64,000 nt of DNA from Deltaproteobacteria bacterium (GCA_016214955.1 JACRMN010000015.1:124001-188000), one strand, 5' to 3'; numbered from the stretch's first letter, positions 1 to 64,000 are shown. Numbers and translations: made by a program. Notes: a model not told the origin generated them from the sequence alone.

Positions 1-590
1 CAGTGCGCGGTGTGGGTGGCGCCCGCCACCTTGAACCCGGCCCCCCGCATGGCCGCCTCGATGGCCTCGATGGACGGGTAGCGGGCCCGCTCCTGGGCCT
101 CGGTCTCGGGGAAGTACCGGGTGAGCGAGCGGGTCCGGATGTCCTCGGGGGAGTCGGTGACCGTCACCACCGTGCCGCCGGGGCGCAGCACCCGGTGGGC
201 CTCGGCGAAGTGCTCGGGGAGGCTGCCGCCGAGGTAGTGGATGACGTCCACCGAGAAGGCCAGGTCGAAGGAGCGGTCGTCGAAGGGGAAGCGGGCCGCG
301 GCGTCCCCCTCCCGCAGGTCGAGCCGGGGACCCCGCGCCCGCGCCTCGGCGAGCATCGCCGGCGAGCGATCGAAGCCGGCCCCGTCGGCGCTCCAGGCGG
401 CGCTGAGGGCGCGCAGGTGGTTCGCGGTGCCGCAGCCCATCTCCAGGATGCGCCCGGGCGGAACCGCCGTGCGCTCCACCAGGTGGGCCAGCACCCGTGG
501 GCTGGCTTGCCGGTGCTCGGCGTAGCAGGAGGCGATGGCGTCGTAGTCGATCAAGCTGATCAGGATTGCACGATGAGTGATGGCAGGCAA
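1..590 (-). CDS. Class I SAM-dependent methyltransferase, 3' end cut by the window
   Basis: The reverse strand reads a Rossmann-type methyltransferase. Motif I is ILEMGCGTANHL, followed by an acidic residue after strand 2 and the DLAFSVDVIHYLGG region with a Methyltransf_11-type 'HRVLRPGG' loop. The substrate cannot be told from the sequence. The C-terminus lies beyond base 1. The start is uncertain: a TTG at 590 has GGGAG five bases upstream and reads LPAITHRAILISLIDYD; CTG 563 and TTG 554 are alternatives, and there is no ATG in frame nearby. It is separated from pgl by about 600 bp, so it is probably not part of that operon. The family call is solid; start and specificity are not. Confidence 0.8.
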   Translation of the reverse strand, partial: MPAITHRAILISLIDYDAIASCYAEHRQASPRVLAHLVERTAVPPGRILEMGCGTANHLRALSAAWSADGAGFDRSPAMLAEARARGPRLDLREGDAAARFPFDDRSFDLAFSVDVIHYLGGSLPEHFAEAHRVLRPGGTVVTVTDSPEDIRTRSLTRYFPETEAQERARYPSIEAIEAAMRGAGFKVAGATHTAH

Positions 591-630
591 CCGCGCTCCC
601 TGCAGCGGAAGGCCGCACGCGGAGCGAGGC

Positions 631-926
631 GGCCGGGCCCGGTCCTCCGCGCCCCTCGGCGGGCCGGATCTCCGGCGCGGCCGGCTCCCGGGCCCCTCGT
701 CGCCGTCCTCGCGCCGCGACTTCGCGGCAACGGCTGGCGAGCGGCTCCGTCCGCAAAACCCGGGCATCTCGCTTCGCCACTGCCACCGCCCTGCTCGCTG
801 TCCCGGCCGTGGCGACGCTCGATGCAGGCCGCTCCGAGGGAGCACGGGCCGAGAAGCGCACGCGCGGTCGCTGCGGGCGGCGACGAGGGGCCCGTCCGCC
901 CGCGAAGCAGTCGCGCAGCCGGCGCG
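631..926 (+). repeat. Dispersed ~296-bp repeat, copy A
   Basis: Nearly the same sequence occurs reverse-complemented at 9737-10032. The copies share long exact runs, for example about 85 bases beginning CCCGGGCATCTCGCTTCG and about 60 bases beginning CGGGCCGAGAAGCGCAC, broken by a few substitutions and a 1-2 base indel (CAAAACCC here, CAGACCC in copy B). Both copies are intergenic. There is no transposase and no clear terminal inverted repeat, so the class (MITE-like, structured RNA or other) is open. Confidence 0.85.
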
Positions 927-1122
927 CCGGCCGGAGGCGCCCCCGCAGGGCGCAAGGGAGTACCTGCCGTCCGCGCGGCTCGGGTGCCCGTTCGCGTCGA
1001 GCAACCGTTCGTGGGCGCGGCAACGGCGAGTGGCAACCCGTCGTCCGCGCCCCGACGCTTGCGAGACGCCCCGTGCCGAGGGTGTTCGCGCGGCTCTCGT
1101 GCAGCGCCCGCCCGAGGACCTG

Positions 1123-1194
1123 GCGCCGGAGGCCGGCGCGTCCGGCGGAGCGGTGAGCGAACGAGAGCGCCGGAGGCCGGCGCGTCCGGCGGAG
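1123..1194. repeat. Two direct 28-bp GC-rich repeats
   Basis: A unit beginning GCGCCGGAGGCCGGCGCG and ending TCCGGCGGAG is present exactly at 1123-1150 and 1167-1194, separated by 16 bp. The unit contains the palindrome CGCCGGAGGCCGGCG. A close variant flanks repeat copy B (about 9691-9740), so this segment probably belongs to the same repeat family and was displaced about 200 bp from the copy A core by an insertion. Confidence 0.75.
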
Positions 1195-1204
1195 TGTGCA
1201 GCGG

Positions 1205-1965
1205 CTACCGGATCCGGCTCGCCGCCTCGGGGTCGAGGAGCCAGTGGACCTCGCCCTCGGGCCGCACCCGCGACGCCGGGAGGTCGGGCCGCCGGCCGGC
1301 GAGGACCTCGGCGACGGTGCCCGCCTTCTCGGCGCCGCTCACCAGGAAGAGCACCGCGCGGGCCGCGCAGAGGGCCGGCAGGGTCAGCGTCAGGCGCCGG
1401 GGCTGCGGCTGGCCGCCGGTGGCGGCGCAGACCAACCGGGTCCGCTCCTCCAGCGCCGGGCTCCCCGGGAAGAGCGAGGCCACGTGGCCGTCGACCCCCA
1501 TGCCCAGGATGGCGAGATCGAGGCGCGGCGCCGGTCCCAGCTCCTGCCGCAGGTCGGCCTCGTAGGCGGCGGCGGCCCGCTCCGGGTCGTCGAGCTCTCC
1601 GGCCATGCGGAAGACGTTGGCCGCCGGGATGGGCAGGCGCGCCAGCAGCGCCTCCCGCACCATGCGCGTGTTGGAGTCCGGGTGGTCGGGCGGCACGCAG
1701 CGCTCGTCACCGAAGAAGAAGAGCACCCTCTCCCAGGGCACGCCCTCGTGCTCCTCCGGCTCGGCCAGCCGGCGGTAGGTGCGGATCGGGGTGCTCCCGC
1801 CGGCGAGCGCGATGGCCGCCAGCCCCCTTGCCTCGGCCGCCCGGGTGGCGGTGCGCGCGATCTCCGCGGCCGCCAGGGCGGCCAAGGCCCCGGCATCGGC
1901 CGCCACGGTGATGCGGGGCTCCCGTGCCGCTTCCCTCGCCATGCTCGCCACGCTCGTCACCGCGC

Positions 1966-1969
<4 letters not shown>
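1205..1969 (-). CDS. pgl: 6-phosphogluconolactonase
   Basis: A 254-aa protein of the NagB/Pgl fold. It hydrolyses 6-phosphogluconolactone to 6-phosphogluconate, the second step of the oxidative pentose phosphate pathway, in the cytosol. Diagnostic segments are LAGGSTP (sugar-phosphate loop), FFFGDERCV and LGMGVDGHVASLFPGSP, with a family-typical length. The ATG at 1969 overlaps the zwf stop as ATGA, implying translational coupling and fixing the start over an in-frame ATG 12 bases upstream. It is the last gene of gnd-zwf-pgl. Confidence 0.96.
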
Positions 1970-3492
<1,523 letters not shown>

Positions 3493-3493
3493 G

Positions 3494-4471
<978 letters not shown>

Positions 4472-4628
4472 CGCGTCGCCTCCGCCGCCCCCCGGGTGTG
4501 TTCTCGCCCCGGAGTCTCTTCCTTCCCTCGGGGGGGATCGACAGGACAGTCGGGTGTGGTCGGCGCCCCTCGGACCCGGGGGGCAGCGCGGCGGTCACGC
4601 GGCCTCTCCGCCACCGCTGATCCACGGT

Positions 4629-4647
4629 GAGTAAACCCGATTTACTC
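4629..4647. promoter_or_regulatory. Perfect palindrome, possible operator
   Basis: GAGTAAA-N5-TTTACTC: two exact 7-bp arms around CCCGA. AT-rich arms stand out against the GC-rich background. It sits about 158 bp upstream of the gnd start and 287 bp upstream of the oxidase start, a geometry suiting a dimeric repressor or activator site. The binding protein is unknown. Confidence 0.4.
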
Positions 4648-4824
4648 TCAGCTATGCGGCACAATACCGCGGGGTCCTTCGCACTCAGGTGACTCGAAAG
4701 GACGCACCGGTGGTGTGGGCTGATGTCGGTGATTTCCTTTGGTGTCAGGAACTTGTTCATGATGGGTCAGCTCGAGAAAGCGAGTGATTATCGCATGTGT
4801 ATACAGTCGCTTGCCGTTTTTGCG

Positions 4825-4927
4825 CCCCGTTTGGGGTTCTGGCCGTGGATGCCCACCGGCCTTTGGATACGGGGACGAGGCGAGGCGATTGCGGCGGGCT
4901 GACGCCTGGCTGGGCAACCCAGGAGGG
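4825..4927 (+). promoter_or_regulatory. Structured 5' leader of the multicopper oxidase (candidate)
   Basis: Three stems can be drawn: CCCC-GTTT-GGGG (4825-4836), GGCCGTGG paired with CCACCGGCC (4841-4861, one bulge) and CTGGG-CAA-CCCAG (4910-4922). The last stem takes in the first bases of the AGGAGGG ribosome-binding site (4921-4927), so folding could limit initiation. It does not match the c-di-GMP (GEMM) or other riboswitch consensus that I can recall. Regulatory function is inference only. Confidence 0.3.
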
Positions 4928-4933
4928 TAAAAC

Positions 4934-7900
4934 ATGCGATCCATGCTGCTCCGCGCCGGCGCGGTGTGCGCCGGCGTCTATGCGTCGGTGTCCATCGCGG
5001 CCGCGCAGGCCATTCCGTTCACCAGACTCAACGTCGACCCCACGGCCGCCAACGCGGCCTTCCCGCTGCAGAACCTGAACGGCCCGTCGGGCGCGAACTA
5101 CCAGGTGAGCTACCCGTACCCCGGGCAGTGCCTGGCCTCGTCCACCAACGCAGCCCTCTTTCCCACGCTGCCGCTCTGCGGCGGCGCCCACGGCCCGAGC
5201 AGCTTCGACTGCGCCGCCCCCGGCATCTCCAACCAGTCGGCCGGCTCCTGGGCCGGCTGCGGCGCGCCGGTGGCCTGGAAGCTCCTGCGGCCGCTGCTCC
5301 CCGGCCTCACCACGCCCAAGTTCGTGTGGGAGGTGCTGAACCCGCCCGACTACGTGCCCGACAAGACCCGCTACCCGGGTGCCGACTACTACGAGATCGG
5401 CCTGCACGAGGCCTGGGGCTTCCAGGCGCTGGCCGGCGCCGGCCTCTTCCCCAATCCCCCCGTCGGCTCGCCGCGCGTTCCGGGCGGCATGCAGTGGACC
5501 GGCCTCACCTGCAACATCGCTGGCGGCTGCACCTGCCCGGCCGGCCTGAGCGCCACCTTCCAGGCGCAGTACTGCCCGGGCGGCGTCATCCCGCTGGGCG
5601 CTCCGCTCTTCACGCCGATCTGGGGCGTCGGCCAGATCAACATGACCGGCGGCCCGGTCACCACGCTGCTCGGCGGCAGCGGCGCCTGCTCGGTCACCGG
5701 CACCGCCTGCAACCCCACCGTCATCCCCACCACCTGCGCTCCCATTCCCACCGGAAGCTGCTCGGTGGACCTCTCGGCCTGCGATCCCACCGTCCTGCCC
5801 ACCACCTGCGCCACCGTCCCGGCGCCGGCGCCTGGCGGTTTCTGCGCCCTCACCACGGCGCAGGCCTGCGACCCGGCGGTCGCCTCCACCTGCCCGGTCG
5901 ACCCCGCCACCAACCTGCCCGAGGCCTGCATCGCAGTGGCGCCCATCGCCCAGACCTGCAACGCCGGGACGCCCATCGCCCAGACCTGCAACGCCACCGC
6001 CGGCAACCCCTTCGTCGCCGGGCCGGCCGCGCCCTGGTCGAGCAACAACTACGTCGCCACCTGGCCCTCCATCAACATCCGCGCCAGCAAGGGCACTCCG
6101 GTGGTGGTGAAGTGGGTCAACGAGTTCCCCAACAACCACGTGCTCTGCACCCACCCCGACGCCGCCGACTGGCCCTGCTCCATCGACCGCACGTTCATGG
6201 GCGTGAAGGCCACCATGGACCCGGCCATCGTCACCAGCCAGCTCACCGGCGTGCCGCTCGAGGGCGTGAACCGCTTCGGCAGCCCGCAGCAGCCCGACAA
6301 CTCCTGGGTGACCCACCTGCACGGTGGCGAGATCCCGCCCTCCACCGACGGCTTCGCCGAGAAGTGGTTCGGCAACGCGGTGACAGCGGCCATGTACAAC
6401 GACCCGGCCAAGCCCCGCTACGTGACCCCGGCCTTCGAGAACCCGCTGGGCATCGCGCTGCAGCGCCCCGCCGGCAACGCCGACACCTACGCCTACCCCA
6501 TGGTCCAGGAGGAGGCGACCATCTGGTTCCACGACCACACGCTCGGCAAGACGCACCACAACGTCATCGCCGGCCCGGCGGGCTTCTTCCCGGTGAAGGA
6601 GCCGCTGAAGCACGGCCCGCTCACCAACTGGATCCCCCCGGCGGCGCCGCCGGCCGGCTCCGAGTACACCTGGCTCGATCCGGTCACCGAGCCGCGCGAC
6701 GGCCTCAACATCCCGCTCTACGACCTCTTCCTGGCCGTCCAGGACCGGGCCTTCAACGACGACGGCTCCATCAACTTCTCCAACGGCCTGGGCCAGACCA
6801 TCCCGCCGCCGCCGCTGGGCCTGCCGGGGCAGACGCCGGTGACCGCCGGCGTGAACCCGCTCGTCCACCCGACCTGGGTGCCCGAGTACTTCGGCGACCA
6901 CGCGCTGGTGAACGGCGTCATCTGGCCCAAGCGGACGGTGCAGCCGGGCTGGCACCGGCTCCGCATCGTCGACGGCTCCGACTCGCGCTGCTACACCTTC
7001 GGCTTCCAGCGGGCCAACCTGCCGCCGGCGCCGGGCGCGGCCGTCACCCCCAACGTCCCCATGTACGTCATCGCCAACGACCAGGGCTACCTGCGCAACC
7101 CGGTGCGCGCCATGCAGCTCACCATGTGCCCCGGCGAGCGGTACGAGCTGCTGGTGGACTTCTCCAACCTGCCCGGCGTGGCTCCGCTGGGCCAGGGTGA
7201 CGTCTACATGGTGAACAGCGCCCCGGCGCCGTTCCCGGTGGGCATCAGCCCGCAGGTGGCCGGCAGCATCTTCGCCCACATGAACGTGCTCATGGCCTTC
7301 CAGGTCCGCGGCACGGTGCCGGGCGTGCAGAGCTGCGGCGAGCTGCTGGCCCGCGCCCCGGTGGCGCCGGCCGGCCTCACCTGGAACCCGGCCAACATGG
7401 CTGCCAACCTGGCCCGCGGCATCGTCTCCGGCGGCATGTCGTTCTACTCCAGCATCTGCATGCCGGTGAACCCGGCCCTGGTCACCGACACCTCCTTCGC
7501 CTCCATCCGGCCGGTGATGCCGCCTCCGCGCGGCAGCATCGTCCGGCAGGTCTACCTGAACGAGAAGGTGGACGGGGTCAGCCTCGCGCCGCTGGGCATG
7601 CAGCTCAACGGCGTGCCCTTCGAGTACAAGGTGACCGAGACGCCGAAGCTGGGCACCCGGGAGATCTGGCAGTTCGTCAACCTCACGGTCGACGCCCACC
7701 CCATGCACCCGCACCTCGTGAAGCACCAGGTCGTCCAGCGCCAGGCCTTCAACGTGAACGGCTACAAGACGGCGCTCTGCGGCGCGCCGGGCTGCATGCC
7801 GGGCCCGGCCCCGGGCAACGAGATGCAGGTGGTGCCGGACGTCACCCCGTTCCTCACCGGCGGCACCGGCAACACCGTGCCGGTCACCAACGCCAGCGTC

Positions 7901-8167
7901 GAGGGCGGCTGGAAGGACGCCACCCAGGCGCCTCCGGGGTTCGTCACCACCATCGTCGCCGACTGGGTCGGCCGCTGGGCCGGCGTGGCGCCGGGCGGCG
8001 CGGCGCCCACCGCCCCCGGCACCACCTGCGCCGGCGGCGTGCCCTGCGCCGTGGGCAGCGTCCCCTGGACCTACGAGCCGGTCACCTCCGGCCCGTACGT
8101 GTGGCACTGCCACATCAACTCCCACGAGGACTCGGAGATGATGCGCACCAGCCTGGTGGTCCCGTAG
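4934..8167 (+). CDS. Large secreted multicopper oxidase
   Basis: A 1077-aa protein with an N-terminal signal peptide (cleavage probably after AAAQA). All four copper motifs are present: HLHGGEIPPS at ~461, WFHDHTLGKTHH at ~531, HPMHPHLVKHQ at ~922 and HCHINSHEDSEMM at ~1058. The type 1 and trinuclear copper sites should therefore be intact, and the expected chemistry is substrate oxidation coupled to O2 reduction outside the cytoplasm. It is about twice the usual laccase/CotA length; the extra mass includes a Cys-rich tandem repeat at residues ~252-357. The start is fixed by AGGAGGG six bases before the ATG. The physiological substrate (Mn(II), Fe(II), Cu(I), phenols) cannot be read from sequence; large bacterial forms such as MofA/OmpB types are linked to metals. 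Confidence 0.93.
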   Translation: MRSMLLRAGAVCAGVYASVSIAAAQAIPFTRLNVDPTAANAAFPLQNLNGPSGANYQVSYPYPGQCLASSTNAALFPTLPLCGGAHGPSSFDCAAPGISNQSAGSWAGCGAPVAWKLLRPLLPGLTTPKFVWEVLNPPDYVPDKTRYPGADYYEIGLHEAWGFQALAGAGLFPNPPVGSPRVPGGMQWTGLTCNIAGGCTCPAGLSATFQAQYCPGGVIPLGAPLFTPIWGVGQINMTGGPVTTLLGGSGACSVTGTACNPTVIPTTCAPIPTGSCSVDLSACDPTVLPTTCATVPAPAPGGFCALTTAQACDPAVASTCPVDPATNLPEACIAVAPIAQTCNAGTPIAQTCNATAGNPFVAGPAAPWSSNNYVATWPSINIRASKGTPVVVKWVNEFPNNHVLCTHPDAADWPCSIDRTFMGVKATMDPAIVTSQLTGVPLEGVNRFGSPQQPDNSWVTHLHGGEIPPSTDGFAEKWFGNAVTAAMYNDPAKPRYVTPAFENPLGIALQRPAGNADTYAYPMVQEEATIWFHDHTLGKTHHNVIAGPAGFFPVKEPLKHGPLTNWIPPAAPPAGSEYTWLDPVTEPRDGLNIPLYDLFLAVQDRAFNDDGSINFSNGLGQTIPPPPLGLPGQTPVTAGVNPLVHPTWVPEYFGDHALVNGVIWPKRTVQPGWHRLRIVDGSDSRCYTFGFQRANLPPAPGAAVTPNVPMYVIANDQGYLRNPVRAMQLTMCPGERYELLVDFSNLPGVAPLGQGDVYMVNSAPAPFPVGISPQVAGSIFAHMNVLMAFQVRGTVPGVQSCGELLARAPVAPAGLTWNPANMAANLARGIVSGGMSFYSSICMPVNPALVTDTSFASIRPVMPPPRGSIVRQVYLNEKVDGVSLAPLGMQLNGVPFEYKVTETPKLGTREIWQFVNLTVDAHPMHPHLVKHQVVQRQAFNVNGYKTALCGAPGCMPGPAPGNEMQVVPDVTPFLTGGTGNTVPVTNASVEGGWKDATQAPPGFVTTIVADWVGRWAGVAPGGAAPTAPGTTCAGGVPCAVGSVPWTYEPVTSGPYVWHCHINSHEDSEMMRTSLVVP
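5687..6003 (+). repeat. Cys-rich tandem repeat inside the multicopper oxidase
   Basis: Encodes three related ~24-aa units with the theme C-S-V-x3-A-C-(N/D)-P-T-V-(I/L)-P-T-T-C, followed by the short exact duplication PIAQTCNA ... PIAQTCNA. It lies before the first copper motif, so it is an insertion in the N-terminal part rather than in the copper sites. Regular cysteines suggest disulfide-stapled loops or extra metal binding; this is inference. Confidence 0.7.
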
Positions 8168-8192
8168 CCGAGGTGATCCACGCGCAGTGAAC

Positions 8193-8222
8193 GGGGGGCG
8201 GTGCCGCGAGGTGCCGCCCCCC
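8193..8222. terminator. Hairpin between convergent genes, probable terminator
   Basis: GGGGGGCGG (8193-8201) pairs with CCGCCCCCC (8214-8222) around a 12-base loop, 25 bp after the oxidase stop and 43 bp from the stop of the convergent gene. The T tract is poor, so bidirectional function is likely but not certain. Confidence 0.5.
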
Positions 8223-8265
8223 GGCCTTTCGGGCGGGAGGGCCAGCCGCCTTCTCGAGCTGCCCG

Positions 8266-8925
8266 CTACCTGGTCAGCGGCTGGAGGATCCGGTAGCGCT
8301 GCCCGGCCTGGACGCCGGGCGCGGGGACGCGGTGGCCGCGGAGCACCCGCTGGGCGCAGGCCACCACGCCGTAGCTCGCCGTCCCCTGGGCCTCGACCGG
8401 CGCGTCGACGATCTGCAGCTCGTCGGTGTGGCTCTCCACCTGCAGCACCAGGATGGTGGTGGTGGCGTCGGGCGGCGGCTCCCCCTCGCGCGTCTCGGTG
8501 TAGTTGTCGGTGGGGGCCACCGCGCCGCCGCGGGCGTCGGCCTCGGCCCAGCAAGCGGCGAGCTGCGGCTGCAGCGCGTTCACGCTCCGCCCCACCGCCG
8601 CGCCCAGGGTGCCGAGCGAGGCGGCCCGCGCCGAGACCGGCACTGCTTCCCAGGACTCGGGCGGCGGGGGGTCGGGGGCCTTGTCGTACTGCACGGGCGG
8701 GGCCGGCTCGGGCGGCGCCCGGGGGGCCAGCGCCTCGGCCGGGCTGGTGGGCACCTGCGGCGGCTGCGGCGGCGGGCCGTCCGGCGGCGGCGCGGGCTGG
8801 ATGGTCTCGGGACCCTGCGCGACGCGGCGCGGCTCGTCGGTGAGCCGGACGATGGCAACCAGCGCCAGGGCGGCGAACGCGGCGATGCCGCCGGCCGCCA
8901 GGCCCAGCTTGTGGGAGCTCTTCAC
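8266..8925 (-). CDS. Membrane-anchored proline-rich protein with AgmX/TonB-C-like end
   Basis: 219 aa. An N-terminal transmembrane helix (residues ~8-24, LGLAAGGIAAFAALALVAIV) is followed by a Pro-rich spacer of about 70 residues (PAPPPDGPPPQPPQ), then a globular C-terminus. The end holds LQPQLAACWAEA, a strand TTTILVLQVES and VVACAQRVLRGHRVPAP, the pattern seen in AgmX/PglI and other TonB-C-like domains of myxobacteria. The layout fits a protein that spans the periplasm to contact an outer-membrane partner. The GTG start has AGGAAAGGGG upstream and overlaps the stop of the upstream gene as GTGA. Family assignment is moderate. Confidence 0.6.
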   Translation of the reverse strand: MKSSHKLGLAAGGIAAFAALALVAIVRLTDEPRRVAQGPETIQPAPPPDGPPPQPPQVPTSPAEALAPRAPPEPAPPVQYDKAPDPPPPESWEAVPVSARAASLGTLGAAVGRSVNALQPQLAACWAEADARGGAVAPTDNYTETREGEPPPDATTTILVLQVESHTDELQIVDAPVEAQGTASYGVVACAQRVLRGHRVPAPGVQAGQRYRILQPLTR

Positions 8926-9566
8926 GTCCCCTTTCCTGGGGCCGCCGGCGCGGCGGGAGCGGGCCCGAGGAGACGCGCCGCCTCGGCAGACACGCGCGCC
9001 ACGTCGGCGTTGCTGGCCTCCATCACCTCCACCGCCGGCCGGGCCCTGGCCACGCAGGCCCGGACGTCGGCGCGGCTCGGCCCCAGCAGCTCGGCCTTGC
9101 CCTCGCGCATGGCGCTGCCCAGGTGAAGCATGGCGTAGCCGCAGCCGCGGGTGGGGTCGACGGGCCAGCGGCGGGTCAGCGTCAGGTAGTTGGTGGCCAG
9201 GGCCTCGCGGTAGAGCTTCTGCAGCCCCAGGAGCTTCTCGGCCTCGCCGCCACTCGCCTGCCTGGCCCTCTCGCCCAGCCGCTCGTCGAACCGATCGGTG
9301 CGCGCGTCCCACTGGAGCCGCGTGGCCTCGGCGCGGGAGACGTGGACGCGGCGGGTGAGCTCCGCGGCGTCGCTCCACAGCGCCTGGTCCTCCGCGCTCC
9401 CGGGGGGCGGCTTCTGCTCGCCGGAGATCTCGGAGGGGAGCGGCTCGGGCTGCGGGGCGGCGGCTCGCTCGCGGCCATCGTGGCTCTCTCCGGAGCGCTT
9501 CTCCTTCTCGTCGGCGCGGACCGGGCTGGAGGCGACGAGGAGGGCGAGAAGGATGACCTGGCGCAT
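8922..9566 (-). CDS. Secreted protein of unknown function
   Basis: 214 aa. It starts with a clear signal peptide (MRQVILLALLVASSPVRA, probable cleavage after VRA), then a charged Pro-containing linker and a mainly helical body. Two cysteines (RGCGYAML and RACVARAR) could form a disulfide. I do not recognise the family. It is translationally coupled to the AgmX-like gene through a GTGA overlap, so the two products probably act together in the periplasm. Confidence 0.7.
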   Translation of the reverse strand: MRQVILLALLVASSPVRADEKEKRSGESHDGRERAAAPQPEPLPSEISGEQKPPPGSAEDQALWSDAAELTRRVHVSRAEATRLQWDARTDRFDERLGERARQASGGEAEKLLGLQKLYREALATNYLTLTRRWPVDPTRGCGYAMLHLGSAMREGKAELLGPSRADVRACVARARPAVEVMEASNADVARVSAEAARLLGPAPAAPAAPGKGT

Positions 9567-10070
9567 TGCCCCATCCTAGCGCCCCGCCGGGTGGACGGGG
9601 GCCCCTTCCGGGCGGGACAGCGGGCCCCGGACCGTCACCCAGGGTGCGCGCTGGCCGGGGGTTCCGAGCGTTTCCGGCGGAGGGCAGCCAGGCGCGCCGG
9701 CCTCTGGCGCTGTCCTTCGTCCGCCGCTCCGCCGGACGCGCCGGCTGCGCGGCTGGTTCGCGGGCGGACGGGCCCCTCGTCGCCGCCCGCAGCGACCGCG
9801 CGTGCGCTTCTCGGCCCGCTGCTCCCTCGGAGCGGCCTGCATCGAGCGTCGCCACGGCCGGGACAGCGAGCAGGGCGGTGGCAGTGGCGAAGCGAGATGC
9901 CCGGGTCTGCGGACGGAACCGGTCGCCGGCCATCGCCGCGAAGTCGCGGCGCGAGGACGGCGACGAGGGGCCCGGGAGCCGGCCCCGCCGAAGACCCGGC
10001 CCGCCGAGGGGTGCCGGAGGACCGGGCCCGGCCGCTCAGGGCGAACGGACCTCGGAACCAGCTTCCCGCC
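9567..10070. other. Non-coding interval with repeat copy B
   Basis: 504 bp between the start of the secreted-protein gene and the stop of the activase gene. It holds the inverted copy of the dispersed repeat and its palindromic flank. Open frames have the same low-complexity Arg/Ala/Pro character as at 0.6-1.2 kb and are not believed. Confidence 0.65.
9737..10032 (-). repeat. Dispersed ~296-bp repeat, copy B (inverted)
   Basis: Reverse complement of 631-926 with only scattered differences. Beyond the shared core, copy B runs straight into a segment (about 9691-9740) resembling the tandem 28-bp units that lie about 200 bp further away in copy A. This suggests an insertion in A or a deletion in B. 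The two copies face each other across about 9 kb, so recombination between them could invert the gnd-to-AgmX segment. Confidence 0.85.
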
Positions 10071-13000
10071 CTACCCCTCCGTCGCCGGCAAGAGCTCCTC
10101 CACCGGCGAGGGCGGAGGCGGCGGCAGGGCGGTCTGGGGCTCGCGGCGCTTCTTGAAGCGCTGGTGGACCTCGAAGGCGAAGTTGTCCAGCACCTCGGGG
10201 TCGATGGGGTCGCCGTTGAGCGAGAGGGAGAGCGAGAGCAGCCCCTCCTTCTCGGCCACGTGGCAGAACTGCGCCTCGGCGATCTTGTTGGGCATGCACT
10301 CCAGCGGGCCCACGCTCACCGTTGCGTCGATCTCGCGGTTGCGCCAGGCGCGCACCGGCACGCCGATGGTGAGCGGCGTCTCCACCTCCAGCTCCTCGCG
10401 GACGTAGTCGCTGGCGGCCTGGAACACCTCGGGGATGCTGGCGTGCTCCGGCCAGCCCAGGGCGTCGGCGGCGGCGTGGTAGGTGACCGAGAGCAGGCGC
10501 TTGCGCACCCAGTGCTCGATGCGATCCGGGATGCTGCTCTTCAGGCCGCGCTTGTGGGCGATGTAGTCGGAGTACTGGAGGTACTCGGACACCGGCTCCA
10601 GCTTGGCGCGGATGCCGCGCCGCTCCAGCGCCCGGGCCACGAAGTCGTTGGCGAAGGGGTCGCTGCGCACGTAGATCTCGCCCACCACCAGCACGTTGGG
10701 GATCTCGCGCTTGCCCTTCACCGCCGCCAGCTCCCTCGCGAAGCGGCCCACCAGCTCCGGGATGCCGTAGCCTCGGCCGGTGGAGGCCTCGTAGAGCACC
10801 TTGGCGGGCGAGAGGTCGCCGCCGCCGGCCCTTTCCAGCAGCCGCTCCAGCTCGGCCGAGTAGCGGGCGTGGATCTTCTCCGCCGCTCCCTCCTCCAGCT
10901 CCACCGGGCGGACGTCGTGCAGCGCGTCCTCGAGGATGCCGAAGGCAGCCAGGCCCGTGAAGACGATGGCCGAGAAGCCCGAGGGCAGCCCCTTGAAGTA
11001 GTCGCCGAAGGGCGGCGACCAGATCTTCACCCGCTCGCCCCAGCCCAGCCGCTGCAGGATCATGTGGTGCAGATCCCGGTAGGCGCCGAAGCGGCAGGGG
11101 CCGCAGGAGCCGGGCATGAGGAAGAGGAACTGCTCGTCGGTGTGGCGCGCCTGCTCCAGCCTGTCGAGCACGCTCCCCAGCGTCACCGTCATGGGGAGGC
11201 ACTCCTTGCCCGAGGTCTGGCGGCGGCCCATCCGCAGGGTCTCCTGGGTGGGCTGGGCCAGCACCTCGGCCGGCACGCCCAGGCCGCGGATGGCGGCGGC
11301 GGCGGCCTTGGCCTCCGGGCCCATGGGCGGGATGAGCACCCGGGCCTTGCGCTTCACGATCTCGGTGATGAGCTGCGGCTCGACGTGGAGCCGCTTCTCG
11401 TCCTTGGGGGCGGCCCTGACCGCGGCCCGCTGGTCCTCGCGGACGCAGTGCAGGAAGGCCTCGACGCGGGTCTTGGTGCCGGCGTCGCCCGAGTGGCCGT
11501 CGGTCTCGATGATGGCGAAGGGGCGCCCCTCCATCAGCCAGGCGAAGGTGTGGACCGTGAAGCTGTCCGGGCCGCAGGAGTAGTTGGAGCAGAAGATGCT
11601 GTAGACGTCGGGAAGCCGGCGCACGTGCCAGGCGGCGCGGAGGATGCGCTGGCTGTAGCCCCAGAAGACGTCGTCGAACACCGGCGCGTCATCGGGCACC
11701 GGCAGGCAGTCCACCGGGATGGCCACCGCGCCCTGCTCGCGGAGGATGCTGGGCACGTTGGAGTTGAGGACGTCGTTGTGGATGGTGTAGCTGCGGCCCA
11801 GCACCACCACCGGGGTCACGCCCTTCTCGGCGCAGAAGGCCAGCGCCCGGCGGCCCGAGGCCAGGAGCTCGGCGTCGAAGTCGAGCTGCACCTGGCGGGC
11901 CTCGGCCCAGGCCGCCTTCCAGGCGGTGTCCCTCTTCACGCCCAGGTCGGCGGCCAGGGCCTGGCAGGCGGCCAGCAGCTCGAGCGAGTCGAGCGCCCCC
12001 TCGCCCATGTCCACCACCGGGGAGAGGATCCGGGCGTGCAGCCCCTCGCCCAGGTCCCACCGCATCATGTCGGGCGCCGCCTGGACGATGGGGCACACCG
12101 TGCTGAAGCGCTCCTTCTTCACCCGCGGGATCTCGCGGAGCATGGGGAGGAAGAGGAAGTCGGGCTTCCGCCCCGCCATGTCGGCCACCAGCCCGTGGTA
12201 CTGCTGCATCGGGGCGCAGAACGGGACGTTGGCCTCCTCGATGCCGCGCTTCAGCGCCTTGCGGTCGGCGCCGGTGGCCACCGAGACGTCGAAGCCCAGC
12301 CGGTGGAGGAAGGTGGCGAAGAAGGGGAAGAGCCCCTTCAGCTGGAACTCGTCGGTGACCGCCACCACCCGGTTGCCGCGGGGCACGGTGACCTGGTCGA
12401 TGATCCGCTGCACCGCCTCGGCCCGCTCGCGGAAGGGGTCGGGCGAGAGGTCGGGCAGCTTCCTCTTGCGGGTGCCCTTGTCGTAGAGCGAGCAGTTGCC
12501 ACCCCAGGTGAAGCGGCTCTTCTCGCCGGCCACCACGGTGGTGAGCCTGTCGATGCGGCACTTGTTGCCGGCGCCGCCGCAGCCCTGGGTCGACTGGCAG
12601 ACGAAGTTGTCCTTCTTCTCCACCTTGGCCGAGAGGAAGCGCTGGCAGTCCACCGTGGCGGCGCCGGCCAGCGGCAGGTCGTCGAGGGCCAGCAGGCCGA
12701 TGCCGATGGCGCCCATCAGGCCGGGCTTGGGCGGGACGATGACCTCGGCGCCGGTCTGGCGGGCCACCGCCGCCGCCAGGGCGTCGGAGGCGAAGGGCAT
12801 GCCCTGGCAGAAGATCACCTGGCCCACCGAGCGGGAGCCCTTCACGCGGTTGAGATAGTTGGAGATCACCGAGTCGTAGATGCCGGCGATGACCCGCTCC
12901 TGCTCCACGCCGGTGGCCACCGCCTCGTCGATGATCTCGGCCATGAAGACCGAGCAGTGCTGGCCCAGGGCCACACCGCCGTCGCTCTGGAGCGCGGCGC

Positions 13001-14390
13001 TGCCCAGCTGGACCACGTTGTCGATGCCCGAGAAGCGGCGCCCCTGCTCCTCGATGAAGGAGCCGGTGCCGGCCGAGCAGGCCTCGTTCATGGCGGCGTC
13101 GACCACCCGGCCCTCGTTGAGCCGGATGTACTTGGCGTCCTGACCGCCGATCTCGAAGATGGTGTCCACCCGCGGCTCGAAGTGCAGCGCGCCGGTGGCG
13201 TGGGCGGCGATCTCGTTGAGGACGTAGACGGTGTCGCGGCCGAAGCAGGTGCTGAGCAGGGAGCCCACGATCTCGCGGCCGGAGCCGGTGGCGCCGAAGC
13301 CCTTGACCCGGTGGAGCGCCGCCGGGCCGTCGAGGAACTCGCGCATGAGCTGCTGCGCGGCGCCAACCGGGTCGCCGTTGGTGCGCAGGTAGCCCTCCCA
13401 GAGGGCCTCGCGGGTCTCGAGGTCCAGGGCCACCGCCTTGGAGCCGGTGGAGCCGATGTCGAAGCCGAGCAGCACGTCGCGCGGCCCCTCCACCTCGCGG
13501 GCCGGCGGCATGGGCATGCGCTTCACCCGGGAGAGCGCCGCCGCCAGCGACGGCAGCTTCTCCAGGCTGGTGTCCCGCGGCGGCTCCAGGAGCCGGTCGA
13601 GGGAGGGCACCCGCAGGCCGTGCTCCGAGGCGGTGACCGCGCAGCCCAGCGCCTCCAGGAACAGGCCGTCCTCGACGTTGGCGGGGATGAGCTCCATGCC
13701 CTGGCGCCCGGCGAAGGCGCGGAAGTGATCGCGCACGCGCGACGAGCGACAGACGCCGCCGGCCAGCACCATCCGCTTCGGGGCCACCGCCGGCTTCACC
13801 AGCACCTGGACGTTCTCGGCGATGGCGTCGAGGAGGCCGGCGAGGATGCGGTCCTTGCCCTCGCCCTTGTTGGCGAGGTGGGTCATGTCGGTCTTCAGGA
13901 TCACCGGGCAGCGGCCCGAGAGCGGCGCCGGCTCGGCGACGCCGGCGGCCAGAGCGGCGGCGTCCTCGACGCCCATGTCGAAGCGCTCCACCAGCTGCCG
14001 CAGGAAGTTGCCGGTGCCCTGGGCGCAGCGGGAGTTCTCGCGGAACACCTCCACGCCGCCCTCGCGCAGCTCCAGCACCGAGAAGCCGTGGCTGCCGATG
14101 GAGACCACGGTGGCGGGCCCGTCGCCGTGGAGGAAGCGGTGGCCGGCGGCCTGCGCCTGCTTGGCGGGCACGCGCAGGAGCGCCACCTGGCGGCCGAGGC
14201 GGCCGGCCACGGCGGCGCCGTCCACGCGGTCCCAGTCCCAGCCCCGGAGGATCTCCACCAGCGTCTTGCCCGGCTCCTTGTGGTGCTCGGCGACCTGACG
14301 CCGCTCCCAGCGGAGCGTGGAGCCCTCGCGGGAGAGCTCCACCACCTTGATGGTCTCGGCGCCGACGTCGATGCCGATGTACCGGGCCAT
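10071..14390 (-). CDS. Fused 2-hydroxyacyl-CoA dehydratase activase/dehydratase-like protein
   Basis: 1439 aa. Two ASKHA ATPase halves of the BadF/BadG/HgdC type come first: MARYIGIDVGAETIKVVEL at the N-terminus with CAQGTGNFLRQL, then GFDIGSTGSKAVAL at ~305 with ACSAGTGSFIEEQG at ~437. A CGGAGNKCRID cysteine cluster at ~600 precedes a long C-terminal part resembling the CoA-activase DUF2229 and HgdB-type dehydratase regions (GSCGPCRFGAYRDLHH). In known systems the activase uses ATP and a 4Fe-4S cluster to inject a low-potential electron into the dehydratase. No separate dehydratase subunits or CoA-transferase lie nearby, so the substrate is unknown. The ATG follows GAGGAGGATGA. Confidence 0.9.
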   Translation of the reverse strand: MARYIGIDVGAETIKVVELSREGSTLRWERRQVAEHHKEPGKTLVEILRGWDWDRVDGAAVAGRLGRQVALLRVPAKQAQAAGHRFLHGDGPATVVSIGSHGFSVLELREGGVEVFRENSRCAQGTGNFLRQLVERFDMGVEDAAALAAGVAEPAPLSGRCPVILKTDMTHLANKGEGKDRILAGLLDAIAENVQVLVKPAVAPKRMVLAGGVCRSSRVRDHFRAFAGRQGMELIPANVEDGLFLEALGCAVTASEHGLRVPSLDRLLEPPRDTSLEKLPSLAAALSRVKRMPMPPAREVEGPRDVLLGFDIGSTGSKAVALDLETREALWEGYLRTNGDPVGAAQQLMREFLDGPAALHRVKGFGATGSGREIVGSLLSTCFGRDTVYVLNEIAAHATGALHFEPRVDTIFEIGGQDAKYIRLNEGRVVDAAMNEACSAGTGSFIEEQGRRFSGIDNVVQLGSAALQSDGGVALGQHCSVFMAEIIDEAVATGVEQERVIAGIYDSVISNYLNRVKGSRSVGQVIFCQGMPFASDALAAAVARQTGAEVIVPPKPGLMGAIGIGLLALDDLPLAGAATVDCQRFLSAKVEKKDNFVCQSTQGCGGAGNKCRIDRLTTVVAGEKSRFTWGGNCSLYDKGTRKRKLPDLSPDPFRERAEAVQRIIDQVTVPRGNRVVAVTDEFQLKGLFPFFATFLHRLGFDVSVATGADRKALKRGIEEANVPFCAPMQQYHGLVADMAGRKPDFLFLPMLREIPRVKKERFSTVCPIVQAAPDMMRWDLGEGLHARILSPVVDMGEGALDSLELLAACQALAADLGVKRDTAWKAAWAEARQVQLDFDAELLASGRRALAFCAEKGVTPVVVLGRSYTIHNDVLNSNVPSILREQGAVAIPVDCLPVPDDAPVFDDVFWGYSQRILRAAWHVRRLPDVYSIFCSNYSCGPDSFTVHTFAWLMEGRPFAIIETDGHSGDAGTKTRVEAFLHCVREDQRAAVRAAPKDEKRLHVEPQLITEIVKRKARVLIPPMGPEAKAAAAAIRGLGVPAEVLAQPTQETLRMGRRQTSGKECLPMTVTLGSVLDRLEQARHTDEQFLFLMPGSCGPCRFGAYRDLHHMILQRLGWGERVKIWSPPFGDYFKGLPSGFSAIVFTGLAAFGILEDALHDVRPVELEEGAAEKIHARYSAELERLLERAGGGDLSPAKVLYEASTGRGYGIPELVGRFARELAAVKGKREIPNVLVVGEIYVRSDPFANDFVARALERRGIRAKLEPVSEYLQYSDYIAHKRGLKSSIPDRIEHWVRKRLLSVTYHAAADALGWPEHASIPEVFQAASDYVREELEVETPLTIGVPVRAWRNREIDATVSVGPLECMPNKIAEAQFCHVAEKEGLLSLSLSLNGDPIDPEVLDNFAFEVHQRFKKRREPQTALPPPPPSPVEELLPATEG

Positions 14391-14622
14391 TCATCCTCCT
14401 CGGGCTGCGCTCAGCCCAGACCGGTGCTCCTGCCACGCGGGGACAGACTTGCGCGGCATCAAGTTCGAAACGCGGAATTTGCGTGCGGCCGGGTGCGGCC
14501 GGGGTGTGGGCGCGTCCCGGTGCAAGCGACCGGCCTGGACCCTGGGCCCTTGCGGGCTCTGATTCCCGCGCCGGGCAGGAGCCGCCGCTGGGCCGGCTAC
14601 CTAACACATTCGGGGCAATCGA

Positions 14623-15018
14623 TCACCGGCCTGCGCCACAGTACCGCTCCACCAGGGCCAGCAGCTCCGGGATGCGGATGGGCTTCTCCAGCCGCCCCAC
14701 GAGCTCCGGCGACCGCAGCTCCGGCGCCAGGTCGAGGTCGGCGGTGATGAGGGCCACCGGGATGGCCAGCAGCGAGGGATCGGCGGCTCGCTGGCGGCAC
14801 ACCTCGGCGCCTCCCATGCCCGGCATGAGCAGGTCGAGGAGCACCAGGCCGGGCCGGAGCTCGCGCATCCGGGCCAGCCCCTCGCCCCCGTTCCTGGCCG
14901 TGGCCACCGGCCAGCCCTCGAGCTCGAGGAGCTCGCGCAGCGTGTCGCGGCTGTCCCGGTCGTCCTCCACCACCAGCACGGTGCGGCGCCCGCCGCCGGG
15001 GACCGGCGTGTCCCTCAC
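14623..15018 (-). CDS. Stand-alone response-regulator receiver
   Basis: 131 aa, a single CheY-like receiver. It has the acidic pair in VLVVEDDRDSRD, the phospho-acceptor Asp in LVLLDLLMPGMGG, the switch Thr in VALITAD and the conserved Lys in GRLEKPI. There is no output domain, so it signals by protein contact or as a phosphorelay link. The GTG start overlaps the upstream kinase stop as GTGA. Final gene of a three-gene coupled signalling unit. Confidence 0.92.
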   Translation of the reverse strand: MRDTPVPGGGRRTVLVVEDDRDSRDTLRELLELEGWPVATARNGGEGLARMRELRPGLVLLDLLMPGMGGAEVCRQRAADPSLLAIPVALITADLDLAPELRSPELVGRLEKPIRIPELLALVERYCGAGR

Positions 15019-16124
15019 GGCGCCTCGCCCCGCGGCAGCTCGAGCGTGAAGGTCGAGCCCTCGCCCTTCTTGCTCTCCACCTTGATGCAGCCGCCATGGG
15101 CCTCGGCCACCAGCCGCGCCACCCACAGCCCCACCCCGAAGCCGCCGTAGTGGTGCTCGGGCACGGCCCGCTCGAAGCGCTCGAAGATGCGGGCCTGGTC
15201 CTCGGGGGCGATGCCGATGCCGCGGTCCCGGACCCAGAGCCGGGCCACCCCGTCCCGGAGCGCCGCGCCCAGGTCCACCGGGCGCCCGGCGCCGTACTTG
15301 ATGGCGTTGGAGAGCATGCTGGCGGCGATGGTCTCGACCCGGCCACGATCCCAGCGGCCGCGCACCGGAGCCGGGGCGTGGATGGCGAGGACGATGCCGG
15401 CGTCCTCCAGCGGCTCGGCGAAGCGCTCCGCCAGCCGGCGCACCAGCTCGGCGAGGTCGAAGGGCTCGGGCGACAGCTCGAGCTGGCCGGTGGTGAGGCG
15501 CGACACCTCCAGCAGCCGGTTCACCAGCTCGCCGAGCCGCTCCGCCGAGCGGGTGGCGGTGCGGACCTTCGTCACCATGCGCTCGTCGGCGGGCTGCTCG
15601 CCGGCCAGCAGCCGCTGCAGGCTCTGGAGCTGGAGCTGCAGCGCGGTGAGCGGGGTCTTGAGCTCGTGCGAGGCGATGGAGAGGAACTGGTCGCGGGCCG
15701 CCACCGCGCGCTGCAGCGCCTCCAGCGTCTCGCGCCGCTCGCGGCGGATGAGAGCGTCCCGCATCTCCCGCTCCACCGCCGGGACGAGCCGGGTCAGGTT
15801 CTGCTTCATCACGAAGTCGCCGGCGCCGGCCTTGAGCGCCTCGACCGCGCTCTCCTCGCCGATGTGGCCCGAGACCAGCACGAAGGGGATCTCCCCGCCG
15901 CCGGCGGCGCGGACCAGGCGCAGCGCCTCGCGCCCGTTGAAGCGGGGCATGCTGTAGTCGGAGATGACCACGTCCCAGGGCCCGCGCTGCAGCGCCGCCT
16001 GGAGGTCGGCTGCGCTCTGCACCCGGGTGACCGCTGCCGCGTAGCCGCCGCGGCGCAGCTCCAGGGCGACGAGCAGCGCGTCGTCCTCGCTGTCCTCGAC
16101 GAGCAGCACCTGGAGCGGCCTCAC
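15015..16124 (-). CDS. Hybrid receiver-histidine kinase
   Basis: 369 aa. The N-terminal receiver domain has VLLVEDSEDD, Asp in VVISDYSMP and Lys in FVMKQNL. A HisKA domain follows with FLSIASHELKTPL (phospho-His), then HATPase_c with N-box SMLSNAIKYG, DRGIGIAPED and GFGVGLWVARL. There is no membrane segment, so it is cytosolic and probably takes phosphate from the upstream kinase on its receiver, which then gates its own kinase. The GTG overlaps the previous stop as GTGA. Confidence 0.92.
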   Translation of the reverse strand: MRPLQVLLVEDSEDDALLVALELRRGGYAAAVTRVQSAADLQAALQRGPWDVVISDYSMPRFNGREALRLVRAAGGGEIPFVLVSGHIGEESAVEALKAGAGDFVMKQNLTRLVPAVEREMRDALIRRERRETLEALQRAVAARDQFLSIASHELKTPLTALQLQLQSLQRLLAGEQPADERMVTKVRTATRSAERLGELVNRLLEVSRLTTGQLELSPEPFDLAELVRRLAERFAEPLEDAGIVLAIHAPAPVRGRWDRGRVETIAASMLSNAIKYGAGRPVDLGAALRDGVARLWVRDRGIGIAPEDQARIFERFERAVPEHHYGGFGVGLWVARLVAEAHGGCIKVESKKGEGSTFTLELPRGEAP

Positions 16125-17638
16125 CGGTCGCCCTCCCGCTCGCCGAGCGTGAAGGAGAAGGTGGCCCCCTGGCCCGGCTGCCCCTCGGCCCAGGCCCGGC
16201 CACCGTGGCGGTGGACGATGCGCTGCAGGGTGGCCAGGCCCACGCCGGTGCCCTCGAACTCCTCGGGCGTGTGCAGCCGCTGGAAGGGCTGGAAGAGGCG
16301 GCCGGCGTAGGCCATGTCGAAGCCGGCGCCGTTGTCCCGCACCAGGTAGGTCCGGCCCTCGGGCCCCTCGCGCGCCTCGAACGCGATGCGAGGCTCGGCC
16401 GCCGGGCGGGTGAACTTCATGGCGTTCTCGAGCAGGTTCACGAGCGCCACCCGCAGCAGCCGGGCGTCGGCATGGGCCTCGACCCCGGGCTGGATGCGCC
16501 ACTCGACGCGGCGGCCGGGCTCGCGGTCCTGCACCTCGTCTGCCACCTCGCGCACCAGGGCGGTGAGGTCGAGCCGCTGCCGGCGCAGCTCGGCGCGGCT
16601 CACCCGCGAGAGCTGCAGGAGGTCGTCGATGAGCATCGACATGCGGCGGCTGGCGGCGCGGATGCGCGCCAGGTAGTCGAGGCCGGACCCGTCGAGCCGC
16701 TCGGCGTACTCCTCGGTGAGGGCCTGGGCGAAGCCGGCCAGGGCCCGCACCGGGGCTCGCAGGTCGTGGGAGACCGAGTAGGAGAAGGCTTCCAGCTCGC
16801 GGTTGAGGTGCAGGAGCTCGCGGGTGCGGTCGGCCACCGCACGCTCCAGCTCGGCGGCGCGGCGCCGCTCGGCGTCGGCCAGCGCCCGCCGGCTGCGCCT
16901 CCGCTCCACGAAGGCGGCGAGCTGCAGGCCGATGTCCTGCGCCGTCTCGGGCAGGCCGGCGAGGGGCGGGGCGCGGCGGGCCAGCAGCTCCACCACCGCC
17001 GCCGTCTCCTTGCCCACCCTCACCGGGAAGGCGAGCGCCGCCTCCCAGGGCGCCTCCAGCGTGCCCGGCCCGTCCACCGCCGCCTGGCCGCTGCGGTGGA
17101 CGCGCCCCGCCAGCCCCTCGTCGAGGTGGCAGCGCTCGTCGCGCCAGCCCGGCGGCTCCGGGGCCGACGGGTCGGCCGACCAGGCGCCGGACGCCTGGAG
17201 CGCGCCCCCCTCCAGCGTCCAGACCCGGGCGGCGTCGAAGCCCAGCTCCACCGCCACCGCCGAGAGCAGGGCCTCGCGGGCGCCCCGCAGGCTCTCGGCC
17301 TCCGCCAGCACCCGCGCCGTCGCCAGCTGCGCGGCCCGGCGCCGCTCCACCTGGCGCCGCTCCTCGGTCAGCTGCTCGGCCCGCTCCCGGGCCTCGAGGA
17401 GCGCCAGCTCGTACATGAGGGAGAGGCGGCGCATCTGGCGCACCGCGAAGGCCGCCAGCGCGATCCCGGCCAGCAGCGCCCCCCCCACCACCACCGACAC
17501 GATCCGCTCGCCGGCGTCCCCGTGGACCAGCTCCCAGACCAGGACGGTGAGCAGTGCGGCCAGCAGCAGCGCCGGGAGGGCCGCCAGCTGCCGAACCAGG
17601 CGACCCAGCTCGCGGCGCTGGCTGTCGAGCGCGATCAT
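16121..17638 (-). CDS. Membrane histidine kinase with GAF-like sensor
   Basis: About 505 aa from ATG 17638; an upstream in-frame ATG at 17704 would add 22 residues. Two N-terminal transmembrane helices (LPALLLAALLTVLVWELV and VVVGGALLAGIALAAFAV) are followed by a coiled coil, a GAF-like region (~125-275), and a second coiled coil into HisKA (YSVSHDLRAPVRALAGFAQ). HATPase_c motifs are VNLLENAMKFT, DNGAGFD and GTGVGLATL. It resembles phytochrome-type HWE/HisKA kinases. It is divergent from the electron-transfer operon starting at 17815, suggesting but not proving a regulatory link. Confidence 0.9.
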   Translation of the reverse strand: MIALDSQRRELGRLVRQLAALPALLLAALLTVLVWELVHGDAGERIVSVVVGGALLAGIALAAFAVRQMRRLSLMYELALLEARERAEQLTEERRQVERRRAAQLATARVLAEAESLRGAREALLSAVAVELGFDAARVWTLEGGALQASGAWSADPSAPEPPGWRDERCHLDEGLAGRVHRSGQAAVDGPGTLEAPWEAALAFPVRVGKETAAVVELLARRAPPLAGLPETAQDIGLQLAAFVERRRSRRALADAERRRAAELERAVADRTRELLHLNRELEAFSYSVSHDLRAPVRALAGFAQALTEEYAERLDGSGLDYLARIRAASRRMSMLIDDLLQLSRVSRAELRRQRLDLTALVREVADEVQDREPGRRVEWRIQPGVEAHADARLLRVALVNLLENAMKFTRPAAEPRIAFEAREGPEGRTYLVRDNGAGFDMAYAGRLFQPFQRLHTPEEFEGTGVGLATLQRIVHRHGGRAWAEGQPGQGATFSFTLGEREGDR

Positions 17639-17814
17639 CGGCGGGCAAAGGAGTAGCAGGATCGGAGCCCCAGGTGGGCACTCCCTCCCGGGTGCCTCCC
17701 ACATCGCCCCCCGTCGTATCCGACCCGCCTGGCGCGGCGCCGGTTCTTGATAAACTCCCGCTGGCCTTGCAGGAGAGGCAGCACACCAGGACTTGGCGTA
17801 TAGGGTAGGCCTCC

Positions 17815-20028
17815 GTGGATCTGAGCCAGACCATCATCGCCGCCGCGTTCGTCGGCGTCGCCGTCGTGTTCGCCGGCACCTACGCGGTGAACCGGTGGAT
17901 GCGCGGCCGCTCCGATTCGGCGCGGCTCGAGGAGGCGTCGGTCGACGACCGCAACCTCCCGCGGTCGCTCCACCCGGTGATCGATCCCGACATCTGCATC
18001 GGCAGCCTCGCCTGCCTGAAGAGTTGCCCCGAGGGAGACATCCTCGGGATGGTGAACGGCACCGCCGCGCTGGTGCACGGCCAGCACTGCGTGGGCCACG
18101 GCCGCTGCGCCGCCGAGTGCCCGGTCTCGGCCATCACCCTGGTGTTCGGCACCGCCAAGCGCGGCATCGACCTCCCCGACGTCAGCGAGGTCTTCGAGTC
18201 GTCGCGCCCCGGCGTCCACGTGGTGGGCGAGCTCGGCGGCATGGGGCTCATCAAGAACGCCATCCGCCAGGGGCTCCAGGCCGCCGACCACCTCGCCAGG
18301 ACCCGCCAGCCCGCGCCCGCCGGGCTGGTGGACGTCTGCATCGTCGGCGCCGGCCCGTCGGGCCTGGCCACCGCGCTCGGCCTCACCCACCACAAGCTCA
18401 CCTACCGGCTGGTGGAGCAGGACAGCGTCGGCGGCACCATCTTCCACTTCCCGCGCCGCAAGGTGGTGATGACCGAGACCGTGAACTTGCCCATCTGGGG
18501 CAGGTTCGGGAAGAAGCGCATCTCCAAGGAGGAGCTGCTGGAGACCCTGCAGAAGGTGATCCACAAGGCGCACATCAAGGTGGAGCAGGGGGTCAAGGTC
18601 AGCGGCATCGAGGGCGAGGACGGCAACTTCACCGTCAAGACCACCGCCGGCGAGGTCAGGGCCCGCAAGGTGGTGCTGGCCATCGGCCGGCGCGGCTCGC
18701 CGCGCAAGCTCGGGGCCCCGGGCGAGGAGCAGTCGAAGGTGGTCTACCGGCTCGACCACCCCGAGCAGTACGACAACGAGAAGGTGCTGGTGGTGGGCGC
18801 CGGCGACGCCGGCGTGGAGGCGGCCTGCCAGCTCGCCAAGGAGTCGAAGGCCAAGGTGTGGCTCTCCTTCCGCGGCGACGCTCCCAAGTGCCGGCCGCCC
18901 AACGCCGCCGACATGGAGGCCCAGGCGAGGGCCGGCCGGCTCACGCTGCTGCCCAAGTCGCAGGTGAAGAACATCGGCGAGAAGGAAGTGACCCTCGACG
19001 TCGGCGGGAAGATGGAGACGATTCCCAACGACTACGTCATCGTCAACGTCGGCGGCGAGCTGCCCACCGAGTTCCTGCAAAAGGCCGGCGTCGAGATGCG
19101 CCGCTACCACGGCGAGGCGCCGGGCCGGAAGGGCGCCAGCCACTCCGCCGCCGCCGACCGCGAGGCGGAGGCGCGGCGCAAGGAGCGCCGGCTCGAGCTC
19201 CTCTTCGCCGTGCTGGGCGTGGTCATCCTGACGTTCCTCGCCTGGCGGGGCTGGGAGTACTACCTGCTCCAGCCGCTGCAGCGGCTCAAGTCGCCCATGC
19301 ACGCGCTCTTCCGGCCGGCGGGCCACTGGGGCCACGGCGTGGGCATCGCCGCCACGCTCTTCATGCTCTCCAACTTCCTCTACGCCCTGCGCAAGCGGGT
19401 GGCCTGGCTCTCGGGCGTGGGGGACATGCGCGCCTGGCTGGTGTTCCACGTCTTCGTGGGCTTCATGAGCCCGCTGGTGATCGCCTTCCACGCCGCCTTC
19501 CAGTCGCGCAACCTGCTGGCCACCGGCACCTCGCTGGCGCTGGGCGTGGTGGTGCTCACCGGCATCATCGGCCGGTACATCTTCAGCCTGGTGCCGGCCG
19601 CCGCCGGCCACGCGCTGGAGCTCGAGGACCTGCAGGCCAGCTTCGTGCGGGCCCGGGCCGAGGTGGAGCCCCTGCTGGAGATGATCCCCAACCCGGGCCC
19701 GGTGAAGCGGCTGTTCGAGTCGGTGACCGAACCGCTGCCCCCGGGGTCGCTCCTGCACTCGATGCTGACCCTGCCCCTGCAGTCGATGCGTTCCCGGGCG
19801 GCGCTGCGCCGCGTGGCGGCGCTCTTCCCCGACGACGAATCGCGCAAGGCCTTCCGGGACGACTTCCTGCAGTGCGAGCGGCTGCGCCTCCAGATCGGCT
19901 TCTACCGCTCCCTGAAGTCGCTGATGCGGATCTGGCGCATCTTCCACGCCTCGCTGGCCACCTTCCTGGTGTTCGCCATCGCCGCCCACATCGGCTTCTC
20001 GCTCTACCTGGGGTACGGCCTCAAGTGA
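17815..20028 (+). CDS. Inner-membrane ferredoxin/FAD-NAD(P)H/b-heme oxidoreductase
   Basis: 737 aa. N-terminal membrane helix (~4-24), then two 4Fe-4S-type clusters in CIGSLACLKSCPEGD (~61) and CVGHGRCAAECPVSAI (~91). A thioredoxin-reductase-like flavin domain follows, with FAD loop VGAGPSGLA (~178) and NAD(P) loop VVGAGDAGVEAA (~327). The C-terminal half is membrane-embedded with two helices each carrying His-x13-His (H545/H559 and H711/H725), the classic arrangement for two stacked b hemes as in ferric reductase and cytochrome b folds. The expected path is NAD(P)H to FAD to Fe-S to hemes b, across the membrane. The next gene overlaps by GTGA and encodes a 20-heme cytochrome, its likely partner. 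The start is GTG; the direction of flow in vivo is unknown. Confidence 0.9.
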   Translation: MDLSQTIIAAAFVGVAVVFAGTYAVNRWMRGRSDSARLEEASVDDRNLPRSLHPVIDPDICIGSLACLKSCPEGDILGMVNGTAALVHGQHCVGHGRCAAECPVSAITLVFGTAKRGIDLPDVSEVFESSRPGVHVVGELGGMGLIKNAIRQGLQAADHLARTRQPAPAGLVDVCIVGAGPSGLATALGLTHHKLTYRLVEQDSVGGTIFHFPRRKVVMTETVNLPIWGRFGKKRISKEELLETLQKVIHKAHIKVEQGVKVSGIEGEDGNFTVKTTAGEVRARKVVLAIGRRGSPRKLGAPGEEQSKVVYRLDHPEQYDNEKVLVVGAGDAGVEAACQLAKESKAKVWLSFRGDAPKCRPPNAADMEAQARAGRLTLLPKSQVKNIGEKEVTLDVGGKMETIPNDYVIVNVGGELPTEFLQKAGVEMRRYHGEAPGRKGASHSAAADREAEARRKERRLELLFAVLGVVILTFLAWRGWEYYLLQPLQRLKSPMHALFRPAGHWGHGVGIAATLFMLSNFLYALRKRVAWLSGVGDMRAWLVFHVFVGFMSPLVIAFHAAFQSRNLLATGTSLALGVVVLTGIIGRYIFSLVPAAAGHALELEDLQASFVRARAEVEPLLEMIPNPGPVKRLFESVTEPLPPGSLLHSMLTLPLQSMRSRAALRRVAALFPDDESRKAFRDDFLQCERLRLQIGFYRSLKSLMRIWRIFHASLATFLVFAIAAHIGFSLYLGYGLK

Positions 20029-21845
20029 CCCGCAAGCTCCTCCTCGGTCTCGGGCTCCTGCTCGCGGCCGCGCCCGCGGCGCGGGCCGACCTCTTCTCCC
20101 CCGGCGAGCTCTCGCGCCCTCACGCCTCGGTGGAGGGCATCAGCAACTGCACCAAGTGCCACCCGCAGGGCCAGCAGCTCTCCCAGGGCGCCTGCCTCTC
20201 CTGCCACGAGGAGCTCAAGGGGCGCATCTCCGAGAGCCGCGGCTACCACGGCAGGCTCCAGGGCAAGGACCGCGACTGCTGGGCCTGCCACCACGAGCAC
20301 CAGGGGCGCGACTTCGCCATGCTCGACTGGGGCCCGGGCGGTCGGAAGGGCTTCGACCACACCCGCACCGGCTGGCCGCTCAAGGGCAAGCACGCCCAGG
20401 CCGACTGCGACAAGTGCCACGACCGGCGGCTCATCGCCGACGCCGGGGTGAAGGCGCTGCTCGAGAAGCAGCCCACCCGCAAGACGCAGCTGGGCGCGCC
20501 GGCGACCTGCGCTGCCTGCCACGCCGACGAGCACCGCGGCCAGGTGGGCAACGAGTGCCAGAAGTGCCACGGCGAGGCGGCCTGGAAGCCGGCGGTCAGC
20601 TTCGACCACGCCCGCACCGCCTTCTCGCTGCTGGGCAAGCACGTCAAGGTGGCCTGCGACAAGTGCCACCCCAAGGTCGACGACCCGGTGGAGCACGTCG
20701 GGCGCCTGCAGCCCAGGAACCGCACCTACCTGAAGATGAAGCCGGTGCAGCACGCCAGCTGCCTCGACTGCCACAAGGACTACCACCAGGGGAAGCTGGG
20801 CGAGGACTGCAAGAAGTGCCACACCGAGCTCGACTGGCGGAACATCGTCACCGGCTCCACCACCGATCGCGCCTTCCACGACAAGACTCGCTACAAGCTC
20901 GAGGGGGCCCACGCCACCGTGACCTGCAAGGCCTGCCACGGGCCCAACCCCGGTGTGCCGGCGCAGTTCAAGGACCTGCCCTTCGCCCACTGCGTGGACT
21001 GCCACGTGGACGCGCACGGCGGCCAGATGAAGAAGCGGGACCCGAACGGCGGCCGCTGCGAGCGCTGCCACACCGTCCAGTCCTTCGAGCAGGCCCGCTT
21101 CGGTCCCGAGGAGCACAAGGCGTCGCGCTACCCGCTGGAGGGGGCCCACCGGCTGGTGGCCTGCTCGGCCTGCCACCAGAGCGACCCGCGGGTGGGCGAG
21201 CGCTTCCCCGCCGCCGCCCGCGAGGAGCTCCAGCGGCGCGGCCGGCCGGTGCGCCTGGCGCTGGCCATCTACAGCGTGGCCGGCGACCTCTCGCGCTGCG
21301 AGACCTGCCACGCCGACCCCCACGGCGGCCAGTTCGACAAGCGGGCAGCGGGCAAGGGCTGCACCGCGTGCCACGAGCTGGCCTCGTTCGCGAAGACCCG
21401 CTTCGACCACGACAAGGACACCAAGTTCGCGCTCGAGGGGAAGCACCGGAAGACCGCCTGCGCCTCCTGCCACCCCTCGGTGAGGGGGCCGCAGGGCGCG
21501 GTGCAGGTGAAGTACGCCGGGGTCGAGACCGCCTGCGCCGGCTGCCACGCCGACGTCCACGGCGCCCAGTTCGCGCCGCGCGCCGGGGACCCCACCGACT
21601 GCGCCCGCTGCCACGCGGCCGACGACTGGAAGAAGACGCTGCGCTTCCGCCACGAGCCGCCCTTCACCAGCTACAAGCTCCTCGGCAAGCACCAGAAGGT
21701 GGAGTGCAAGGCCTGCCACCCGGAGGTGGCGCAGGTCAGGCTCGGCGGCGACCTGAAGCTGCGCAAGTACCGCGGCGTGCCCACCGCCTGCCAGAGCTGC
21801 CACGTCGACTTCCACAAGGGCGCCTTCCGGGGGTACGAGCCGTGA
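20025..21845 (+). CDS. Periplasmic 20-heme cytochrome c
   Basis: 606 aa with a signal peptide (TRKLLLGLGLLLAAAPAARA). I count 20 CXXCH heme c sites, from CTKCH through CQSCH near the C-terminus. The chain is built of a repeated module: C-x2-CH-x-D-x-H-x-G-Q, a second C-x2-CH, then W-x4-5-F-x-H, F-x-L-x-GKH and a third C-x2-CH. There are free histidines to serve as second axial ligands. Such a chain should form a long electron wire across the periplasm. The GTG start overlaps the oxidoreductase stop as GTGA, and the next cytochrome overlaps its stop the same way. Confidence 0.96.
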   Translation: MTRKLLLGLGLLLAAAPAARADLFSPGELSRPHASVEGISNCTKCHPQGQQLSQGACLSCHEELKGRISESRGYHGRLQGKDRDCWACHHEHQGRDFAMLDWGPGGRKGFDHTRTGWPLKGKHAQADCDKCHDRRLIADAGVKALLEKQPTRKTQLGAPATCAACHADEHRGQVGNECQKCHGEAAWKPAVSFDHARTAFSLLGKHVKVACDKCHPKVDDPVEHVGRLQPRNRTYLKMKPVQHASCLDCHKDYHQGKLGEDCKKCHTELDWRNIVTGSTTDRAFHDKTRYKLEGAHATVTCKACHGPNPGVPAQFKDLPFAHCVDCHVDAHGGQMKKRDPNGGRCERCHTVQSFEQARFGPEEHKASRYPLEGAHRLVACSACHQSDPRVGERFPAAAREELQRRGRPVRLALAIYSVAGDLSRCETCHADPHGGQFDKRAAGKGCTACHELASFAKTRFDHDKDTKFALEGKHRKTACASCHPSVRGPQGAVQVKYAGVETACAGCHADVHGAQFAPRAGDPTDCARCHAADDWKKTLRFRHEPPFTSYKLLGKHQKVECKACHPEVAQVRLGGDLKLRKYRGVPTACQSCHVDFHKGAFRGYEP

Positions 21846-22756
21846 GCCGCCTCGCCGCCGTTCCCGCCCTGCTGCTCCTCGCCGCCCTGGCGGCGCCGGC
21901 CCGCGGTGCCGCGCCCGCCCCCAGGGCGGTGCCCCTGCCGCCGCCGCCGGGCGCCGGCAAGCCCGACCTCCGCGCCCCGCCGCCCGCCACCATGCACGGC
22001 GAGACCCGCTGCGAGCGCTGCCACACCCCCGAGCAGTGGGGCGACGTGGCCTTCGCCCACGAGCGCACCGGCTTCCCGCTGCGCGCCGAGCACAAGAAGG
22101 TGGGCTGCAAGGCCTGCCACCCGGTGGACTTCCAGCGGCCCCTGGCCCACGACTGCGGGAGCTGCCACCGCGACGTGCACCGCGGCCAGCTCGGCATCCA
22201 GTGCCAGGGCTGCCACGACGAGAGCTCGTGGAAGAGCCGCTTCGACGCCGACGCCCACCGGCGCACCGGCTTCCCGCTCACCGGCCGCCACGCCTTCCTG
22301 GCCTGCGAGGAGTGCCACGGCAACCGGCTCAACCGCGGCTTCGCGCGCGCCGTCTCCTCCTGCGCCGACTGCCACCAGCGCGACCTGGCCCGCGGCCAGG
22401 CGGTCATCGACCACGGCGGCTTCGGCACCGACTGCCGCCGCTGCCACTCCCCGTGGCGCTTCCAGAACGCCTTCTTCCCCGACCACGAGAAGTGCTTCGC
22501 CATCGGCGGCGGCCCGCACGCCGGCATCGCCTGCCTGAAGTGCCACACCTCGCTCTCCTCCACCACCGCCACCGGCGCCTGCTTCACCGACACCGCCGCC
22601 TGCACCCGGTGTCACCTGGTGCCCGACATGCAGGCCAAGCACCTCAGCGTGCTCGGCTTCCCCGGCGGGCCGCCCTACGACCGCAAGTGCTACGAATGCC
22701 ACCGGTTCAGCACCAAGACCGGCAATGCCCTGAGGGGGGCGAGGAGTCCGCGATGA
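21842..22756 (+). CDS. Periplasmic 10-heme cytochrome c
   Basis: 304 aa, signal peptide (VPALLLLAALAAPARG region), then 10 CXXCH sites: CERCH, CKACH, CGSCH, CQGCH, CEECH, CADCH, CRRCH, CLKCH, CTRCH, CYECH. It uses the same module as the 20-heme protein (CHRDVHRGQLG, FAHERTGFPL), so the two are paralogous. Translationally coupled at both ends (GTGA and ATGA overlaps). A link between the 20-heme wire and the outer-membrane components is the natural role by context. Confidence 0.95.
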   Translation: MSRLAAVPALLLLAALAAPARGAAPAPRAVPLPPPPGAGKPDLRAPPPATMHGETRCERCHTPEQWGDVAFAHERTGFPLRAEHKKVGCKACHPVDFQRPLAHDCGSCHRDVHRGQLGIQCQGCHDESSWKSRFDADAHRRTGFPLTGRHAFLACEECHGNRLNRGFARAVSSCADCHQRDLARGQAVIDHGGFGTDCRRCHSPWRFQNAFFPDHEKCFAIGGGPHAGIACLKCHTSLSSTTATGACFTDTAACTRCHLVPDMQAKHLSVLGFPGGPPYDRKCYECHRFSTKTGNALRGARSPR

Positions 22757-23715
22757 GCCCATCCCTCCGCCTGCTGCCCGCCCTGGCCCTGCTCCTCGCC
22801 GCCTGCCAGAAGGAGACCGTCGAGGCCCCCTGGCTCACCTACCCGGGCCTCGACGGCCACGCGCGCTACCTGCCGCTGCTCAACACCTCCCACGACCCCA
22901 ACACCCAGGCCAGCGTCACCTGCGCCTCCTGCCACCCGGGCACGACCTTCACCCAGCCGGTCTGCACCGGCTGCCACGGCCAGGCGGCCACCGCCGGCCT
23001 GCACACCAGCCTGGCCACCGGCCAGACCATCGCCGGCTACGAGTGGACGCCGCCGCCGCCGGCCCCCTGGCAGCGCCCCAGCTGCCTCACCTGCCACCCG
23101 CAGGGCGGCATCCCCGACGCCAGCCACCACAGCTTCTTCCCGGTGGACGAAGCCTCGTCCCACAGCCGCGCCAAGCTGGGCTCGGCGGCCGGCTCCTTCT
23201 GCCTGGCCTGCCACAGCGACCCGCTCGACAAGGCCAACGTCCAGAAGCTGAACTGCGTGCTCTGCCACCAGGGCGCGGGGGTGCAGGTGCCGCTCCCCGG
23301 CAGCCACGCCACGCTGCTCACCGTGGACTCGTTTCCCATCGTCCCCACGCCCCGCGACTGCCTGCGCTGCCACGACGGCGGCCAGGTGGACCGCGTCGCG
23401 GCCCACGGCTCCCTGCCGGGGCCGCCCGGCTTCGGCAGCGCCGGTCCCTGGGACAGCGACCCCATCTGCGGCACCGACCCGCTGCGGCCCACGGAGGGCT
23501 GCAAGCACGGCAGGCAGGGCTCGCCGGTGAACTGCTTCGCCTGCCACGACGCCCTGCCCCCGGCCTACGGCGGCACCGGGCCCGGCCTGCCCAGCCGCCC
23601 CTGGGCGCAGGACTGGAACCTCCCGGCCACCTCGCTCGGCCAGACCGCCGGGCCCACCAACGCGCGGGGGACGGCCCGGGTCCACGCCTGCGCCGGCTGC
23701 CACCAGCCCCAGTGA
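22753..23715 (+). CDS. 8-heme lipoprotein cytochrome c
   Basis: 320 aa. The N-terminus MSPSLRLLPALALLLAAC is a lipoprotein signal with the lipidated Cys at 18. There are 8 CXXCH sites (CASCH, CTGCH, CLTCH, CLACH, CVLCH, CLRCH, CFACH, CAGCH). The spacing and intervening sequence differ from the two preceding cytochromes, so it is a distinct family, resembling outer-membrane cytochrome lipoproteins. It is followed after one base by a beta-barrel gene, the order seen in porin-cytochrome complexes. Which face of the outer membrane it occupies is not decidable here. Confidence 0.93.
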   Translation: MSPSLRLLPALALLLAACQKETVEAPWLTYPGLDGHARYLPLLNTSHDPNTQASVTCASCHPGTTFTQPVCTGCHGQAATAGLHTSLATGQTIAGYEWTPPPPAPWQRPSCLTCHPQGGIPDASHHSFFPVDEASSHSRAKLGSAAGSFCLACHSDPLDKANVQKLNCVLCHQGAGVQVPLPGSHATLLTVDSFPIVPTPRDCLRCHDGGQVDRVAAHGSLPGPPGFGSAGPWDSDPICGTDPLRPTEGCKHGRQGSPVNCFACHDALPPAYGGTGPGLPSRPWAQDWNLPATSLGQTAGPTNARGTARVHACAGCHQPQ

Positions 23716-23716
23716 C

Positions 23717-25495
23717 ATGACCAGCCTCGCCACCATCGCCGCCGCGCTGCTGGTCGCCGCCACCCCGCAGAAGGGGAAGGCGAAGAAGAAGGTCGCGCCC
23801 GCCGCGGCCCGCCAGGCCGTCCCCGACGGCGAGAAGGCCGCCGCCGGCATGAAGCTGGAGAGGAAGCCCGGCAAGCCGCGCCCCACCCTGGGCGGCCAGC
23901 AGCCCTCCCCGGGCAACCCGCTGCCGCTGCGGCCGCGGCCCTTGCGTCCCCTCGACCAGGCGGGCACGGTGCGCAACGTCATCCTGCGCCGCGCCTACCT
24001 CGACGCCGGCACCAGGGACGGGCTGGCGGTGGGCCAGGTGCTGCAGCTTCGCCGCAAGGGCGAGGCGGCCGGCACCTGCACCATCGAGGCAGTGAGCGAG
24101 CGCAACGCCGTCTGCGCCGGCGGCGGCGTGCGGTCCGGCGATACGTTCCCGGTCAACCCGGCGGCCGCGGGCGCGCGCCCGGCCGACCTGCCTCCGCGCC
24201 CCTCGGCCGAGGAGCAGGCCCGGCGGCTCCAGGCCATCGGCCAGGTGGGCTTCGCGCTGGTGGACTTCAAGTCCACCCGGGTGGTCGAGATCCCCGACCG
24301 GCTCCGGCGCGTCGACCTGGGCTTCACCCACGTGAGCTTCCTGGGGAGCGACCGCGCCGCCGACCACCAGGAGCAGGTGTACGCGGTGGCCCGCGGCGTG
24401 CCGCTGTGGCGCGGCTCCCGGCTGGACCTCGACCTCACCGCCATCTACCGCAGGGACGCCGCCGACCCGGAGCGCTTCGAGCCGGGCAAGAAGGCGCTGG
24501 TGCTGGTGCGCGAGGCCTCGCTCTCCTGGGCCGAGCCGGCGGCCACCTGGCGCTTCGCCGCCGGCCGCGTGCTCCCCTGGTACATCCCCGGCGGCGCCAC
24601 CTTCGACGGGGTGCAGGCCGGCTGGCGCCCGAGCCGCGAGGCGGAGCTGGGCCTCTTCGGCGGCGCCGTTCCCGACCTCATGACCACCGCGCCCGGCGTG
24701 GACCGGGCCACCGGCGGCGCCTACTGGCACGCCGAGCGGCAGGTGGGCGGCCACAACCTGCTCCGCACCGACGGCCGCGTCGCCTGGGTGAAGCTGCCGG
24801 CCTCGAAGAGCCGCATCGAGGCCGAGGCCAGCTTCCGCGCCTGGCTGCTGCGCCACCTCGACGTCGCCGGCCAGGTCCGCTTCGGCATGGGCGACTACAC
24901 CTCCCCCAACAAGCTCGACGCCGCCCGCATCGACGTGGGCTGGGTCCAGCCGCAGGTCTGGTCGGTCTACGGCGGCTTCCGCTACGACGACACCCGGGTG
25001 CCCGACCTCGCGGCCCCGGCCCTCTACGCCGGCCGCACCCGCCACGCCTCGGGCGCCTTCTCCTTCGACAGGCTTGGCTGGCTGCAGCTCCGGGCCACCG
25101 GCGGACACGCCGAGGACCCGGTCTCGAAGGAGAAGCGGAGCTGGGTGGGGCCCGAGGTGTGGATGCCGCGGGCGCTGGGGAGGTGGGGAGGCGCCGGCGC
25201 CGGCTACTCGGAGCAGATCGGCAAGTCCTCGGGGCGGAGCGCCTGGGTGCAGGCCGATCTCGCGCCCGGCACCCGCTTCCGCATGCTGACCCGCGCCTCC
25301 TGGTTCATGGACGAGCGCCCCTCGCCGCTGCAGGCCGACCACGGCGTGGGGCTCATGGCCGCCGCCACCGCCGACCTCACCCCCTGGCTGCGCTTCCGGC
25401 TCTCCGCCATGGGCCGCTACGCCATCCCGCCCTCCGAGGCCGCACCCAGCGCCTGGGGCAGCCTGGTGTCGGCGGGGATCGAGGGAAGGTACTAG
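23717..25495 (+). CDS. Outer-membrane beta-barrel of the cytochrome cluster
   Basis: 592 aa. A signal-like N-terminus (TSLATIAAALLVAAT) is followed by a Lys/Pro-rich linker, a small domain to ~residue 150, then alternating amphipathic strands (e.g. RLDLDLTAIYRR, WRFAAGRVLPWY, GAGAGYSEQIG). It ends in an aromatic residue (GIEGRY), as outer-membrane barrels do. No sequence family is recognised by eye. One base separates it from the lipoprotein cytochrome. Context makes it the porin sheath of a porin-cytochrome conduit; experimental proof is absent. Confidence 0.82.
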   Translation: MTSLATIAAALLVAATPQKGKAKKKVAPAAARQAVPDGEKAAAGMKLERKPGKPRPTLGGQQPSPGNPLPLRPRPLRPLDQAGTVRNVILRRAYLDAGTRDGLAVGQVLQLRRKGEAAGTCTIEAVSERNAVCAGGGVRSGDTFPVNPAAAGARPADLPPRPSAEEQARRLQAIGQVGFALVDFKSTRVVEIPDRLRRVDLGFTHVSFLGSDRAADHQEQVYAVARGVPLWRGSRLDLDLTAIYRRDAADPERFEPGKKALVLVREASLSWAEPAATWRFAAGRVLPWYIPGGATFDGVQAGWRPSREAELGLFGGAVPDLMTTAPGVDRATGGAYWHAERQVGGHNLLRTDGRVAWVKLPASKSRIEAEASFRAWLLRHLDVAGQVRFGMGDYTSPNKLDAARIDVGWVQPQVWSVYGGFRYDDTRVPDLAAPALYAGRTRHASGAFSFDRLGWLQLRATGGHAEDPVSKEKRSWVGPEVWMPRALGRWGGAGAGYSEQIGKSSGRSAWVQADLAPGTRFRMLTRASWFMDERPSPLQADHGVGLMAAATADLTPWLRFRLSAMGRYAIPPSEAAPSAWGSLVSAGIEGRY

Positions 25496-25540
25496 GGTCC
25501 GCCCGCGGTGGCTGCCCCTCAGGCCGCGTGCCGGAGGACC
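25496..25540. terminator. Candidate bidirectional terminator
   Basis: GGTCC (25496-25500) with GGACC (25536-25540), and CGCGG (25504-25508) with CCGCG (25524-25528), form an interrupted stem in the 54-bp gap between the convergent barrel and ppk genes. There is no T tract. Confidence 0.3.
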
Positions 25541-25549
25541 CGGCCCGCA

Positions 25550-27730
25550 CTACTCCTTCCCCTGGCTCCGCTCCAGCAGCGGCTTGAGGTCGACGTCGGA
25601 GCGGGCGCGCCTCGCGCTGTCGAGCAGGTCCTGGCTGCGGATGGCGGGCGCACCCTCGGCCGGCCGGAGCCGCTCGTAGCTGCCGTCGGGCAGGAGCCGG
25701 GCCCCCTTGACGTTGTCGGCGAGGCCGGCGTCGAGGATCTCCTGGAGCCGGGCCCTGGACTCCGGGTCGTCGATGGGTACCAGCAGCTCCACGCGCTTGT
25801 GGAAGTTGCGCGGCATCCAGTCGGCCGAGGAGATGAAGGTGCGGGAGCGCTTGCCCTCGCCGAAGACGAAGATGCGGCTGTGCTCCAGGAAGCGGTCCAC
25901 CACCCGCTGCACCCGGATGCGCTCGGAGACGCCCGGCACCCCGGGCCTGAGGCAGCAGATGCCGCGCACCAGCAGGTCCACCGTCACGCCCGCCTGGCTG
26001 GCCTCGTAGAGCGCCCGGATCACCTGCGGGTCCACCAGCGAGTTCATCTTGGCCAGGATGCGGGCCGGCTTCCCGGCGGCCGCCTGCTCGGTCTCCTCGC
26101 GCACCAGGTCGAGGATGCGCTGCTTCAGGCCGTGGGGCGCGACGCCCAGCCGCTTCCAGGGGCCGCGGCTCTCCGGCGAGAGCTGCAGCTCCGCGGCGGT
26201 GCTGTTGGCGGTGAGCATGTTGAAGAGCGCCCCCACCTCCTCGGCCACGTCGGGGCGGGCGGTGAGCAGCGACACGTCGGTGTAGATGCGGGCGGTGATG
26301 GGGTTGTAGTTGCCGGTCCCGAGGTGCACGTAGCGGCGCGGCAGCCCGTCCTCGCTGCGCACCACCAGCGCCGTCTTGCAGTGGGTCTTGCAGGCGTCGT
26401 AGCCGTAGACCACCACCGCGCCGGCGTCGCGCAGCTTCCGCACCCAGCCGATGTTGTTGTTCTCGTCGAAGCGGGCCTGGATCTCCAGGAACACCGCCAC
26501 CTCCTTGCCGGCCTCGGCGGCGCGGAGCAGCGCCTTCACGAAGGGGCTGTCGGCGCCGGTGCGGTAGAGCACCTGCTTCACCGCCTTGACGTCGGGGTCG
26601 TCGGCCGCCTCCTCGATGAAGCGGATCACCGGCTCGAAGGAGTCGTAGGGGTGGTGGAGGAGGATGTCGCGCCGGGAGATGGCCTCGAACACCGAGGAGG
26701 CCTGCTCCAGGATGGAGGGCACCGGGGCGCTGCCGGCGCGCGGCTTCTGGCGCCGGTCGCCGCGGGTCAGCTCCACCAGCGCCACCATGTCCTGGAGCTG
26801 GAGCGGGCCGTCCACCTCGTAGACGTCGGGCTCGTGGAGCGCGAGCTGGGCAACCAGCGGCTGGGTGAGCTCGGCCGGCGTGCCCTGCACCAGCTCCAGC
26901 CGCACCGGCTCGCCCTTGTCGCGCTCGCGGACGCCGGCCTGGATGGCCGAGAGCAGGTCGCCCCACTCCTCCTCGTCCACCTCCAGGTCCCAGTTGCGGG
27001 TGATGCGGAAGGCGGCGCTCTTCACCTCCGGGCTGCCGGCCAGGAGGTCGCCGACGTGCTCGGCGATGAGGTCCTCGAGGAGCACGAAGGTGCGGCCGTC
27101 GCCGGCGGGCACGAGGCGCGGCAGGGCCGCGGGCACCCCCACCAGCGAGGTGGTGCCGCCCAGCCGCCGCCTCCCCTTGGCCGGCAGGTGCACCGCCAGG
27201 GTGAGCGACTTGTTGCGCAGCTGGGGAAAGGGGTGGGAGCGGTCGTTGGCCAGCGGCGTCAGCACCGGGAAGACGCGCAGCCGGAAGTAGTCGCGGGCGG
27301 TGCCCTTCTGCGCCGCGGAGAGGTCGCGGGGCTTCACCAGCTGGATGCCGTGCTCCCGGGTCAGCGCCGGCAGCACCTCCTCGCGCCAGAGCCGGTACTG
27401 GTCGAGCACCATCCGGTGGGCCCGCGCGCCCACGGCGCGGAGCTGCTCCTCGGGGAGCATCCCGTCGGCGGCCGCGTCGGTGACGCCCTCGGCGATCTGG
27501 CTCTTCAGGCCGGCCACCCGGACCATGAAGAACTCGTCCAGGTTGGAGGCGGTGATGCCCAGGAACTTGAGCCGCTCGTAGGCCGGCAGCGAGGGGTCGG
27601 CGGCCTCGTCGAGCACCCGCTGGTTGAACTCCAGCCAGGAGAGCTCGCGGTTGAGGAAGAGCTGGGCGTCGGAGAGCGCCGGCGGGCCGGCCTCTGTCGG
27701 GGGAGCGGCCTCCTCTGCGTCCTGGGTCAT
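25550..27730 (-). CDS. ppk: Polyphosphate kinase
   Basis: 726 aa, normal for PPK1. It makes polyphosphate reversibly from ATP by way of a phospho-histidine. The N-domain has FLNRELSWLEFNQRVL; the catalytic segment YVHLGTGNYNPITARIYTD carries the conserved His; DACKTHCKTALVVR and VLYRTGADSPFVKALL follow. The start ATG 27730 has GGAAAGGCGAG just upstream, better than the ATG at 27751 or the 100-residue N-terminal extension that overlaps ppx. Divergent from ppx across 130 bp. Confidence 0.96.
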   Translation of the reverse strand: MTQDAEEAAPPTEAGPPALSDAQLFLNRELSWLEFNQRVLDEAADPSLPAYERLKFLGITASNLDEFFMVRVAGLKSQIAEGVTDAAADGMLPEEQLRAVGARAHRMVLDQYRLWREEVLPALTREHGIQLVKPRDLSAAQKGTARDYFRLRVFPVLTPLANDRSHPFPQLRNKSLTLAVHLPAKGRRRLGGTTSLVGVPAALPRLVPAGDGRTFVLLEDLIAEHVGDLLAGSPEVKSAAFRITRNWDLEVDEEEWGDLLSAIQAGVRERDKGEPVRLELVQGTPAELTQPLVAQLALHEPDVYEVDGPLQLQDMVALVELTRGDRRQKPRAGSAPVPSILEQASSVFEAISRRDILLHHPYDSFEPVIRFIEEAADDPDVKAVKQVLYRTGADSPFVKALLRAAEAGKEVAVFLEIQARFDENNNIGWVRKLRDAGAVVVYGYDACKTHCKTALVVRSEDGLPRRYVHLGTGNYNPITARIYTDVSLLTARPDVAEEVGALFNMLTANSTAAELQLSPESRGPWKRLGVAPHGLKQRILDLVREETEQAAAGKPARILAKMNSLVDPQVIRALYEASQAGVTVDLLVRGICCLRPGVPGVSERIRVQRVVDRFLEHSRIFVFGEGKRSRTFISSADWMPRNFHKRVELLVPIDDPESRARLQEILDAGLADNVKGARLLPDGSYERLRPAEGAPAIRSQDLLDSARRARSDVDLKPLLERSQGKE

Positions 27731-27860
27731 CTCGCCTTTCCGGGCTGCCATGGTGGACGCGGCCCGAGGCCGCAGGGTGACGATCGTGTGCCGGGCGCGC
27801 GCCGGAAGCAAACTCCTCGCGGGTCCGTGACTTCCGGCCGCGGGGACATAGACTGCGGCC

Positions 27861-29384
27861 GTGCGCAAGCCGTCTCGCTCCCGCCCCGCCCGCGTCCCGC
27901 GCCACCTCCCCCTCCTCGCCGCCATCGACGTGGGCACCAACGCCGTGCGGCTGGAGATCGCCCGAGCGCTCCCCGACGGCTCCCTGGAGACGCGCCACCA
28001 GGAGCGCGATCCGGTGCGGCCGGGCGAGGGGGTGTTCGAGTCGGGCGCCATGCCGGGCCCGGTGGTGGACCGGCTGGTGGCGGTGCTCCGCCGCTACGCG
28101 GCGCTCTGCCGGCGCGACGGCGCCCGGGTGCGGGCGGTGGCCACCAGCGCGCTGCGCGAGGCGCGCAACCAGGCCCAGGTGCTGCGCCGCATCCGGCGCG
28201 AGACAGGGCTCGAGCTGGAGGTGGTGTCGGGGCGCGAGGAGGCGCGGCTCATCTGCCTGGGCGTGCTGCAGGGGCGGCGGCCCGGACAGCGGGCGCTCCT
28301 GGTGGACATCGGCGGCGGCTCCACCGAGGTGGCCAGCGCCGACGGCCAGGAGCCCCGCGCGCTCCACAGCGTGGCCCTGGGCGCGGTGCGGCTCTCCGAA
28401 CTCTTCGGCGGCCAGCAGCGGCTCCGGAAGGCGCGGCTGGCGGCCATGCGGGCCTTCGCCGACGAGGCCTTCCGCGAGTCGCTGCCGGCGCGGCTCTCGG
28501 GGCCCCGGGTGGCGCTGGGCAGCTCCGGCACCATCGCCGCGGTGGTGGGCTTCGCCGCCGGCAAGGGCGGCAAGCGGGCCACGGCCGAGGAGGTGCGGCG
28601 CGCCGCCTCCGCGCTGGCGCGGATGACGCCCGCGGAGCGGCGCCGCCACTTCGACCCGCGGCGGGCCGAGATCGTCACCGCCGGCGCCGTCATCCTGGAG
28701 CGGGCCATGCACCACCTGCGGCTCGAGGCGATGGTGGCGGTGGAGACCGGCCTGCGCAACGGGCTCCTGGTGGACCTGGTGCGCCGGGCCCAGGCGCGCG
28801 AGGACCACACCGCCGCCGAGGCGGCGCTGGCGCTGGGGCGGCGGCTGGGTTTCGACGAGCGGCACGCGGTGCAGGTGGGTGCACTGGCGGTGACGCTCTT
28901 CGAGGACCTGGCGCCGCTGCACCGGCTGCCGGCCGCCGCCCGCCCGGTGCTGGAGGCGGCGGCGGTGCTGCACGACGTGGGCAACGCCGTCTCCTTCCAC
29001 CGCCACCACAAGCACACGGCCTACCTGGTGGCCAACGCCGACCTGCCGGGCCTGGGAGAGCGGGAGCGGCAGCTCGCGGCGCTGGTGGCCCGCTTCCACC
29101 GCCGCAGCTTCCCCGACCCCGGCCGCGAGGACCTGGCCCACCTCGGCGCCGGCGAGCTCCGGACGCTGCGCCGGCTGGCCGCGCTGCTGCGGGTGGCCAA
29201 CGCGCTCGACGCATCGCACCAGGGCGCGGTGCGCTCGCTGCGGGCGGAGGTCCGCGGCCGCACGGTGCTGCTGCGGCTGCGCGCCCGCGGGCCGCTCGAC
29301 CTCGAGCTCTGGGACCTGGGGCGCGAGGCCGAGCTGTTCCGGCAGGTCTTCCGCCGCCGCATCGAGCTGCATACCGACCGCTAG
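27861..29384 (+). CDS. ppx: Exopolyphosphatase / Ppx-GppA phosphatase
   Basis: 507 aa. It degrades polyphosphate (and possibly pppGpp) processively. The actin-like fold motifs are AIDVGTNAVRLEIA and LLVDIGGGSTEVAS. A C-terminal HD-type helical domain contains VLHDVGNAVSFHRHHKHT. The start GTG is the first in frame; some N-terminal residues before HLPLLAAIDVG are Arg-rich and may be untranslated. The head-to-head arrangement with ppk places synthesis and breakdown of polyphosphate under one 130-bp regulatory region; I see no clear PHO-box there. Confidence 0.94.
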   Translation: MRKPSRSRPARVPRHLPLLAAIDVGTNAVRLEIARALPDGSLETRHQERDPVRPGEGVFESGAMPGPVVDRLVAVLRRYAALCRRDGARVRAVATSALREARNQAQVLRRIRRETGLELEVVSGREEARLICLGVLQGRRPGQRALLVDIGGGSTEVASADGQEPRALHSVALGAVRLSELFGGQQRLRKARLAAMRAFADEAFRESLPARLSGPRVALGSSGTIAAVVGFAAGKGGKRATAEEVRRAASALARMTPAERRRHFDPRRAEIVTAGAVILERAMHHLRLEAMVAVETGLRNGLLVDLVRRAQAREDHTAAEAALALGRRLGFDERHAVQVGALAVTLFEDLAPLHRLPAAARPVLEAAAVLHDVGNAVSFHRHHKHTAYLVANADLPGLGERERQLAALVARFHRRSFPDPGREDLAHLGAGELRTLRRLAALLRVANALDASHQGAVRSLRAEVRGRTVLLRLRARGPLDLELWDLGREAELFRQVFRRRIELHTDR

Positions 29385-29564
29385 CCGCGGAGGAAAGGGG
29401 CGCCGGCGCGTCGCGTGGGGCGCATTTCCCCGGTCGTACTGCTTCCGATCGTCCCCAACCTGCCGGATTCCCGTGGATCGCCCCCGGGCATGACCCTTGC
29501 GATGGTCCCGTGCACCGGTCGCGGTCAGACCCCCTGCCCGCGCGCTCTCGAAAGGGGCCCCACA
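29385..29564. promoter_or_regulatory. Upstream region of the small Lys-rich protein gene
   Basis: 180 bp between ppx and the next gene. It should hold that gene's promoter, but no sigma-70 or sigma-54 box is convincing by eye. The ribosome-binding site GAAAGGGG lies just before the ATG at 29565. Confidence 0.3.
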
Positions 29565-29732
29565 ATGAAGAAGCTGCTCGCCATCCTCGTCGCCTTCGCC
29601 TTCGTCGCTCCCGCCTTCGCCGCCGAGGAGGCCAAGAAGGAGGCCGCTCCGGCCGCCAAGGCCGAGAAGAAGGAGAAGAAGGCCGCCAAGAAGGCCAAGA
29701 AGGCCGAGAAGAAGGCCGAGGAGAAGAAGTAA
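29565..29732 (+). CDS. Small secreted Lys/Glu/Ala protein
   Basis: 55 aa: a classic signal peptide (MKKLLAILVAFAFVAPAFA) followed by a 36-residue mature part made only of Lys (15), Ala (12), Glu (8) and one Pro. Strongly cationic and almost certainly helical (AEKKEKKAAKKAKKAEKK). It has a good ribosome-binding site and is followed by a perfect intrinsic terminator, so it is a genuine, probably well-expressed, single-gene unit. Function unknown; a periplasmic or surface polycation that binds polyphosphate, LPS or nucleic acid is possible, and the neighbouring ppk/ppx pair makes polyphosphate worth testing. Confidence 0.8.
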   Translation: MKKLLAILVAFAFVAPAFAAEEAKKEAAPAAKAEKKEKKAAKKAKKAEKKAEEKK

Positions 29733-29756
29733 CTCCTCGCTGCACCTGCAGCTGCG

Positions 29757-29791
29757 AACCGGCCGCGGGCGACCGCGGCCGGTTTCTTTTT
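29757..29791 (+). terminator. Strong rho-independent terminator
   Basis: AACCGGCCGCGG (29757-29768) pairs perfectly over 12 bp with CCGCGGCCGGTT (29773-29784) around a GCGA (GNRA) tetraloop, then TCTTTTT. It lies 24 bases after the stop of the small secreted protein. Confidence 0.95.
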
Positions 29792-29863
29792 GGGGCCGCG
29801 CCCTTCCCGCGCAGCGCTCAACCGCCTGGATCCACTGGTTTCCTGCACCGTCGGGAAATCCGA

Positions 29864-29892
29864 TTGAACGTCTTCGCGCCCCGGCGTGAAAT
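29864..29892 (+). promoter_or_regulatory. Candidate sigma-70-type promoter for the exporter operon
   Basis: TTGAAC (29864-29869), a 17-base spacer, then TGAAAT (29887-29892), about 40 bases before the ATG of the YIP1-like gene. Each hexamer matches 4 of 6 consensus bases. It follows directly after the terminator of the previous gene, where a promoter is needed. Confidence 0.35.
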
Positions 29893-29933
29893 AGGCGCGC
29901 CGCGGCGACGTTCTCCGTCGCGACGGGAGATCC

Positions 29934-30641
29934 ATGCGACTTCACCAGCTTTTCCTGGACGCCTTCGCGTCCCCGGGTCGAGCCTTCGCCGCCGCCATCG
30001 AGCGCCGCAGCATCCTGGCGCCTCTCCTGGCGGCCACGCTGGCCTCTCTCCTCCTGGCGGCCGCGCTCCTTCCCCGCCTCGACTTCGACAGGGCAGCGCT
30101 CGACCTCCTCGACCGGGCTCCCAACGCCGCCGACGTCACCCCCTTCCAGCGCGAGGAGGCGCTGGCCTCGGCCCGCAAGCTGGGCTCGGTGCTGACGGTG
30201 GCCGGCGCCGCCGCCGGGCCGGCGCTCTCGGCGGTGGGGCTGGCCTTCTTCCTTTGGATCGCCTTCCGGGTGGCAGGCACGCGCCCCGGCCTGCGCGACA
30301 CGCTGGTGGTGGTCTCCTGGTCGCTATTGCCCCGGGCGCTGGAGGCGCTGCTCTCCATCCCGGCGGCCCTCACCCTGCCCTCCGTCGATCCGCAGGCGGT
30401 CTCGCGCATCGGCCCCTGGAGCGCGGGCTGGTTCCTGGGGCCGGCGATCCAGCCGCCGCTCCTGGCGCTCGCCACCTCCGTCAACCTCTTCGCGCTGTGG
30501 AGCGCGGTGCTCCTCGCCGTCGGCATGGCGCCGGTGGCCGGTGCCTCGCGGTCGCGCGCCGGAGCGGTGGTGGCCCTGGTCTGCGCCGCGCTCGTGGCGG
30601 TGGGCATGGCGGCCGCCGGCGCCGGTGCCCCCACCGCCTGA
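29934..30641 (+). CDS. YIP1-family-like membrane protein
   Basis: 235 aa with about five hydrophobic helices (LAPLLAATLASLLLAAALL; VLTVAGAAAGPALSAVGLAFFLW; DTLVVVSWSLLPRALEALL; LLALATSVNLFALWSAVLLAVGMA; VVALVCAALVAVGMAAAGAG). The N-terminus resembles Yip1-domain proteins that begin with an amphipathic 'LDAFASPGRAFAAAIER' segment. Role unknown. It starts the operon with the TolC/MacAB genes, so an accessory function in export or membrane organisation is plausible. Confidence 0.7.
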   Translation: MRLHQLFLDAFASPGRAFAAAIERRSILAPLLAATLASLLLAAALLPRLDFDRAALDLLDRAPNAADVTPFQREEALASARKLGSVLTVAGAAAGPALSAVGLAFFLWIAFRVAGTRPGLRDTLVVVSWSLLPRALEALLSIPAALTLPSVDPQAVSRIGPWSAGWFLGPAIQPPLLALATSVNLFALWSAVLLAVGMAPVAGASRSRAGAVVALVCAALVAVGMAAAGAGAPTA

Positions 30642-30648
30642 TCCGACC

Positions 30649-32019
30649 ATGCCCAACCTCCCCCTCGCCCTGCTGCTCACCCTGGCCGCGCTCCCCGCGG
30701 CCGCCGCGCCGCTCACCCTCGACGAGGCGCTCTCCACCGCCGCCCGCAACAACGCCGACCTGGCGCTGGCTCGCAGCGCCCGCGACGTCGCCGCGGTGGA
30801 CACCGGCCAGAGCTACAGCGGGCTCCTGCCGCGCCTCGACCTCACCGGCGGCTTCGGCCGGCAGTACGCGGGCAGCCAGCGGGTGGTGACCTCGGCGCCG
30901 GTCTTCGACGGCGCCGGCAACCTCACCGGCTTCGAGCAGCGCACCCTGCCCATCTCGGCCGGCGAATCGGCCGCCCACCAGGCGGCGCTGACGCTGCGCT
31001 GGACGCTCTTCGACGGCCTCTCCTCCTGGCGGCGCGTGGGCGCGGCCCAGGCGGCCGAGGAGGCATCGGCCCGCCAGCTCGACGAGTCCACGCTCCAGAT
31101 CGCCTTCGAGGTCACGCGGCGGTTCTACGAGCTGCTGAAGCAGGAGCGGGCCCTGCGGGTGCGGGAGGAGGCGGTGGAGCGCTCCGAGGAGCTGGTGCGC
31201 CGCGCCGACGCCCTCTACACCGCCGGGCGCGGCACCAAGGCCGACACCTTCGCCGCCCGGGTCAACCTGGGCAACGACCGCATCGCCGTCGAGTCGCAGC
31301 GGGCCGCGGTGGTGCGCGCCCGCACCGACCTGGCCATGGCGCTGGGCCTCTCCGAGGCGCCGGCCTTCGAGCTGGTGGCGCCGGCGCCGGTGGCCGGCCC
31401 GGGCCTGCCCTCCTTCGGCGAGCCGCCGCCGCTCCCCGACCTGCTGGCCCTGGCCCGGCAGCGCCGCCCGCTGCTCTCGGCGCGCGCCGCCGGCGTCTCC
31501 GCCGCCGAACAGCAGAGCTCCCAGGCCCGCGGCGCCTTCTGGCCGGTGGTCGGCCTCCAGGGCACCTACCAGCGCGCCGGCCCGGAGCTGACCGGCTCCT
31601 ACGGCGTGCTCGGCAGCCCGGCGCACCAGTACGCCGCCACCGCCCAGCTCACCCTGGCCTGGAACCTCTTCGCCGGCCGCGAGACCCTGGCCGCGGCCCG
31701 CAAGGCCGAGCTCGGTGCCGAGCGCGCCCGGGTGGAGGCCAGCCAGGCGGGCCAGCAGGTGGCCGCCGAGGTGGCGCGGGCCCGCGAGGCGGTGGTGACG
31801 CTGGCCCGCTCCTCGGCCCTGGCCCAGGACAACCTCGCCGCCGCCGATCAGGGGCTCTCGCTGGCCCGGGAGCGGCTGGAGGCCGGCGTCGCCAGCCAGC
31901 TCGAGGTACGCGACGCCACCCAGAAGCTGGCCGAGGCCAAGCTGGCCCTGGTCTCTGCCCTGGTGGACCACGCCGTCGCCCGCGCCGACCTGGCCCGGGC
32001 GGTGGGCGGGGCGCTCTAG
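30649..32019 (+). CDS. TolC-family outer-membrane efflux protein
   Basis: 456 aa with a signal peptide (MPNLPLALLLTLAALPAAAA). It has two internally homologous halves of the OEP type, with long coiled-coil helices (LTLDEALSTAARNNADLALA ... LSLARERLEAGVASQLEVRDA). TolC trimers form the outer-membrane duct and periplasmic tunnel of tripartite exporters. It is followed 8 bp later by the adaptor gene. The start ATG 30649 is chosen because it gives the signal peptide; the open frame extends further upstream over the previous gene. Confidence 0.92.
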   Translation: MPNLPLALLLTLAALPAAAAPLTLDEALSTAARNNADLALARSARDVAAVDTGQSYSGLLPRLDLTGGFGRQYAGSQRVVTSAPVFDGAGNLTGFEQRTLPISAGESAAHQAALTLRWTLFDGLSSWRRVGAAQAAEEASARQLDESTLQIAFEVTRRFYELLKQERALRVREEAVERSEELVRRADALYTAGRGTKADTFAARVNLGNDRIAVESQRAAVVRARTDLAMALGLSEAPAFELVAPAPVAGPGLPSFGEPPPLPDLLALARQRRPLLSARAAGVSAAEQQSSQARGAFWPVVGLQGTYQRAGPELTGSYGVLGSPAHQYAATAQLTLAWNLFAGRETLAAARKAELGAERARVEASQAGQQVAAEVARAREAVVTLARSSALAQDNLAAADQGLSLARERLEAGVASQLEVRDATQKLAEAKLALVSALVDHAVARADLARAVGGAL

Positions 32020-32027
32020 GAGAACCC

Positions 32028-33377
32028 ATGGAACCCGTGCGAAACGCCCCCGAGGAAGCCAAGGACCGCAGCACCGCCCCCGAGGTGCTGCCCGCCCCGA
32101 TCCCGGCGCGACCGCGAATGGGCTGGGGCCGCCGTGCGGCGGCCATCCTCTTCGCGCTGGCGGTGGTGGCCCTGGTGGTCACTTCCTTGCGCCCCAAGCC
32201 GCCGCCGCCGCTGGGCGTGCTGGTGGCCCCGGTGCGCAAGGCGGCCGTCACCCGCAAGGTGGTGGGCGCCGGCAAGCTGCAGGCCGCCACCCAGGTGAGG
32301 CTCTCCTCCAACCTCTCCGGCGACCTGCTCGAGTTGGCGGTGCGCGAGGGCGACCGGGTCAAGACCGGCCAGTTCATCGGCCGCATCGACGGCCGCCGCT
32401 ACACCGCCCAGGTGAAGCAGGCCGAGGCCTCGCGGGCCACCGCCGCCGCCGACCACGCCACCGCGCTGGTGAACGTCTCCCGGATCTCGGCCGACCTGGA
32501 GCGGGTGAAGCGGCTCAGCGCCGGCGGCAACGCCAGCGCCGCCGAGCTGGAGCGGGCCGGGCAGGAGCTGCAGGCGGAGCAGTCGCGGGCCCTGGCCGCC
32601 AAGGAGCGCATCGCCCAGGCCGACGCCGCCCTCTCCGAGGCCCGGCAGCTCCTCTCCTACACCACGCTCACCGCCCCCATCGACGGCGTGGTCACCTCGC
32701 GCCTCAAGCAGGTGGGCGAGCGGGTGCGCGGCTCCGATCTCTCCGAGGACCCCATCGTCATCATCGCCACCCTCTCCTCCATGGAGGTCAAGGTGGAGGT
32801 GGGCGAGCACGAGGTGGTGCACCTGCGCGAGGGGCAGACAGCCGAGGTGGAGGTGGACGCCATCGCCGACAAGCGCTGGCCGGCCCAGGTGGTGGAGATC
32901 GCCAAGAACGCCAACGTCCGCAACCCCAACACCGAGCAGGAGGTCACCACCTTCCCGGTGCGGCTGGCGCTGACGGCCCCGGTGCCCGGGGCGCTGCCGG
33001 GCATGAGCGCCCAGGCCTCCATCGCCACCGAGACCCGCGGCGACGCGGTGGTGGTGCCGCTCCAGGCGGTCACGGTGCGCACCGAGAAGGAGCTGCGCGG
33101 CGAGAAGGTCGAGAAGGGCGCGGCCGCGCCGGCGGTTCCCGGGCAGAAGCAGAAGCGCGAGCAGACGCGCCGGGTGGTCTTCGTGGTGGACGGCTCGGTG
33201 GCCAAGATCCGGCCGGTGGAGACCGGGCTGGCCGGCGAGAACGACATCGAGGTGGTGGAGGGGCTGCGCGAGGGCGAGAAGGTGGTGGAGGGGCCGTACA
33301 AGGTGCTCTCGCGCGAGCTGGCCGACGGCAAGCCCGTCCGCGAGCTCAAGCCCGGCGAGTCCCTCAAGCTCCCGTAG
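32028..33377 (+). CDS. MacA-like periplasmic adaptor (HlyD family)
   Basis: 449 aa. One N-terminal membrane helix (~38-54, AAILFALAVVALVVTSL) is followed by a lipoyl-like half (LELAVREGDRVKTGQFIGRID), a coiled-coil hairpin (~120-205), the second lipoyl half (LTAPIDGVVTSRLKQVGERV), and beta-barrel and membrane-proximal domains (VVPLQAVTVRTEKE). It bridges the inner-membrane transporter and the TolC-like channel. Adjacent to the MacB-type ATPase gene with 14 bp between. Confidence 0.92.
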   Translation: MEPVRNAPEEAKDRSTAPEVLPAPIPARPRMGWGRRAAAILFALAVVALVVTSLRPKPPPPLGVLVAPVRKAAVTRKVVGAGKLQAATQVRLSSNLSGDLLELAVREGDRVKTGQFIGRIDGRRYTAQVKQAEASRATAAADHATALVNVSRISADLERVKRLSAGGNASAAELERAGQELQAEQSRALAAKERIAQADAALSEARQLLSYTTLTAPIDGVVTSRLKQVGERVRGSDLSEDPIVIIATLSSMEVKVEVGEHEVVHLREGQTAEVEVDAIADKRWPAQVVEIAKNANVRNPNTEQEVTTFPVRLALTAPVPGALPGMSAQASIATETRGDAVVVPLQAVTVRTEKELRGEKVEKGAAAPAVPGQKQKREQTRRVVFVVDGSVAKIRPVETGLAGENDIEVVEGLREGEKVVEGPYKVLSRELADGKPVRELKPGESLKLP

Positions 33378-33391
33378 GACGGAAGGGCGAC

Positions 33392-34128
<737 letters not shown>

Positions 34129-34132
<4 letters not shown>

Positions 34133-35376
34133 AGGCCGCCCGGCGCGCCGCTGCCGAGCTGGCCGAGAGCCTGCGCATCGCCCTCGGCTCCCTGGTCGCC
34201 AACCGGATGCGCAGCGGGCTCACCACCCTGGGCATCGTCATCGGCGTGACCACGGTCATCGCCATCGTCGCCATCATCCAGGGCCTCAACGCCTCCTTCG
34301 AGTCCCAGATCCAGACCCTGGGCGCCAACAGCCTCTTCGTCGACAAGTGGAAGTGGTTCAACGTCTCCGGCGACTGGTGGAAGTACCGCAACCGCAAGGA
34401 GATCGGGGTGCCGGAGCTGCAGGCCCTGGAGAGGGAGTCGGCCGAGGCCCTGGCGGTGGCCCCGCTCATCGTCGTGCCGGGCCGGGTGGGGCGCGGGACC
34501 GTCCAGCTCCAGGAGGTGCGCGTCTACGGAACCGGGGCTGGCTACCCGGTGGCAACGGGACGCCCCGTCGGCCACGGCCGGTTTCTCGTAGAGCAGGAGG
34601 TGGACCTGGCACAGCCCTCGCTGGTGCTGGGCACCGACGTGCTCGACCGGCTGTTTCCGGGGCAGCCGCCGGAGCAGGCCCTGGGCGAGCGGGTGACGGT
34701 GGTGGGCCGCACCTTCCGGGTGGTGGGGATCATGGAGCGGCGCGGGCGCATGCTGGGCACGGCCTTCGACAACACCGTGCTCATGCCCTACACCGTTCAC
34801 CGGCAGATCTTCGGCTCCAGGCGCGGCTTCTCCATTGCCGTCGCCGCCGCGCCGGGCCGTGTCGCGGAGCTGGAGAACGAGCTCACCGGCATCCTGCGCC
34901 GCCTGCGCAAGGTGGCGCCGGGGCAGGAGGACAACTTCGTTCTCAACAAGCAGGAGCAGTTCCTCAAGGTCTACCAGGGGCTGACGAGCGCCCTCTTCGG
35001 CGTGGCGTTCGGGGTCGGCCTCATCACCCTGGTGGTGGGCGGCATCGGCATCATGAACATCATGCTGGTCTCGGTGCACGAGCGCACCCGCGAGATCGGC
35101 GTGCGCCGGGCGCTGGGAGCACGCCGCTCCACCATCCTGGTCCAGTTCCTCATCGAGTCGGCGGCAGTGGCCGCGGCCGGCGGCGCGCTGGGCACCGCCC
35201 TGGGGCTGGGCATCGCCCAGATCATCGCCCTCGCCACCCCGCTGGCGGCGGCGGCCACCCCCTCGGCGGTGGCGCTGGGGCTGGGCTTCAGCGCCGCCAC
35301 CGGCCTGCTCTTCGGCTCCTGGCCCGCCTGGCGGGCCGCCAACCTCGATCCGGTGGAGGCACTGCGCTACGAATGA
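34129..35376 (+). CDS. MacB-type FtsX permease, first
   Basis: 415 aa with no fused ATPase. An N-terminal helix ([23 protein letters not shown]) precedes a periplasmic MacB-PCD domain (~60-270). Three C-terminal helices carry the family signature [22 protein letters not shown] and IGVRRALGA. It ends in the typical [10 protein letters not shown]. It works with the adjacent ATPase. The second permease follows with an ATGA overlap and is clearly different in its periplasmic domain. Confidence 0.93.
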
Positions 35377-36602
35377 CCGCACTCCTCGACACCATCTCGA
35401 TGGCCCTCTCGACGCTGCGGCAGAACCCGCTGCGCTCGCTCCTCACGCTGCTCGGCATCGTCATCGGCGCCGCCACGGTGGTGGCGATGATGTCGCTCAC
35501 CGAGGGGCTGCGGCTCAAGGTGACGAAGGACCTGACCTTCCTCGGCGCCGGCTCCTTCGCGGTCTCCAAGTTCCCGCCCATCCACGACGACGACAGCTGG
35601 CGCAAGTACGCGCGGCGCCGGAACATCACCCAGGAGCAGGGCGAGAGCCTGCGCGACCTGCCCCACGTGGCGGCCGTCTCGGTCGAGGCCTGGACCCAGT
35701 GGCCCGACAAGGTCTGGACCAGCGAGCGCTCCACCCAGCCCAACGTCTGGGTCATCGGCGGCCAACCCGACTACCTCAAGGCCAACGCCATCAACGTTGC
35801 CCATGGCCGCTTCCTCACCGACACCGACGTGGAGCTGGGGCTCTCGGCGACCTTCATCGGCTCCGACGTGGCCGACCTGCTCTTCCCCGGCGAGCCGGCG
35901 GTGGGCAAGCAGGTCCGCATCCGCGCCCGCCCCTACACGGTGGTGGGGGTGGCCGAGCGGCGCGGCAGCGTCTTCGGCATCGAGTCCAAGGACGGATTCG
36001 CCGTCATCTCCCTGGCCGACTTCCGGGCCAGCATGGGCAAGGCCGAGAACCTCTCCGTCTCGGTTGCCGCCTCCAGCGCCGAGGACGTGCCCCGGGCCAT
36101 CGACGAGGTGGTGGCCCAGCTGCGCAAGGTGCGCGGGCTGCGCGGCGGCGAGGAGAACGACTTCGAGGTCTTCACCAACGACTCCATCTCCCAGACCTTC
36201 GAGAACATCCTCGGCATCGTGGCGGCGGCCACCTTCGGCATCTGTGCCCTGGCGCTGCTGGTGGGCGGCATCGGCATCATGAACATCATGCTGGTTTCGG
36301 TGACCGAGCGGACCCGGGAGATCGGCGTGCGCATGGCCCTGGGGGCCCGGCGCCGGCGCATCCTGGGCCAGTTCATGGTGGAGGCCACGGTGCTCTCGGC
36401 GCTGGGCGGGGTGGGAGGGGTGCTCCTGGGCGGGGCCCTGGCGGTGACGGCCCGCGAGGTCTACGGCATCCCGGCGAGCATCCCGGCCTGGGCGGTGGTA
36501 CTCTCCCTCGCCTCCGCGTCGGGCTGCGGCCTGCTGTTCGGGATCTATCCGGCGGCGCGCGCCAGCAAGCTCGACCCGGTCGAAGCCATGCGAACGGAGT
36601 AG
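35373..36602 (+). CDS. MacB-type FtsX permease, second
   Basis: 409 aa with the same architecture as the preceding gene ([59 protein letters not shown]; ends [10 protein letters not shown]) but a divergent periplasmic domain. Two non-identical permeases with a single ATPase suggest a heterodimeric transporter, as in LolCDE, rather than the usual MacB homodimer. Substrate unknown (lipoprotein, siderophore, peptide or antibiotic). Confidence 0.92.
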
Positions 36603-36615
36603 CCGGCGAGGGCCA

Positions 36616-37305
36616 GTGGATCGAGAGACGCTGAAGCGGGAAATCAAGGGCTGGACGCTGACCATCCTCGCGGTGCTCGCCTTCCGGACGGTGCTGTACG
36701 AGGCGGTGTACATCCCGTCGGGGTCGATGATCCCCACGCTGCAGATCGGCGACTACGTGGTGGTGGAGAAGTGGGCCTACGGCCTGCGGCTGCCCTTCAC
36801 CCCGTCGGCCCAGTTCAGCTGGTCGTCGCCGAAGCGCGGCGAGATCGTGGTCTTCCTGGCGCCGCCCGGGAACCCGCGCGACGACGACCTCATCAAGCGC
36901 GTGGTGGGGGTGGCGGGCGACACGGTCGAGATCAAGGACGGCGCCCTCTGGCTCAACGGCAAGCCGGTGGAGCACCGCCGGCTCGCCGGCCCCTGCACCT
37001 ACGACGAGCGGCCCGAGGGCGGAAGCTGGCGCGAGGGCTCCTGCGCCCCCTTCGAGGAGAAGCTCGACGGCCACGTGTACCAGGGCTACTGCACGCCCAA
37101 CGTGCCCTGCATGGACGTGGCACCGCAGACGGTGCCGCCGGGCCACGTCTGGCTGGCGGGCGACCACCGCGACCACTCGGCCGACAGCCGCGTCTTCGGG
37201 CCGGTGCCGGTGGGCCGCGTGAAGGGACGCGCCTGGGTGGCGCTGGTCTCCTGGGGGCCGAGCGGCCCGCGCTGGAACCGGCTCTTCCACGGCGTGAAGC
37301 ACTAG
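36616..37305 (+). CDS. lepB: Signal peptidase I
   Basis: 229 aa. It cleaves signal peptides after Sec/Tat export. N-terminal membrane helix ([19 protein letters not shown]), catalytic Ser in [10 protein letters not shown], general-base Lys in [12 protein letters not shown], then box E as [11 protein letters not shown]. The usual Asn of box E (GDN) is His here. A Cys-containing insert (CTYDERP ... GSCAPFEE ... [11 protein letters not shown]) may form disulfides in the periplasmic domain. GTG start 13 bp after the second permease, probably in the same transcript. Confidence 0.95.
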
Positions 37306-37352
37306 GAGCCATCCGAGCACCGGACGCCCGGCCTCGCACCGCGCCATGCACC

Positions 37353-37368
37353 GGGCGCGCGTGCGCCC
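37353..37368. terminator. Short hairpin between convergent lepB and ptsN
   Basis: GGGCGC-GCGT-GCGCCC, a perfect 6-bp stem with a 4-base loop in the 68-bp convergent gap. No T tract; possibly a bidirectional terminator. Confidence 0.3.
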
Positions 37369-37373
37369 TCCCG

Positions 37374-37847
37374 CTACGGCTTCGCGTCCTCGCGCTCCAG
37401 GAGAGCCTGGAGCGCCGCCAGGTCGGGCGCGGCCAGCGCCGCCTCGCGGAAGGCCTGGCTCTTGAACAGCCGCGAGGCGCGGGCCAGCGCCTGCAGGTGG
37501 GTGCCAGCGCTGTTCTCGGGCGCGAAGAGCGCCAGGAAGAGCCGCGCCGGCTTGCCGTCGATGGCGTGGAAGTCGATGCCGCCGCGGAGCCGCCCCAGGC
37601 AGGCGCAGAGGCTGGGCAGGCCGCGGACGCGAGCGTGGGGGATGGCGACGCCTTCGCCGACGCCGGTGGAGCCCAGCTTCTCGCGCTCGGCCAGGGAGGT
37701 GGCGAGCTGCACCGGGTCGAGCCGGGTGGCGCGAGCCACCGGCGCCGAGAGCTCGGCCAGCACCGCCGCGGGGGTGGCTCCGGAGAGCTCGACGAGGCCG
37801 TCCGGCACCAGGAGCTCGGAGATGCGCACGGCCCGGGAGGATCCCAC
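37374..37847 (-). CDS. ptsN: PTS IIA-like nitrogen-regulatory protein
   Basis: 157 aa, fructose/mannitol EIIA fold. The phospho-acceptor His sits in GEGVAIPHARV, with LGRLRGGIDFHAIDG and VFLALFAPENSAGTHL-type sequence following. In PTS-Ntr systems it passes a regulatory signal from PEP/PtsP/NPr rather than importing sugar. Last gene of the rpoN-hpf-ptsN order conserved in many proteobacteria. The start is uncertain: GTG 37847 (used) or GTG 37829, neither with a strong ribosome-binding site. Confidence 0.9.
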   Translation of the reverse strand: MGSSRAVRISELLVPDGLVELSGATPAAVLAELSAPVARATRLDPVQLATSLAEREKLGSTGVGEGVAIPHARVRGLPSLCACLGRLRGGIDFHAIDGKPARLFLALFAPENSAGTHLQALARASRLFKSQAFREAALAAPDLAALQALLEREDAKP

Positions 37848-37895
37848 GGGCCCGGTCCCGGGGGCAAGCCGGGGCCGGGCGCCTGGGGACGTGGG

Positions 37896-38438
37896 TTAGC
37901 TGGCGCGGGCCTCGATGAGGCCCAGGTTCCCGTCCTCGCGCCGGTAGACCACGTTGATGGCGTGGTCGCCGGCGTTCTGGAAGACGAAGAACTGCGACTC
38001 GAGCAGGTCGAGCTGGAGGATGGCCTCGTCCAGCGTCATGGGCTTGGCCTGGAAGGTGGTGCTCTTCACCACCCGCTCGCTGGGCTGGTTCTGGGCCAGC
38101 ACGTCGTGCCGGACGTCGAGCGGCTTCCAGCCGTTGGCCGGGGCCGACACCTTGTGGTTCTTCAGCTTCTCCTTGTGCTTCTTGAGCTGCCGCTCGATGC
38201 GCTCGGCGGCGGCGTCGATGGAGGCGTACATGTCCTCGCTCTTGGCCTGTCCGCGGACCAGGAAAGGCCCGGCCTTGAGGGTGATGTCGGCGTGGTGCTT
38301 CAGGTTCTCCACGTAGAGCACCACATGGGCGCCGCTGGGTCTGTCGATGTAGCGCTGGACGTGCTCCACCTTCTCCTTGGCGTGGGACTTCAGGGCCTCG
38401 GTGGGCTCCAGATGCCGGAAGGTGATGTTCACCTGCAT
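37896..38438 (-). CDS. hpf: Ribosome hibernation promoting factor, long form
   Basis: 180 aa. N-terminal HPF/RaiA domain (MQVNITFRHLEPTEALKSHA), a charged linker, then the C-terminal dimerisation domain (KPMTLDEAILQLDLLESQFF ... VVYRREDGNLGLIE). The long form makes 100S ribosome dimers in stationary or stressed cells. The ATG at 38438 has GAGGAGGCGG upstream; the in-frame extension to 38477 is not needed. The leader carries a perfect 8-bp inverted repeat. Confidence 0.95.
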   Translation of the reverse strand: MQVNITFRHLEPTEALKSHAKEKVEHVQRYIDRPSGAHVVLYVENLKHHADITLKAGPFLVRGQAKSEDMYASIDAAAERIERQLKKHKEKLKNHKVSAPANGWKPLDVRHDVLAQNQPSERVVKSTTFQAKPMTLDEAILQLDLLESQFFVFQNAGDHAINVVYRREDGNLGLIEARAS

Positions 38439-38493
38439 GTCAGCCGCCTCCTCGCTGTCGTGTGAACGTGAAGACACGTCGGCCGCGGACCTG

Positions 38494-38512
38494 GATTCCC
38501 GGAGCGGGAATC
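38494..38512. promoter_or_regulatory. Perfect inverted repeat upstream of hpf
   Basis: GATTCCCG-GAG-CGGGAATC: two exact 8-bp arms, 56-74 bp before the hpf start. It could be an operator in the hpf promoter or a hairpin in its mRNA leader. No regulator can be named from the sequence. Confidence 0.4.
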
Positions 38513-38735
38513 ACGAGGTGCCGCGGCCAATGTGGCGCTGGGCTTCATGCCCTGCCTCGGATGATACCACCGACCCCGTCCCGGGGATCCCCCGGTCCGC
38601 CGGCCGATGGCTGCGGAAGCCCGCGATTTCACGGGCCTCTCGATCGGTCCTAACCGGTGCGCCGGACGGCCGCAAGGCAGCCGGTGCGCCCTGTTGGGCC
38701 TGCGCGCCACTGGGGCACCGCGCCGGCGCCGGCGA

Positions 38736-40241
38736 TCAGAAGTACTTCTTGCGGCGCGACGAGGGCAGGATGCCCAGCACCTCGCGGTACTTGGCCACCG
38801 TGCGCCGCGCGATCTCGATGCCCTGGCCCTTCAGGATCTCGACGATGCGCTGATCGGAGTGCGGGTGCTTCGGATCCTCGGCGCCCACGATCTGCTTGAT
38901 GTGGTTCTTCACCGCCTCGCTGGCGATCTCGTCGCCGCCGGTGCGGTTGATGGCCGAGTTGAAGAAGAACTTGAGCTCGTAGATGCCCTGCGGCGTGTGC
39001 ACGTACTTGTTGGTGGTGACGCGCGAGACCGTCGACTCGTGCATGCCGATGTCCTCCGCCACGTCGCGGAGGATGAGGGGCTTCAGGTAGGCGATGCCCT
39101 TGTCGAGGAAGTCCCGCTGGAACTTCACGATCGACTCGGTCACCTTGTAGATGGTCCGCTGCCGCTGGTGGATGGAGCGGATGAGCCACACGGCGCTGCG
39201 CAGCTTGTCCTGGATGTACTCCTTGGCCTTGCCCGCCTCGCCGTTCTTGAGCGCCGCCCGGTACATGCCGCTGATGCGGAGCTTGGAGAGGCCGTCGTCG
39301 TTGAGGACGGTGACGTACCGGTCGCCCATCTTGTGCACGTAGACGTCCGGGGTGATGTACTGCGCCTCCTCGCCGGTGAAGCTGCGGCCCGGCTTGGGCT
39401 CGAGGCGGGAGATGACCTTCACCGCCTTCACCACCGCCTCCAGCGGCACCTTCAGGTCCTTGGCGATGGCCTGGTAGTTCTTCGACTCCAGGTGCTTGAG
39501 GTGCCGGTCGATGATGGCCACGATCTCCGGCGTGTCGGCGTTGATGTAGCGCACCTGCAGCATCAGGCACTCGCGCAGGTCGCGCGCCGCCACGCCGATG
39601 GGATCGAGCCCCTGCACCTTCTTCAGCACCTGCTCGCAGAACTCCATCCCCCGGCCCGACTCGAAGGCGATGCGCACCATGGGGTCGCGCTCGGCGCCGT
39701 CCTCGGCCTCGCCCTCGACCTGCGGCATCTTCAGGTAGCCGTCGGGGTCGAGGTTGCCGATGATCAGCATCGCCACCTGCTCCTCCTCGGGAGAGAAGTG
39801 GCTGAGCCGGAGCTGCCACACCAGGTGGTCGACGAGGTCGGCCTTCTTGGTGAGGGTGGCCTCGTAGCCGGGCAGCTCCTCGTCGGCCATGCCGCGGTTG
39901 GAGGGGGCGGTGTGGCCCTGGAGCTGGTAGTGGTCGAGGTACTGGTCCCAGTCGATCTCGTTCGACCCCTCCTCGCCCTTCACCTCCTCCGACTTGTCCG
40001 GCTCCTTGGGCTGCGGGGCGGCCTCGGCCTCCTGCTGCTCGGCGGGGCTGGCGCCCTCGGCGGGGCGGTCCTCCTCGGCCTCGCCGGCGTCCTCGAGGAG
40101 CGGGTTCTCCGTCATCTCGGTGCGGACCAGCTCCACCAGCTCCATCCGCGAGAGCTGGAGGAGCTTGATGGCCTGCTGCAGCTGGGGCGTCATCACCAGC
40201 TGCTGCGACATCTTGAGGTGCTGCTTCAGCTCCAGGCTCAT
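38736..40241 (-). CDS. rpoN: RNA polymerase sigma-54 factor
   Basis: 501 aa. Region I is Gln/Leu-rich (MSLELKQHLKMSQQLVMTPQ, LQQAIKLLQLSRMELVE); acidic region II (~50-110); core-binding domain; helix-turn-helix (DVAEDIGMHESTVSRVTTN). The invariant RpoN box ARRTVAKYRE lies at residues 478-487. It directs polymerase to -24/-12 promoters and needs bEBP activators, which are numerous in myxobacteria. The ATG has GAGG upstream. It lies 7 bp downstream of lptB and upstream of hpf, the usual order. Confidence 0.98.
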   Translation of the reverse strand: MSLELKQHLKMSQQLVMTPQLQQAIKLLQLSRMELVELVRTEMTENPLLEDAGEAEEDRPAEGASPAEQQEAEAAPQPKEPDKSEEVKGEEGSNEIDWDQYLDHYQLQGHTAPSNRGMADEELPGYEATLTKKADLVDHLVWQLRLSHFSPEEEQVAMLIIGNLDPDGYLKMPQVEGEAEDGAERDPMVRIAFESGRGMEFCEQVLKKVQGLDPIGVAARDLRECLMLQVRYINADTPEIVAIIDRHLKHLESKNYQAIAKDLKVPLEAVVKAVKVISRLEPKPGRSFTGEEAQYITPDVYVHKMGDRYVTVLNDDGLSKLRISGMYRAALKNGEAGKAKEYIQDKLRSAVWLIRSIHQRQRTIYKVTESIVKFQRDFLDKGIAYLKPLILRDVAEDIGMHESTVSRVTTNKYVHTPQGIYELKFFFNSAINRTGGDEIASEAVKNHIKQIVGAEDPKHPHSDQRIVEILKGQGIEIARRTVAKYREVLGILPSSRRKKYF

Positions 40242-40248
40242 GGCTGCC

Positions 40249-41025
40249 TCATTGCCTCGCTGCTTCCCGCGCGTCGTCCAGCCGGAACCGCTCGCCGAGG
40301 TAGACCGCCCGAGCCCTGTCGCTGGCGGCGATCTGGGCGGGGGTCCCCTCCTCGAGGATGGTCCCGGCGTTGAGGATGTAGGCGCGGTCGCAGATGCCGA
40401 GCGCCTCGCGCACGTTGTGGTCGGTGAGCAGGACCCCGATGCCCTTGTCCCTGAGGGCGCCGATGAGCCGCTGCAGCTCGCCCACGGCGATGGGGTCCAC
40501 GCCGGCGAAGGGCTCGTCGAAGAGCACGTAGTGCGGGTCGGAGAGCAGGCTGCGGGCCACCTCGGCGCGGCGCCGCTCGCCGCCCGAGAGCGTCTCGCCC
40601 AGGCTCCCGGCCACCTTCTCCAGGCGGAACTCGGCCAGCAGCGCGTCGGCGCGCCGCTCCCGGTCCGCCTTGCCCACGCCCAGCGCCTCGAGCACCGCGG
40701 TGAAGTTCCGGCGCACGGTGAGCTTCCGGAAGATGGAGGCCTCCTGCGGGAGGTAGCCGACCCCGAGCCGCGCCCGCCGGTGCATCGGCAGGGGCGTGAG
40801 ATCGGCGTCGCCGAGCCGCACCCGGCCGGCGTCGGCTGGCACCAGCCCCACCACCATGTTGAAGCTGGTGGTCTTGCCGGCGCCGTTGGCCCCGAGCAGC
40901 CCCACCACCTCGCCGGGCCGGACGTGGAACGAGACCCCGTCCACCACCCGGCGGCGCTTGTAGCTCTTCTGCAGGCCCTCGGCGGCCAGCAGGCCATCTC
41001 CGGACTTCCTGGCGCCGCCGCTCAC
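40249..41025 (-). CDS. lptB: LPS export ABC transporter ATPase
   Basis: 258 aa. Walker A GANGAGKTT, Q-loop in YLPQEASIFRKLTV, signature LSGGERRRAEVARSLL and Walker B YVLFDEPFAGVDPIA, which match LptB closely. It powers extraction of LPS from the inner membrane with LptFG (not in this window). The GTG start overlaps the lptA stop as GTGA. Confidence 0.96.
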   Translation of the reverse strand: MSGGARKSGDGLLAAEGLQKSYKRRRVVDGVSFHVRPGEVVGLLGANGAGKTTSFNMVVGLVPADAGRVRLGDADLTPLPMHRRARLGVGYLPQEASIFRKLTVRRNFTAVLEALGVGKADRERRADALLAEFRLEKVAGSLGETLSGGERRRAEVARSLLSDPHYVLFDEPFAGVDPIAVGELQRLIGALRDKGIGVLLTDHNVREALGICDRAYILNAGTILEEGTPAQIAASDRARAVYLGERFRLDDAREAARQ

Positions 41026-41531
41026 GGCGAGCCCCCGCCCAGCGGCCGCGAGAGCGGCAGCTCCTTGCCCGGCTCCTCGTAGAGCTTCCCCTGGCCGCGG
41101 GTGAGGGTCACGCGCCCCTCGTCGAGGTAGTAGACCAGCACCTCGCCGCTGGCCTCGGAGCGGCCGTCCTTCAGGAGCGGGTTGCCCGTGCAGGTCACCT
41201 GGGCCGAGGCGCTCTCGTAGACCGCCGTCTCGCAGGTCACCACCCGCTCGCCCTGCGTGAGCCGCGCGTCCCCCTCGCAGGTGGCCCGCGAGAGCTTGCC
41301 GGCCTCGTCGCTCTCGGCCGTGAGCCGCTTGCAGGTGAGCACGGCGTCGCCGCGGGTCATGGTCACCAGCGGCTTGCCGGTCATGACCGCGCGGCGCTCG
41401 CGGTAGCGGTAGTCCACGTCGCCGCCGCCCCAGTCGATGTGGACCTTCGACGCCTCGCCACGCGGCGCGCCGGCGGCGCCCACGGGCGCTGCCCCGGCCC
41501 CGAGGGCCGCGGCGACGAGGAGCGCCAGCAT
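41022..41531 (-). CDS. lptA: LptA/OstA-type periplasmic LPS-transport protein
   Basis: 169 aa. Signal peptide (MLALLVAAALGAGAAPVGAA), then a beta-jellyroll repeat region typical of OstA-like proteins (VHIDWGGGDVDYRYRERRAV, MTRGDAVLTCKRLTAE, VTCETAVYESASAQVTC, VLVYYLDEGRVTLT). Four Cys in the jellyroll. It forms the periplasmic bridge passing LPS from LptC to LptD. Start by TGATG overlap with lptC. Confidence 0.9.
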   Translation of the reverse strand: MLALLVAAALGAGAAPVGAAGAPRGEASKVHIDWGGGDVDYRYRERRAVMTGKPLVTMTRGDAVLTCKRLTAESDEAGKLSRATCEGDARLTQGERVVTCETAVYESASAQVTCTGNPLLKDGRSEASGEVLVYYLDEGRVTLTRGQGKLYEEPGKELPLSRPLGGGSP

Positions 41532-42067
41532 CAGCGCGCGCCTCGGGCGTCCAGCGTTCCCCGGCCCTGGATGCGCACGCTCCCTGCCCGGGGGTCGAGC
41601 AGGAAGCCGGGGCCGGTGAGCGAGAAGCCCGGACCCCGGATCCGCACGGGCTGGTTGCCCCGCACCAGACCATCGGGGCCGTAGCGGGCCCCCTCGGTCT
41701 CGCACCGGAGCGCGCCCTGGGTGAGGACGGTGCCGCCCCGGACCTCGAGCCAGCGCTCCCGGAGGTTCCCACGCCCCGCCGGGGCCTGGAGGAGGAAGTC
41801 GGCCTCGCCCGGCCGGCCCGGCAGGCGGACCCGCAGGCCCTCCGCCTCGAGGGCGGTGGTGTCGCGGCGGAGCGACGCACGGGAGGCCTCCCCGCTCACG
41901 GGGGATCCATCGCCCCGGAACGCCCGGAAGCTCATGTCCTCGAAGGCGACGCCTGGCGGCACTTCCTGCAAGTCCGGTCCTCTCGCTCCCCCGCAGCCGG
42001 CGGCTGCCAGGAGCAGGGCTACCACTCCAGAAACCCGCACGAAGTTAGCAGAATTGCCCGATGTCAT
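41531..42067 (-). CDS. lptC: LptC-like LPS-export protein
   Basis: 178 aa from ATG 42067 (an in-frame ATG at 42121 is possible). The N-terminus has a hydrophobic segment ending in LAAAGC, a fair lipobox; E. coli LptC instead keeps an uncleaved helix. The body reads as a jellyroll of the LptC/OstA type (FEDMSFRAFRGDG, LRVRLPGRPGEADFLLQA, GPGFSLTGPGFLLDP). Position directly before lptA-lptB supports the assignment, which from sequence alone is moderate. Confidence 0.8.
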   Translation of the reverse strand: MTSGNSANFVRVSGVVALLLAAAGCGGARGPDLQEVPPGVAFEDMSFRAFRGDGSPVSGEASRASLRRDTTALEAEGLRVRLPGRPGEADFLLQAPAGRGNLRERWLEVRGGTVLTQGALRCETEGARYGPDGLVRGNQPVRIRGPGFSLTGPGFLLDPRAGSVRIQGRGTLDARGAR

Positions 42068-42072
42068 GCCAG

Positions 42073-42088
42073 TGGCACGCGATTTGCC
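42073..42088 (+). promoter_or_regulatory. Consensus sigma-54 (-24/-12) promoter match on the + strand
   Basis: TGGCACG (42073-42079), four bases, TTGC (42084-42087): all 11 core bases match, and the GG/GC spacing is exactly 12. It points rightward, antisense to the acyltransferase gene, and no + strand gene follows until 44645. Functional only if an antisense or regulatory RNA starts near 42100. Confidence 0.4.
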
Positions 42089-42117
42089 TGGAGGCGATCC
42101 CCTAGCCATCGGAAAGC

Positions 42118-43089
42118 TCACGGGTTTTTGGCATCGAACTTGCCCTGCGGCACGGGGGCTCCGGGTTCAGAGGCTTCCGGAGGGGGAGTCTTCCAGCGTT
42201 CGTGCATCCAGACCCACTCCTCCGGCCGATCCTGGATGGCTTGCTGGAGGATGGCTGTGGCCCGGGCGGTGATGCGAATCGACTCGGCCTCGGTGTCGGC
42301 GGGCCTGGGATCGTAGGCGATCTCCTCCACGCAGACCTCGTGGCCGGCGCCCCGCCGGCGGCCCCGGCGGCGAGTCCAGCCGACGAGCACCGGGGCCTGG
42401 AAGCGGAGGGCGAGATCGCCGGCGGCGCGCGGCGTGAAGGCCGGGCGGCCGAAGAAGGGGACGAACACGCCCTGCACCTTGGTGTCCTGGTCGATGAGGA
42501 TGCCGAGGAGCTTGCCCTGCCGGAAGCAGCGGATCATCGCCCGGGCGGTGCTGGGCGACTCGCGCCACAGCACCTCGACGTTGCCCTCGGTGCGCGCCCC
42601 CTCGAGCAGGGCGGTGAGCCTGGGGTCCTGGCCCGCCTTGGCGATGGTGGCGCAGGGGACGCCGGCGCGGGCCATGCGCCGGGCCATGAGCTCCCAGTTG
42701 CCGACGTGACCGGTGATGTAGACGATGCCGCGCCCGAGGGCGAGCGCCCGCTTCACCCGCTCCTCGGCGCCGGGCGCGAAGGAGACGTACTCGTCGAGGC
42801 GGGCGTCGAAGCTGCGGATGGTCACCACCTCGGCCGCGAGCCAGGCCAGGTGGACGAGGCAGGCTCGGGCGATGGCCCGGCGCTCCGCCTCGCTTCGCTC
42901 CGGCAGCGCCAGGGCCAGGTGGGCCAGCATCTGCCTGCGGTTGCCCGGGGCGAGCCAGGCGAGCCGGCCCACCAGCGAGGCGAGCACCAGCACCGGACCG
43001 GGCGGGAGCATCGAGAGCAGGCGCACCGCGCCCACCAGGATCCAGGAGCGCAGGCCGCGCCGGATGCGCTTGTGCAGCGGGACGGACAC
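42118..43089 (-). CDS. Lipid A late acyltransferase (LpxL/HtrB family)
   Basis: 323 aa. An N-terminal hydrophobic segment precedes the catalytic HX4E motif in YITGHVGNWELMARRMA, then IDQDTKVQGVFVPFFGRPAF (substrate-binding segment) and the C-terminal WVWMHERWK. It transfers a secondary acyl chain to Kdo2-lipid A or a precursor at the inner membrane. GTG start; the acyl-chain preference (LpxL, LpxM or LpxP) cannot be fixed. It lies between kdsC and lptC, linking Kdo synthesis, lipid A acylation and LPS export in one run of genes. Confidence 0.93.
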   Translation of the reverse strand: MSVPLHKRIRRGLRSWILVGAVRLLSMLPPGPVLVLASLVGRLAWLAPGNRRQMLAHLALALPERSEAERRAIARACLVHLAWLAAEVVTIRSFDARLDEYVSFAPGAEERVKRALALGRGIVYITGHVGNWELMARRMARAGVPCATIAKAGQDPRLTALLEGARTEGNVEVLWRESPSTARAMIRCFRQGKLLGILIDQDTKVQGVFVPFFGRPAFTPRAAGDLALRFQAPVLVGWTRRRGRRRGAGHEVCVEEIAYDPRPADTEAESIRITARATAILQQAIQDRPEEWVWMHERWKTPPPEASEPGAPVPQGKFDAKNP

Positions 43090-43141
43090 GGGCGGAAGCT
43101 AGCACGGCACGGGCGCGGCGGATCGCGCCGGTTCGCGCCGC

Positions 43142-43702
43142 TTACCCGTGCGAGATCCCCTTGGCGCGCAGCACCAGATCGCACAGCTCGCGGACCGCGC
43201 CGCGACCGCCCGGGGCCCGGGTGACGAGGTGGACGGCGGCCCGCACCTCGGGCCGGGCGTCGGCCGGGGCGGCCGAGAGCCCCACCCGGCGCAGCAGCGG
43301 CAGGTCGTTCACGTCGTCGCCGATGTAGGCCACCTCCTCGTCGGGGATGCCGAGGGGGGCGAGGGTGGCGTAGCCGGCGAGCTTGTCGCGCTGGCCGAAG
43401 ACCAGGTGCTTCACGCCCAGCTCGCGGAGCCGCACCTCCGAGGCCCTGCCCGGGCGGCCGGAGATGACCGCCAGCTGCACGTGGTCGCGGAGCAGCACCA
43501 GGCCGTGGCCGTCCTTCACGTCGAAGGCCTTCAGCGCCTCGCCCTCGGGGCCGTACCAGATGAGGCCGTCGGTGAGGACCCCGTCCACGTCGAGGACGAG
43601 CAGCCGGACCCGGGAGGCGCGGGCGAGCAGGCTCTTCTCCCTCTCCCCCCGCCGGCCGGGGGGAGAGGGGCGGGGTGAGGGTGGCCGGCGCGACGGCTTC
43701 AC
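43142..43702 (-). CDS. kdsC: 3-deoxy-D-manno-octulosonate 8-phosphate phosphatase
   Basis: 186 aa, HAD superfamily. Nucleophile motif LLVLDVDGVLTDGLIWYGPEG, motif II VISGRPGRASE and GDDVNDLP; it removes phosphate from Kdo-8-P. The GTG start overlaps the kdsA stop as GTGA, but the first ~25 codons (Pro/Arg/Ser-rich PPSPRPSPPGRRGERE) are a widespread GC-rich hairpin repeat read in frame, so either the repeat has been absorbed into the protein or a downstream non-ATG start is used. The rest is normal family length. Confidence 0.94.
   Translation of the reverse strand: MKPSRRPPSPRPSPPGRRGEREKSLLARASRVRLLVLDVDGVLTDGLIWYGPEGEALKAFDVKDGHGLVLLRDHVQLAVISGRPGRASEVRLRELGVKHLVFGQRDKLAGYATLAPLGIPDEEVAYIGDDVNDLPLLRRVGLSAAPADARPEVRAAVHLVTRAPGGRGAVRELCDLVLRAKGISHG
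43639..43669. repeat. GC-rich hairpin repeat within the 5' end of kdsC
   Basis: CCCTCTCCCCCC (43639-43650) is perfectly complementary to GGGGGGAGAGGG (43658-43669), with GCCGGCC as loop. The sequence family (CCTCTCCCCC..GGGGGAGAGG followed by GGGTGAGGG) is common as an intergenic repeat in GC-rich proteobacteria. Confidence 0.75.
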
Positions 43703-44523
43703 CGCTGTCCCAGGGCGCGGCGGATGGAGAGGACGTCGGCGAGGACCCGGTCGGCGAGGTCGAAGTCGAGGGAGTTGGGGCCGTCGCTCCTGGCAGTGGC
43801 AGGGTCCTCGTGGATCTCGGCGAAGAGGGCGTCGATGCCCACCGCCGCCGCGGCCCGGGCCAGCGGAGCCACGTACTCGCGGTTGCCAGCGGTGGTGTCG
43901 CCGCCGGCGCCGGGGAGCTGCACCGAGTGGGTGGCGTCGAGGCACACCGGCACGCCCAGCTCGCGCATCATCACCAGCGAGCGCATGTCCACCACCAGGT
44001 TGCCGTAGCCGAAGGTGGCGCCGCGCTCGGTGAGCAGCACGTCGGCGTTGCCGGCGTCGCGGCACTTCTGCACCGCGTGGCGCATGTCCCTGGGCGCCAC
44101 CATCTGCCCCTTCTTGACGTTGACGCCGCCCCGGGCGTGCCGGGCGCAGGCCATCACCAGGTCGGTCTGGCGGCAGAGGAAGGCCGGCACCTGCAGCACG
44201 TCCACCACCTTGCCCACCGGCTCGGCCTGCCAGGCCTCGTGGACGTCGGTGAGGCAGGGGAGCCCGGTCTCGCGCTTCACCTTCTCGAAGATGGCCATGC
44301 CGGCCTCGAGCCCCACGCCGCGGAAGCTCTTGCCGCTGGTGCGGTTGGCCTTGTCGAAGCTGGCCTTGAAGACCACCGGCAGGCCGTGCCGCGCGGCGAG
44401 CGCCTTCACCCGGTGGGCGTGCGCCAGGCCCTGCGCCTCCGACTCGAGGACGCAGGGGCCGGCGATGAGCAGCAGCTTCTCTCCGTCTCCGACCGGGTGG
44501 CCGGCGATGCGGGCCTGGATCAT
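43699..44523 (-). CDS. kdsA: 3-deoxy-8-phosphooctulonate synthase
   Basis: 274 aa. It condenses PEP with arabinose-5-phosphate to Kdo-8-P. Motifs LLLIAGPCVLESE, VFKASFDKANRTSGKSFRG, GMAIFEKVKRETGLPCLTDV, AFLCRQTDLV and CLDATHSVQLPG are all present. It leads the leftward run kdsA-kdsC-lpxL-like-lptCAB-rpoN-hpf-ptsN, most genes overlapping by a few bases. Confidence 0.97.
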   Translation of the reverse strand: MIQARIAGHPVGDGEKLLLIAGPCVLESEAQGLAHAHRVKALAARHGLPVVFKASFDKANRTSGKSFRGVGLEAGMAIFEKVKRETGLPCLTDVHEAWQAEPVGKVVDVLQVPAFLCRQTDLVMACARHARGGVNVKKGQMVAPRDMRHAVQKCRDAGNADVLLTERGATFGYGNLVVDMRSLVMMRELGVPVCLDATHSVQLPGAGGDTTAGNREYVAPLARAAAAVGIDALFAEIHEDPATARSDGPNSLDFDLADRVLADVLSIRRALGQR

Positions 44524-44644
44524 CGGGGGATTCTAGCCCGGGTGCCGCCGGGCGCATGCCGGGACGCGAGGGGCCCACCCGGGCCGGTGCCCCTCGCCAT
44601 TCGGGGGCTGCCGGGCCCGGCCGGGCTCCCGGTAGCATGTCGGG

Positions 44645-45925
44645 ATGGCCCGCACCCTTCCGCTCGCCGTCGCCCTCCTCCTCCCCCTGGTCGGCCGCGC
44701 CGGCCCGCCGGCGCCGTCCTTCCGGGGCGAGGCCCCGGTGGGCGTGTGGATGGGGTCGACGCTGGGTCGGATGCGCTCGAGCGGCCTGAAGGAGGTCATG
44801 GCCAGCTACGACGCCTCGCTGCGCAAGGTGGAGTGGCGGGTGCTCTTCGCAGGCGGGCTCTACTTCCGTGGCCTGCCGCAGGGCGGCCTCGCCGACCTCG
44901 ACGTGGCCCGGAGCCAGCGCGAGGGAGCCAGCGGCCGCTTCATCGGCGGCCACTGGGGGCGCTGGAGCTTCGGAGGCGGGCGCGGCACCGGAACCGTGCC
45001 GGGGAGCCCCGACGAGGCGCTGGCGCTCCTCGGCCCCGACCGGCTCCAGGTCGACGGCCGCTTCGACTTCGTGCGGGCCGCCGACGTCGACGACCTCCTG
45101 CTGGAGGGTGGCTATACCGGCATGACCGACCCCGACGACCCCTACTTCGCCGAGCCGGGCTGCCGCCAGATGATCTGGTTCACCCCCGACGGGCGCTTCA
45201 CCGACCGCGGCGCCTTCGTCTCCGACTGCCGGCGGCCGGAGGCCGACCCCGCCCTCGCCCCGGGCAGCGGGCGCTACGAGATCCGGGACTTTACGCTGCT
45301 GCTCCGCCACGCCGACGGGCGGTTGGCCCGCCACGCCCTCACCGGCGTGGTCCACGGCGACCCGCGCGCCGACGCCCGGATGCTGTTCGTGGACGGCCAC
45401 CTCTGGCGGCGGCGCGCGGGGCCGGCGCCGGCGCCCCAGGCCTCCATCCCAGCGGCTCCCTCGGCCGCCGTGCCACTCGAGCCAGGGCGCACGACCTTCG
45501 GCCTCTTCTCCTTCGTCGCGCCGACCGGGTGGAAGGAGGATCGCGGGCGCGACGCGGTGGGCTACACCTCGGTGGACCAGGGGGCCCGGACCTTCTGTCA
45601 GGTGGCGGTCTACGCCGGGCGCCCCGGCAGCGGCGACGGCCTCCGGGACTTCGCCCTCGACTGGGCCGACGTGGTGGAGCAGGGCAAGCGCCCGGACGCC
45701 CGGCCGGAGCCGGAGCCGGGCCGCACCGCCGGGGGGCTGCCCTTCCACGAGGGAGGCTCGATGTTGGCCGGCCCCTCCGGCCGCTACGCGGTCGCGCTCC
45801 TGGTCTTCGGCGGGCGCGGGCAGCGCGCCAGCCTTCTCTTCTCCAGCGGCACGGAGGAGAGCCTGGCCGAGTGTCGCCAGAAGCTCGCCCCCATGCTCGC
45901 GAGCCTTCGCCTGGCCGGCGGCTAG
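44645..45925 (+). CDS. Secreted protein of unknown function
   Basis: 426 aa with a signal peptide (ARTLPLAVALLLPLVGRAG). There are two parts. The first (~20-255) is a beta-rich domain with paired Cys (PGCRQMIWFTPDG, VSDCRRPEAD). A Pro/Ala linker (~256-285) follows. The second (~290-420, FGLFSFVAPTGWKED ... LFSSGTEESLAECRQKLAPM) looks like a lipoprotein/PsbP-type fold common in hypothetical myxobacterial proteins. No named family recognised. Monocistronic, divergent from kdsA and convergent with the surface-protein operon. Confidence 0.75.
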   Translation: MARTLPLAVALLLPLVGRAGPPAPSFRGEAPVGVWMGSTLGRMRSSGLKEVMASYDASLRKVEWRVLFAGGLYFRGLPQGGLADLDVARSQREGASGRFIGGHWGRWSFGGGRGTGTVPGSPDEALALLGPDRLQVDGRFDFVRAADVDDLLLEGGYTGMTDPDDPYFAEPGCRQMIWFTPDGRFTDRGAFVSDCRRPEADPALAPGSGRYEIRDFTLLLRHADGRLARHALTGVVHGDPRADARMLFVDGHLWRRRAGPAPAPQASIPAAPSAAVPLEPGRTTFGLFSFVAPTGWKEDRGRDAVGYTSVDQGARTFCQVAVYAGRPGSGDGLRDFALDWADVVEQGKRPDARPEPEPGRTAGGLPFHEGGSMLAGPSGRYAVALLVFGGRGQRASLLFSSGTEESLAECRQKLAPMLASLRLAGG

Positions 45926-45927
45926 AG

Positions 45928-45950
45928 GAGCGCGCGAGCCGGCGCGCCTC
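45928..45950. terminator. Hairpin at the convergent gene ends
   Basis: GAG-CGCGC (45928-45935) pairs with GCGCG-CTC (45942-45950, one bulged C) around a 6-base loop, in the 23-bp gap between two convergent stops. No T tract. Confidence 0.3.
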
Positions 45951-48900
45951 AGGGCGGCAGCGCCGACGGCCCGAGGTCGAGCCCCGACACCTGCACCGGC
46001 GAGGCCGAGTCGACGCTGGTGCCGTCCCCGAGCTGCCCGAAGTCGTTCTGGCCCCAGGTCCAGACGGTACCGTCGGAGCGGACCGCCACCGAGTGGCGCT
46101 CGCCGGCGGCCACGCGGGTGATGCCGGCCAGCCCGCCGATGGTCTGGACGAGGGGCGTGAAGCCGGCGGGTGCGCCGGGGCCGAGCATCACGTTCCGGCC
46201 GTTCAGGCCCCAGGCGCGGACCGTGCCGTCCGGGAGGAGCGCCAGGGTGTGGTCGAAGGCGGCGACGACCGCGGGTGCCGGGACCGGGACCTCGGTGTCG
46301 GCGAGGTCGTGAAACGCGAGCCCGGTGTCGAAGCCGAGCTGGCCGTAGTAGTTCGCTCCCCACGAGAAGGCCCGCCCGTCGACCGCGAGCGCCAGGGCAT
46401 GGCGCCAGCCCGCGGCGGCACCCCGCAGCGGCGCCACCGTCCAGAGCGGCACGGGGCCCCCCGAGACCGGGTCGCTCGTCAGCGGCTCCGCAGGCCACTG
46501 GTAGGGGCCGCCTCCCTGCGCCAGCTCGCCGTCGCTGTTGGCGCCCCACAGCAGCAGCCGCTGCGACTCGTGGCGCGACAGCGCGAAGGTTCGGCCCGCC
46601 TCGACCGAGGCGGCCGGACCTGCGTCGCCCGGCAGGCACATGTTCTGGACGCCGGTCTGGGTGAGCGGGTCCCAGGTCGTCCAGAAGTCGCCCACGCCGT
46701 CGCCGACGCGCCCCCAGAAGAAGACGCTGCCGTTCCGGGCGATGGCCAGCGAGGCCTCGGGGCCGGCGCCGATGGCATGGATGGCGGGGAGGCCGTGCTG
46801 TGAGCTGGCGGTCGGGGAGAGCAGCCTCCGCGGGGTGGCGCTGGGAGCGGCCGAGCCGGTGTCGGTCTGGCCGTTCGTGTTCCGGCCCCATGCCCAGACC
46901 CCGCCCGCGGCGTCGAGCGCCAGGCCATGCGCCTGGCCCGCCGCCACCGAGGTGATGCGGGGCAGGCCGGTGACCTGCACCGGCGTCGAGGAGCCCGTTC
47001 CGATCGCCAGGCTGGGCCCGAGCTGCCCGGAGTCGTTCGCGCCCCAGGCCCAGACCGTGCCGTCCGGCTTCACCGCCAGCGTGAAGTGGCCCTTGCTCGC
47101 CACCATCGGCGGCAGGGCGGTGCCGGTGATCAGGGCGTCCACCGGCGTCGGCGAGGCCGTGAAGGTCCCGTCGCCGAGCTGGCCCGACGAGTTCCGACCC
47201 CAGCACTTCACGCCGCCGCTCGAGAAGAGGGCGCAGGTATGCGCGGCGCCGGCGGCCATGGCGGCGACGCCGGTGGGGAGGTCGGGGACCTGGACGGGAA
47301 CGAGCGAGCTGGTGAAGGACCCGTCGCCGAGCTGGCCCTCGGCGTTCGAGCCCCAGGTGTAGGCGACGGTGTCGGTGGCGCTCCCCTGGACGTAGCCCAC
47401 GCCGGCCGCGTGCCGTCCGTGAGAGGCGACGGCCGCGGCGACGGGCCCTCCCTGGATCGTGACCGGGACGCCGGAGGCGACGCCCGGACCGCCCGCCCCA
47501 TCGCCGAGCTGGCCGGAGGAGTCGTCGCCCCAGCAGGAGGAGCCGGAGCAGGTGAACGAGCGGCCTGCCGAGATGGTCTCGCCCATGATGCCGCCCAGGA
47601 CCTGGTTCGGGTACGCGCTCCAGGACGCCCAGGGCGGCGGGACCGGCGGCGTTTGCAGGTAGCCCAGCTCGCCGTAGGCGTTGCTGCCCCAGCACTCCGC
47701 CTGCGGGTAGTCGTACCCGGGGGGCATGACCAGCGCGCAGGTGTGCGTCTCGCCGGCGTCGATGGAGCGACCCGGGCCGGCGAGGCCGAAGACCTCGACC
47801 GGGACCGGCGAGGAGGCGAGGTTCCCGTCGCCGAGGGCGCCGGTGGTGCCGTCGCCCCAGCACATCACCCCGCCGCTCGCCAGCAGCGCGCAGCTGTGGA
47901 CGCCTCCCGCGGACACGGCCACGGCCCCGCTCGCGAGCCCGGCCACGTCCACGGGCGTCGAAGACGCTGTCGTGGTCCCGTCGCCCAGCTTCCCGGCGGT
48001 GTTGTCGCCCCAGCACTTCACGCCCCCGGCCGCGGTGACGGCGCAGGTGTGGTTGACGCCCGCGCTCAGCGAGAGCACTCCAGGGCCGAGGCCCGGGACG
48101 TCCGCCGGCAAGCTCCGGCTCGCCAGCGTGCCGTCGCCGAGCTGACCCGAGGCGTTGTCTCCCCAGCACCTGGCGACACCGCCCGCCAGGAGGGCGCAGG
48201 TGTGGTTCGCGCCCGCGGTGAGGGCCACCGCCGCCCGCGGCGGTGGAACGCCTGCGGTCGTGAAGCTCCAGTAGCGCACCAGGGGCGCGAATTCCACGTT
48301 CCCCGGGAAGCGGTGGTTGTAGACCAGCTGGAAGACGCCCTCGTGGCGAGTGGCCGGACGCATCGGCAGGTCCGGCGTCAGAGAGACGTCCGGGCCGGCG
48401 ACGGCTGGTGTCCCCCCGGGTGCGCACTCACCGGCGACGTACATCTGCACCAGGTAGCGGGCGGTGTCGAGCGGCACGGAGAGCGTGACCGTCAGCGGGC
48501 TCAGCGCGTCGACGCCAACGGCCCCGTCCGGCGGCGAGACCGAGACGATCGTGGGCACCTCGGGCGTCGCGAAGGTCCAGCTCACCGAGGCGGGCAAGGG
48601 GTTCCCGGCGAGATCCCGGATGCCGGTGGTGAGCGTCGCGACGAAGGTCTGCCCGAAGGCGAACCAGGCTCCCCGAGGCGCCTGGTAGGTGACCGTGTCG
48701 CCGGCCACGGCGATGGTCGGCGGCCCCACGAAGTTGGACGGAAACGGGGTGGTCGTCAGCTGGAAGGTGTCGGGCGTCACCGAGGCCGGGTCGACGGCCT
48801 CCGAGAAGGTGACGACCAGGGGCGAGTCGAGCAGCACCTCGGTCGCGCCCTGGCCGGGGGTGAAGGAGACGACGCTGGGCGGCGTGACGTCGGCCGGGGC

Positions 48901-51687
48901 GGCGGTGGTGAAGGTCCAGGTCACGTCGGCGGCGAGCGCATTCCCGGCGAGGTCGCGGATGGCGCTGGGGGCCGTCGCCGACAGCGTGGCGGTGTAGGTC
49001 GCGGAGGGCGCGAGCGGCGAGACCGGCGCGAAGGTGGCCGTGGTCCCCGAGGCCGAGAGCGTGACGGTTCCCGCGACCAGCGCGCCTCCGGCGTCCGTGA
49101 GGTTGAAGCTCGAGGTCCCGACGCTCGCGGGATCGAGGGGCTCGGTCAAGTCGGCGACGACGAGCGTCCCGACGGCGACGCCGGTGGCGCCAGCGGCGGG
49201 GGAGGTGGCAACGACCGCAGGCGGCGTGGTGTCGGCAGGGGCCGCGGCGGTCGTGAAGCTCCAGCCCACGTCGGCGCCGAGGGGATTCCCGGCCAGGTCG
49301 CGAAGGGCGGTGGTGAGCGTCGCCGTGTAGGTCGTCGAGGGCGCGAGCGGTGCGGCCGGCGCGAAGGTCGCGAGCGCGCCGGCCACGGTCACCGCGCCGG
49401 CAACCTCGATGCCGCCCGCATCGGCGAGGTGGAAGGAGCTCGCGTCCACGGTCGCCGGATCGAGGGCCTCCGAGAAGGTCGCCGCCACCGCGACGCCGGA
49501 CGGCACGCCGGTCGCGCCGTCCGCGGGGGTTGCGGAGAGGAGCGCCGGGGGCGTGGTGTCGATCGACACCCGCAGGGGCACGGCGGAGTCGGCAGCGGTC
49601 CCGTCGCCGAGCTGGCCGAGCGCGTTTCCGCCCCAGGTCCAGATGCTGCCGTCCGCGAGCCGGACCACAGAGTGGAACTCGCCCGCGCTCACCTCGGCGA
49701 CGTTGGCGAGCCCGGCCACCGCCACGGGCAGGCTCCGGTTGGCTGTGGTCCCGTCGCCGAGCTTCCCGCCGGCGTTGTGTCCCCAGGCCTGCACCGTCCC
49801 GTCCTGGAGGAGGGCGAGCGCGTGGCTCGCGCCGGCGCTGACGGCGTTCACCGCCGGGAGCGTCGCGACCTGCACCGGCACCGGGCTTTCCGCGAGTGTG
49901 CCGATTCCGAGCTGGCCCTCGGCGTTGTGGCCCCAGGCCCAGACGGTGCGGTCGTAGCGCACCACCACCGAGAACCAGTCGCCCGCGGAGAGGTACGCGA
50001 CGCCGGTGAGCCCCGGCACCGGCCGGGGATCGCTGCGCCCGGCGGTCGTTCCGTCGCCGAGCTGGCCGTAGGTGTTGTCGCCCCAGGCGAGCACGGTGCC
50101 GTCGGCGCGCAGGGCGAGGGAGTGGGCACCGCCCGCCGCCACGCTCCGGTACAGGTTCTCGTGGAGCCCCGGGATCGGCCGCGGGCGGTTGTTCCCGAGC
50201 GCCGGCCCGAGGCGGCCGCTGGCCTCCTCGCCGAAGCCCCAGACCACCCAGCCAGGACCGGGCGCGGGCCCGGATCCGGAGGCATCGAGCGCGAGCGAGT
50301 GAGCGTAGCCGGCCGACAGGGCAGCCACCAGCGCCGGTGCCGGGAAGTCCAGCGAGATGGGCTGCGGATTGTCCTGCGCGGCCTGGCCGATGGACGGGCC
50401 CCATCCCCAGACCCGGGGGACGCTCGCCATGGCCTCCGAGAACCAGGAGCGGGCATGGACCGCGCCGGGGGCGTCGGGTCCGACGAGCGATGGGATGCGG
50501 CGCGGCGTCGGCTGCCACGCCCCGATCGGCTGACCCGTGCCGAGCGCCCCGCCGTTGTTCGTGCCCCAGGCGTATGCCGCACCGGAGGCGATGGCGAGGG
50601 TGTGCGTCCCGCCGGCGGCGATGGAATTCGGCGGCGAGGCGATATCTCCCTGCAGCGGGGGCGCGGCGACCGGCCAGGCAAACGTGTAGGAGCCGCCCGG
50701 GACGTCGAGGGCGTTCCCCGCCAGGTCGCGCGCGCCGCTGGTGATGGTCACCTCGTAGCAGCCATACGCCGTTAGCGGCGCCGCAGGCGTGAGCCTCGCG
50801 GTCACGCCCGAATACGTGGTGGCCGCAGGGATGGGGTTCCGGGCGCAGTCGCGGACGAAGAACGTGCTGCCATCGATGGTCGCCGGGTCCATCGGCTCGC
50901 GAAAGATGAGCTCGATGGGCACGTCGCCCGGCAGGTAGATCCACTGCCCGTAACCGTAGTTGGTGCCCAGCAGAGTCGGCGGCGTCACGTCCCCGACGGC
51001 AGAGGTGGTGAAGCTCCAGCTCACGGCGGCGGCGAGCGCGTTCCCCGCGACGTCGCGGACGGCGGTGGTGAGCGTCGCCGTGTAGGTCGCCGAGGGCGCG
51101 AGCGGCGCGACGGGCGCGAAGGTGGCCGTCGTCCCCGAGGCCGAGAGCGTGACCGTCCCCGAGACGGGCGCGCTCGCGGCGTCCGCCAGCGCGAAGCTCG
51201 CAGCGCTCACGCTCGCGGAGTCGAGGGGCTCGCTGAAGTCGGCGACGACGAGCGTCCCGAGGGCGACGCCGGTGGCGCCGCTCGCCGGCGCGGTCGAGGC
51301 CACGGCCGGGGGGGTGGTGTCGGGCTGGCCGAGCGGCAGGAGCCGGATCGAGATGGTGGTGTCCTGGCCGGCGACGAGCTCGGCAACGGTGGTCGAGCCG
51401 CTGTGGGTGCGGAGCGGTCCCGCAAAGGCATCGGCGGTGAAGACCCGGTCGCGCCCGGCGGGGACCTCCAGGGCCAGGAGCCGCCCGTCGAGCGGGAGGT
51501 CGGCCGCGACCGGCGCCATGTCGGCGGCCACCACCGCGAGGCGCACGGCGGTCGTGCCCTGCGGCAGCGCCGTGGCCGGGAGGGCGACCCTGACGCGGGC
51601 GCTGCCCGCGGGTCGCCGGGCGCACGAGGCCGCCGCGAGGAGGCAGCTCGCCGCGAGGAGGATCCCTGCCCGTCTGGCGCGCATCAT
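45949..51687 (-). CDS. Giant RCC1-repeat / Big_5 Ig-like surface lipoprotein
   Basis: 1912 aa. The N-terminus has a lipobox (ILLAASCLLAAASC). Order of parts: a short beta domain; two Big_5-type Ig-like domains (~115-340, e.g. DTTPPAVASTAPASGATGV); RCC1 block I (~345-700) with 7 W-G-x-N type blades; four more Big_5 domains (~700-1140); RCC1 block II (~1145-1905) with 14 blades, many with the motif CWGDN-x2-GQLGDGT. 7 plus 14 blades fits three seven-bladed propellers. Block II cysteines suggest disulfide bracing. No enzymatic motif. The ATG overlaps the FN3 gene stop as ATGA. Probably an exposed structural or binding protein. Confidence 0.88.
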   Translation of the reverse strand: MMRARRAGILLAASCLLAAASCARRPAGSARVRVALPATALPQGTTAVRLAVVAADMAPVAADLPLDGRLLALEVPAGRDRVFTADAFAGPLRTHSGSTTVAELVAGQDTTISIRLLPLGQPDTTPPAVASTAPASGATGVALGTLVVADFSEPLDSASVSAASFALADAASAPVSGTVTLSASGTTATFAPVAPLAPSATYTATLTTAVRDVAGNALAAAVSWSFTTSAVGDVTPPTLLGTNYGYGQWIYLPGDVPIELIFREPMDPATIDGSTFFVRDCARNPIPAATTYSGVTARLTPAAPLTAYGCYEVTITSGARDLAGNALDVPGGSYTFAWPVAAPPLQGDIASPPNSIAAGGTHTLAIASGAAYAWGTNNGGALGTGQPIGAWQPTPRRIPSLVGPDAPGAVHARSWFSEAMASVPRVWGWGPSIGQAAQDNPQPISLDFPAPALVAALSAGYAHSLALDASGSGPAPGPGWVVWGFGEEASGRLGPALGNNRPRPIPGLHENLYRSVAAGGAHSLALRADGTVLAWGDNTYGQLGDGTTAGRSDPRPVPGLTGVAYLSAGDWFSVVVRYDRTVWAWGHNAEGQLGIGTLAESPVPVQVATLPAVNAVSAGASHALALLQDGTVQAWGHNAGGKLGDGTTANRSLPVAVAGLANVAEVSAGEFHSVVRLADGSIWTWGGNALGQLGDGTAADSAVPLRVSIDTTPPALLSATPADGATGVPSGVAVAATFSEALDPATVDASSFHLADAGGIEVAGAVTVAGALATFAPAAPLAPSTTYTATLTTALRDLAGNPLGADVGWSFTTAAAPADTTPPAVVATSPAAGATGVAVGTLVVADLTEPLDPASVGTSSFNLTDAGGALVAGTVTLSASGTTATFAPVSPLAPSATYTATLSATAPSAIRDLAGNALAADVTWTFTTAAPADVTPPSVVSFTPGQGATEVLLDSPLVVTFSEAVDPASVTPDTFQLTTTPFPSNFVGPPTIAVAGDTVTYQAPRGAWFAFGQTFVATLTTGIRDLAGNPLPASVSWTFATPEVPTIVSVSPPDGAVGVDALSPLTVTLSVPLDTARYLVQMYVAGECAPGGTPAVAGPDVSLTPDLPMRPATRHEGVFQLVYNHRFPGNVEFAPLVRYWSFTTAGVPPPRAAVALTAGANHTCALLAGGVARCWGDNASGQLGDGTLASRSLPADVPGLGPGVLSLSAGVNHTCAVTAAGGVKCWGDNTAGKLGDGTTTASSTPVDVAGLASGAVAVSAGGVHSCALLASGGVMCWGDGTTGALGDGNLASSPVPVEVFGLAGPGRSIDAGETHTCALVMPPGYDYPQAECWGSNAYGELGYLQTPPVPPPWASWSAYPNQVLGGIMGETISAGRSFTCSGSSCWGDDSSGQLGDGAGGPGVASGVPVTIQGGPVAAAVASHGRHAAGVGYVQGSATDTVAYTWGSNAEGQLGDGSFTSSLVPVQVPDLPTGVAAMAAGAAHTCALFSSGGVKCWGRNSSGQLGDGTFTASPTPVDALITGTALPPMVASKGHFTLAVKPDGTVWAWGANDSGQLGPSLAIGTGSSTPVQVTGLPRITSVAAGQAHGLALDAAGGVWAWGRNTNGQTDTGSAAPSATPRRLLSPTASSQHGLPAIHAIGAGPEASLAIARNGSVFFWGRVGDGVGDFWTTWDPLTQTGVQNMCLPGDAGPAASVEAGRTFALSRHESQRLLLWGANSDGELAQGGGPYQWPAEPLTSDPVSGGPVPLWTVAPLRGAAAGWRHALALAVDGRAFSWGANYYGQLGFDTGLAFHDLADTEVPVPAPAVVAAFDHTLALLPDGTVRAWGLNGRNVMLGPGAPAGFTPLVQTIGGLAGITRVAAGERHSVAVRSDGTVWTWGQNDFGQLGDGTSVDSASPVQVSGLDLGPSALPP

Positions 51688-53645
51688 GGCCTCACCCGCT
51701 CTCCGTTCGCCCGGATCTCGACCGGCTCGGATGGCTCCGAGGGCTCGCCGTTCCCGTCGATGGCCTGCACCCGGTAGAGGACAGACCCCTGGGCCGGCCG
51801 CGCCACCTCGATCCGGCTCTGGCGCACCAGGCCCCCCAGCTGCTGCCAGGCGCCCTCCCGGGCCGCGGCAGACCAGACCATCGTCCCGCGCGCCTCCTCG
51901 GGCAGCTTCCACTCGAGGAGGACGCGGTCGGTGCCCTTCGCGGCCCGTGCGACGAGCCCCGCGGGCGCCTGCGGCCGGCCGGCGCGGAAGGTGGCGGTGG
52001 AGCGCACCTCGGAGCGCGGCCCTTCGTTGCCGCTCCGGTCCACGGCCGAGACCGCGTAGAGGTAGGCGACCCCGGCCCGGGCCGTCGCGTCCCGGTGATC
52101 GCGGGCCTCGGGCGGGAGCGGCCTCTCCGTGAGGCGCAGCGCCGCCTGGCCGCGCTCCGCCCGCCAGACGTGGTGGCCGGCGAGATCCGGCTCCCCGCCG
52201 CTCGCCCAGCCGATCTCCACCGCGCCGTCGGCCGCGGCGAGGCGGGTGAGGATCGGCGCCGAGGGCGGGACGCGATCGGGAAGGCGGATCTCGACGGGCT
52301 CGGAGGGCGGCCCCTGGTTCTCCGACAGGTCCACGGCCGCGACCGCGAACCGGCGGGCCTCCTGCGAGCGAGGATCGAGCCTCAGCTCGTGGGTCATCTC
52401 CTTCTCGCCGGACCGCGGCGCCACCTGCTCGAGGAGCCGGAGCGGCCCCCGCTCGCCGGAGCCGGCGAGCACGCGGTAGGTCCAGAGGTCGCTCTCTGCG
52501 CTCGCCCTCCAGGCGAGCCTGACCCGGCCGCCCTCGCCGGCGGTGGCGCGCAGGCCCTGGACCTTGGCGGGCGGGGTCTGGTCGCGCGGTGAGGCGCGGG
52601 CCGGCGGCGAGGCTCGGCTCTCGTTCCCCTTCCGGTCGGCAGCGGTGATCTCGTAGTGGTAGACCTTCCGCGGCGTCGTCTCGCGATCGTCGAAGCTGGC
52701 TGCGTCCCGCGGGAGGAGCGCCCTCGTGAGCCGCACCCGCGCCTTCGGCTGCATGGCGTCCTTCCCCTCGGCGGGCGCCAGCTCCGACCGGTAGAGGTGG
52801 TAGCCCGCGGCGTCGGGCTCGGGGCTCCTCTCCCAGGCGAGCCGGATGCCGCCGGGGATTCCCTCGGTCCGGAGGCGCCTGGGCGGCTCGGGCGGCGTCC
52901 TGTCGAGCGTCGCCACCGGGACGGGCATCGAGGGCTTCCCGATCCGGCCGAGCAGGTCGCGCGCCGCGAGCTGGTAGTAGAGCGTCCGGCCGTCGGGCGA
53001 GGCCCCTCGGTCCTGCCAGCTCACCCGGCGGGCCGAGAGCGACGGGGTGACGAGCCCTCCCCCGGCCGGCTCGAAGGGGCCGCCAGGAGCGTCGGAGCGG
53101 CGCACCTCGTAGCCCACCCCCGCCGCGGCCTCCCAGGCGAGCGAGGGCGTCTCGGTCGCGAGGCTCGGCACAGGGTCGGGCGCCGGGAGCGGCGCGAGCT
53201 TCCCGGCCACGATCTCGACCTCGCCCAGCGCCGACTCGGCGCCGCTTTCGCCCACGCGGACGACGCGGTAGCGGTAGCTGCGGCCGGCCGCGGCCGACTC
53301 GTCGAGGAAGCCGGCGCCGCGGAGCCTCGCCCACACCGGCGAGGCAAGCGAGAGGTCGCGGTCGAGCTCCGGCTGGAAGGAGGCTCGCGCCTGGAAGTCG
53401 TCGCTCCAGCGGATCATCCGGACCAAGGGATCGTCGGGGGCGAGGAGGATCTCCTCGGCGCGGGCGCGATCACGGACGGGCTCGATGCGGGCGAGCCTCT
53501 GGAAGGCGCCGCCGGCCTCGGCCCGGTGCACCTCGTGAGCGACCGCGGTCGACGTTCCCCACCAGAGATAGACCGCCTTCTCGCCGGCGACGGCGGCCAT
53601 CGAAGGCTCGGCACCGAGCGTGACGAGGATGAGGAGCGCGGTCAC
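51684..53645 (-). CDS. Secreted fibronectin type III repeat protein
   Basis: 653 aa, signal peptide (TALLILVTLGAEPSMAAVA). An N-terminal domain contains KAVYLWWGTSTAVAHEVHRA. At least four FN3 domains follow, visible as repeated (T/V)PP..(P/A) starts and Y-x-(L/V)-(Y/W)-R-(S/A)-E strands: YEVRRSD, YHLYRSELAP, YRVLAGS, HHVWRAERG. Each ends in the typical Y.Y.(I/V).A.D..GN segment (YHYEITAADRKGN, YLYAVSAVDRSGN). No catalytic domain. The GTG start overlaps the stop of the 2893-aa gene as GTGA. Probably a partner or scaffold of the neighbouring giant proteins. Confidence 0.88.
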   Translation of the reverse strand: MTALLILVTLGAEPSMAAVAGEKAVYLWWGTSTAVAHEVHRAEAGGAFQRLARIEPVRDRARAEEILLAPDDPLVRMIRWSDDFQARASFQPELDRDLSLASPVWARLRGAGFLDESAAAGRSYRYRVVRVGESGAESALGEVEIVAGKLAPLPAPDPVPSLATETPSLAWEAAAGVGYEVRRSDAPGGPFEPAGGGLVTPSLSARRVSWQDRGASPDGRTLYYQLAARDLLGRIGKPSMPVPVATLDRTPPEPPRRLRTEGIPGGIRLAWERSPEPDAAGYHLYRSELAPAEGKDAMQPKARVRLTRALLPRDAASFDDRETTPRKVYHYEITAADRKGNESRASPPARASPRDQTPPAKVQGLRATAGEGGRVRLAWRASAESDLWTYRVLAGSGERGPLRLLEQVAPRSGEKEMTHELRLDPRSQEARRFAVAAVDLSENQGPPSEPVEIRLPDRVPPSAPILTRLAAADGAVEIGWASGGEPDLAGHHVWRAERGQAALRLTERPLPPEARDHRDATARAGVAYLYAVSAVDRSGNEGPRSEVRSTATFRAGRPQAPAGLVARAAKGTDRVLLEWKLPEEARGTMVWSAAAREGAWQQLGGLVRQSRIEVARPAQGSVLYRVQAIDGNGEPSEPSEPVEIRANGERVRP

Positions 53646-56600
53646 GGGCCACCTCCCGCGGGCCAGGGCGCGCCAGAGCAGACGCTCGCCCCCTGGCGCA
53701 TGCTCGGTCCGGCGAAGCCGCCCAGGCTGCCGGGGAAATCGCCGGCGCCGCCCTGGAGCCCGGCCCGATCCGAGTAGAGCCAGCCGCCGACCCAGAGCCC
53801 GGCCACGTCGAAGCCGCCGCGGGCTTTCACGTACCCGCCCTGCGTGGCCAGGTTGGCGAGGACGTCGAGGCTGAAGCCCAGCCCGGAGCGGCAGATGCTG
53901 GTTCTCCCGATCCGCTCCCAGCCCCCGCCCTGGAACCCCCTCCAGATGAGAACGTCGACGAGGGGGTGACCGATGCACTCCTCCTCGAGGAGCCCGGTCT
54001 TGTAGAGGCCGACCTGGCTGTCGAGGTGGCCCGCGATGAGGGCGCCGGAGGCGCCGGCCGAGAAGCCGAGTCCCAGGTCGAGGCCGGCGTAGAAGCCGTA
54101 GTCGGTCGCCTGGATCGGGATGTCGAGGGAGCCCCCCACCCCGAGGTCGAGACCGAAGCCGCTGAACGACCCCCGCGTCCCGGCGCACAGGCCGATCGTC
54201 GAGCGGATCCGGGCGAGAGAGAGGCCGGGGACGGGCGTCGACATGGAGCTCCGGAGGGCGAACCAGCCGGGTTTCCAGCAGACGTCGAGGCCGGTCTCGT
54301 TCACGCCGATCTCCCCGAGCGGGCTCCTCAGCGCGAGTCCGATACCCCCGGTGAAGCACCCGGCCCGGCCGTCGAAGTCGACGAGCAGGTACCGGAGCGG
54401 GCTCCCGAGCTCCGCCGTGCCGAAGAGGCGGCTGGCGCCGGGCGGGAACTGGTAGCCGAGCTTCCCCAGGGCATCGGCGGTTCGCGTGTCTCCCCTGGCG
54501 TCGGCGCTGGCGAGCTCGAGCCGCAGGTGGGCCTGGCTCGAGAGCGTGAGCCGCGCCGCGGTGTCGATCACGGGCTTCGCCTGGAAGGTGGCGAGGACGT
54601 CGAGGGTCCACTGCGGCGCGGTCGCCCCGGGCCGCACCTCGAGCTGGCCGGAGAGGCCGGAGAGGTCCTCGTCGGCGCCGGCCCGGGCGAAGACCGAGTC
54701 CCGGCGCAGCTCCTCGAGCCGGTCTCGCGCGTTCTGGTCGAGGAGCTGGTAGGGCGAGGGCGGGCCGCCGAAGAATGCGGACATGCCACCCTGCACCAGC
54801 GTCCGGCCCAGGTCCACGGCGCAGAGGAGCCCCTGCGGCGGACCGGGGGTCGCCGAGGTAGGGGGGCTGGCCGGCGGGGGACTGGTGCCGGGCGGCGAGC
54901 TGCCGGCGCCGGCGGCAGCGCCGCTGCCGAGGACGCCGGCGGCAGCAGCGCGGACCCGATCGGCGGCTGCTTCCGCAGCGCTGCGGACGGCGCCGGCAGC
55001 GGCGTTCGCTGCATCGCGGACGGCGCGACCCACGGCAGCGCCGGCGGCCGGGCAGGCGTCGAGGAACCCGACGGAGGCGCTTCCGGGGATCTCCCCGCGG
55101 GCCGCGCCGAGGAGCGCGAGGACGGCGTTGGGAACGTAGACGCCCTGGTCGCTGTCGGGCGCGAGCAGGTGGGTCTCGGGCTTCAGGAGCGCCGCCAACC
55201 AGGGACCGACCTGGGCGAGCTTGGGCGCCTCGGTGACGAGCTTGTCGAGGGCAGCGAGCGCCTGCGCCGGCGTCCCGCGGGCCTTCTGGACGGCCTCGAT
55301 GAGCCCGTGCAGCTTCACCGCCGATTCGACGACCTCGGTGAGTACCGGGACGGCCTTCCCCATCGCGATCCAGAAGTCGTCGGGCTCGATCTTGAGCGCC
55401 ACCAGGGTGGCGGGGAGGTCGAGCCGGCCCCCGGTCGTCCGGACCTTGTCGTGGAGCGCCAGACCCACGCCCCCCGCCACCGCCAGCGGAATGGCGGTGA
55501 GGGTGATGGTGGCTGCGGTGTGGGACTTGAGGAGGCCCAGCCACCCGCCCACCAGCGTCTTGCCGAAGGGGGAGGGAGTGGCCTCGAGGGCGATGGCCGA
55601 GACCAGCTCCAGCGCCTTCTGCCCCGGCGGCAGGCGCTCTCCGCCGGCCTCGACGAACTTGTTGAGGCCGCGGAATACGGCCTTCACCACCGGCGCGGCC
55701 CCCCCCGACTGCGGGAAAGCGTCGCCCATCGCCGCCACCACGATCTCCCCCACGGCGGCGATGCGCTCGGCCCGGGGCCGGAGGCGGAACTGATTCACCA
55801 GCTTCGCCTGGGTGTGCACGGCGCGGAGGACCTTCTCCCCCGGCACCTCGCCGGCGAAGCCGGCGGTGAGCGACTCCACCCGCGCCGCGACGAACCAGGC
55901 GATGCGCTCCTTCTTGTCCGCCTCGGACATCGGCAGCGCTGCCAGCCGCTCCATCTCCCCCCGGACCTCGTTGCCGGACTTGATGATCGCAGCGATCTCC
56001 TTCCCGCGGTCGTAGGAGGCCGCGGTACAGCCCTTCGGAAGCTCCTCGAGCGCTTTCCGGATGTCGGCGGCCTGGGTGGGCGCGAAGGGCAGGATGCCGG
56101 TGAGCCACGCGGCCATCGTGGGGCGGCGCGCGCAGGCGGCCGTCTTGGCCGTCGCGAGCCACCCCCGGACCGACGCGGCCATCCCCGCGGCGCTCTGCCC
56201 CATTGCGCTGGTGTGGAGCCAGTAGCTCGCCGCGGCGAGGACCGCGTCGGACGGCGTGGTCGCCGCGATGTCGAGGCGCCCCAGCGCCGCGGCCGCCGCC
56301 GCGTCGGCCCGGGGCCGGAGGAGCGCCAGCATCTCCGCGAGCCAGCCCGAGTCCACCGCGAGGGATCCCTGCTGCGCCAGTCGCCGGGCCAGCTCGTAGC
56401 CGTAGACCGTCCCCTCCCCGATGTCGCCGGCGCGGGCCCGGACCCGCACGCCGTCCAGGAGGCCGCTCCACTGGGTCCCGTCGAGGGCCCCGGCGCGGAT
56501 CTCCCGCGAAAGCCGCTCCAGGCCGAGCGCGACGGGGTCGACGGGCGGCTGATCGCCGAGCGCGGTGGCCGAGGAGCGGAACACGCTCTCGAGCCAGTGG

Positions 56601-59600
56601 GCGTCGAGAGCGGCGTTGCCCTCCACCGGAGGCAGCGAGGCGGGGAGCAGGGCCGCCGCCGCCATCAGTGCCGCCCGGCGATCCCCGGGAAGGCCGAGGA
56701 GGGCGTCGTCGCACTCCTGCATCACGTGCATGGCGCCGTAGAGCTGGTCGCGCATGCGCCGCGCGCAGTCCTCGACGATGGCGGCGGCCTTCGCCTGGAA
56801 CGCATCCCTCACCGGCGGAGACGCCGGATCGAGCGGACCGGGATCGACGGCGGACCAGGCCGTCCAGAGGTCGGCCACCGCCCCCGGGGCCGAGGTGGCG
56901 GCGAGGCTCGCGAGGGTCTGGCGTGCCAGCGGTGCGATGACCTGCGAGGAGAGCGCCGCCTCGACTGGCGTCCCCACGGTCGTCTCCCAGTCGAGGTCTG
57001 CGTTCGATCCGCCGAGGAGGCGCCGCAGGTCGCTCGCCGCCAGCCGGAGGGCGTACGCCAGGCGGTGGAGCCTCGCGGCCTGCTCGGCGGTCGCGGCGCC
57101 GGTCAGGCCGGGGACGATGTGTCGGCTGACGACCTCCGCCGCCTGGCTCTTGAGGGCGGCGGCCACCGGGTCGACCAGGGACCGCAGCCGAGCCAGGTAG
57201 CTCTCCGAGCCGCCCGCCGGCGTCCCGGCGCCGCTCGCCCACTCCGCCAGGCTGGCGAGGCGGTCCATCGCCGCGAGGAAGGACTCCGGAGTCTGCGCCT
57301 GCCCCGCATCGCGCAGCGAGGCGCCCGCCTGGGAGCCGAAGCTGGCCAGGTTCGCGCAGTCCAGGTCGCCACCCGTCTCGCACAGGATCTGCCGCATGTC
57401 GGTGAGGGTGTCGACCAGCGGACGGACCTTGAGCCGGTCCCACAGGTCGACGAGCCGCTGCACGGTCTCCTGGACGCCGAAGCGAGGCGCCGCCGTGGCG
57501 CCCGCGGCGACGGCCGCGGTGTCGTAGGCGTCCTTCACCGTCGCGGCGGCCTTCTCGTAGGGGATGCCGGCACCGGTCACGGCGATGGCATCGAGGGTGC
57601 GGCTGGCGAGCTTGAGGACCGCCTTCACCCTGCGGTTGGTGTCGTCGGCCTCCTTGGCCCGGCGGACGGGGTCGTTGGCGTAGTCCGTCTCGGGGCCCGC
57701 CGCGGCGTCGAGCACCGCCTTGCTGAGCGCCAGCGCGCTGTCGGGCCAGGGGAGGTCCTTGGCGGCCACGGCGCCGTCCAGAGCTGCCTGGGCGATGACC
57801 AGCACGTTCTTCCAGTCCGGCCCCCGGAGCGCGCCGGACTGGCGCACCGCGCCGAGGATGGCGGAGCCGATCCGGGCGGGAAGCGCCGGGTCGGAGGCCT
57901 GCGCTCCCTCGGCCGCGGTGAAGACCGCCGTCATCACGTCCATCGCCACGCGGTAGGTCGCGTCCTCGGAGAGGGGGCGGGCCGACTGGAAGAGCTGCTT
58001 GCCGAGCGCGAACCAGTCCTTGTCGGAGAGCCTCCCGTCGTCGATGTAGAGCCGGGTCGCCCTGGCGCCGAGGCGGACGAAGGCCAGCACCGCCAGCGTC
58101 TCGGGCTTTCCGCGGGCGAAGTCCGACTTCTCGAGAATGGGGAAGCCCAGGTCGAGCGCGCTGAGGACGAGCACCGCCGTCTGCTGGGGGGAGAGGTTCT
58201 TGTGGGTCTTCCCGGCCAGGTCCTGGGCCAGCGAGAGGCCGGCCGCGGCGATCGAGAGCCCCGTCTCCACGCCGTCGCCGACCCTCCCCCCGACGTCGAG
58301 GTGGATGAGCCGGGCGACGCGCACTGCGTCGCCGATGGCCTTGAACATCGCCCTGTCCATGTCGGCCTGGCTCTGGAAGCCCCCGGCGGCGAGCGCGGCC
58401 ACGTCGCCCACCAGCGTCGTCACCTCCTCCGCGTGCGGGTTGCCGTTGGTGACGAAGGACGTCACCGCGGTGCCGAGCTTCACCCCCACGCTGACCGCGC
58501 CGCCGTGGTAGAGGCTCGCCGCCTTGTCGCCGTCGGCGCCGAGGCCGACGCCGAAGCGCTGGAAGAGCCCCTGGGAGTCGCGGCCGAACTCGGCGAGCCC
58601 GACGATGTCGAAGGTCGACCCCAGGGCTCTCACCTCGGCGAGGCCGAGGAACTCCTTCCAGGACCTGCCCTTCGGGTAGCCGTTCACGAAGGACATCTCG
58701 CCCCTGGCGAAGATCGAATCCGCGTTGTCCGCCCCCATCTCGAAGCGGGCGTCGGCGAAGCGAACCGCCGCGCCCGAAGGGGTGTGATCCACCGCGACCC
58801 GCATCGCCCTGTTCAGCACCGGGAAGGAGAGGAGGCCGGCGAGCGTCACCAGCGGCTGTGCCGGCCCCGGCGCCAGCGCCCCCCCGGCGGCGAAGGAGAC
58901 GGCGCTCTCCGAGTCGAGCGCCAAGGGGATGCCGAGGAAGGTCGCCTGGGTGCCGGTGGTCACCGCCCTCACCTGCCCGTCGGCGCCGAGGTCGAGCTGC
59001 TGGAGCAGGACGGGACCGAGCTCGTCGCCACCGTTCGCTGGGTCCACCGGGAAGCGCAGCTCCCCGCCGAGCAGCCGCAGCCAGGAGCGCGATAGCTCTA
59101 GCGCGTTGGGGACCGCGACCACGCGCCAGGACGAGAGGGGCAACGTCGCTGGCTTCGCGATCCGCGGCCCGACGATCTCGCCGGTGGAGCTGACGGTGGC
59201 GGAGGTGAACGGGAGGGCGAGGTCCGCCGGCTTGGGGACGAGGAGCGTTCCGTCGACGCTCGAGCGGGTGACGGCGCCGTCCTCGAGCTCGACCCTGAAG
59301 CCGACGAGGCGTCCGAAGAAGTCTCCGAGCACGACCGATCGCGGCACCACGGCGCTCGGAAGGTCGATCGAGGCGATGGTCCCCCGGACGCCGGCCGCCC
59401 GAACCCGGAGGCTCACGGCGTCGCCCGGGGATGACCCCACCCCCCGGTCGCGGTCGAAGACGAACGGGCTCTCCAGCCAGCCGGCCGAGAGGGCCAGGCC
59501 GGCCAGGGAGGGGTCGGGACTTGCGTTCGCGAAGGGCAGGGCGATGGCGCCCTGGGCCGAGCGCAGGACGAAGGGCTTCCCCTCCGCGCCGGCGAGGGTC

Positions 59601-62323
59601 TCGACCGTCCCGCCTTCGACGCCGGCGACCGTCGGGAGCCCGGGGTCCCGGATCATCCCGCCACCCAGGCCGGTTGCGTCCGTCGCCCCACCCCGGATCG
59701 TGGTCGTGGGTGGGGTCGTCGTCGCGGTGGGGGCTGCCCCGCTGCCGGCAGCTCCGGTGAAGTCCAGCGGATCGCCGACGCCTCTCTTGATGCCGCCCGC
59801 CCCGGAAGCACCGCCGCCCGTGGCCGGTGGCGTCGTCGCCGGTGGCGTCCCCGGCTCGGCCGTCCCGCCCCCCGCGCTCTCGGTCGGTGCGAGCTGCGCT
59901 TTCGCCATCATTGCCGCCGCGCCCGGTCCGCCGCTGGCCCGGATTCCGGCCTCGATTTCCCACTGCAGGTCGCCCGCGTCCACGGCCGCGGTGAGCCATC
60001 CCGCCGCGAGCGCCAGCCCCTGGAACGGCGCCACCGCCCTGCCGGCGGGGACGCGGTGCACCTTCTCCGGGAGCGCCACCCGTCCGTCGAGGCGAAGCGA
60101 GGCGCCCTCCAGCGCACCGTTCACGACCGCGAGCTTCCCGCCGGTGAAGACGACGGCGTAGCCGGCCGGCACGAGCGGCGAGATGTCGTCCGACTCGAGG
60201 ACGGAGAACGAGGCCCGGAAGGCACCGGGGAAGAGGGCGGTGAGGCCGCTCGTGAGCCGGATGGAGGCCGGGGCGAGCACCGGGAAGAGGGCGCTCGCCG
60301 GGATCTCGGCGAGTCCGTCGGCGAGGAACACCTGGCCGTCGGCGGCGTACGATCCCGCCGCCCCGACCCAGTCCCGCTCGGCGGCAAAGTCGGCGACCAG
60401 CGTCCCGGTCCGCTGGTAGCGCAGGGGGCCCGCGGCCGAGACGGCAACCTCGAGGGGCGGGGCCTCGGCGCCCGGGAGCTCGCGGTAGAAGTCGCCGCCG
60501 GTGGCCAGACGGGTTCCGGGGAGCGATGCGGTGGCCGTCCCGCCGGCCGGGGCCTGGGCGTGGGCCGGGAGGTCGATGGCGAGGTCGGCCCAGGCGCCCG
60601 GGCCGGTCGGCGCGCTGCGGGAGGCCGCCGTGGCGAGGGTATCGACGCCGGGCAGCCCGCCTCCGACACCGCCGCGCGCGCCCAGGGCCGCGGCCGCGCC
60701 GGACGGGGCGCTCTGCCCCTCCTGCAGCGTCAGGGACGAGAGCCGGGCCGGGTAGCCTGCGAGGTCGAGCGCCAGGGGCTGGGCGAAGCGCTCGGCGATG
60801 CGGCCGCTCGCCACCGCCGCCCGGAGCGTGAGCGCGATGGTCACGGTCGCCTCGTAGCCGCTCCCGGCAACGACGCGCCGCCGTTCCATGTAGGGCGTCG
60901 CGGCGACGAGTTCCTGGAAGGGCAGCGGGATGTCGCGCCTCGACCGGTCTTTCCTGAATCGCGTCGCTCCGTTTCCGGCGAGGCTCGCCAGGCTCGCGCC
61001 CGGCGCGTAGGCCTGCACCGCAATCTCCTGGCCGGCCATGTCGAGGACGGCGGGGAGCCCATCCACGGTGCGGAGCTGCGGCGCGAGGACGAAGCCGCCC
61101 GCGTCGCTCACCGCGACCACCCGGCCGGTCCCGTCGCGGAACAGCACGGCCCAGCGGAGCGCCGAGCCGGGGCCGGCGGCGGAGAGGTCGACCGCGGTCA
61201 CGTCCAGGGACCTCCCCGACGTGGTGGCCCGGAAGATGGGCGCCCACGGGTCGGCCTGGGGCGCCGCACCCGGTGGGACGTTGCGCTCGGCGCCTCCCGG
61301 AGTGACGATGCTCACCTGGCCCGGGGACGCCTGGGAGGCGCTCTGCAGCGCCTGGAGGTCGGCCCGCAGCGACGCGTCGTTCCGGTAGATGCGTAGCTCG
61401 TAGCCCTGGCTGGGCGGCGTCGCGCCGATCGAGACCGCCACCGAGCTGGTGGGGCCTTGCGCGTGCGTCCAGGTGAAGCGGTACGGGAGACGGAGCGATT
61501 CCCCCTCGGCCGGAGTGACGAGCTGGATGGCCGCCGGCGAGACGAGGCGGAAGGCGAACCCTCCCCTGGCGGCCAGCTCCTGGCCTTGGAGGTCGAGGCC
61601 GCGGACCCGCCAGGTGTAGCGGCCCCCGACCGGGAGGGCGGCCAGGGCCGCCGGGGGCATGAGGTAGCTCTGGGCCTGGTCGACGACCGCCGAGGCGACG
61701 AGCTGGCCGGCTCCGTCGAACACCTCCAGCAGGTAGCGAGGGGCGGGGAGGCTGGCCTGGCTCCAGGTGAAGACGATCCCCGGGGGCGCTCCGCTCACGG
61801 AGGCCCGCGAGGAGGCGGCCACCTCGGCGCCGTCGGCGGGCTCGACCTGGGTGATGGCGCCGCGCCCCGGGCCCGACGCCGACTCGACCACGTAGCGGGC
61901 GACGGGGATGGCGAAGCCCACCGCCGGGGTGGTGAGCTGGAGGGTCACCTCGTGCAGGCCCGGCTCGAAGGTGGGGAGGCCGGGCACGGCGGCGGTCTCG
62001 AGCGCCAGGCTCGCCCCGAAGGTCACGGTCTGGTTGACCTCCTGGATGGGCCGGCCGTCCACCACCCACCGGCCGAGGAGCGGGCCGTTGCCCACGCAGT
62101 CGACGACCGCCCGGGCCGCCAGGGTCGCGCCGAGCGGGACGGTGATCTCGCCGCGCCCGTTGGGAAAGGCGATCTCGATGCGCCGGATGGTGAGGACGCC
62201 GGCCGGCGACGGCTGGGGGCGGACCCGGACGTCGACGTCGATGGGAATCCCTTGGCCCGCGGCGGGCGGCGACCAGGCGAGGGCGGCGGCGAGCGCCAGC
62301 GCGGCGCGGAAGCTCGGGCTCAT
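53642..62323 (-). CDS. Giant 2893-aa secreted protein
   Basis: One intact frame of 8.7 kb. Signal peptide (ALALAAALAWSPPAAG). Residues ~40-145 carry a domain shared with the next lipoprotein (FPNGRGEI ... GPLLGRWVVDG ... LPTFEPG). Two Ig/FN3-like segments follow (ITQVEPADGAEV, IQLVTPAEGESL), then long beta-rich stretches with a Thr/Pro/Gly linker near residues 800-880. A very long Ala-rich, mostly helical middle spans roughly 1250-2450, then a second Pro linker and a Gly/aromatic beta-rich C-terminus (GFYAGLDLGLGFSAGASGAL) that could be a barrel or curved sheet. I recognise no family for the bulk. Coupled by ATGA to the lipoprotein gene. Confidence 0.82.
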   Translation of the reverse strand: MSPSFRAALALAAALAWSPPAAGQGIPIDVDVRVRPQPSPAGVLTIRRIEIAFPNGRGEITVPLGATLAARAVVDCVGNGPLLGRWVVDGRPIQEVNQTVTFGASLALETAAVPGLPTFEPGLHEVTLQLTTPAVGFAIPVARYVVESASGPGRGAITQVEPADGAEVAASSRASVSGAPPGIVFTWSQASLPAPRYLLEVFDGAGQLVASAVVDQAQSYLMPPAALAALPVGGRYTWRVRGLDLQGQELAARGGFAFRLVSPAAIQLVTPAEGESLRLPYRFTWTHAQGPTSSVAVSIGATPPSQGYELRIYRNDASLRADLQALQSASQASPGQVSIVTPGGAERNVPPGAAPQADPWAPIFRATTSGRSLDVTAVDLSAAGPGSALRWAVLFRDGTGRVVAVSDAGGFVLAPQLRTVDGLPAVLDMAGQEIAVQAYAPGASLASLAGNGATRFRKDRSRRDIPLPFQELVAATPYMERRRVVAGSGYEATVTIALTLRAAVASGRIAERFAQPLALDLAGYPARLSSLTLQEGQSAPSGAAAALGARGGVGGGLPGVDTLATAASRSAPTGPGAWADLAIDLPAHAQAPAGGTATASLPGTRLATGGDFYRELPGAEAPPLEVAVSAAGPLRYQRTGTLVADFAAERDWVGAAGSYAADGQVFLADGLAEIPASALFPVLAPASIRLTSGLTALFPGAFRASFSVLESDDISPLVPAGYAVVFTGGKLAVVNGALEGASLRLDGRVALPEKVHRVPAGRAVAPFQGLALAAGWLTAAVDAGDLQWEIEAGIRASGGPGAAAMMAKAQLAPTESAGGGTAEPGTPPATTPPATGGGASGAGGIKRGVGDPLDFTGAAGSGAAPTATTTPPTTTIRGGATDATGLGGGMIRDPGLPTVAGVEGGTVETLAGAEGKPFVLRSAQGAIALPFANASPDPSLAGLALSAGWLESPFVFDRDRGVGSSPGDAVSLRVRAAGVRGTIASIDLPSAVVPRSVVLGDFFGRLVGFRVELEDGAVTRSSVDGTLLVPKPADLALPFTSATVSSTGEIVGPRIAKPATLPLSSWRVVAVPNALELSRSWLRLLGGELRFPVDPANGGDELGPVLLQQLDLGADGQVRAVTTGTQATFLGIPLALDSESAVSFAAGGALAPGPAQPLVTLAGLLSFPVLNRAMRVAVDHTPSGAAVRFADARFEMGADNADSIFARGEMSFVNGYPKGRSWKEFLGLAEVRALGSTFDIVGLAEFGRDSQGLFQRFGVGLGADGDKAASLYHGGAVSVGVKLGTAVTSFVTNGNPHAEEVTTLVGDVAALAAGGFQSQADMDRAMFKAIGDAVRVARLIHLDVGGRVGDGVETGLSIAAAGLSLAQDLAGKTHKNLSPQQTAVLVLSALDLGFPILEKSDFARGKPETLAVLAFVRLGARATRLYIDDGRLSDKDWFALGKQLFQSARPLSEDATYRVAMDVMTAVFTAAEGAQASDPALPARIGSAILGAVRQSGALRGPDWKNVLVIAQAALDGAVAAKDLPWPDSALALSKAVLDAAAGPETDYANDPVRRAKEADDTNRRVKAVLKLASRTLDAIAVTGAGIPYEKAAATVKDAYDTAAVAAGATAAPRFGVQETVQRLVDLWDRLKVRPLVDTLTDMRQILCETGGDLDCANLASFGSQAGASLRDAGQAQTPESFLAAMDRLASLAEWASGAGTPAGGSESYLARLRSLVDPVAAALKSQAAEVVSRHIVPGLTGAATAEQAARLHRLAYALRLAASDLRRLLGGSNADLDWETTVGTPVEAALSSQVIAPLARQTLASLAATSAPGAVADLWTAWSAVDPGPLDPASPPVRDAFQAKAAAIVEDCARRMRDQLYGAMHVMQECDDALLGLPGDRRAALMAAAALLPASLPPVEGNAALDAHWLESVFRSSATALGDQPPVDPVALGLERLSREIRAGALDGTQWSGLLDGVRVRARAGDIGEGTVYGYELARRLAQQGSLAVDSGWLAEMLALLRPRADAAAAAALGRLDIAATTPSDAVLAAASYWLHTSAMGQSAAGMAASVRGWLATAKTAACARRPTMAAWLTGILPFAPTQAADIRKALEELPKGCTAASYDRGKEIAAIIKSGNEVRGEMERLAALPMSEADKKERIAWFVAARVESLTAGFAGEVPGEKVLRAVHTQAKLVNQFRLRPRAERIAAVGEIVVAAMGDAFPQSGGAAPVVKAVFRGLNKFVEAGGERLPPGQKALELVSAIALEATPSPFGKTLVGGWLGLLKSHTAATITLTAIPLAVAGGVGLALHDKVRTTGGRLDLPATLVALKIEPDDFWIAMGKAVPVLTEVVESAVKLHGLIEAVQKARGTPAQALAALDKLVTEAPKLAQVGPWLAALLKPETHLLAPDSDQGVYVPNAVLALLGAARGEIPGSASVGFLDACPAAGAAVGRAVRDAANAAAGAVRSAAEAAADRVRAAAAGVLGSGAAAGAGSSPPGTSPPPASPPTSATPGPPQGLLCAVDLGRTLVQGGMSAFFGGPPSPYQLLDQNARDRLEELRRDSVFARAGADEDLSGLSGQLEVRPGATAPQWTLDVLATFQAKPVIDTAARLTLSSQAHLRLELASADARGDTRTADALGKLGYQFPPGASRLFGTAELGSPLRYLLVDFDGRAGCFTGGIGLALRSPLGEIGVNETGLDVCWKPGWFALRSSMSTPVPGLSLARIRSTIGLCAGTRGSFSGFGLDLGVGGSLDIPIQATDYGFYAGLDLGLGFSAGASGALIAGHLDSQVGLYKTGLLEEECIGHPLVDVLIWRGFQGGGWERIGRTSICRSGLGFSLDVLANLATQGGYVKARGGFDVAGLWVGGWLYSDRAGLQGGAGDFPGSLGGFAGPSMRQGASVCSGAPWPAGGGP

Positions 62324-62790
62324 GGGCGCCCTCCTGGATCGGCCTCCTCGGCCGTGACGACGTAGGAGATGGAACGGAGCGATACCCTGGCGATGGGCTG
62401 CAGGAGCTCGAGCGCCAGCCGGTGGCGCCCGGGTTCGAAGGTGGGGAGCGCGGTCGAGGTGTCCAGCGTCAGCGTGTCGCCGAAGGTGGCGAGGAGCGAC
62501 ACCTGCTCCACCGGCATGCCGTCCACCGCCCAGCGCGCCAGCAGTGGCCCGCTCCCCCGGAAGCGGATGAGGGCCCGGGCGGTGAGGCCGGCGTTCCGGC
62601 GGACGGCGATCTCGCCGCGGCCGTTCGGGAAGAGGAGCTCCACTCGCTCCACCTGGAGCGGCCCGGCGCTAGCGCCCCCGCTGATGCGGTGAGGCGGCGC
62701 CTCCGGGGGAGGGGCGGCCGCTGGCCCGGCGCAGCCCGAGGCGGCGAGCGCGGCCGCGACCGCGAGGGGGCGGAGCGCGGTCGTCTTCAT
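62320..62790 (-). CDS. Small lipoprotein with the shared ~100-aa domain
   Basis: 156 aa. Lipobox in AVAAALAASGC, a Pro/Ala linker, then the domain VERVELLFPNGRGEIAV ... SGPLLARWAVDGMPVEQV ... LLATFGDTLTLD ... LPTFEPGRHRLALELLQP, which is collinear with residues ~40-145 of the 2893-aa protein. The fold is probably a beta-sandwich. Anchored to a membrane by its lipid, it may present or dock the giant protein by like-with-like contacts. ATGA overlaps on both sides. Confidence 0.85.
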   Translation of the reverse strand: MKTTALRPLAVAAALAASGCAGPAAAPPPEAPPHRISGGASAGPLQVERVELLFPNGRGEIAVRRNAGLTARALIRFRGSGPLLARWAVDGMPVEQVSLLATFGDTLTLDTSTALPTFEPGRHRLALELLQPIARVSLRSISYVVTAEEADPGGRP

Positions 62791-64000
62791 GGGCTCGCCT
62801 CCCAGCGGGCGTCGAGCGGCACGAAGAGGTCGAGGGTGAGCAGCACGCCCCACACCTCGCTGGCCTGCGGCTGCGGGCCCCGGTCCCGGACCCGCCCGTA
62901 GCGGCCGCTGGCCGCCAGGATGGCGTTCCCGAGGCTCGCCCAGCGAGCGAGGAGCCGGTGGATCTCCCAGCTCGCCCGGACGACGCCGTTCCACTGCTCG
63001 GCGCGGGACGACGCGTCGCTGGCCCGGTTGGAGGCGAACGATCCCTGACCGGTGACGGTGAGGGCCCTGGGCACCAGCCCGAGCGAGAGGCTGAGCGCGG
63101 CCAGGTCCGCGGTGCGCGCCACGCCGGACGACCGCGTCTCGGCGCGGGCGAGCGCCGGGGCGAAGGTGACGGAGGCCCAGGGGCGCGCGCTCACCGAGAG
63201 CTGGTAGCTCGCGGTGGTGGTCGCCGGGACCTGGGGCCGCCGGTCGTCGAGCCAGGAGAGGCTCGACGACAGACTCGCCGTCCAGGAGGCGCGAGAGAAG
63301 GACAGCGCCCCGGTGGCGGTGTCGGTGACGCTGTCGGCGCCGGGGCTGCCGTCGGGGACGCTCTCCGCCGTGAGGATCCCGTGGAACCAGGCGAGCGTCA
63401 GGCTCGGCCAGCCGGGAGGCGAGAGCCCCAGCGTGGCGCCGCCGCTCTTGTTCACGACCACCGGCCGGGACGGATCCTTGCCCAGGTTGTCGTTTCCCCG
63501 TCCGAAGGAAGCCGAGAGGCTGGCGAGCCCGAGGCTCGCCGCCGCCGAGAGCCCGAGCTGCTGGCGATCCCGGGTGACGCTCGGGCTGGCGATGCTGGCG
63601 TAGCCGGGGCCGATCCGCTCCCAGGCACCGGAGAGGCTCACCGGGCCGAAGGCCCGGGCGATCCGCAGCGAGGCCGCGCCATCCTTGGCCGCACGGGTCG
63701 TGTCGAGCGTGTCGGGGTCGTGCTCGCTCCAGCCCCCCTCGGCCTGGAGGCTGGTGCCGAGAAGGGTGCCGGCGACCTGCAGGCCTGCCACCCGCCCCTG
63801 GCTCGGCTGGTCGATGGCTCCGGTGTTGAAGGAAGAGCCGCCCGAGCTCCGGCCCTGGAGGAAGGCGGCGGTCACCTGGAGGCGCTTGTTCTCGAAGAAC
63901 GATGTCCTGGCCGCCCCCCCGTAGAGCTGGTCGGCGTCGTCGGAGAAGCGCACCCCGGCATCGAGCCCCCGGACGCTCCGGCTGGCGACCTGGAAGGCCT
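62787..64000 (-). CDS. Outer-membrane beta-barrel, 5' end beyond the window
   Basis: The last ~404 residues are visible; the reading frame is open through base 64000. Dense alternating strands (LQVTAAFLQG, LQVAGTLLGTSLQAEGGWSEH, LGLSAAASLGLASLSASFG, YQLSVSARPWASVTFAPALA) indicate a barrel of a dozen or more strands. The final strand reads VLLTLDLFVPLDARWEASP. No family is recognised. It is the first gene seen in the five-gene coupled unit and overlaps the lipoprotein by ATGA. A role as exporter or anchor for the following secreted proteins is inference. Confidence 0.78.
   Translation of the reverse strand, partial: AFQVASRSVRGLDAGVRFSDDADQLYGGAARTSFFENKRLQVTAAFLQGRSSGGSSFNTGAIDQPSQGRVAGLQVAGTLLGTSLQAEGGWSEHDPDTLDTTRAAKDGAASLRIARAFGPVSLSGAWERIGPGYASIASPSVTRDRQQLGLSAAASLGLASLSASFGRGNDNLGKDPSRPVVVNKSGGATLGLSPPGWPSLTLAWFHGILTAESVPDGSPGADSVTDTATGALSFSRASWTASLSSSLSWLDDRRPQVPATTTASYQLSVSARPWASVTFAPALARAETRSSGVARTADLAALSLSLGLVPRALTVTGQGSFASNRASDASSRAEQWNGVVRASWEIHRLLARWASLGNAILAASGRYGRVRDRGPQPQASEVWGVLLTLDLFVPLDARWEASP

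Follow-up and report, generated by a model that had tools for sequence, protein, structure and literature searches.

A conserved five-gene operon of Myxococcota as a probable cell-envelope electron conduit with its own flavocytochrome entry

How Anaeromyxobacter moves electrons outward when it reduces Fe(III), Mn(IV), and U(VI) in soils and sediments is poorly defined. The genome considered here (GCA_016214955.1) falls into the same family, and one of its loci raises the question of whether a single operon may encode the route from the cytoplasm to the cell surface. The locus lies at positions 17815–25495 of the window, that is, the whole 64,000-nt stretch of contig JACRMN010000015.1 that we analyzed (124001–188000). 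Five tightly packed plus-strand genes overlap or adjoin each other there:

Gene A, 17815..20028, plus strand: 737 aa, putative inner-membrane flavocytochrome.
Gene B, 20025..21845, plus strand: 606 aa, 20 CXXCH motifs, signal peptide, predicted periplasmic cytochrome.
Gene C, 21842..22756, plus strand: 304 aa, 10 CXXCH motifs, signal peptide, predicted periplasmic cytochrome.
Gene D, 22753..23715, plus strand: 320 aa, 8 CXXCH motifs, lipobox, lipoprotein cytochrome.
Gene E, 23717..25495, plus strand: 592 aa, modelled outer-membrane beta-barrel.

The junctions are GTGA (A/B and B/C), ATGA (C/D), and a 1-nt gap (D/E). An earlier reading made from the sequence alone (the sequence-only reading) had listed the same genes and junctions, with 20, 10, and 8 hemes in B, C, and D; gene calls and CXXCH counts agree with it on both. 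This composition and the operon-like packing are read from the sequence itself. The DNA pattern TGYN6TGYCAY has 39 matches in the window, 38 of them within the operon, against an expectation of 1.7 for the whole window, and none of 100 shuffles attained 39. A promoter search of the operon gave no match, and a terminator search gave no meaningful result.

The GC-rich window carries many long shadow ORFs, so the cluster might be a gene-calling artefact or a set of chance neighbours. Comparative data refute this explanation, whose probability we regard as close to nil: the order and the CXXCH positions are conserved, with the median identity of the operon proteins across Myxococcota being 33–53%. 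The order A-B-C-(D)-E, which the sequence-only reading proposed to look for in other Myxococcota, was found in about 32 loci from at least four families. Among 195 Myxococcota genomes, 56 carry gene A and 45 carry gene E, and all 45 of the latter also have A (hypergeometric 4e-34, to be taken only as a guide, as the species are related). Pairwise divergence is correlated between the four proteins A, B, C, and E (0.87–0.96), which is consistent with joint inheritance. Among 84,980 species genomes, A was found in Myxococcota alone, by a search mode that finds close relatives only. We consider it probable that A–E form one cell-envelope electron conduit, representing a new lineage and having a built-in flavocytochrome as its entry. 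A point against this is that A is also encoded where B, C, and E are absent; the source genome itself carries an A paralogue of this kind (G000:C26).

The sequence-only reading took the 592-aa E for a beta-barrel ending in an aromatic residue, while allowing that it might prove not to be a barrel. The AF2 model (six sequences; mean pLDDT 68, pTM 0.56) predicts a barrel of ∼22 beta strands at residues 198–591, preceded by a small N-terminal beta domain (82–145) with conserved Cys121 and Cys133, and the last residue is Tyr. The best 50 Foldseek matches of the model are nearly all outer-membrane barrels. In VIA-align 2 comparisons, it matched OpdQ with Z 18.8 (rmsd 3.8 Å over 270 residues) and TonB-dependent receptors with Z up to 18.0. 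By sequence, E and its relatives have no Pfam match up to E 1; in particular, MtrB_PioB (PF11854) matches neither them nor any protein of the source genome.

Among the matches listed, the folds closest to the model are OprD/Occ-type porins, which are substrate channels, and not MtrB. This tells against a conduit and would suit a different function, the periplasmic reduction or detoxification of a soluble substrate, with E as the substrate channel and the 38 hemes as a reductase and electron store. A role of this kind has been suggested for ExtI with selenite and tellurite; its deletion affects both of these, but not Fe(III) citrate (PMC5877670). In addition, D is absent from a part of the family. 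On the other hand, likeness of barrel folds does not tell the substrate, and the absence of MtrB from the Foldseek and VIA matches listed for E is not evidence against an MtrB fold. Moreover, nothing in the operon cytochromes hints at an active-site heme: every heme site is an ordinary CXXCH, and the additional histidines suffice for bis-His ligation (25 for 20 hemes in B, 11 for 10 in C). Finally, D-type lipoprotein cytochromes with up to 64 hemes are found in or beside most clusters. Hence, we regard such a periplasmic function as improbable.

In the conduit reading, B and C are the wire. Every CXXCH motif in both proteins, 20 in B and 10 in C, is at least 95% conserved (34 and 33 homologues, respectively). 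Gene B contains Cytochrome_C7/c3 domains (Pfam), and its sole hydrophobic segment is the signal peptide. In four loci (L042, L075, L087, and L060), B and C are fused in frame into a protein with 27–30 hemes and only one signal peptide, and the sequence runs smoothly across the junction. These loci come from three genomes, G036 (single contig), G183 (two loci), and G156, in which the fused protein runs past the contig end. The fusions indicate that B and C act as one contiguous wire, with C as the proposed barrel-inserted partner of E. Searching the PDB by sequence gave no match for B, C, or E.

Gene D, the proposed surface terminal, has the lipobox LLAAC and the N-terminal pattern H..FPI..G.H..C..CH. 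The latter is common to the 8–14-heme lipoproteins occupying the D slot, and it also occurs in 27–64-heme proteins adjoining clusters that have no gene in this slot; indeed, such a giant member often adjoins the D-less clusters. An HMM of the D family was discarded, as the CXXCH spacing alone made it match every multiheme protein, and D-type proteins were called by N-terminal alignment and a regular expression with controls. Among the 34 loci with both A and E, the strict expression placed a D-type lipoprotein in the slot at eight and nearby at ten, and reading by eye added five slot genes (L040, L041, L042, L044, L046) and two neighbours (L057, L070). In the remaining nine, no D-type lipoprotein was recognised in the slot or nearby, which is again a point against the conduit. 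The proposed terminal cytochrome is thus the part of the system that is evolving.

On gene content, the operon can be placed in the functional class of porin–cytochrome conduits. It has a barrel, by structure prediction, beside multiheme cytochromes; C (10 hemes) and B (20 hemes) answer to the periplasmic cytochrome of ∼8–12 hemes that is long enough for a barrel; and D, a lipoprotein cytochrome that is not universal in the family, may be the surface-exposed one. With MtrCAB, MtoAB, and PioAB it shares the logic of a 10-heme cytochrome, a barrel, and a further cytochrome at the surface, here the proposed role of D; C has the heme number of MtrA. It is not a member of the MtrCAB/PioAB group by sequence, however, as E lacks PF11854 and both B and C score far under the cut-off of the DmsE/MtrA-type model (NCBIfam).

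Like the Pcc clusters of Anaeromyxobacter and Geobacter, the operon combines a barrel with periplasmic multiheme cytochromes, and these clusters, too, often include a lipoprotein cytochrome (Shi et al., 2014; PMC4245776). The published Anaeromyxobacter Pcc cytochrome (group IV) has 338–344 aa and 12–14 hemes (Shi et al., 2014), and in G032 (L098) we recognised the corresponding pair of a 434-aa porin and a 345-aa cytochrome with 12 hemes, judging only from an estimated position, the sizes, and the number of hemes. A homologue of this porin is present in the source genome at a locus separate from A–E, and E shows no significant similarity to the Anaeromyxobacter porin (BLASTP E 0.86). The operon is a conserved candidate for the outward route that is separate from the published Pcc locus.

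The operon resembles extHIJKLMNOPQS of Geobacter (PMC5877670, PMC6148476) in joining, within one cluster, several multiheme cytochromes and a porin with an electron-entry module at the inner membrane. In ext this module is a Rieske protein with a cytochrome b (PMC5877670), whereas A–E has a chain with Fe-S, FAD, and b-heme parts; unlike A–E, ext also includes a rhodanese-like protein and a putative selenoprotein cytochrome. Some mtr/pcc clusters include MtrH/MtoC or Dester_0351-type b/c cytochromes (PMC4245776). Thus, the claim of the sequence-only reading that conduits normally rely on separate quinol dehydrogenases holds for CymA, CbcL, and ImcH, but not for ext and some mtr/pcc clusters. 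Its other claim, that no described system has exactly this composition, has stood: in the open-licence literature we found no description of the operon, nor of an Fe-S/FAD/b-heme entry protein in a conduit cluster, and Shi et al. (2014; PMC4245776) mention no FAD or NADH protein. As judged from sequence, what is unusual in A–E is its entry chemistry, with ferredoxin-like, FAD/NAD(P), and di-heme b parts predicted in one chain, and its unrelated porin. The predicted entry enzyme is a flavoprotein, where the known conduits of metal-reducing bacteria have a quinol dehydrogenase.

The entry protein A starts with a transmembrane helix (residues 7–25, by hydropathy), followed by a ferredoxin-like domain matched as Fer4_10 (Pfam/NCBIfam). 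Each of the two motifs of this domain, C61-x5-C67-x3-C71P (CIGSxxC) and C92-x5-C98-x3-C102P (CxGHGxC), retains three of the four cysteines. The position of the second cysteine is taken by Ser64 (39 of 43 sequences, with Cys in one) and by His95 (41 of 43), respectively, which points to [3Fe-4S] clusters or clusters with non-Cys ligands. Of the earlier assignment of A as an Fe-S/FAD/b-heme oxidoreductase, the FAD domain and the b-heme ligands are supported, while the ferredoxin motifs turned out to be degenerate; the Fe-S label is probably right, with the cluster type uncertain.

The FAD/NAD(P) domain (residues 172–431) is clearly YpdA-like. Its closest family, by Pfam/NCBIfam and by PDB matches, is YpdA/Bdr, the bacillithiol disulfide reductases, and it matches Pyr_redox_3 above the cut-off. 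However, A scores 147 bits against TIGR04018, with the equivalog cut-off at 340 bits, and so is not a YpdA orthologue. The glycines of the FAD and NAD(P) Rossmann motifs are invariant in 43 sequences. Position 333 is Ala in 39 of the 43 and position 353 is Arg or Lys in all of them, while nearly all lack an acidic residue where the second strand ends. From this we infer that the donor is more likely NADPH than NADH.

The C-terminal part is, by hydropathy, a multi-transmembrane domain with conserved His496, His507, His545, His559, His711, and His725. These 290 residues have no Pfam match above threshold; Ferric_reduct (PF01794) was matched below it in five of five scanned domains (best E 0.013; 10–16 bits vs. 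the cut-off of 28). Two helices carry H545-x13-H559 and H711-x13-H725, each histidine being kept in 41 of 43 sequences. A pair of histidines ∼13–14 residues apart on each of two helices marks a stack of two transmembrane b hemes, an arrangement known from bc1 and NOX enzymes, and the ligand pattern of A fits such a di-heme b relay. The positive flanks of the helices suggest a cytoplasmic location for the redox domains. At mean pLDDT 56, the AF2 model of A is too poor for a fold search, and this weakens the case for the conduit. His496 and His507 are conserved too, outside this pattern.

NADPH oxidases and ferric reductases share the layout predicted for A, in which electrons from NAD(P)H pass through FAD to a pair of b hemes within the membrane. 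By contrast with these, the flavin domain of A is of the YpdA type and N-terminal, lying behind the degenerate ferredoxin domain, and its heme-b domain reaches Ferric_reduct only below threshold.

These features also bear on another version of the same conduit, in which the membrane domain of A would be mainly a menaquinol/menaquinone site, or A would run in reverse, reducing NADP+ or ferredoxin with electrons from outside donors or the quinol pool. For a two-heme relay, His496 and His507, on the periplasmic side, are superfluous; many enzymes bind quinone at their di-heme b domain; through the ferredoxin-like domain, A gains a second cytoplasmic partner; and sequence cannot reveal direction. 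Yet Pfam scans matched no quinone-site family in A, the only recurrent weak match of a cytochrome type being Ferric_reduct and not a quinol-oxidising family, and flow to NADP+ requires a low-potential external donor. We therefore hold this version to be rather unlikely.

In the favoured outward version, the cytoplasmic FAD domain of A would take hydride from NAD(P)H, as suggested by its domains, and A might also exchange electrons with ferredoxin via the odd Fe-S domain. Judging from ligands and topology, one b heme would be held by His545/His711 on the cytoplasmic side and the other by His559/His725 on the periplasmic side, and the two would pass single electrons over the inner membrane like those of NOX and ferric-reductase enzymes. 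B would then span the periplasm and pass electrons to C as a 30-heme wire, as the fusions and conservation suggest; C, by analogy with MtrAB, would sit in or beneath barrel E, crossing the outer membrane; and D, if exposed at the surface, or its giant counterpart elsewhere would pass the electrons on outside the cell, for instance to Fe(III) oxides, Mn(IV) oxides, or humics. The complete cytoplasm-to-surface route claimed by the sequence-only reading is partly supported, namely by the predicted barrel, by cytochromes B, C, and D, by an FAD domain of the NAD(P)H type and the b-heme ligands in A, and by the gene order and co-occurrence; the energetics tell against it, as a direct outward flow from NADPH would leave out the quinone pool, with no evident energy conservation.

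The full version of this proposal is tentative, with the chances lying somewhat against it: a NOX-like NADPH flavocytochrome, with ferredoxin-type clusters in which Ser or His stands in for a Cys ligand, would feed a 30-heme cable and an undescribed porin family leading to the surface, bypassing the quinone pool, and the whole would be conserved across Myxococcota. If A is an NADPH-driven flavocytochrome, the conduit would be fed from the soluble nicotinamide pool. This would mean extracellular electron transfer without the quinone pool, with the NADPH pool tied directly to outside acceptors, and such a single-operon NADPH-to-surface wire could be of use in redox balancing and bioelectrochemical engineering.

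The gene caller also reported fusions of A and B in two loci (L067, L080), but their junctions are out of frame and we attribute them to MAG frameshifts. The source genome as a whole is rich in multiheme proteins, with 346 + 271 matches to the heme pattern vs. 72 + 76 with the reversed pattern.

In A, the ferredoxin-like/FAD/transmembrane heme-b protein (window 17815-20028), both 4Fe-4S motifs (residues 61-102) have lost the second cysteine, replaced by Ser64 and His95, and the same holds for nearly all homologues. This conserved pattern is unusual. Related genes were found outside the window:

G000:C26:339306-341513 (L076:8801-11029), own genome, paralogue of A, 48% identity
G000:C22:96558-97802 (L102), own genome, homologue of the porin presumed to be that of the published Anaeromyxobacter porin-cytochrome locus (Pcc), 40% identity
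L043:3-7613, very large lipoprotein-like cytochrome with 64 CXXCH motifs, near a homologous cluster
L074:278-4513, the same type with 51 CXXCH motifs, near a homologous cluster

The Pcc-porin homologue is a candidate for a second conduit in this genome, independent of the operon. B, C and E are absent beside the A paralogue; ∼4-5 kb upstream of it are genes for a malate dehydrogenase and for what looks like a monomeric isocitrate dehydrogenase of the NADP type, and ∼5 kb downstream is one for a 14-heme D-like lipoprotein.

The window also contains:

4943-8167, + strand, multicopper-oxidase-like secreted protein, 1074 aa
10071-14390, - strand, CoA-enzyme activase (BcrAD_BadFG/DUF2229), 1439 aa
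14623-17638, - strand, histidine-kinase-like and response-regulator genes, immediately upstream of the operon and divergent from it
45949-62323, - strand, three large secreted genes one after another

The kinase-like and response-regulator genes possibly regulate the operon; this neighbourhood is not conserved in relatives. A shadow ORF of 1874 aa on the + strand overlaps the activase gene. In two relatives, L039 and L040, the gene directly upstream of A is similar in length to this activase gene. Of the three secreted proteins encoded at 45949-62323, one (1912 aa) is an RCC1/Ig-like repeat protein, another (653 aa) has an fn3 match, and the largest (2893 aa) matches nothing in Pfam. The multicopper-oxidase-like protein may be a metal-oxidation enzyme.
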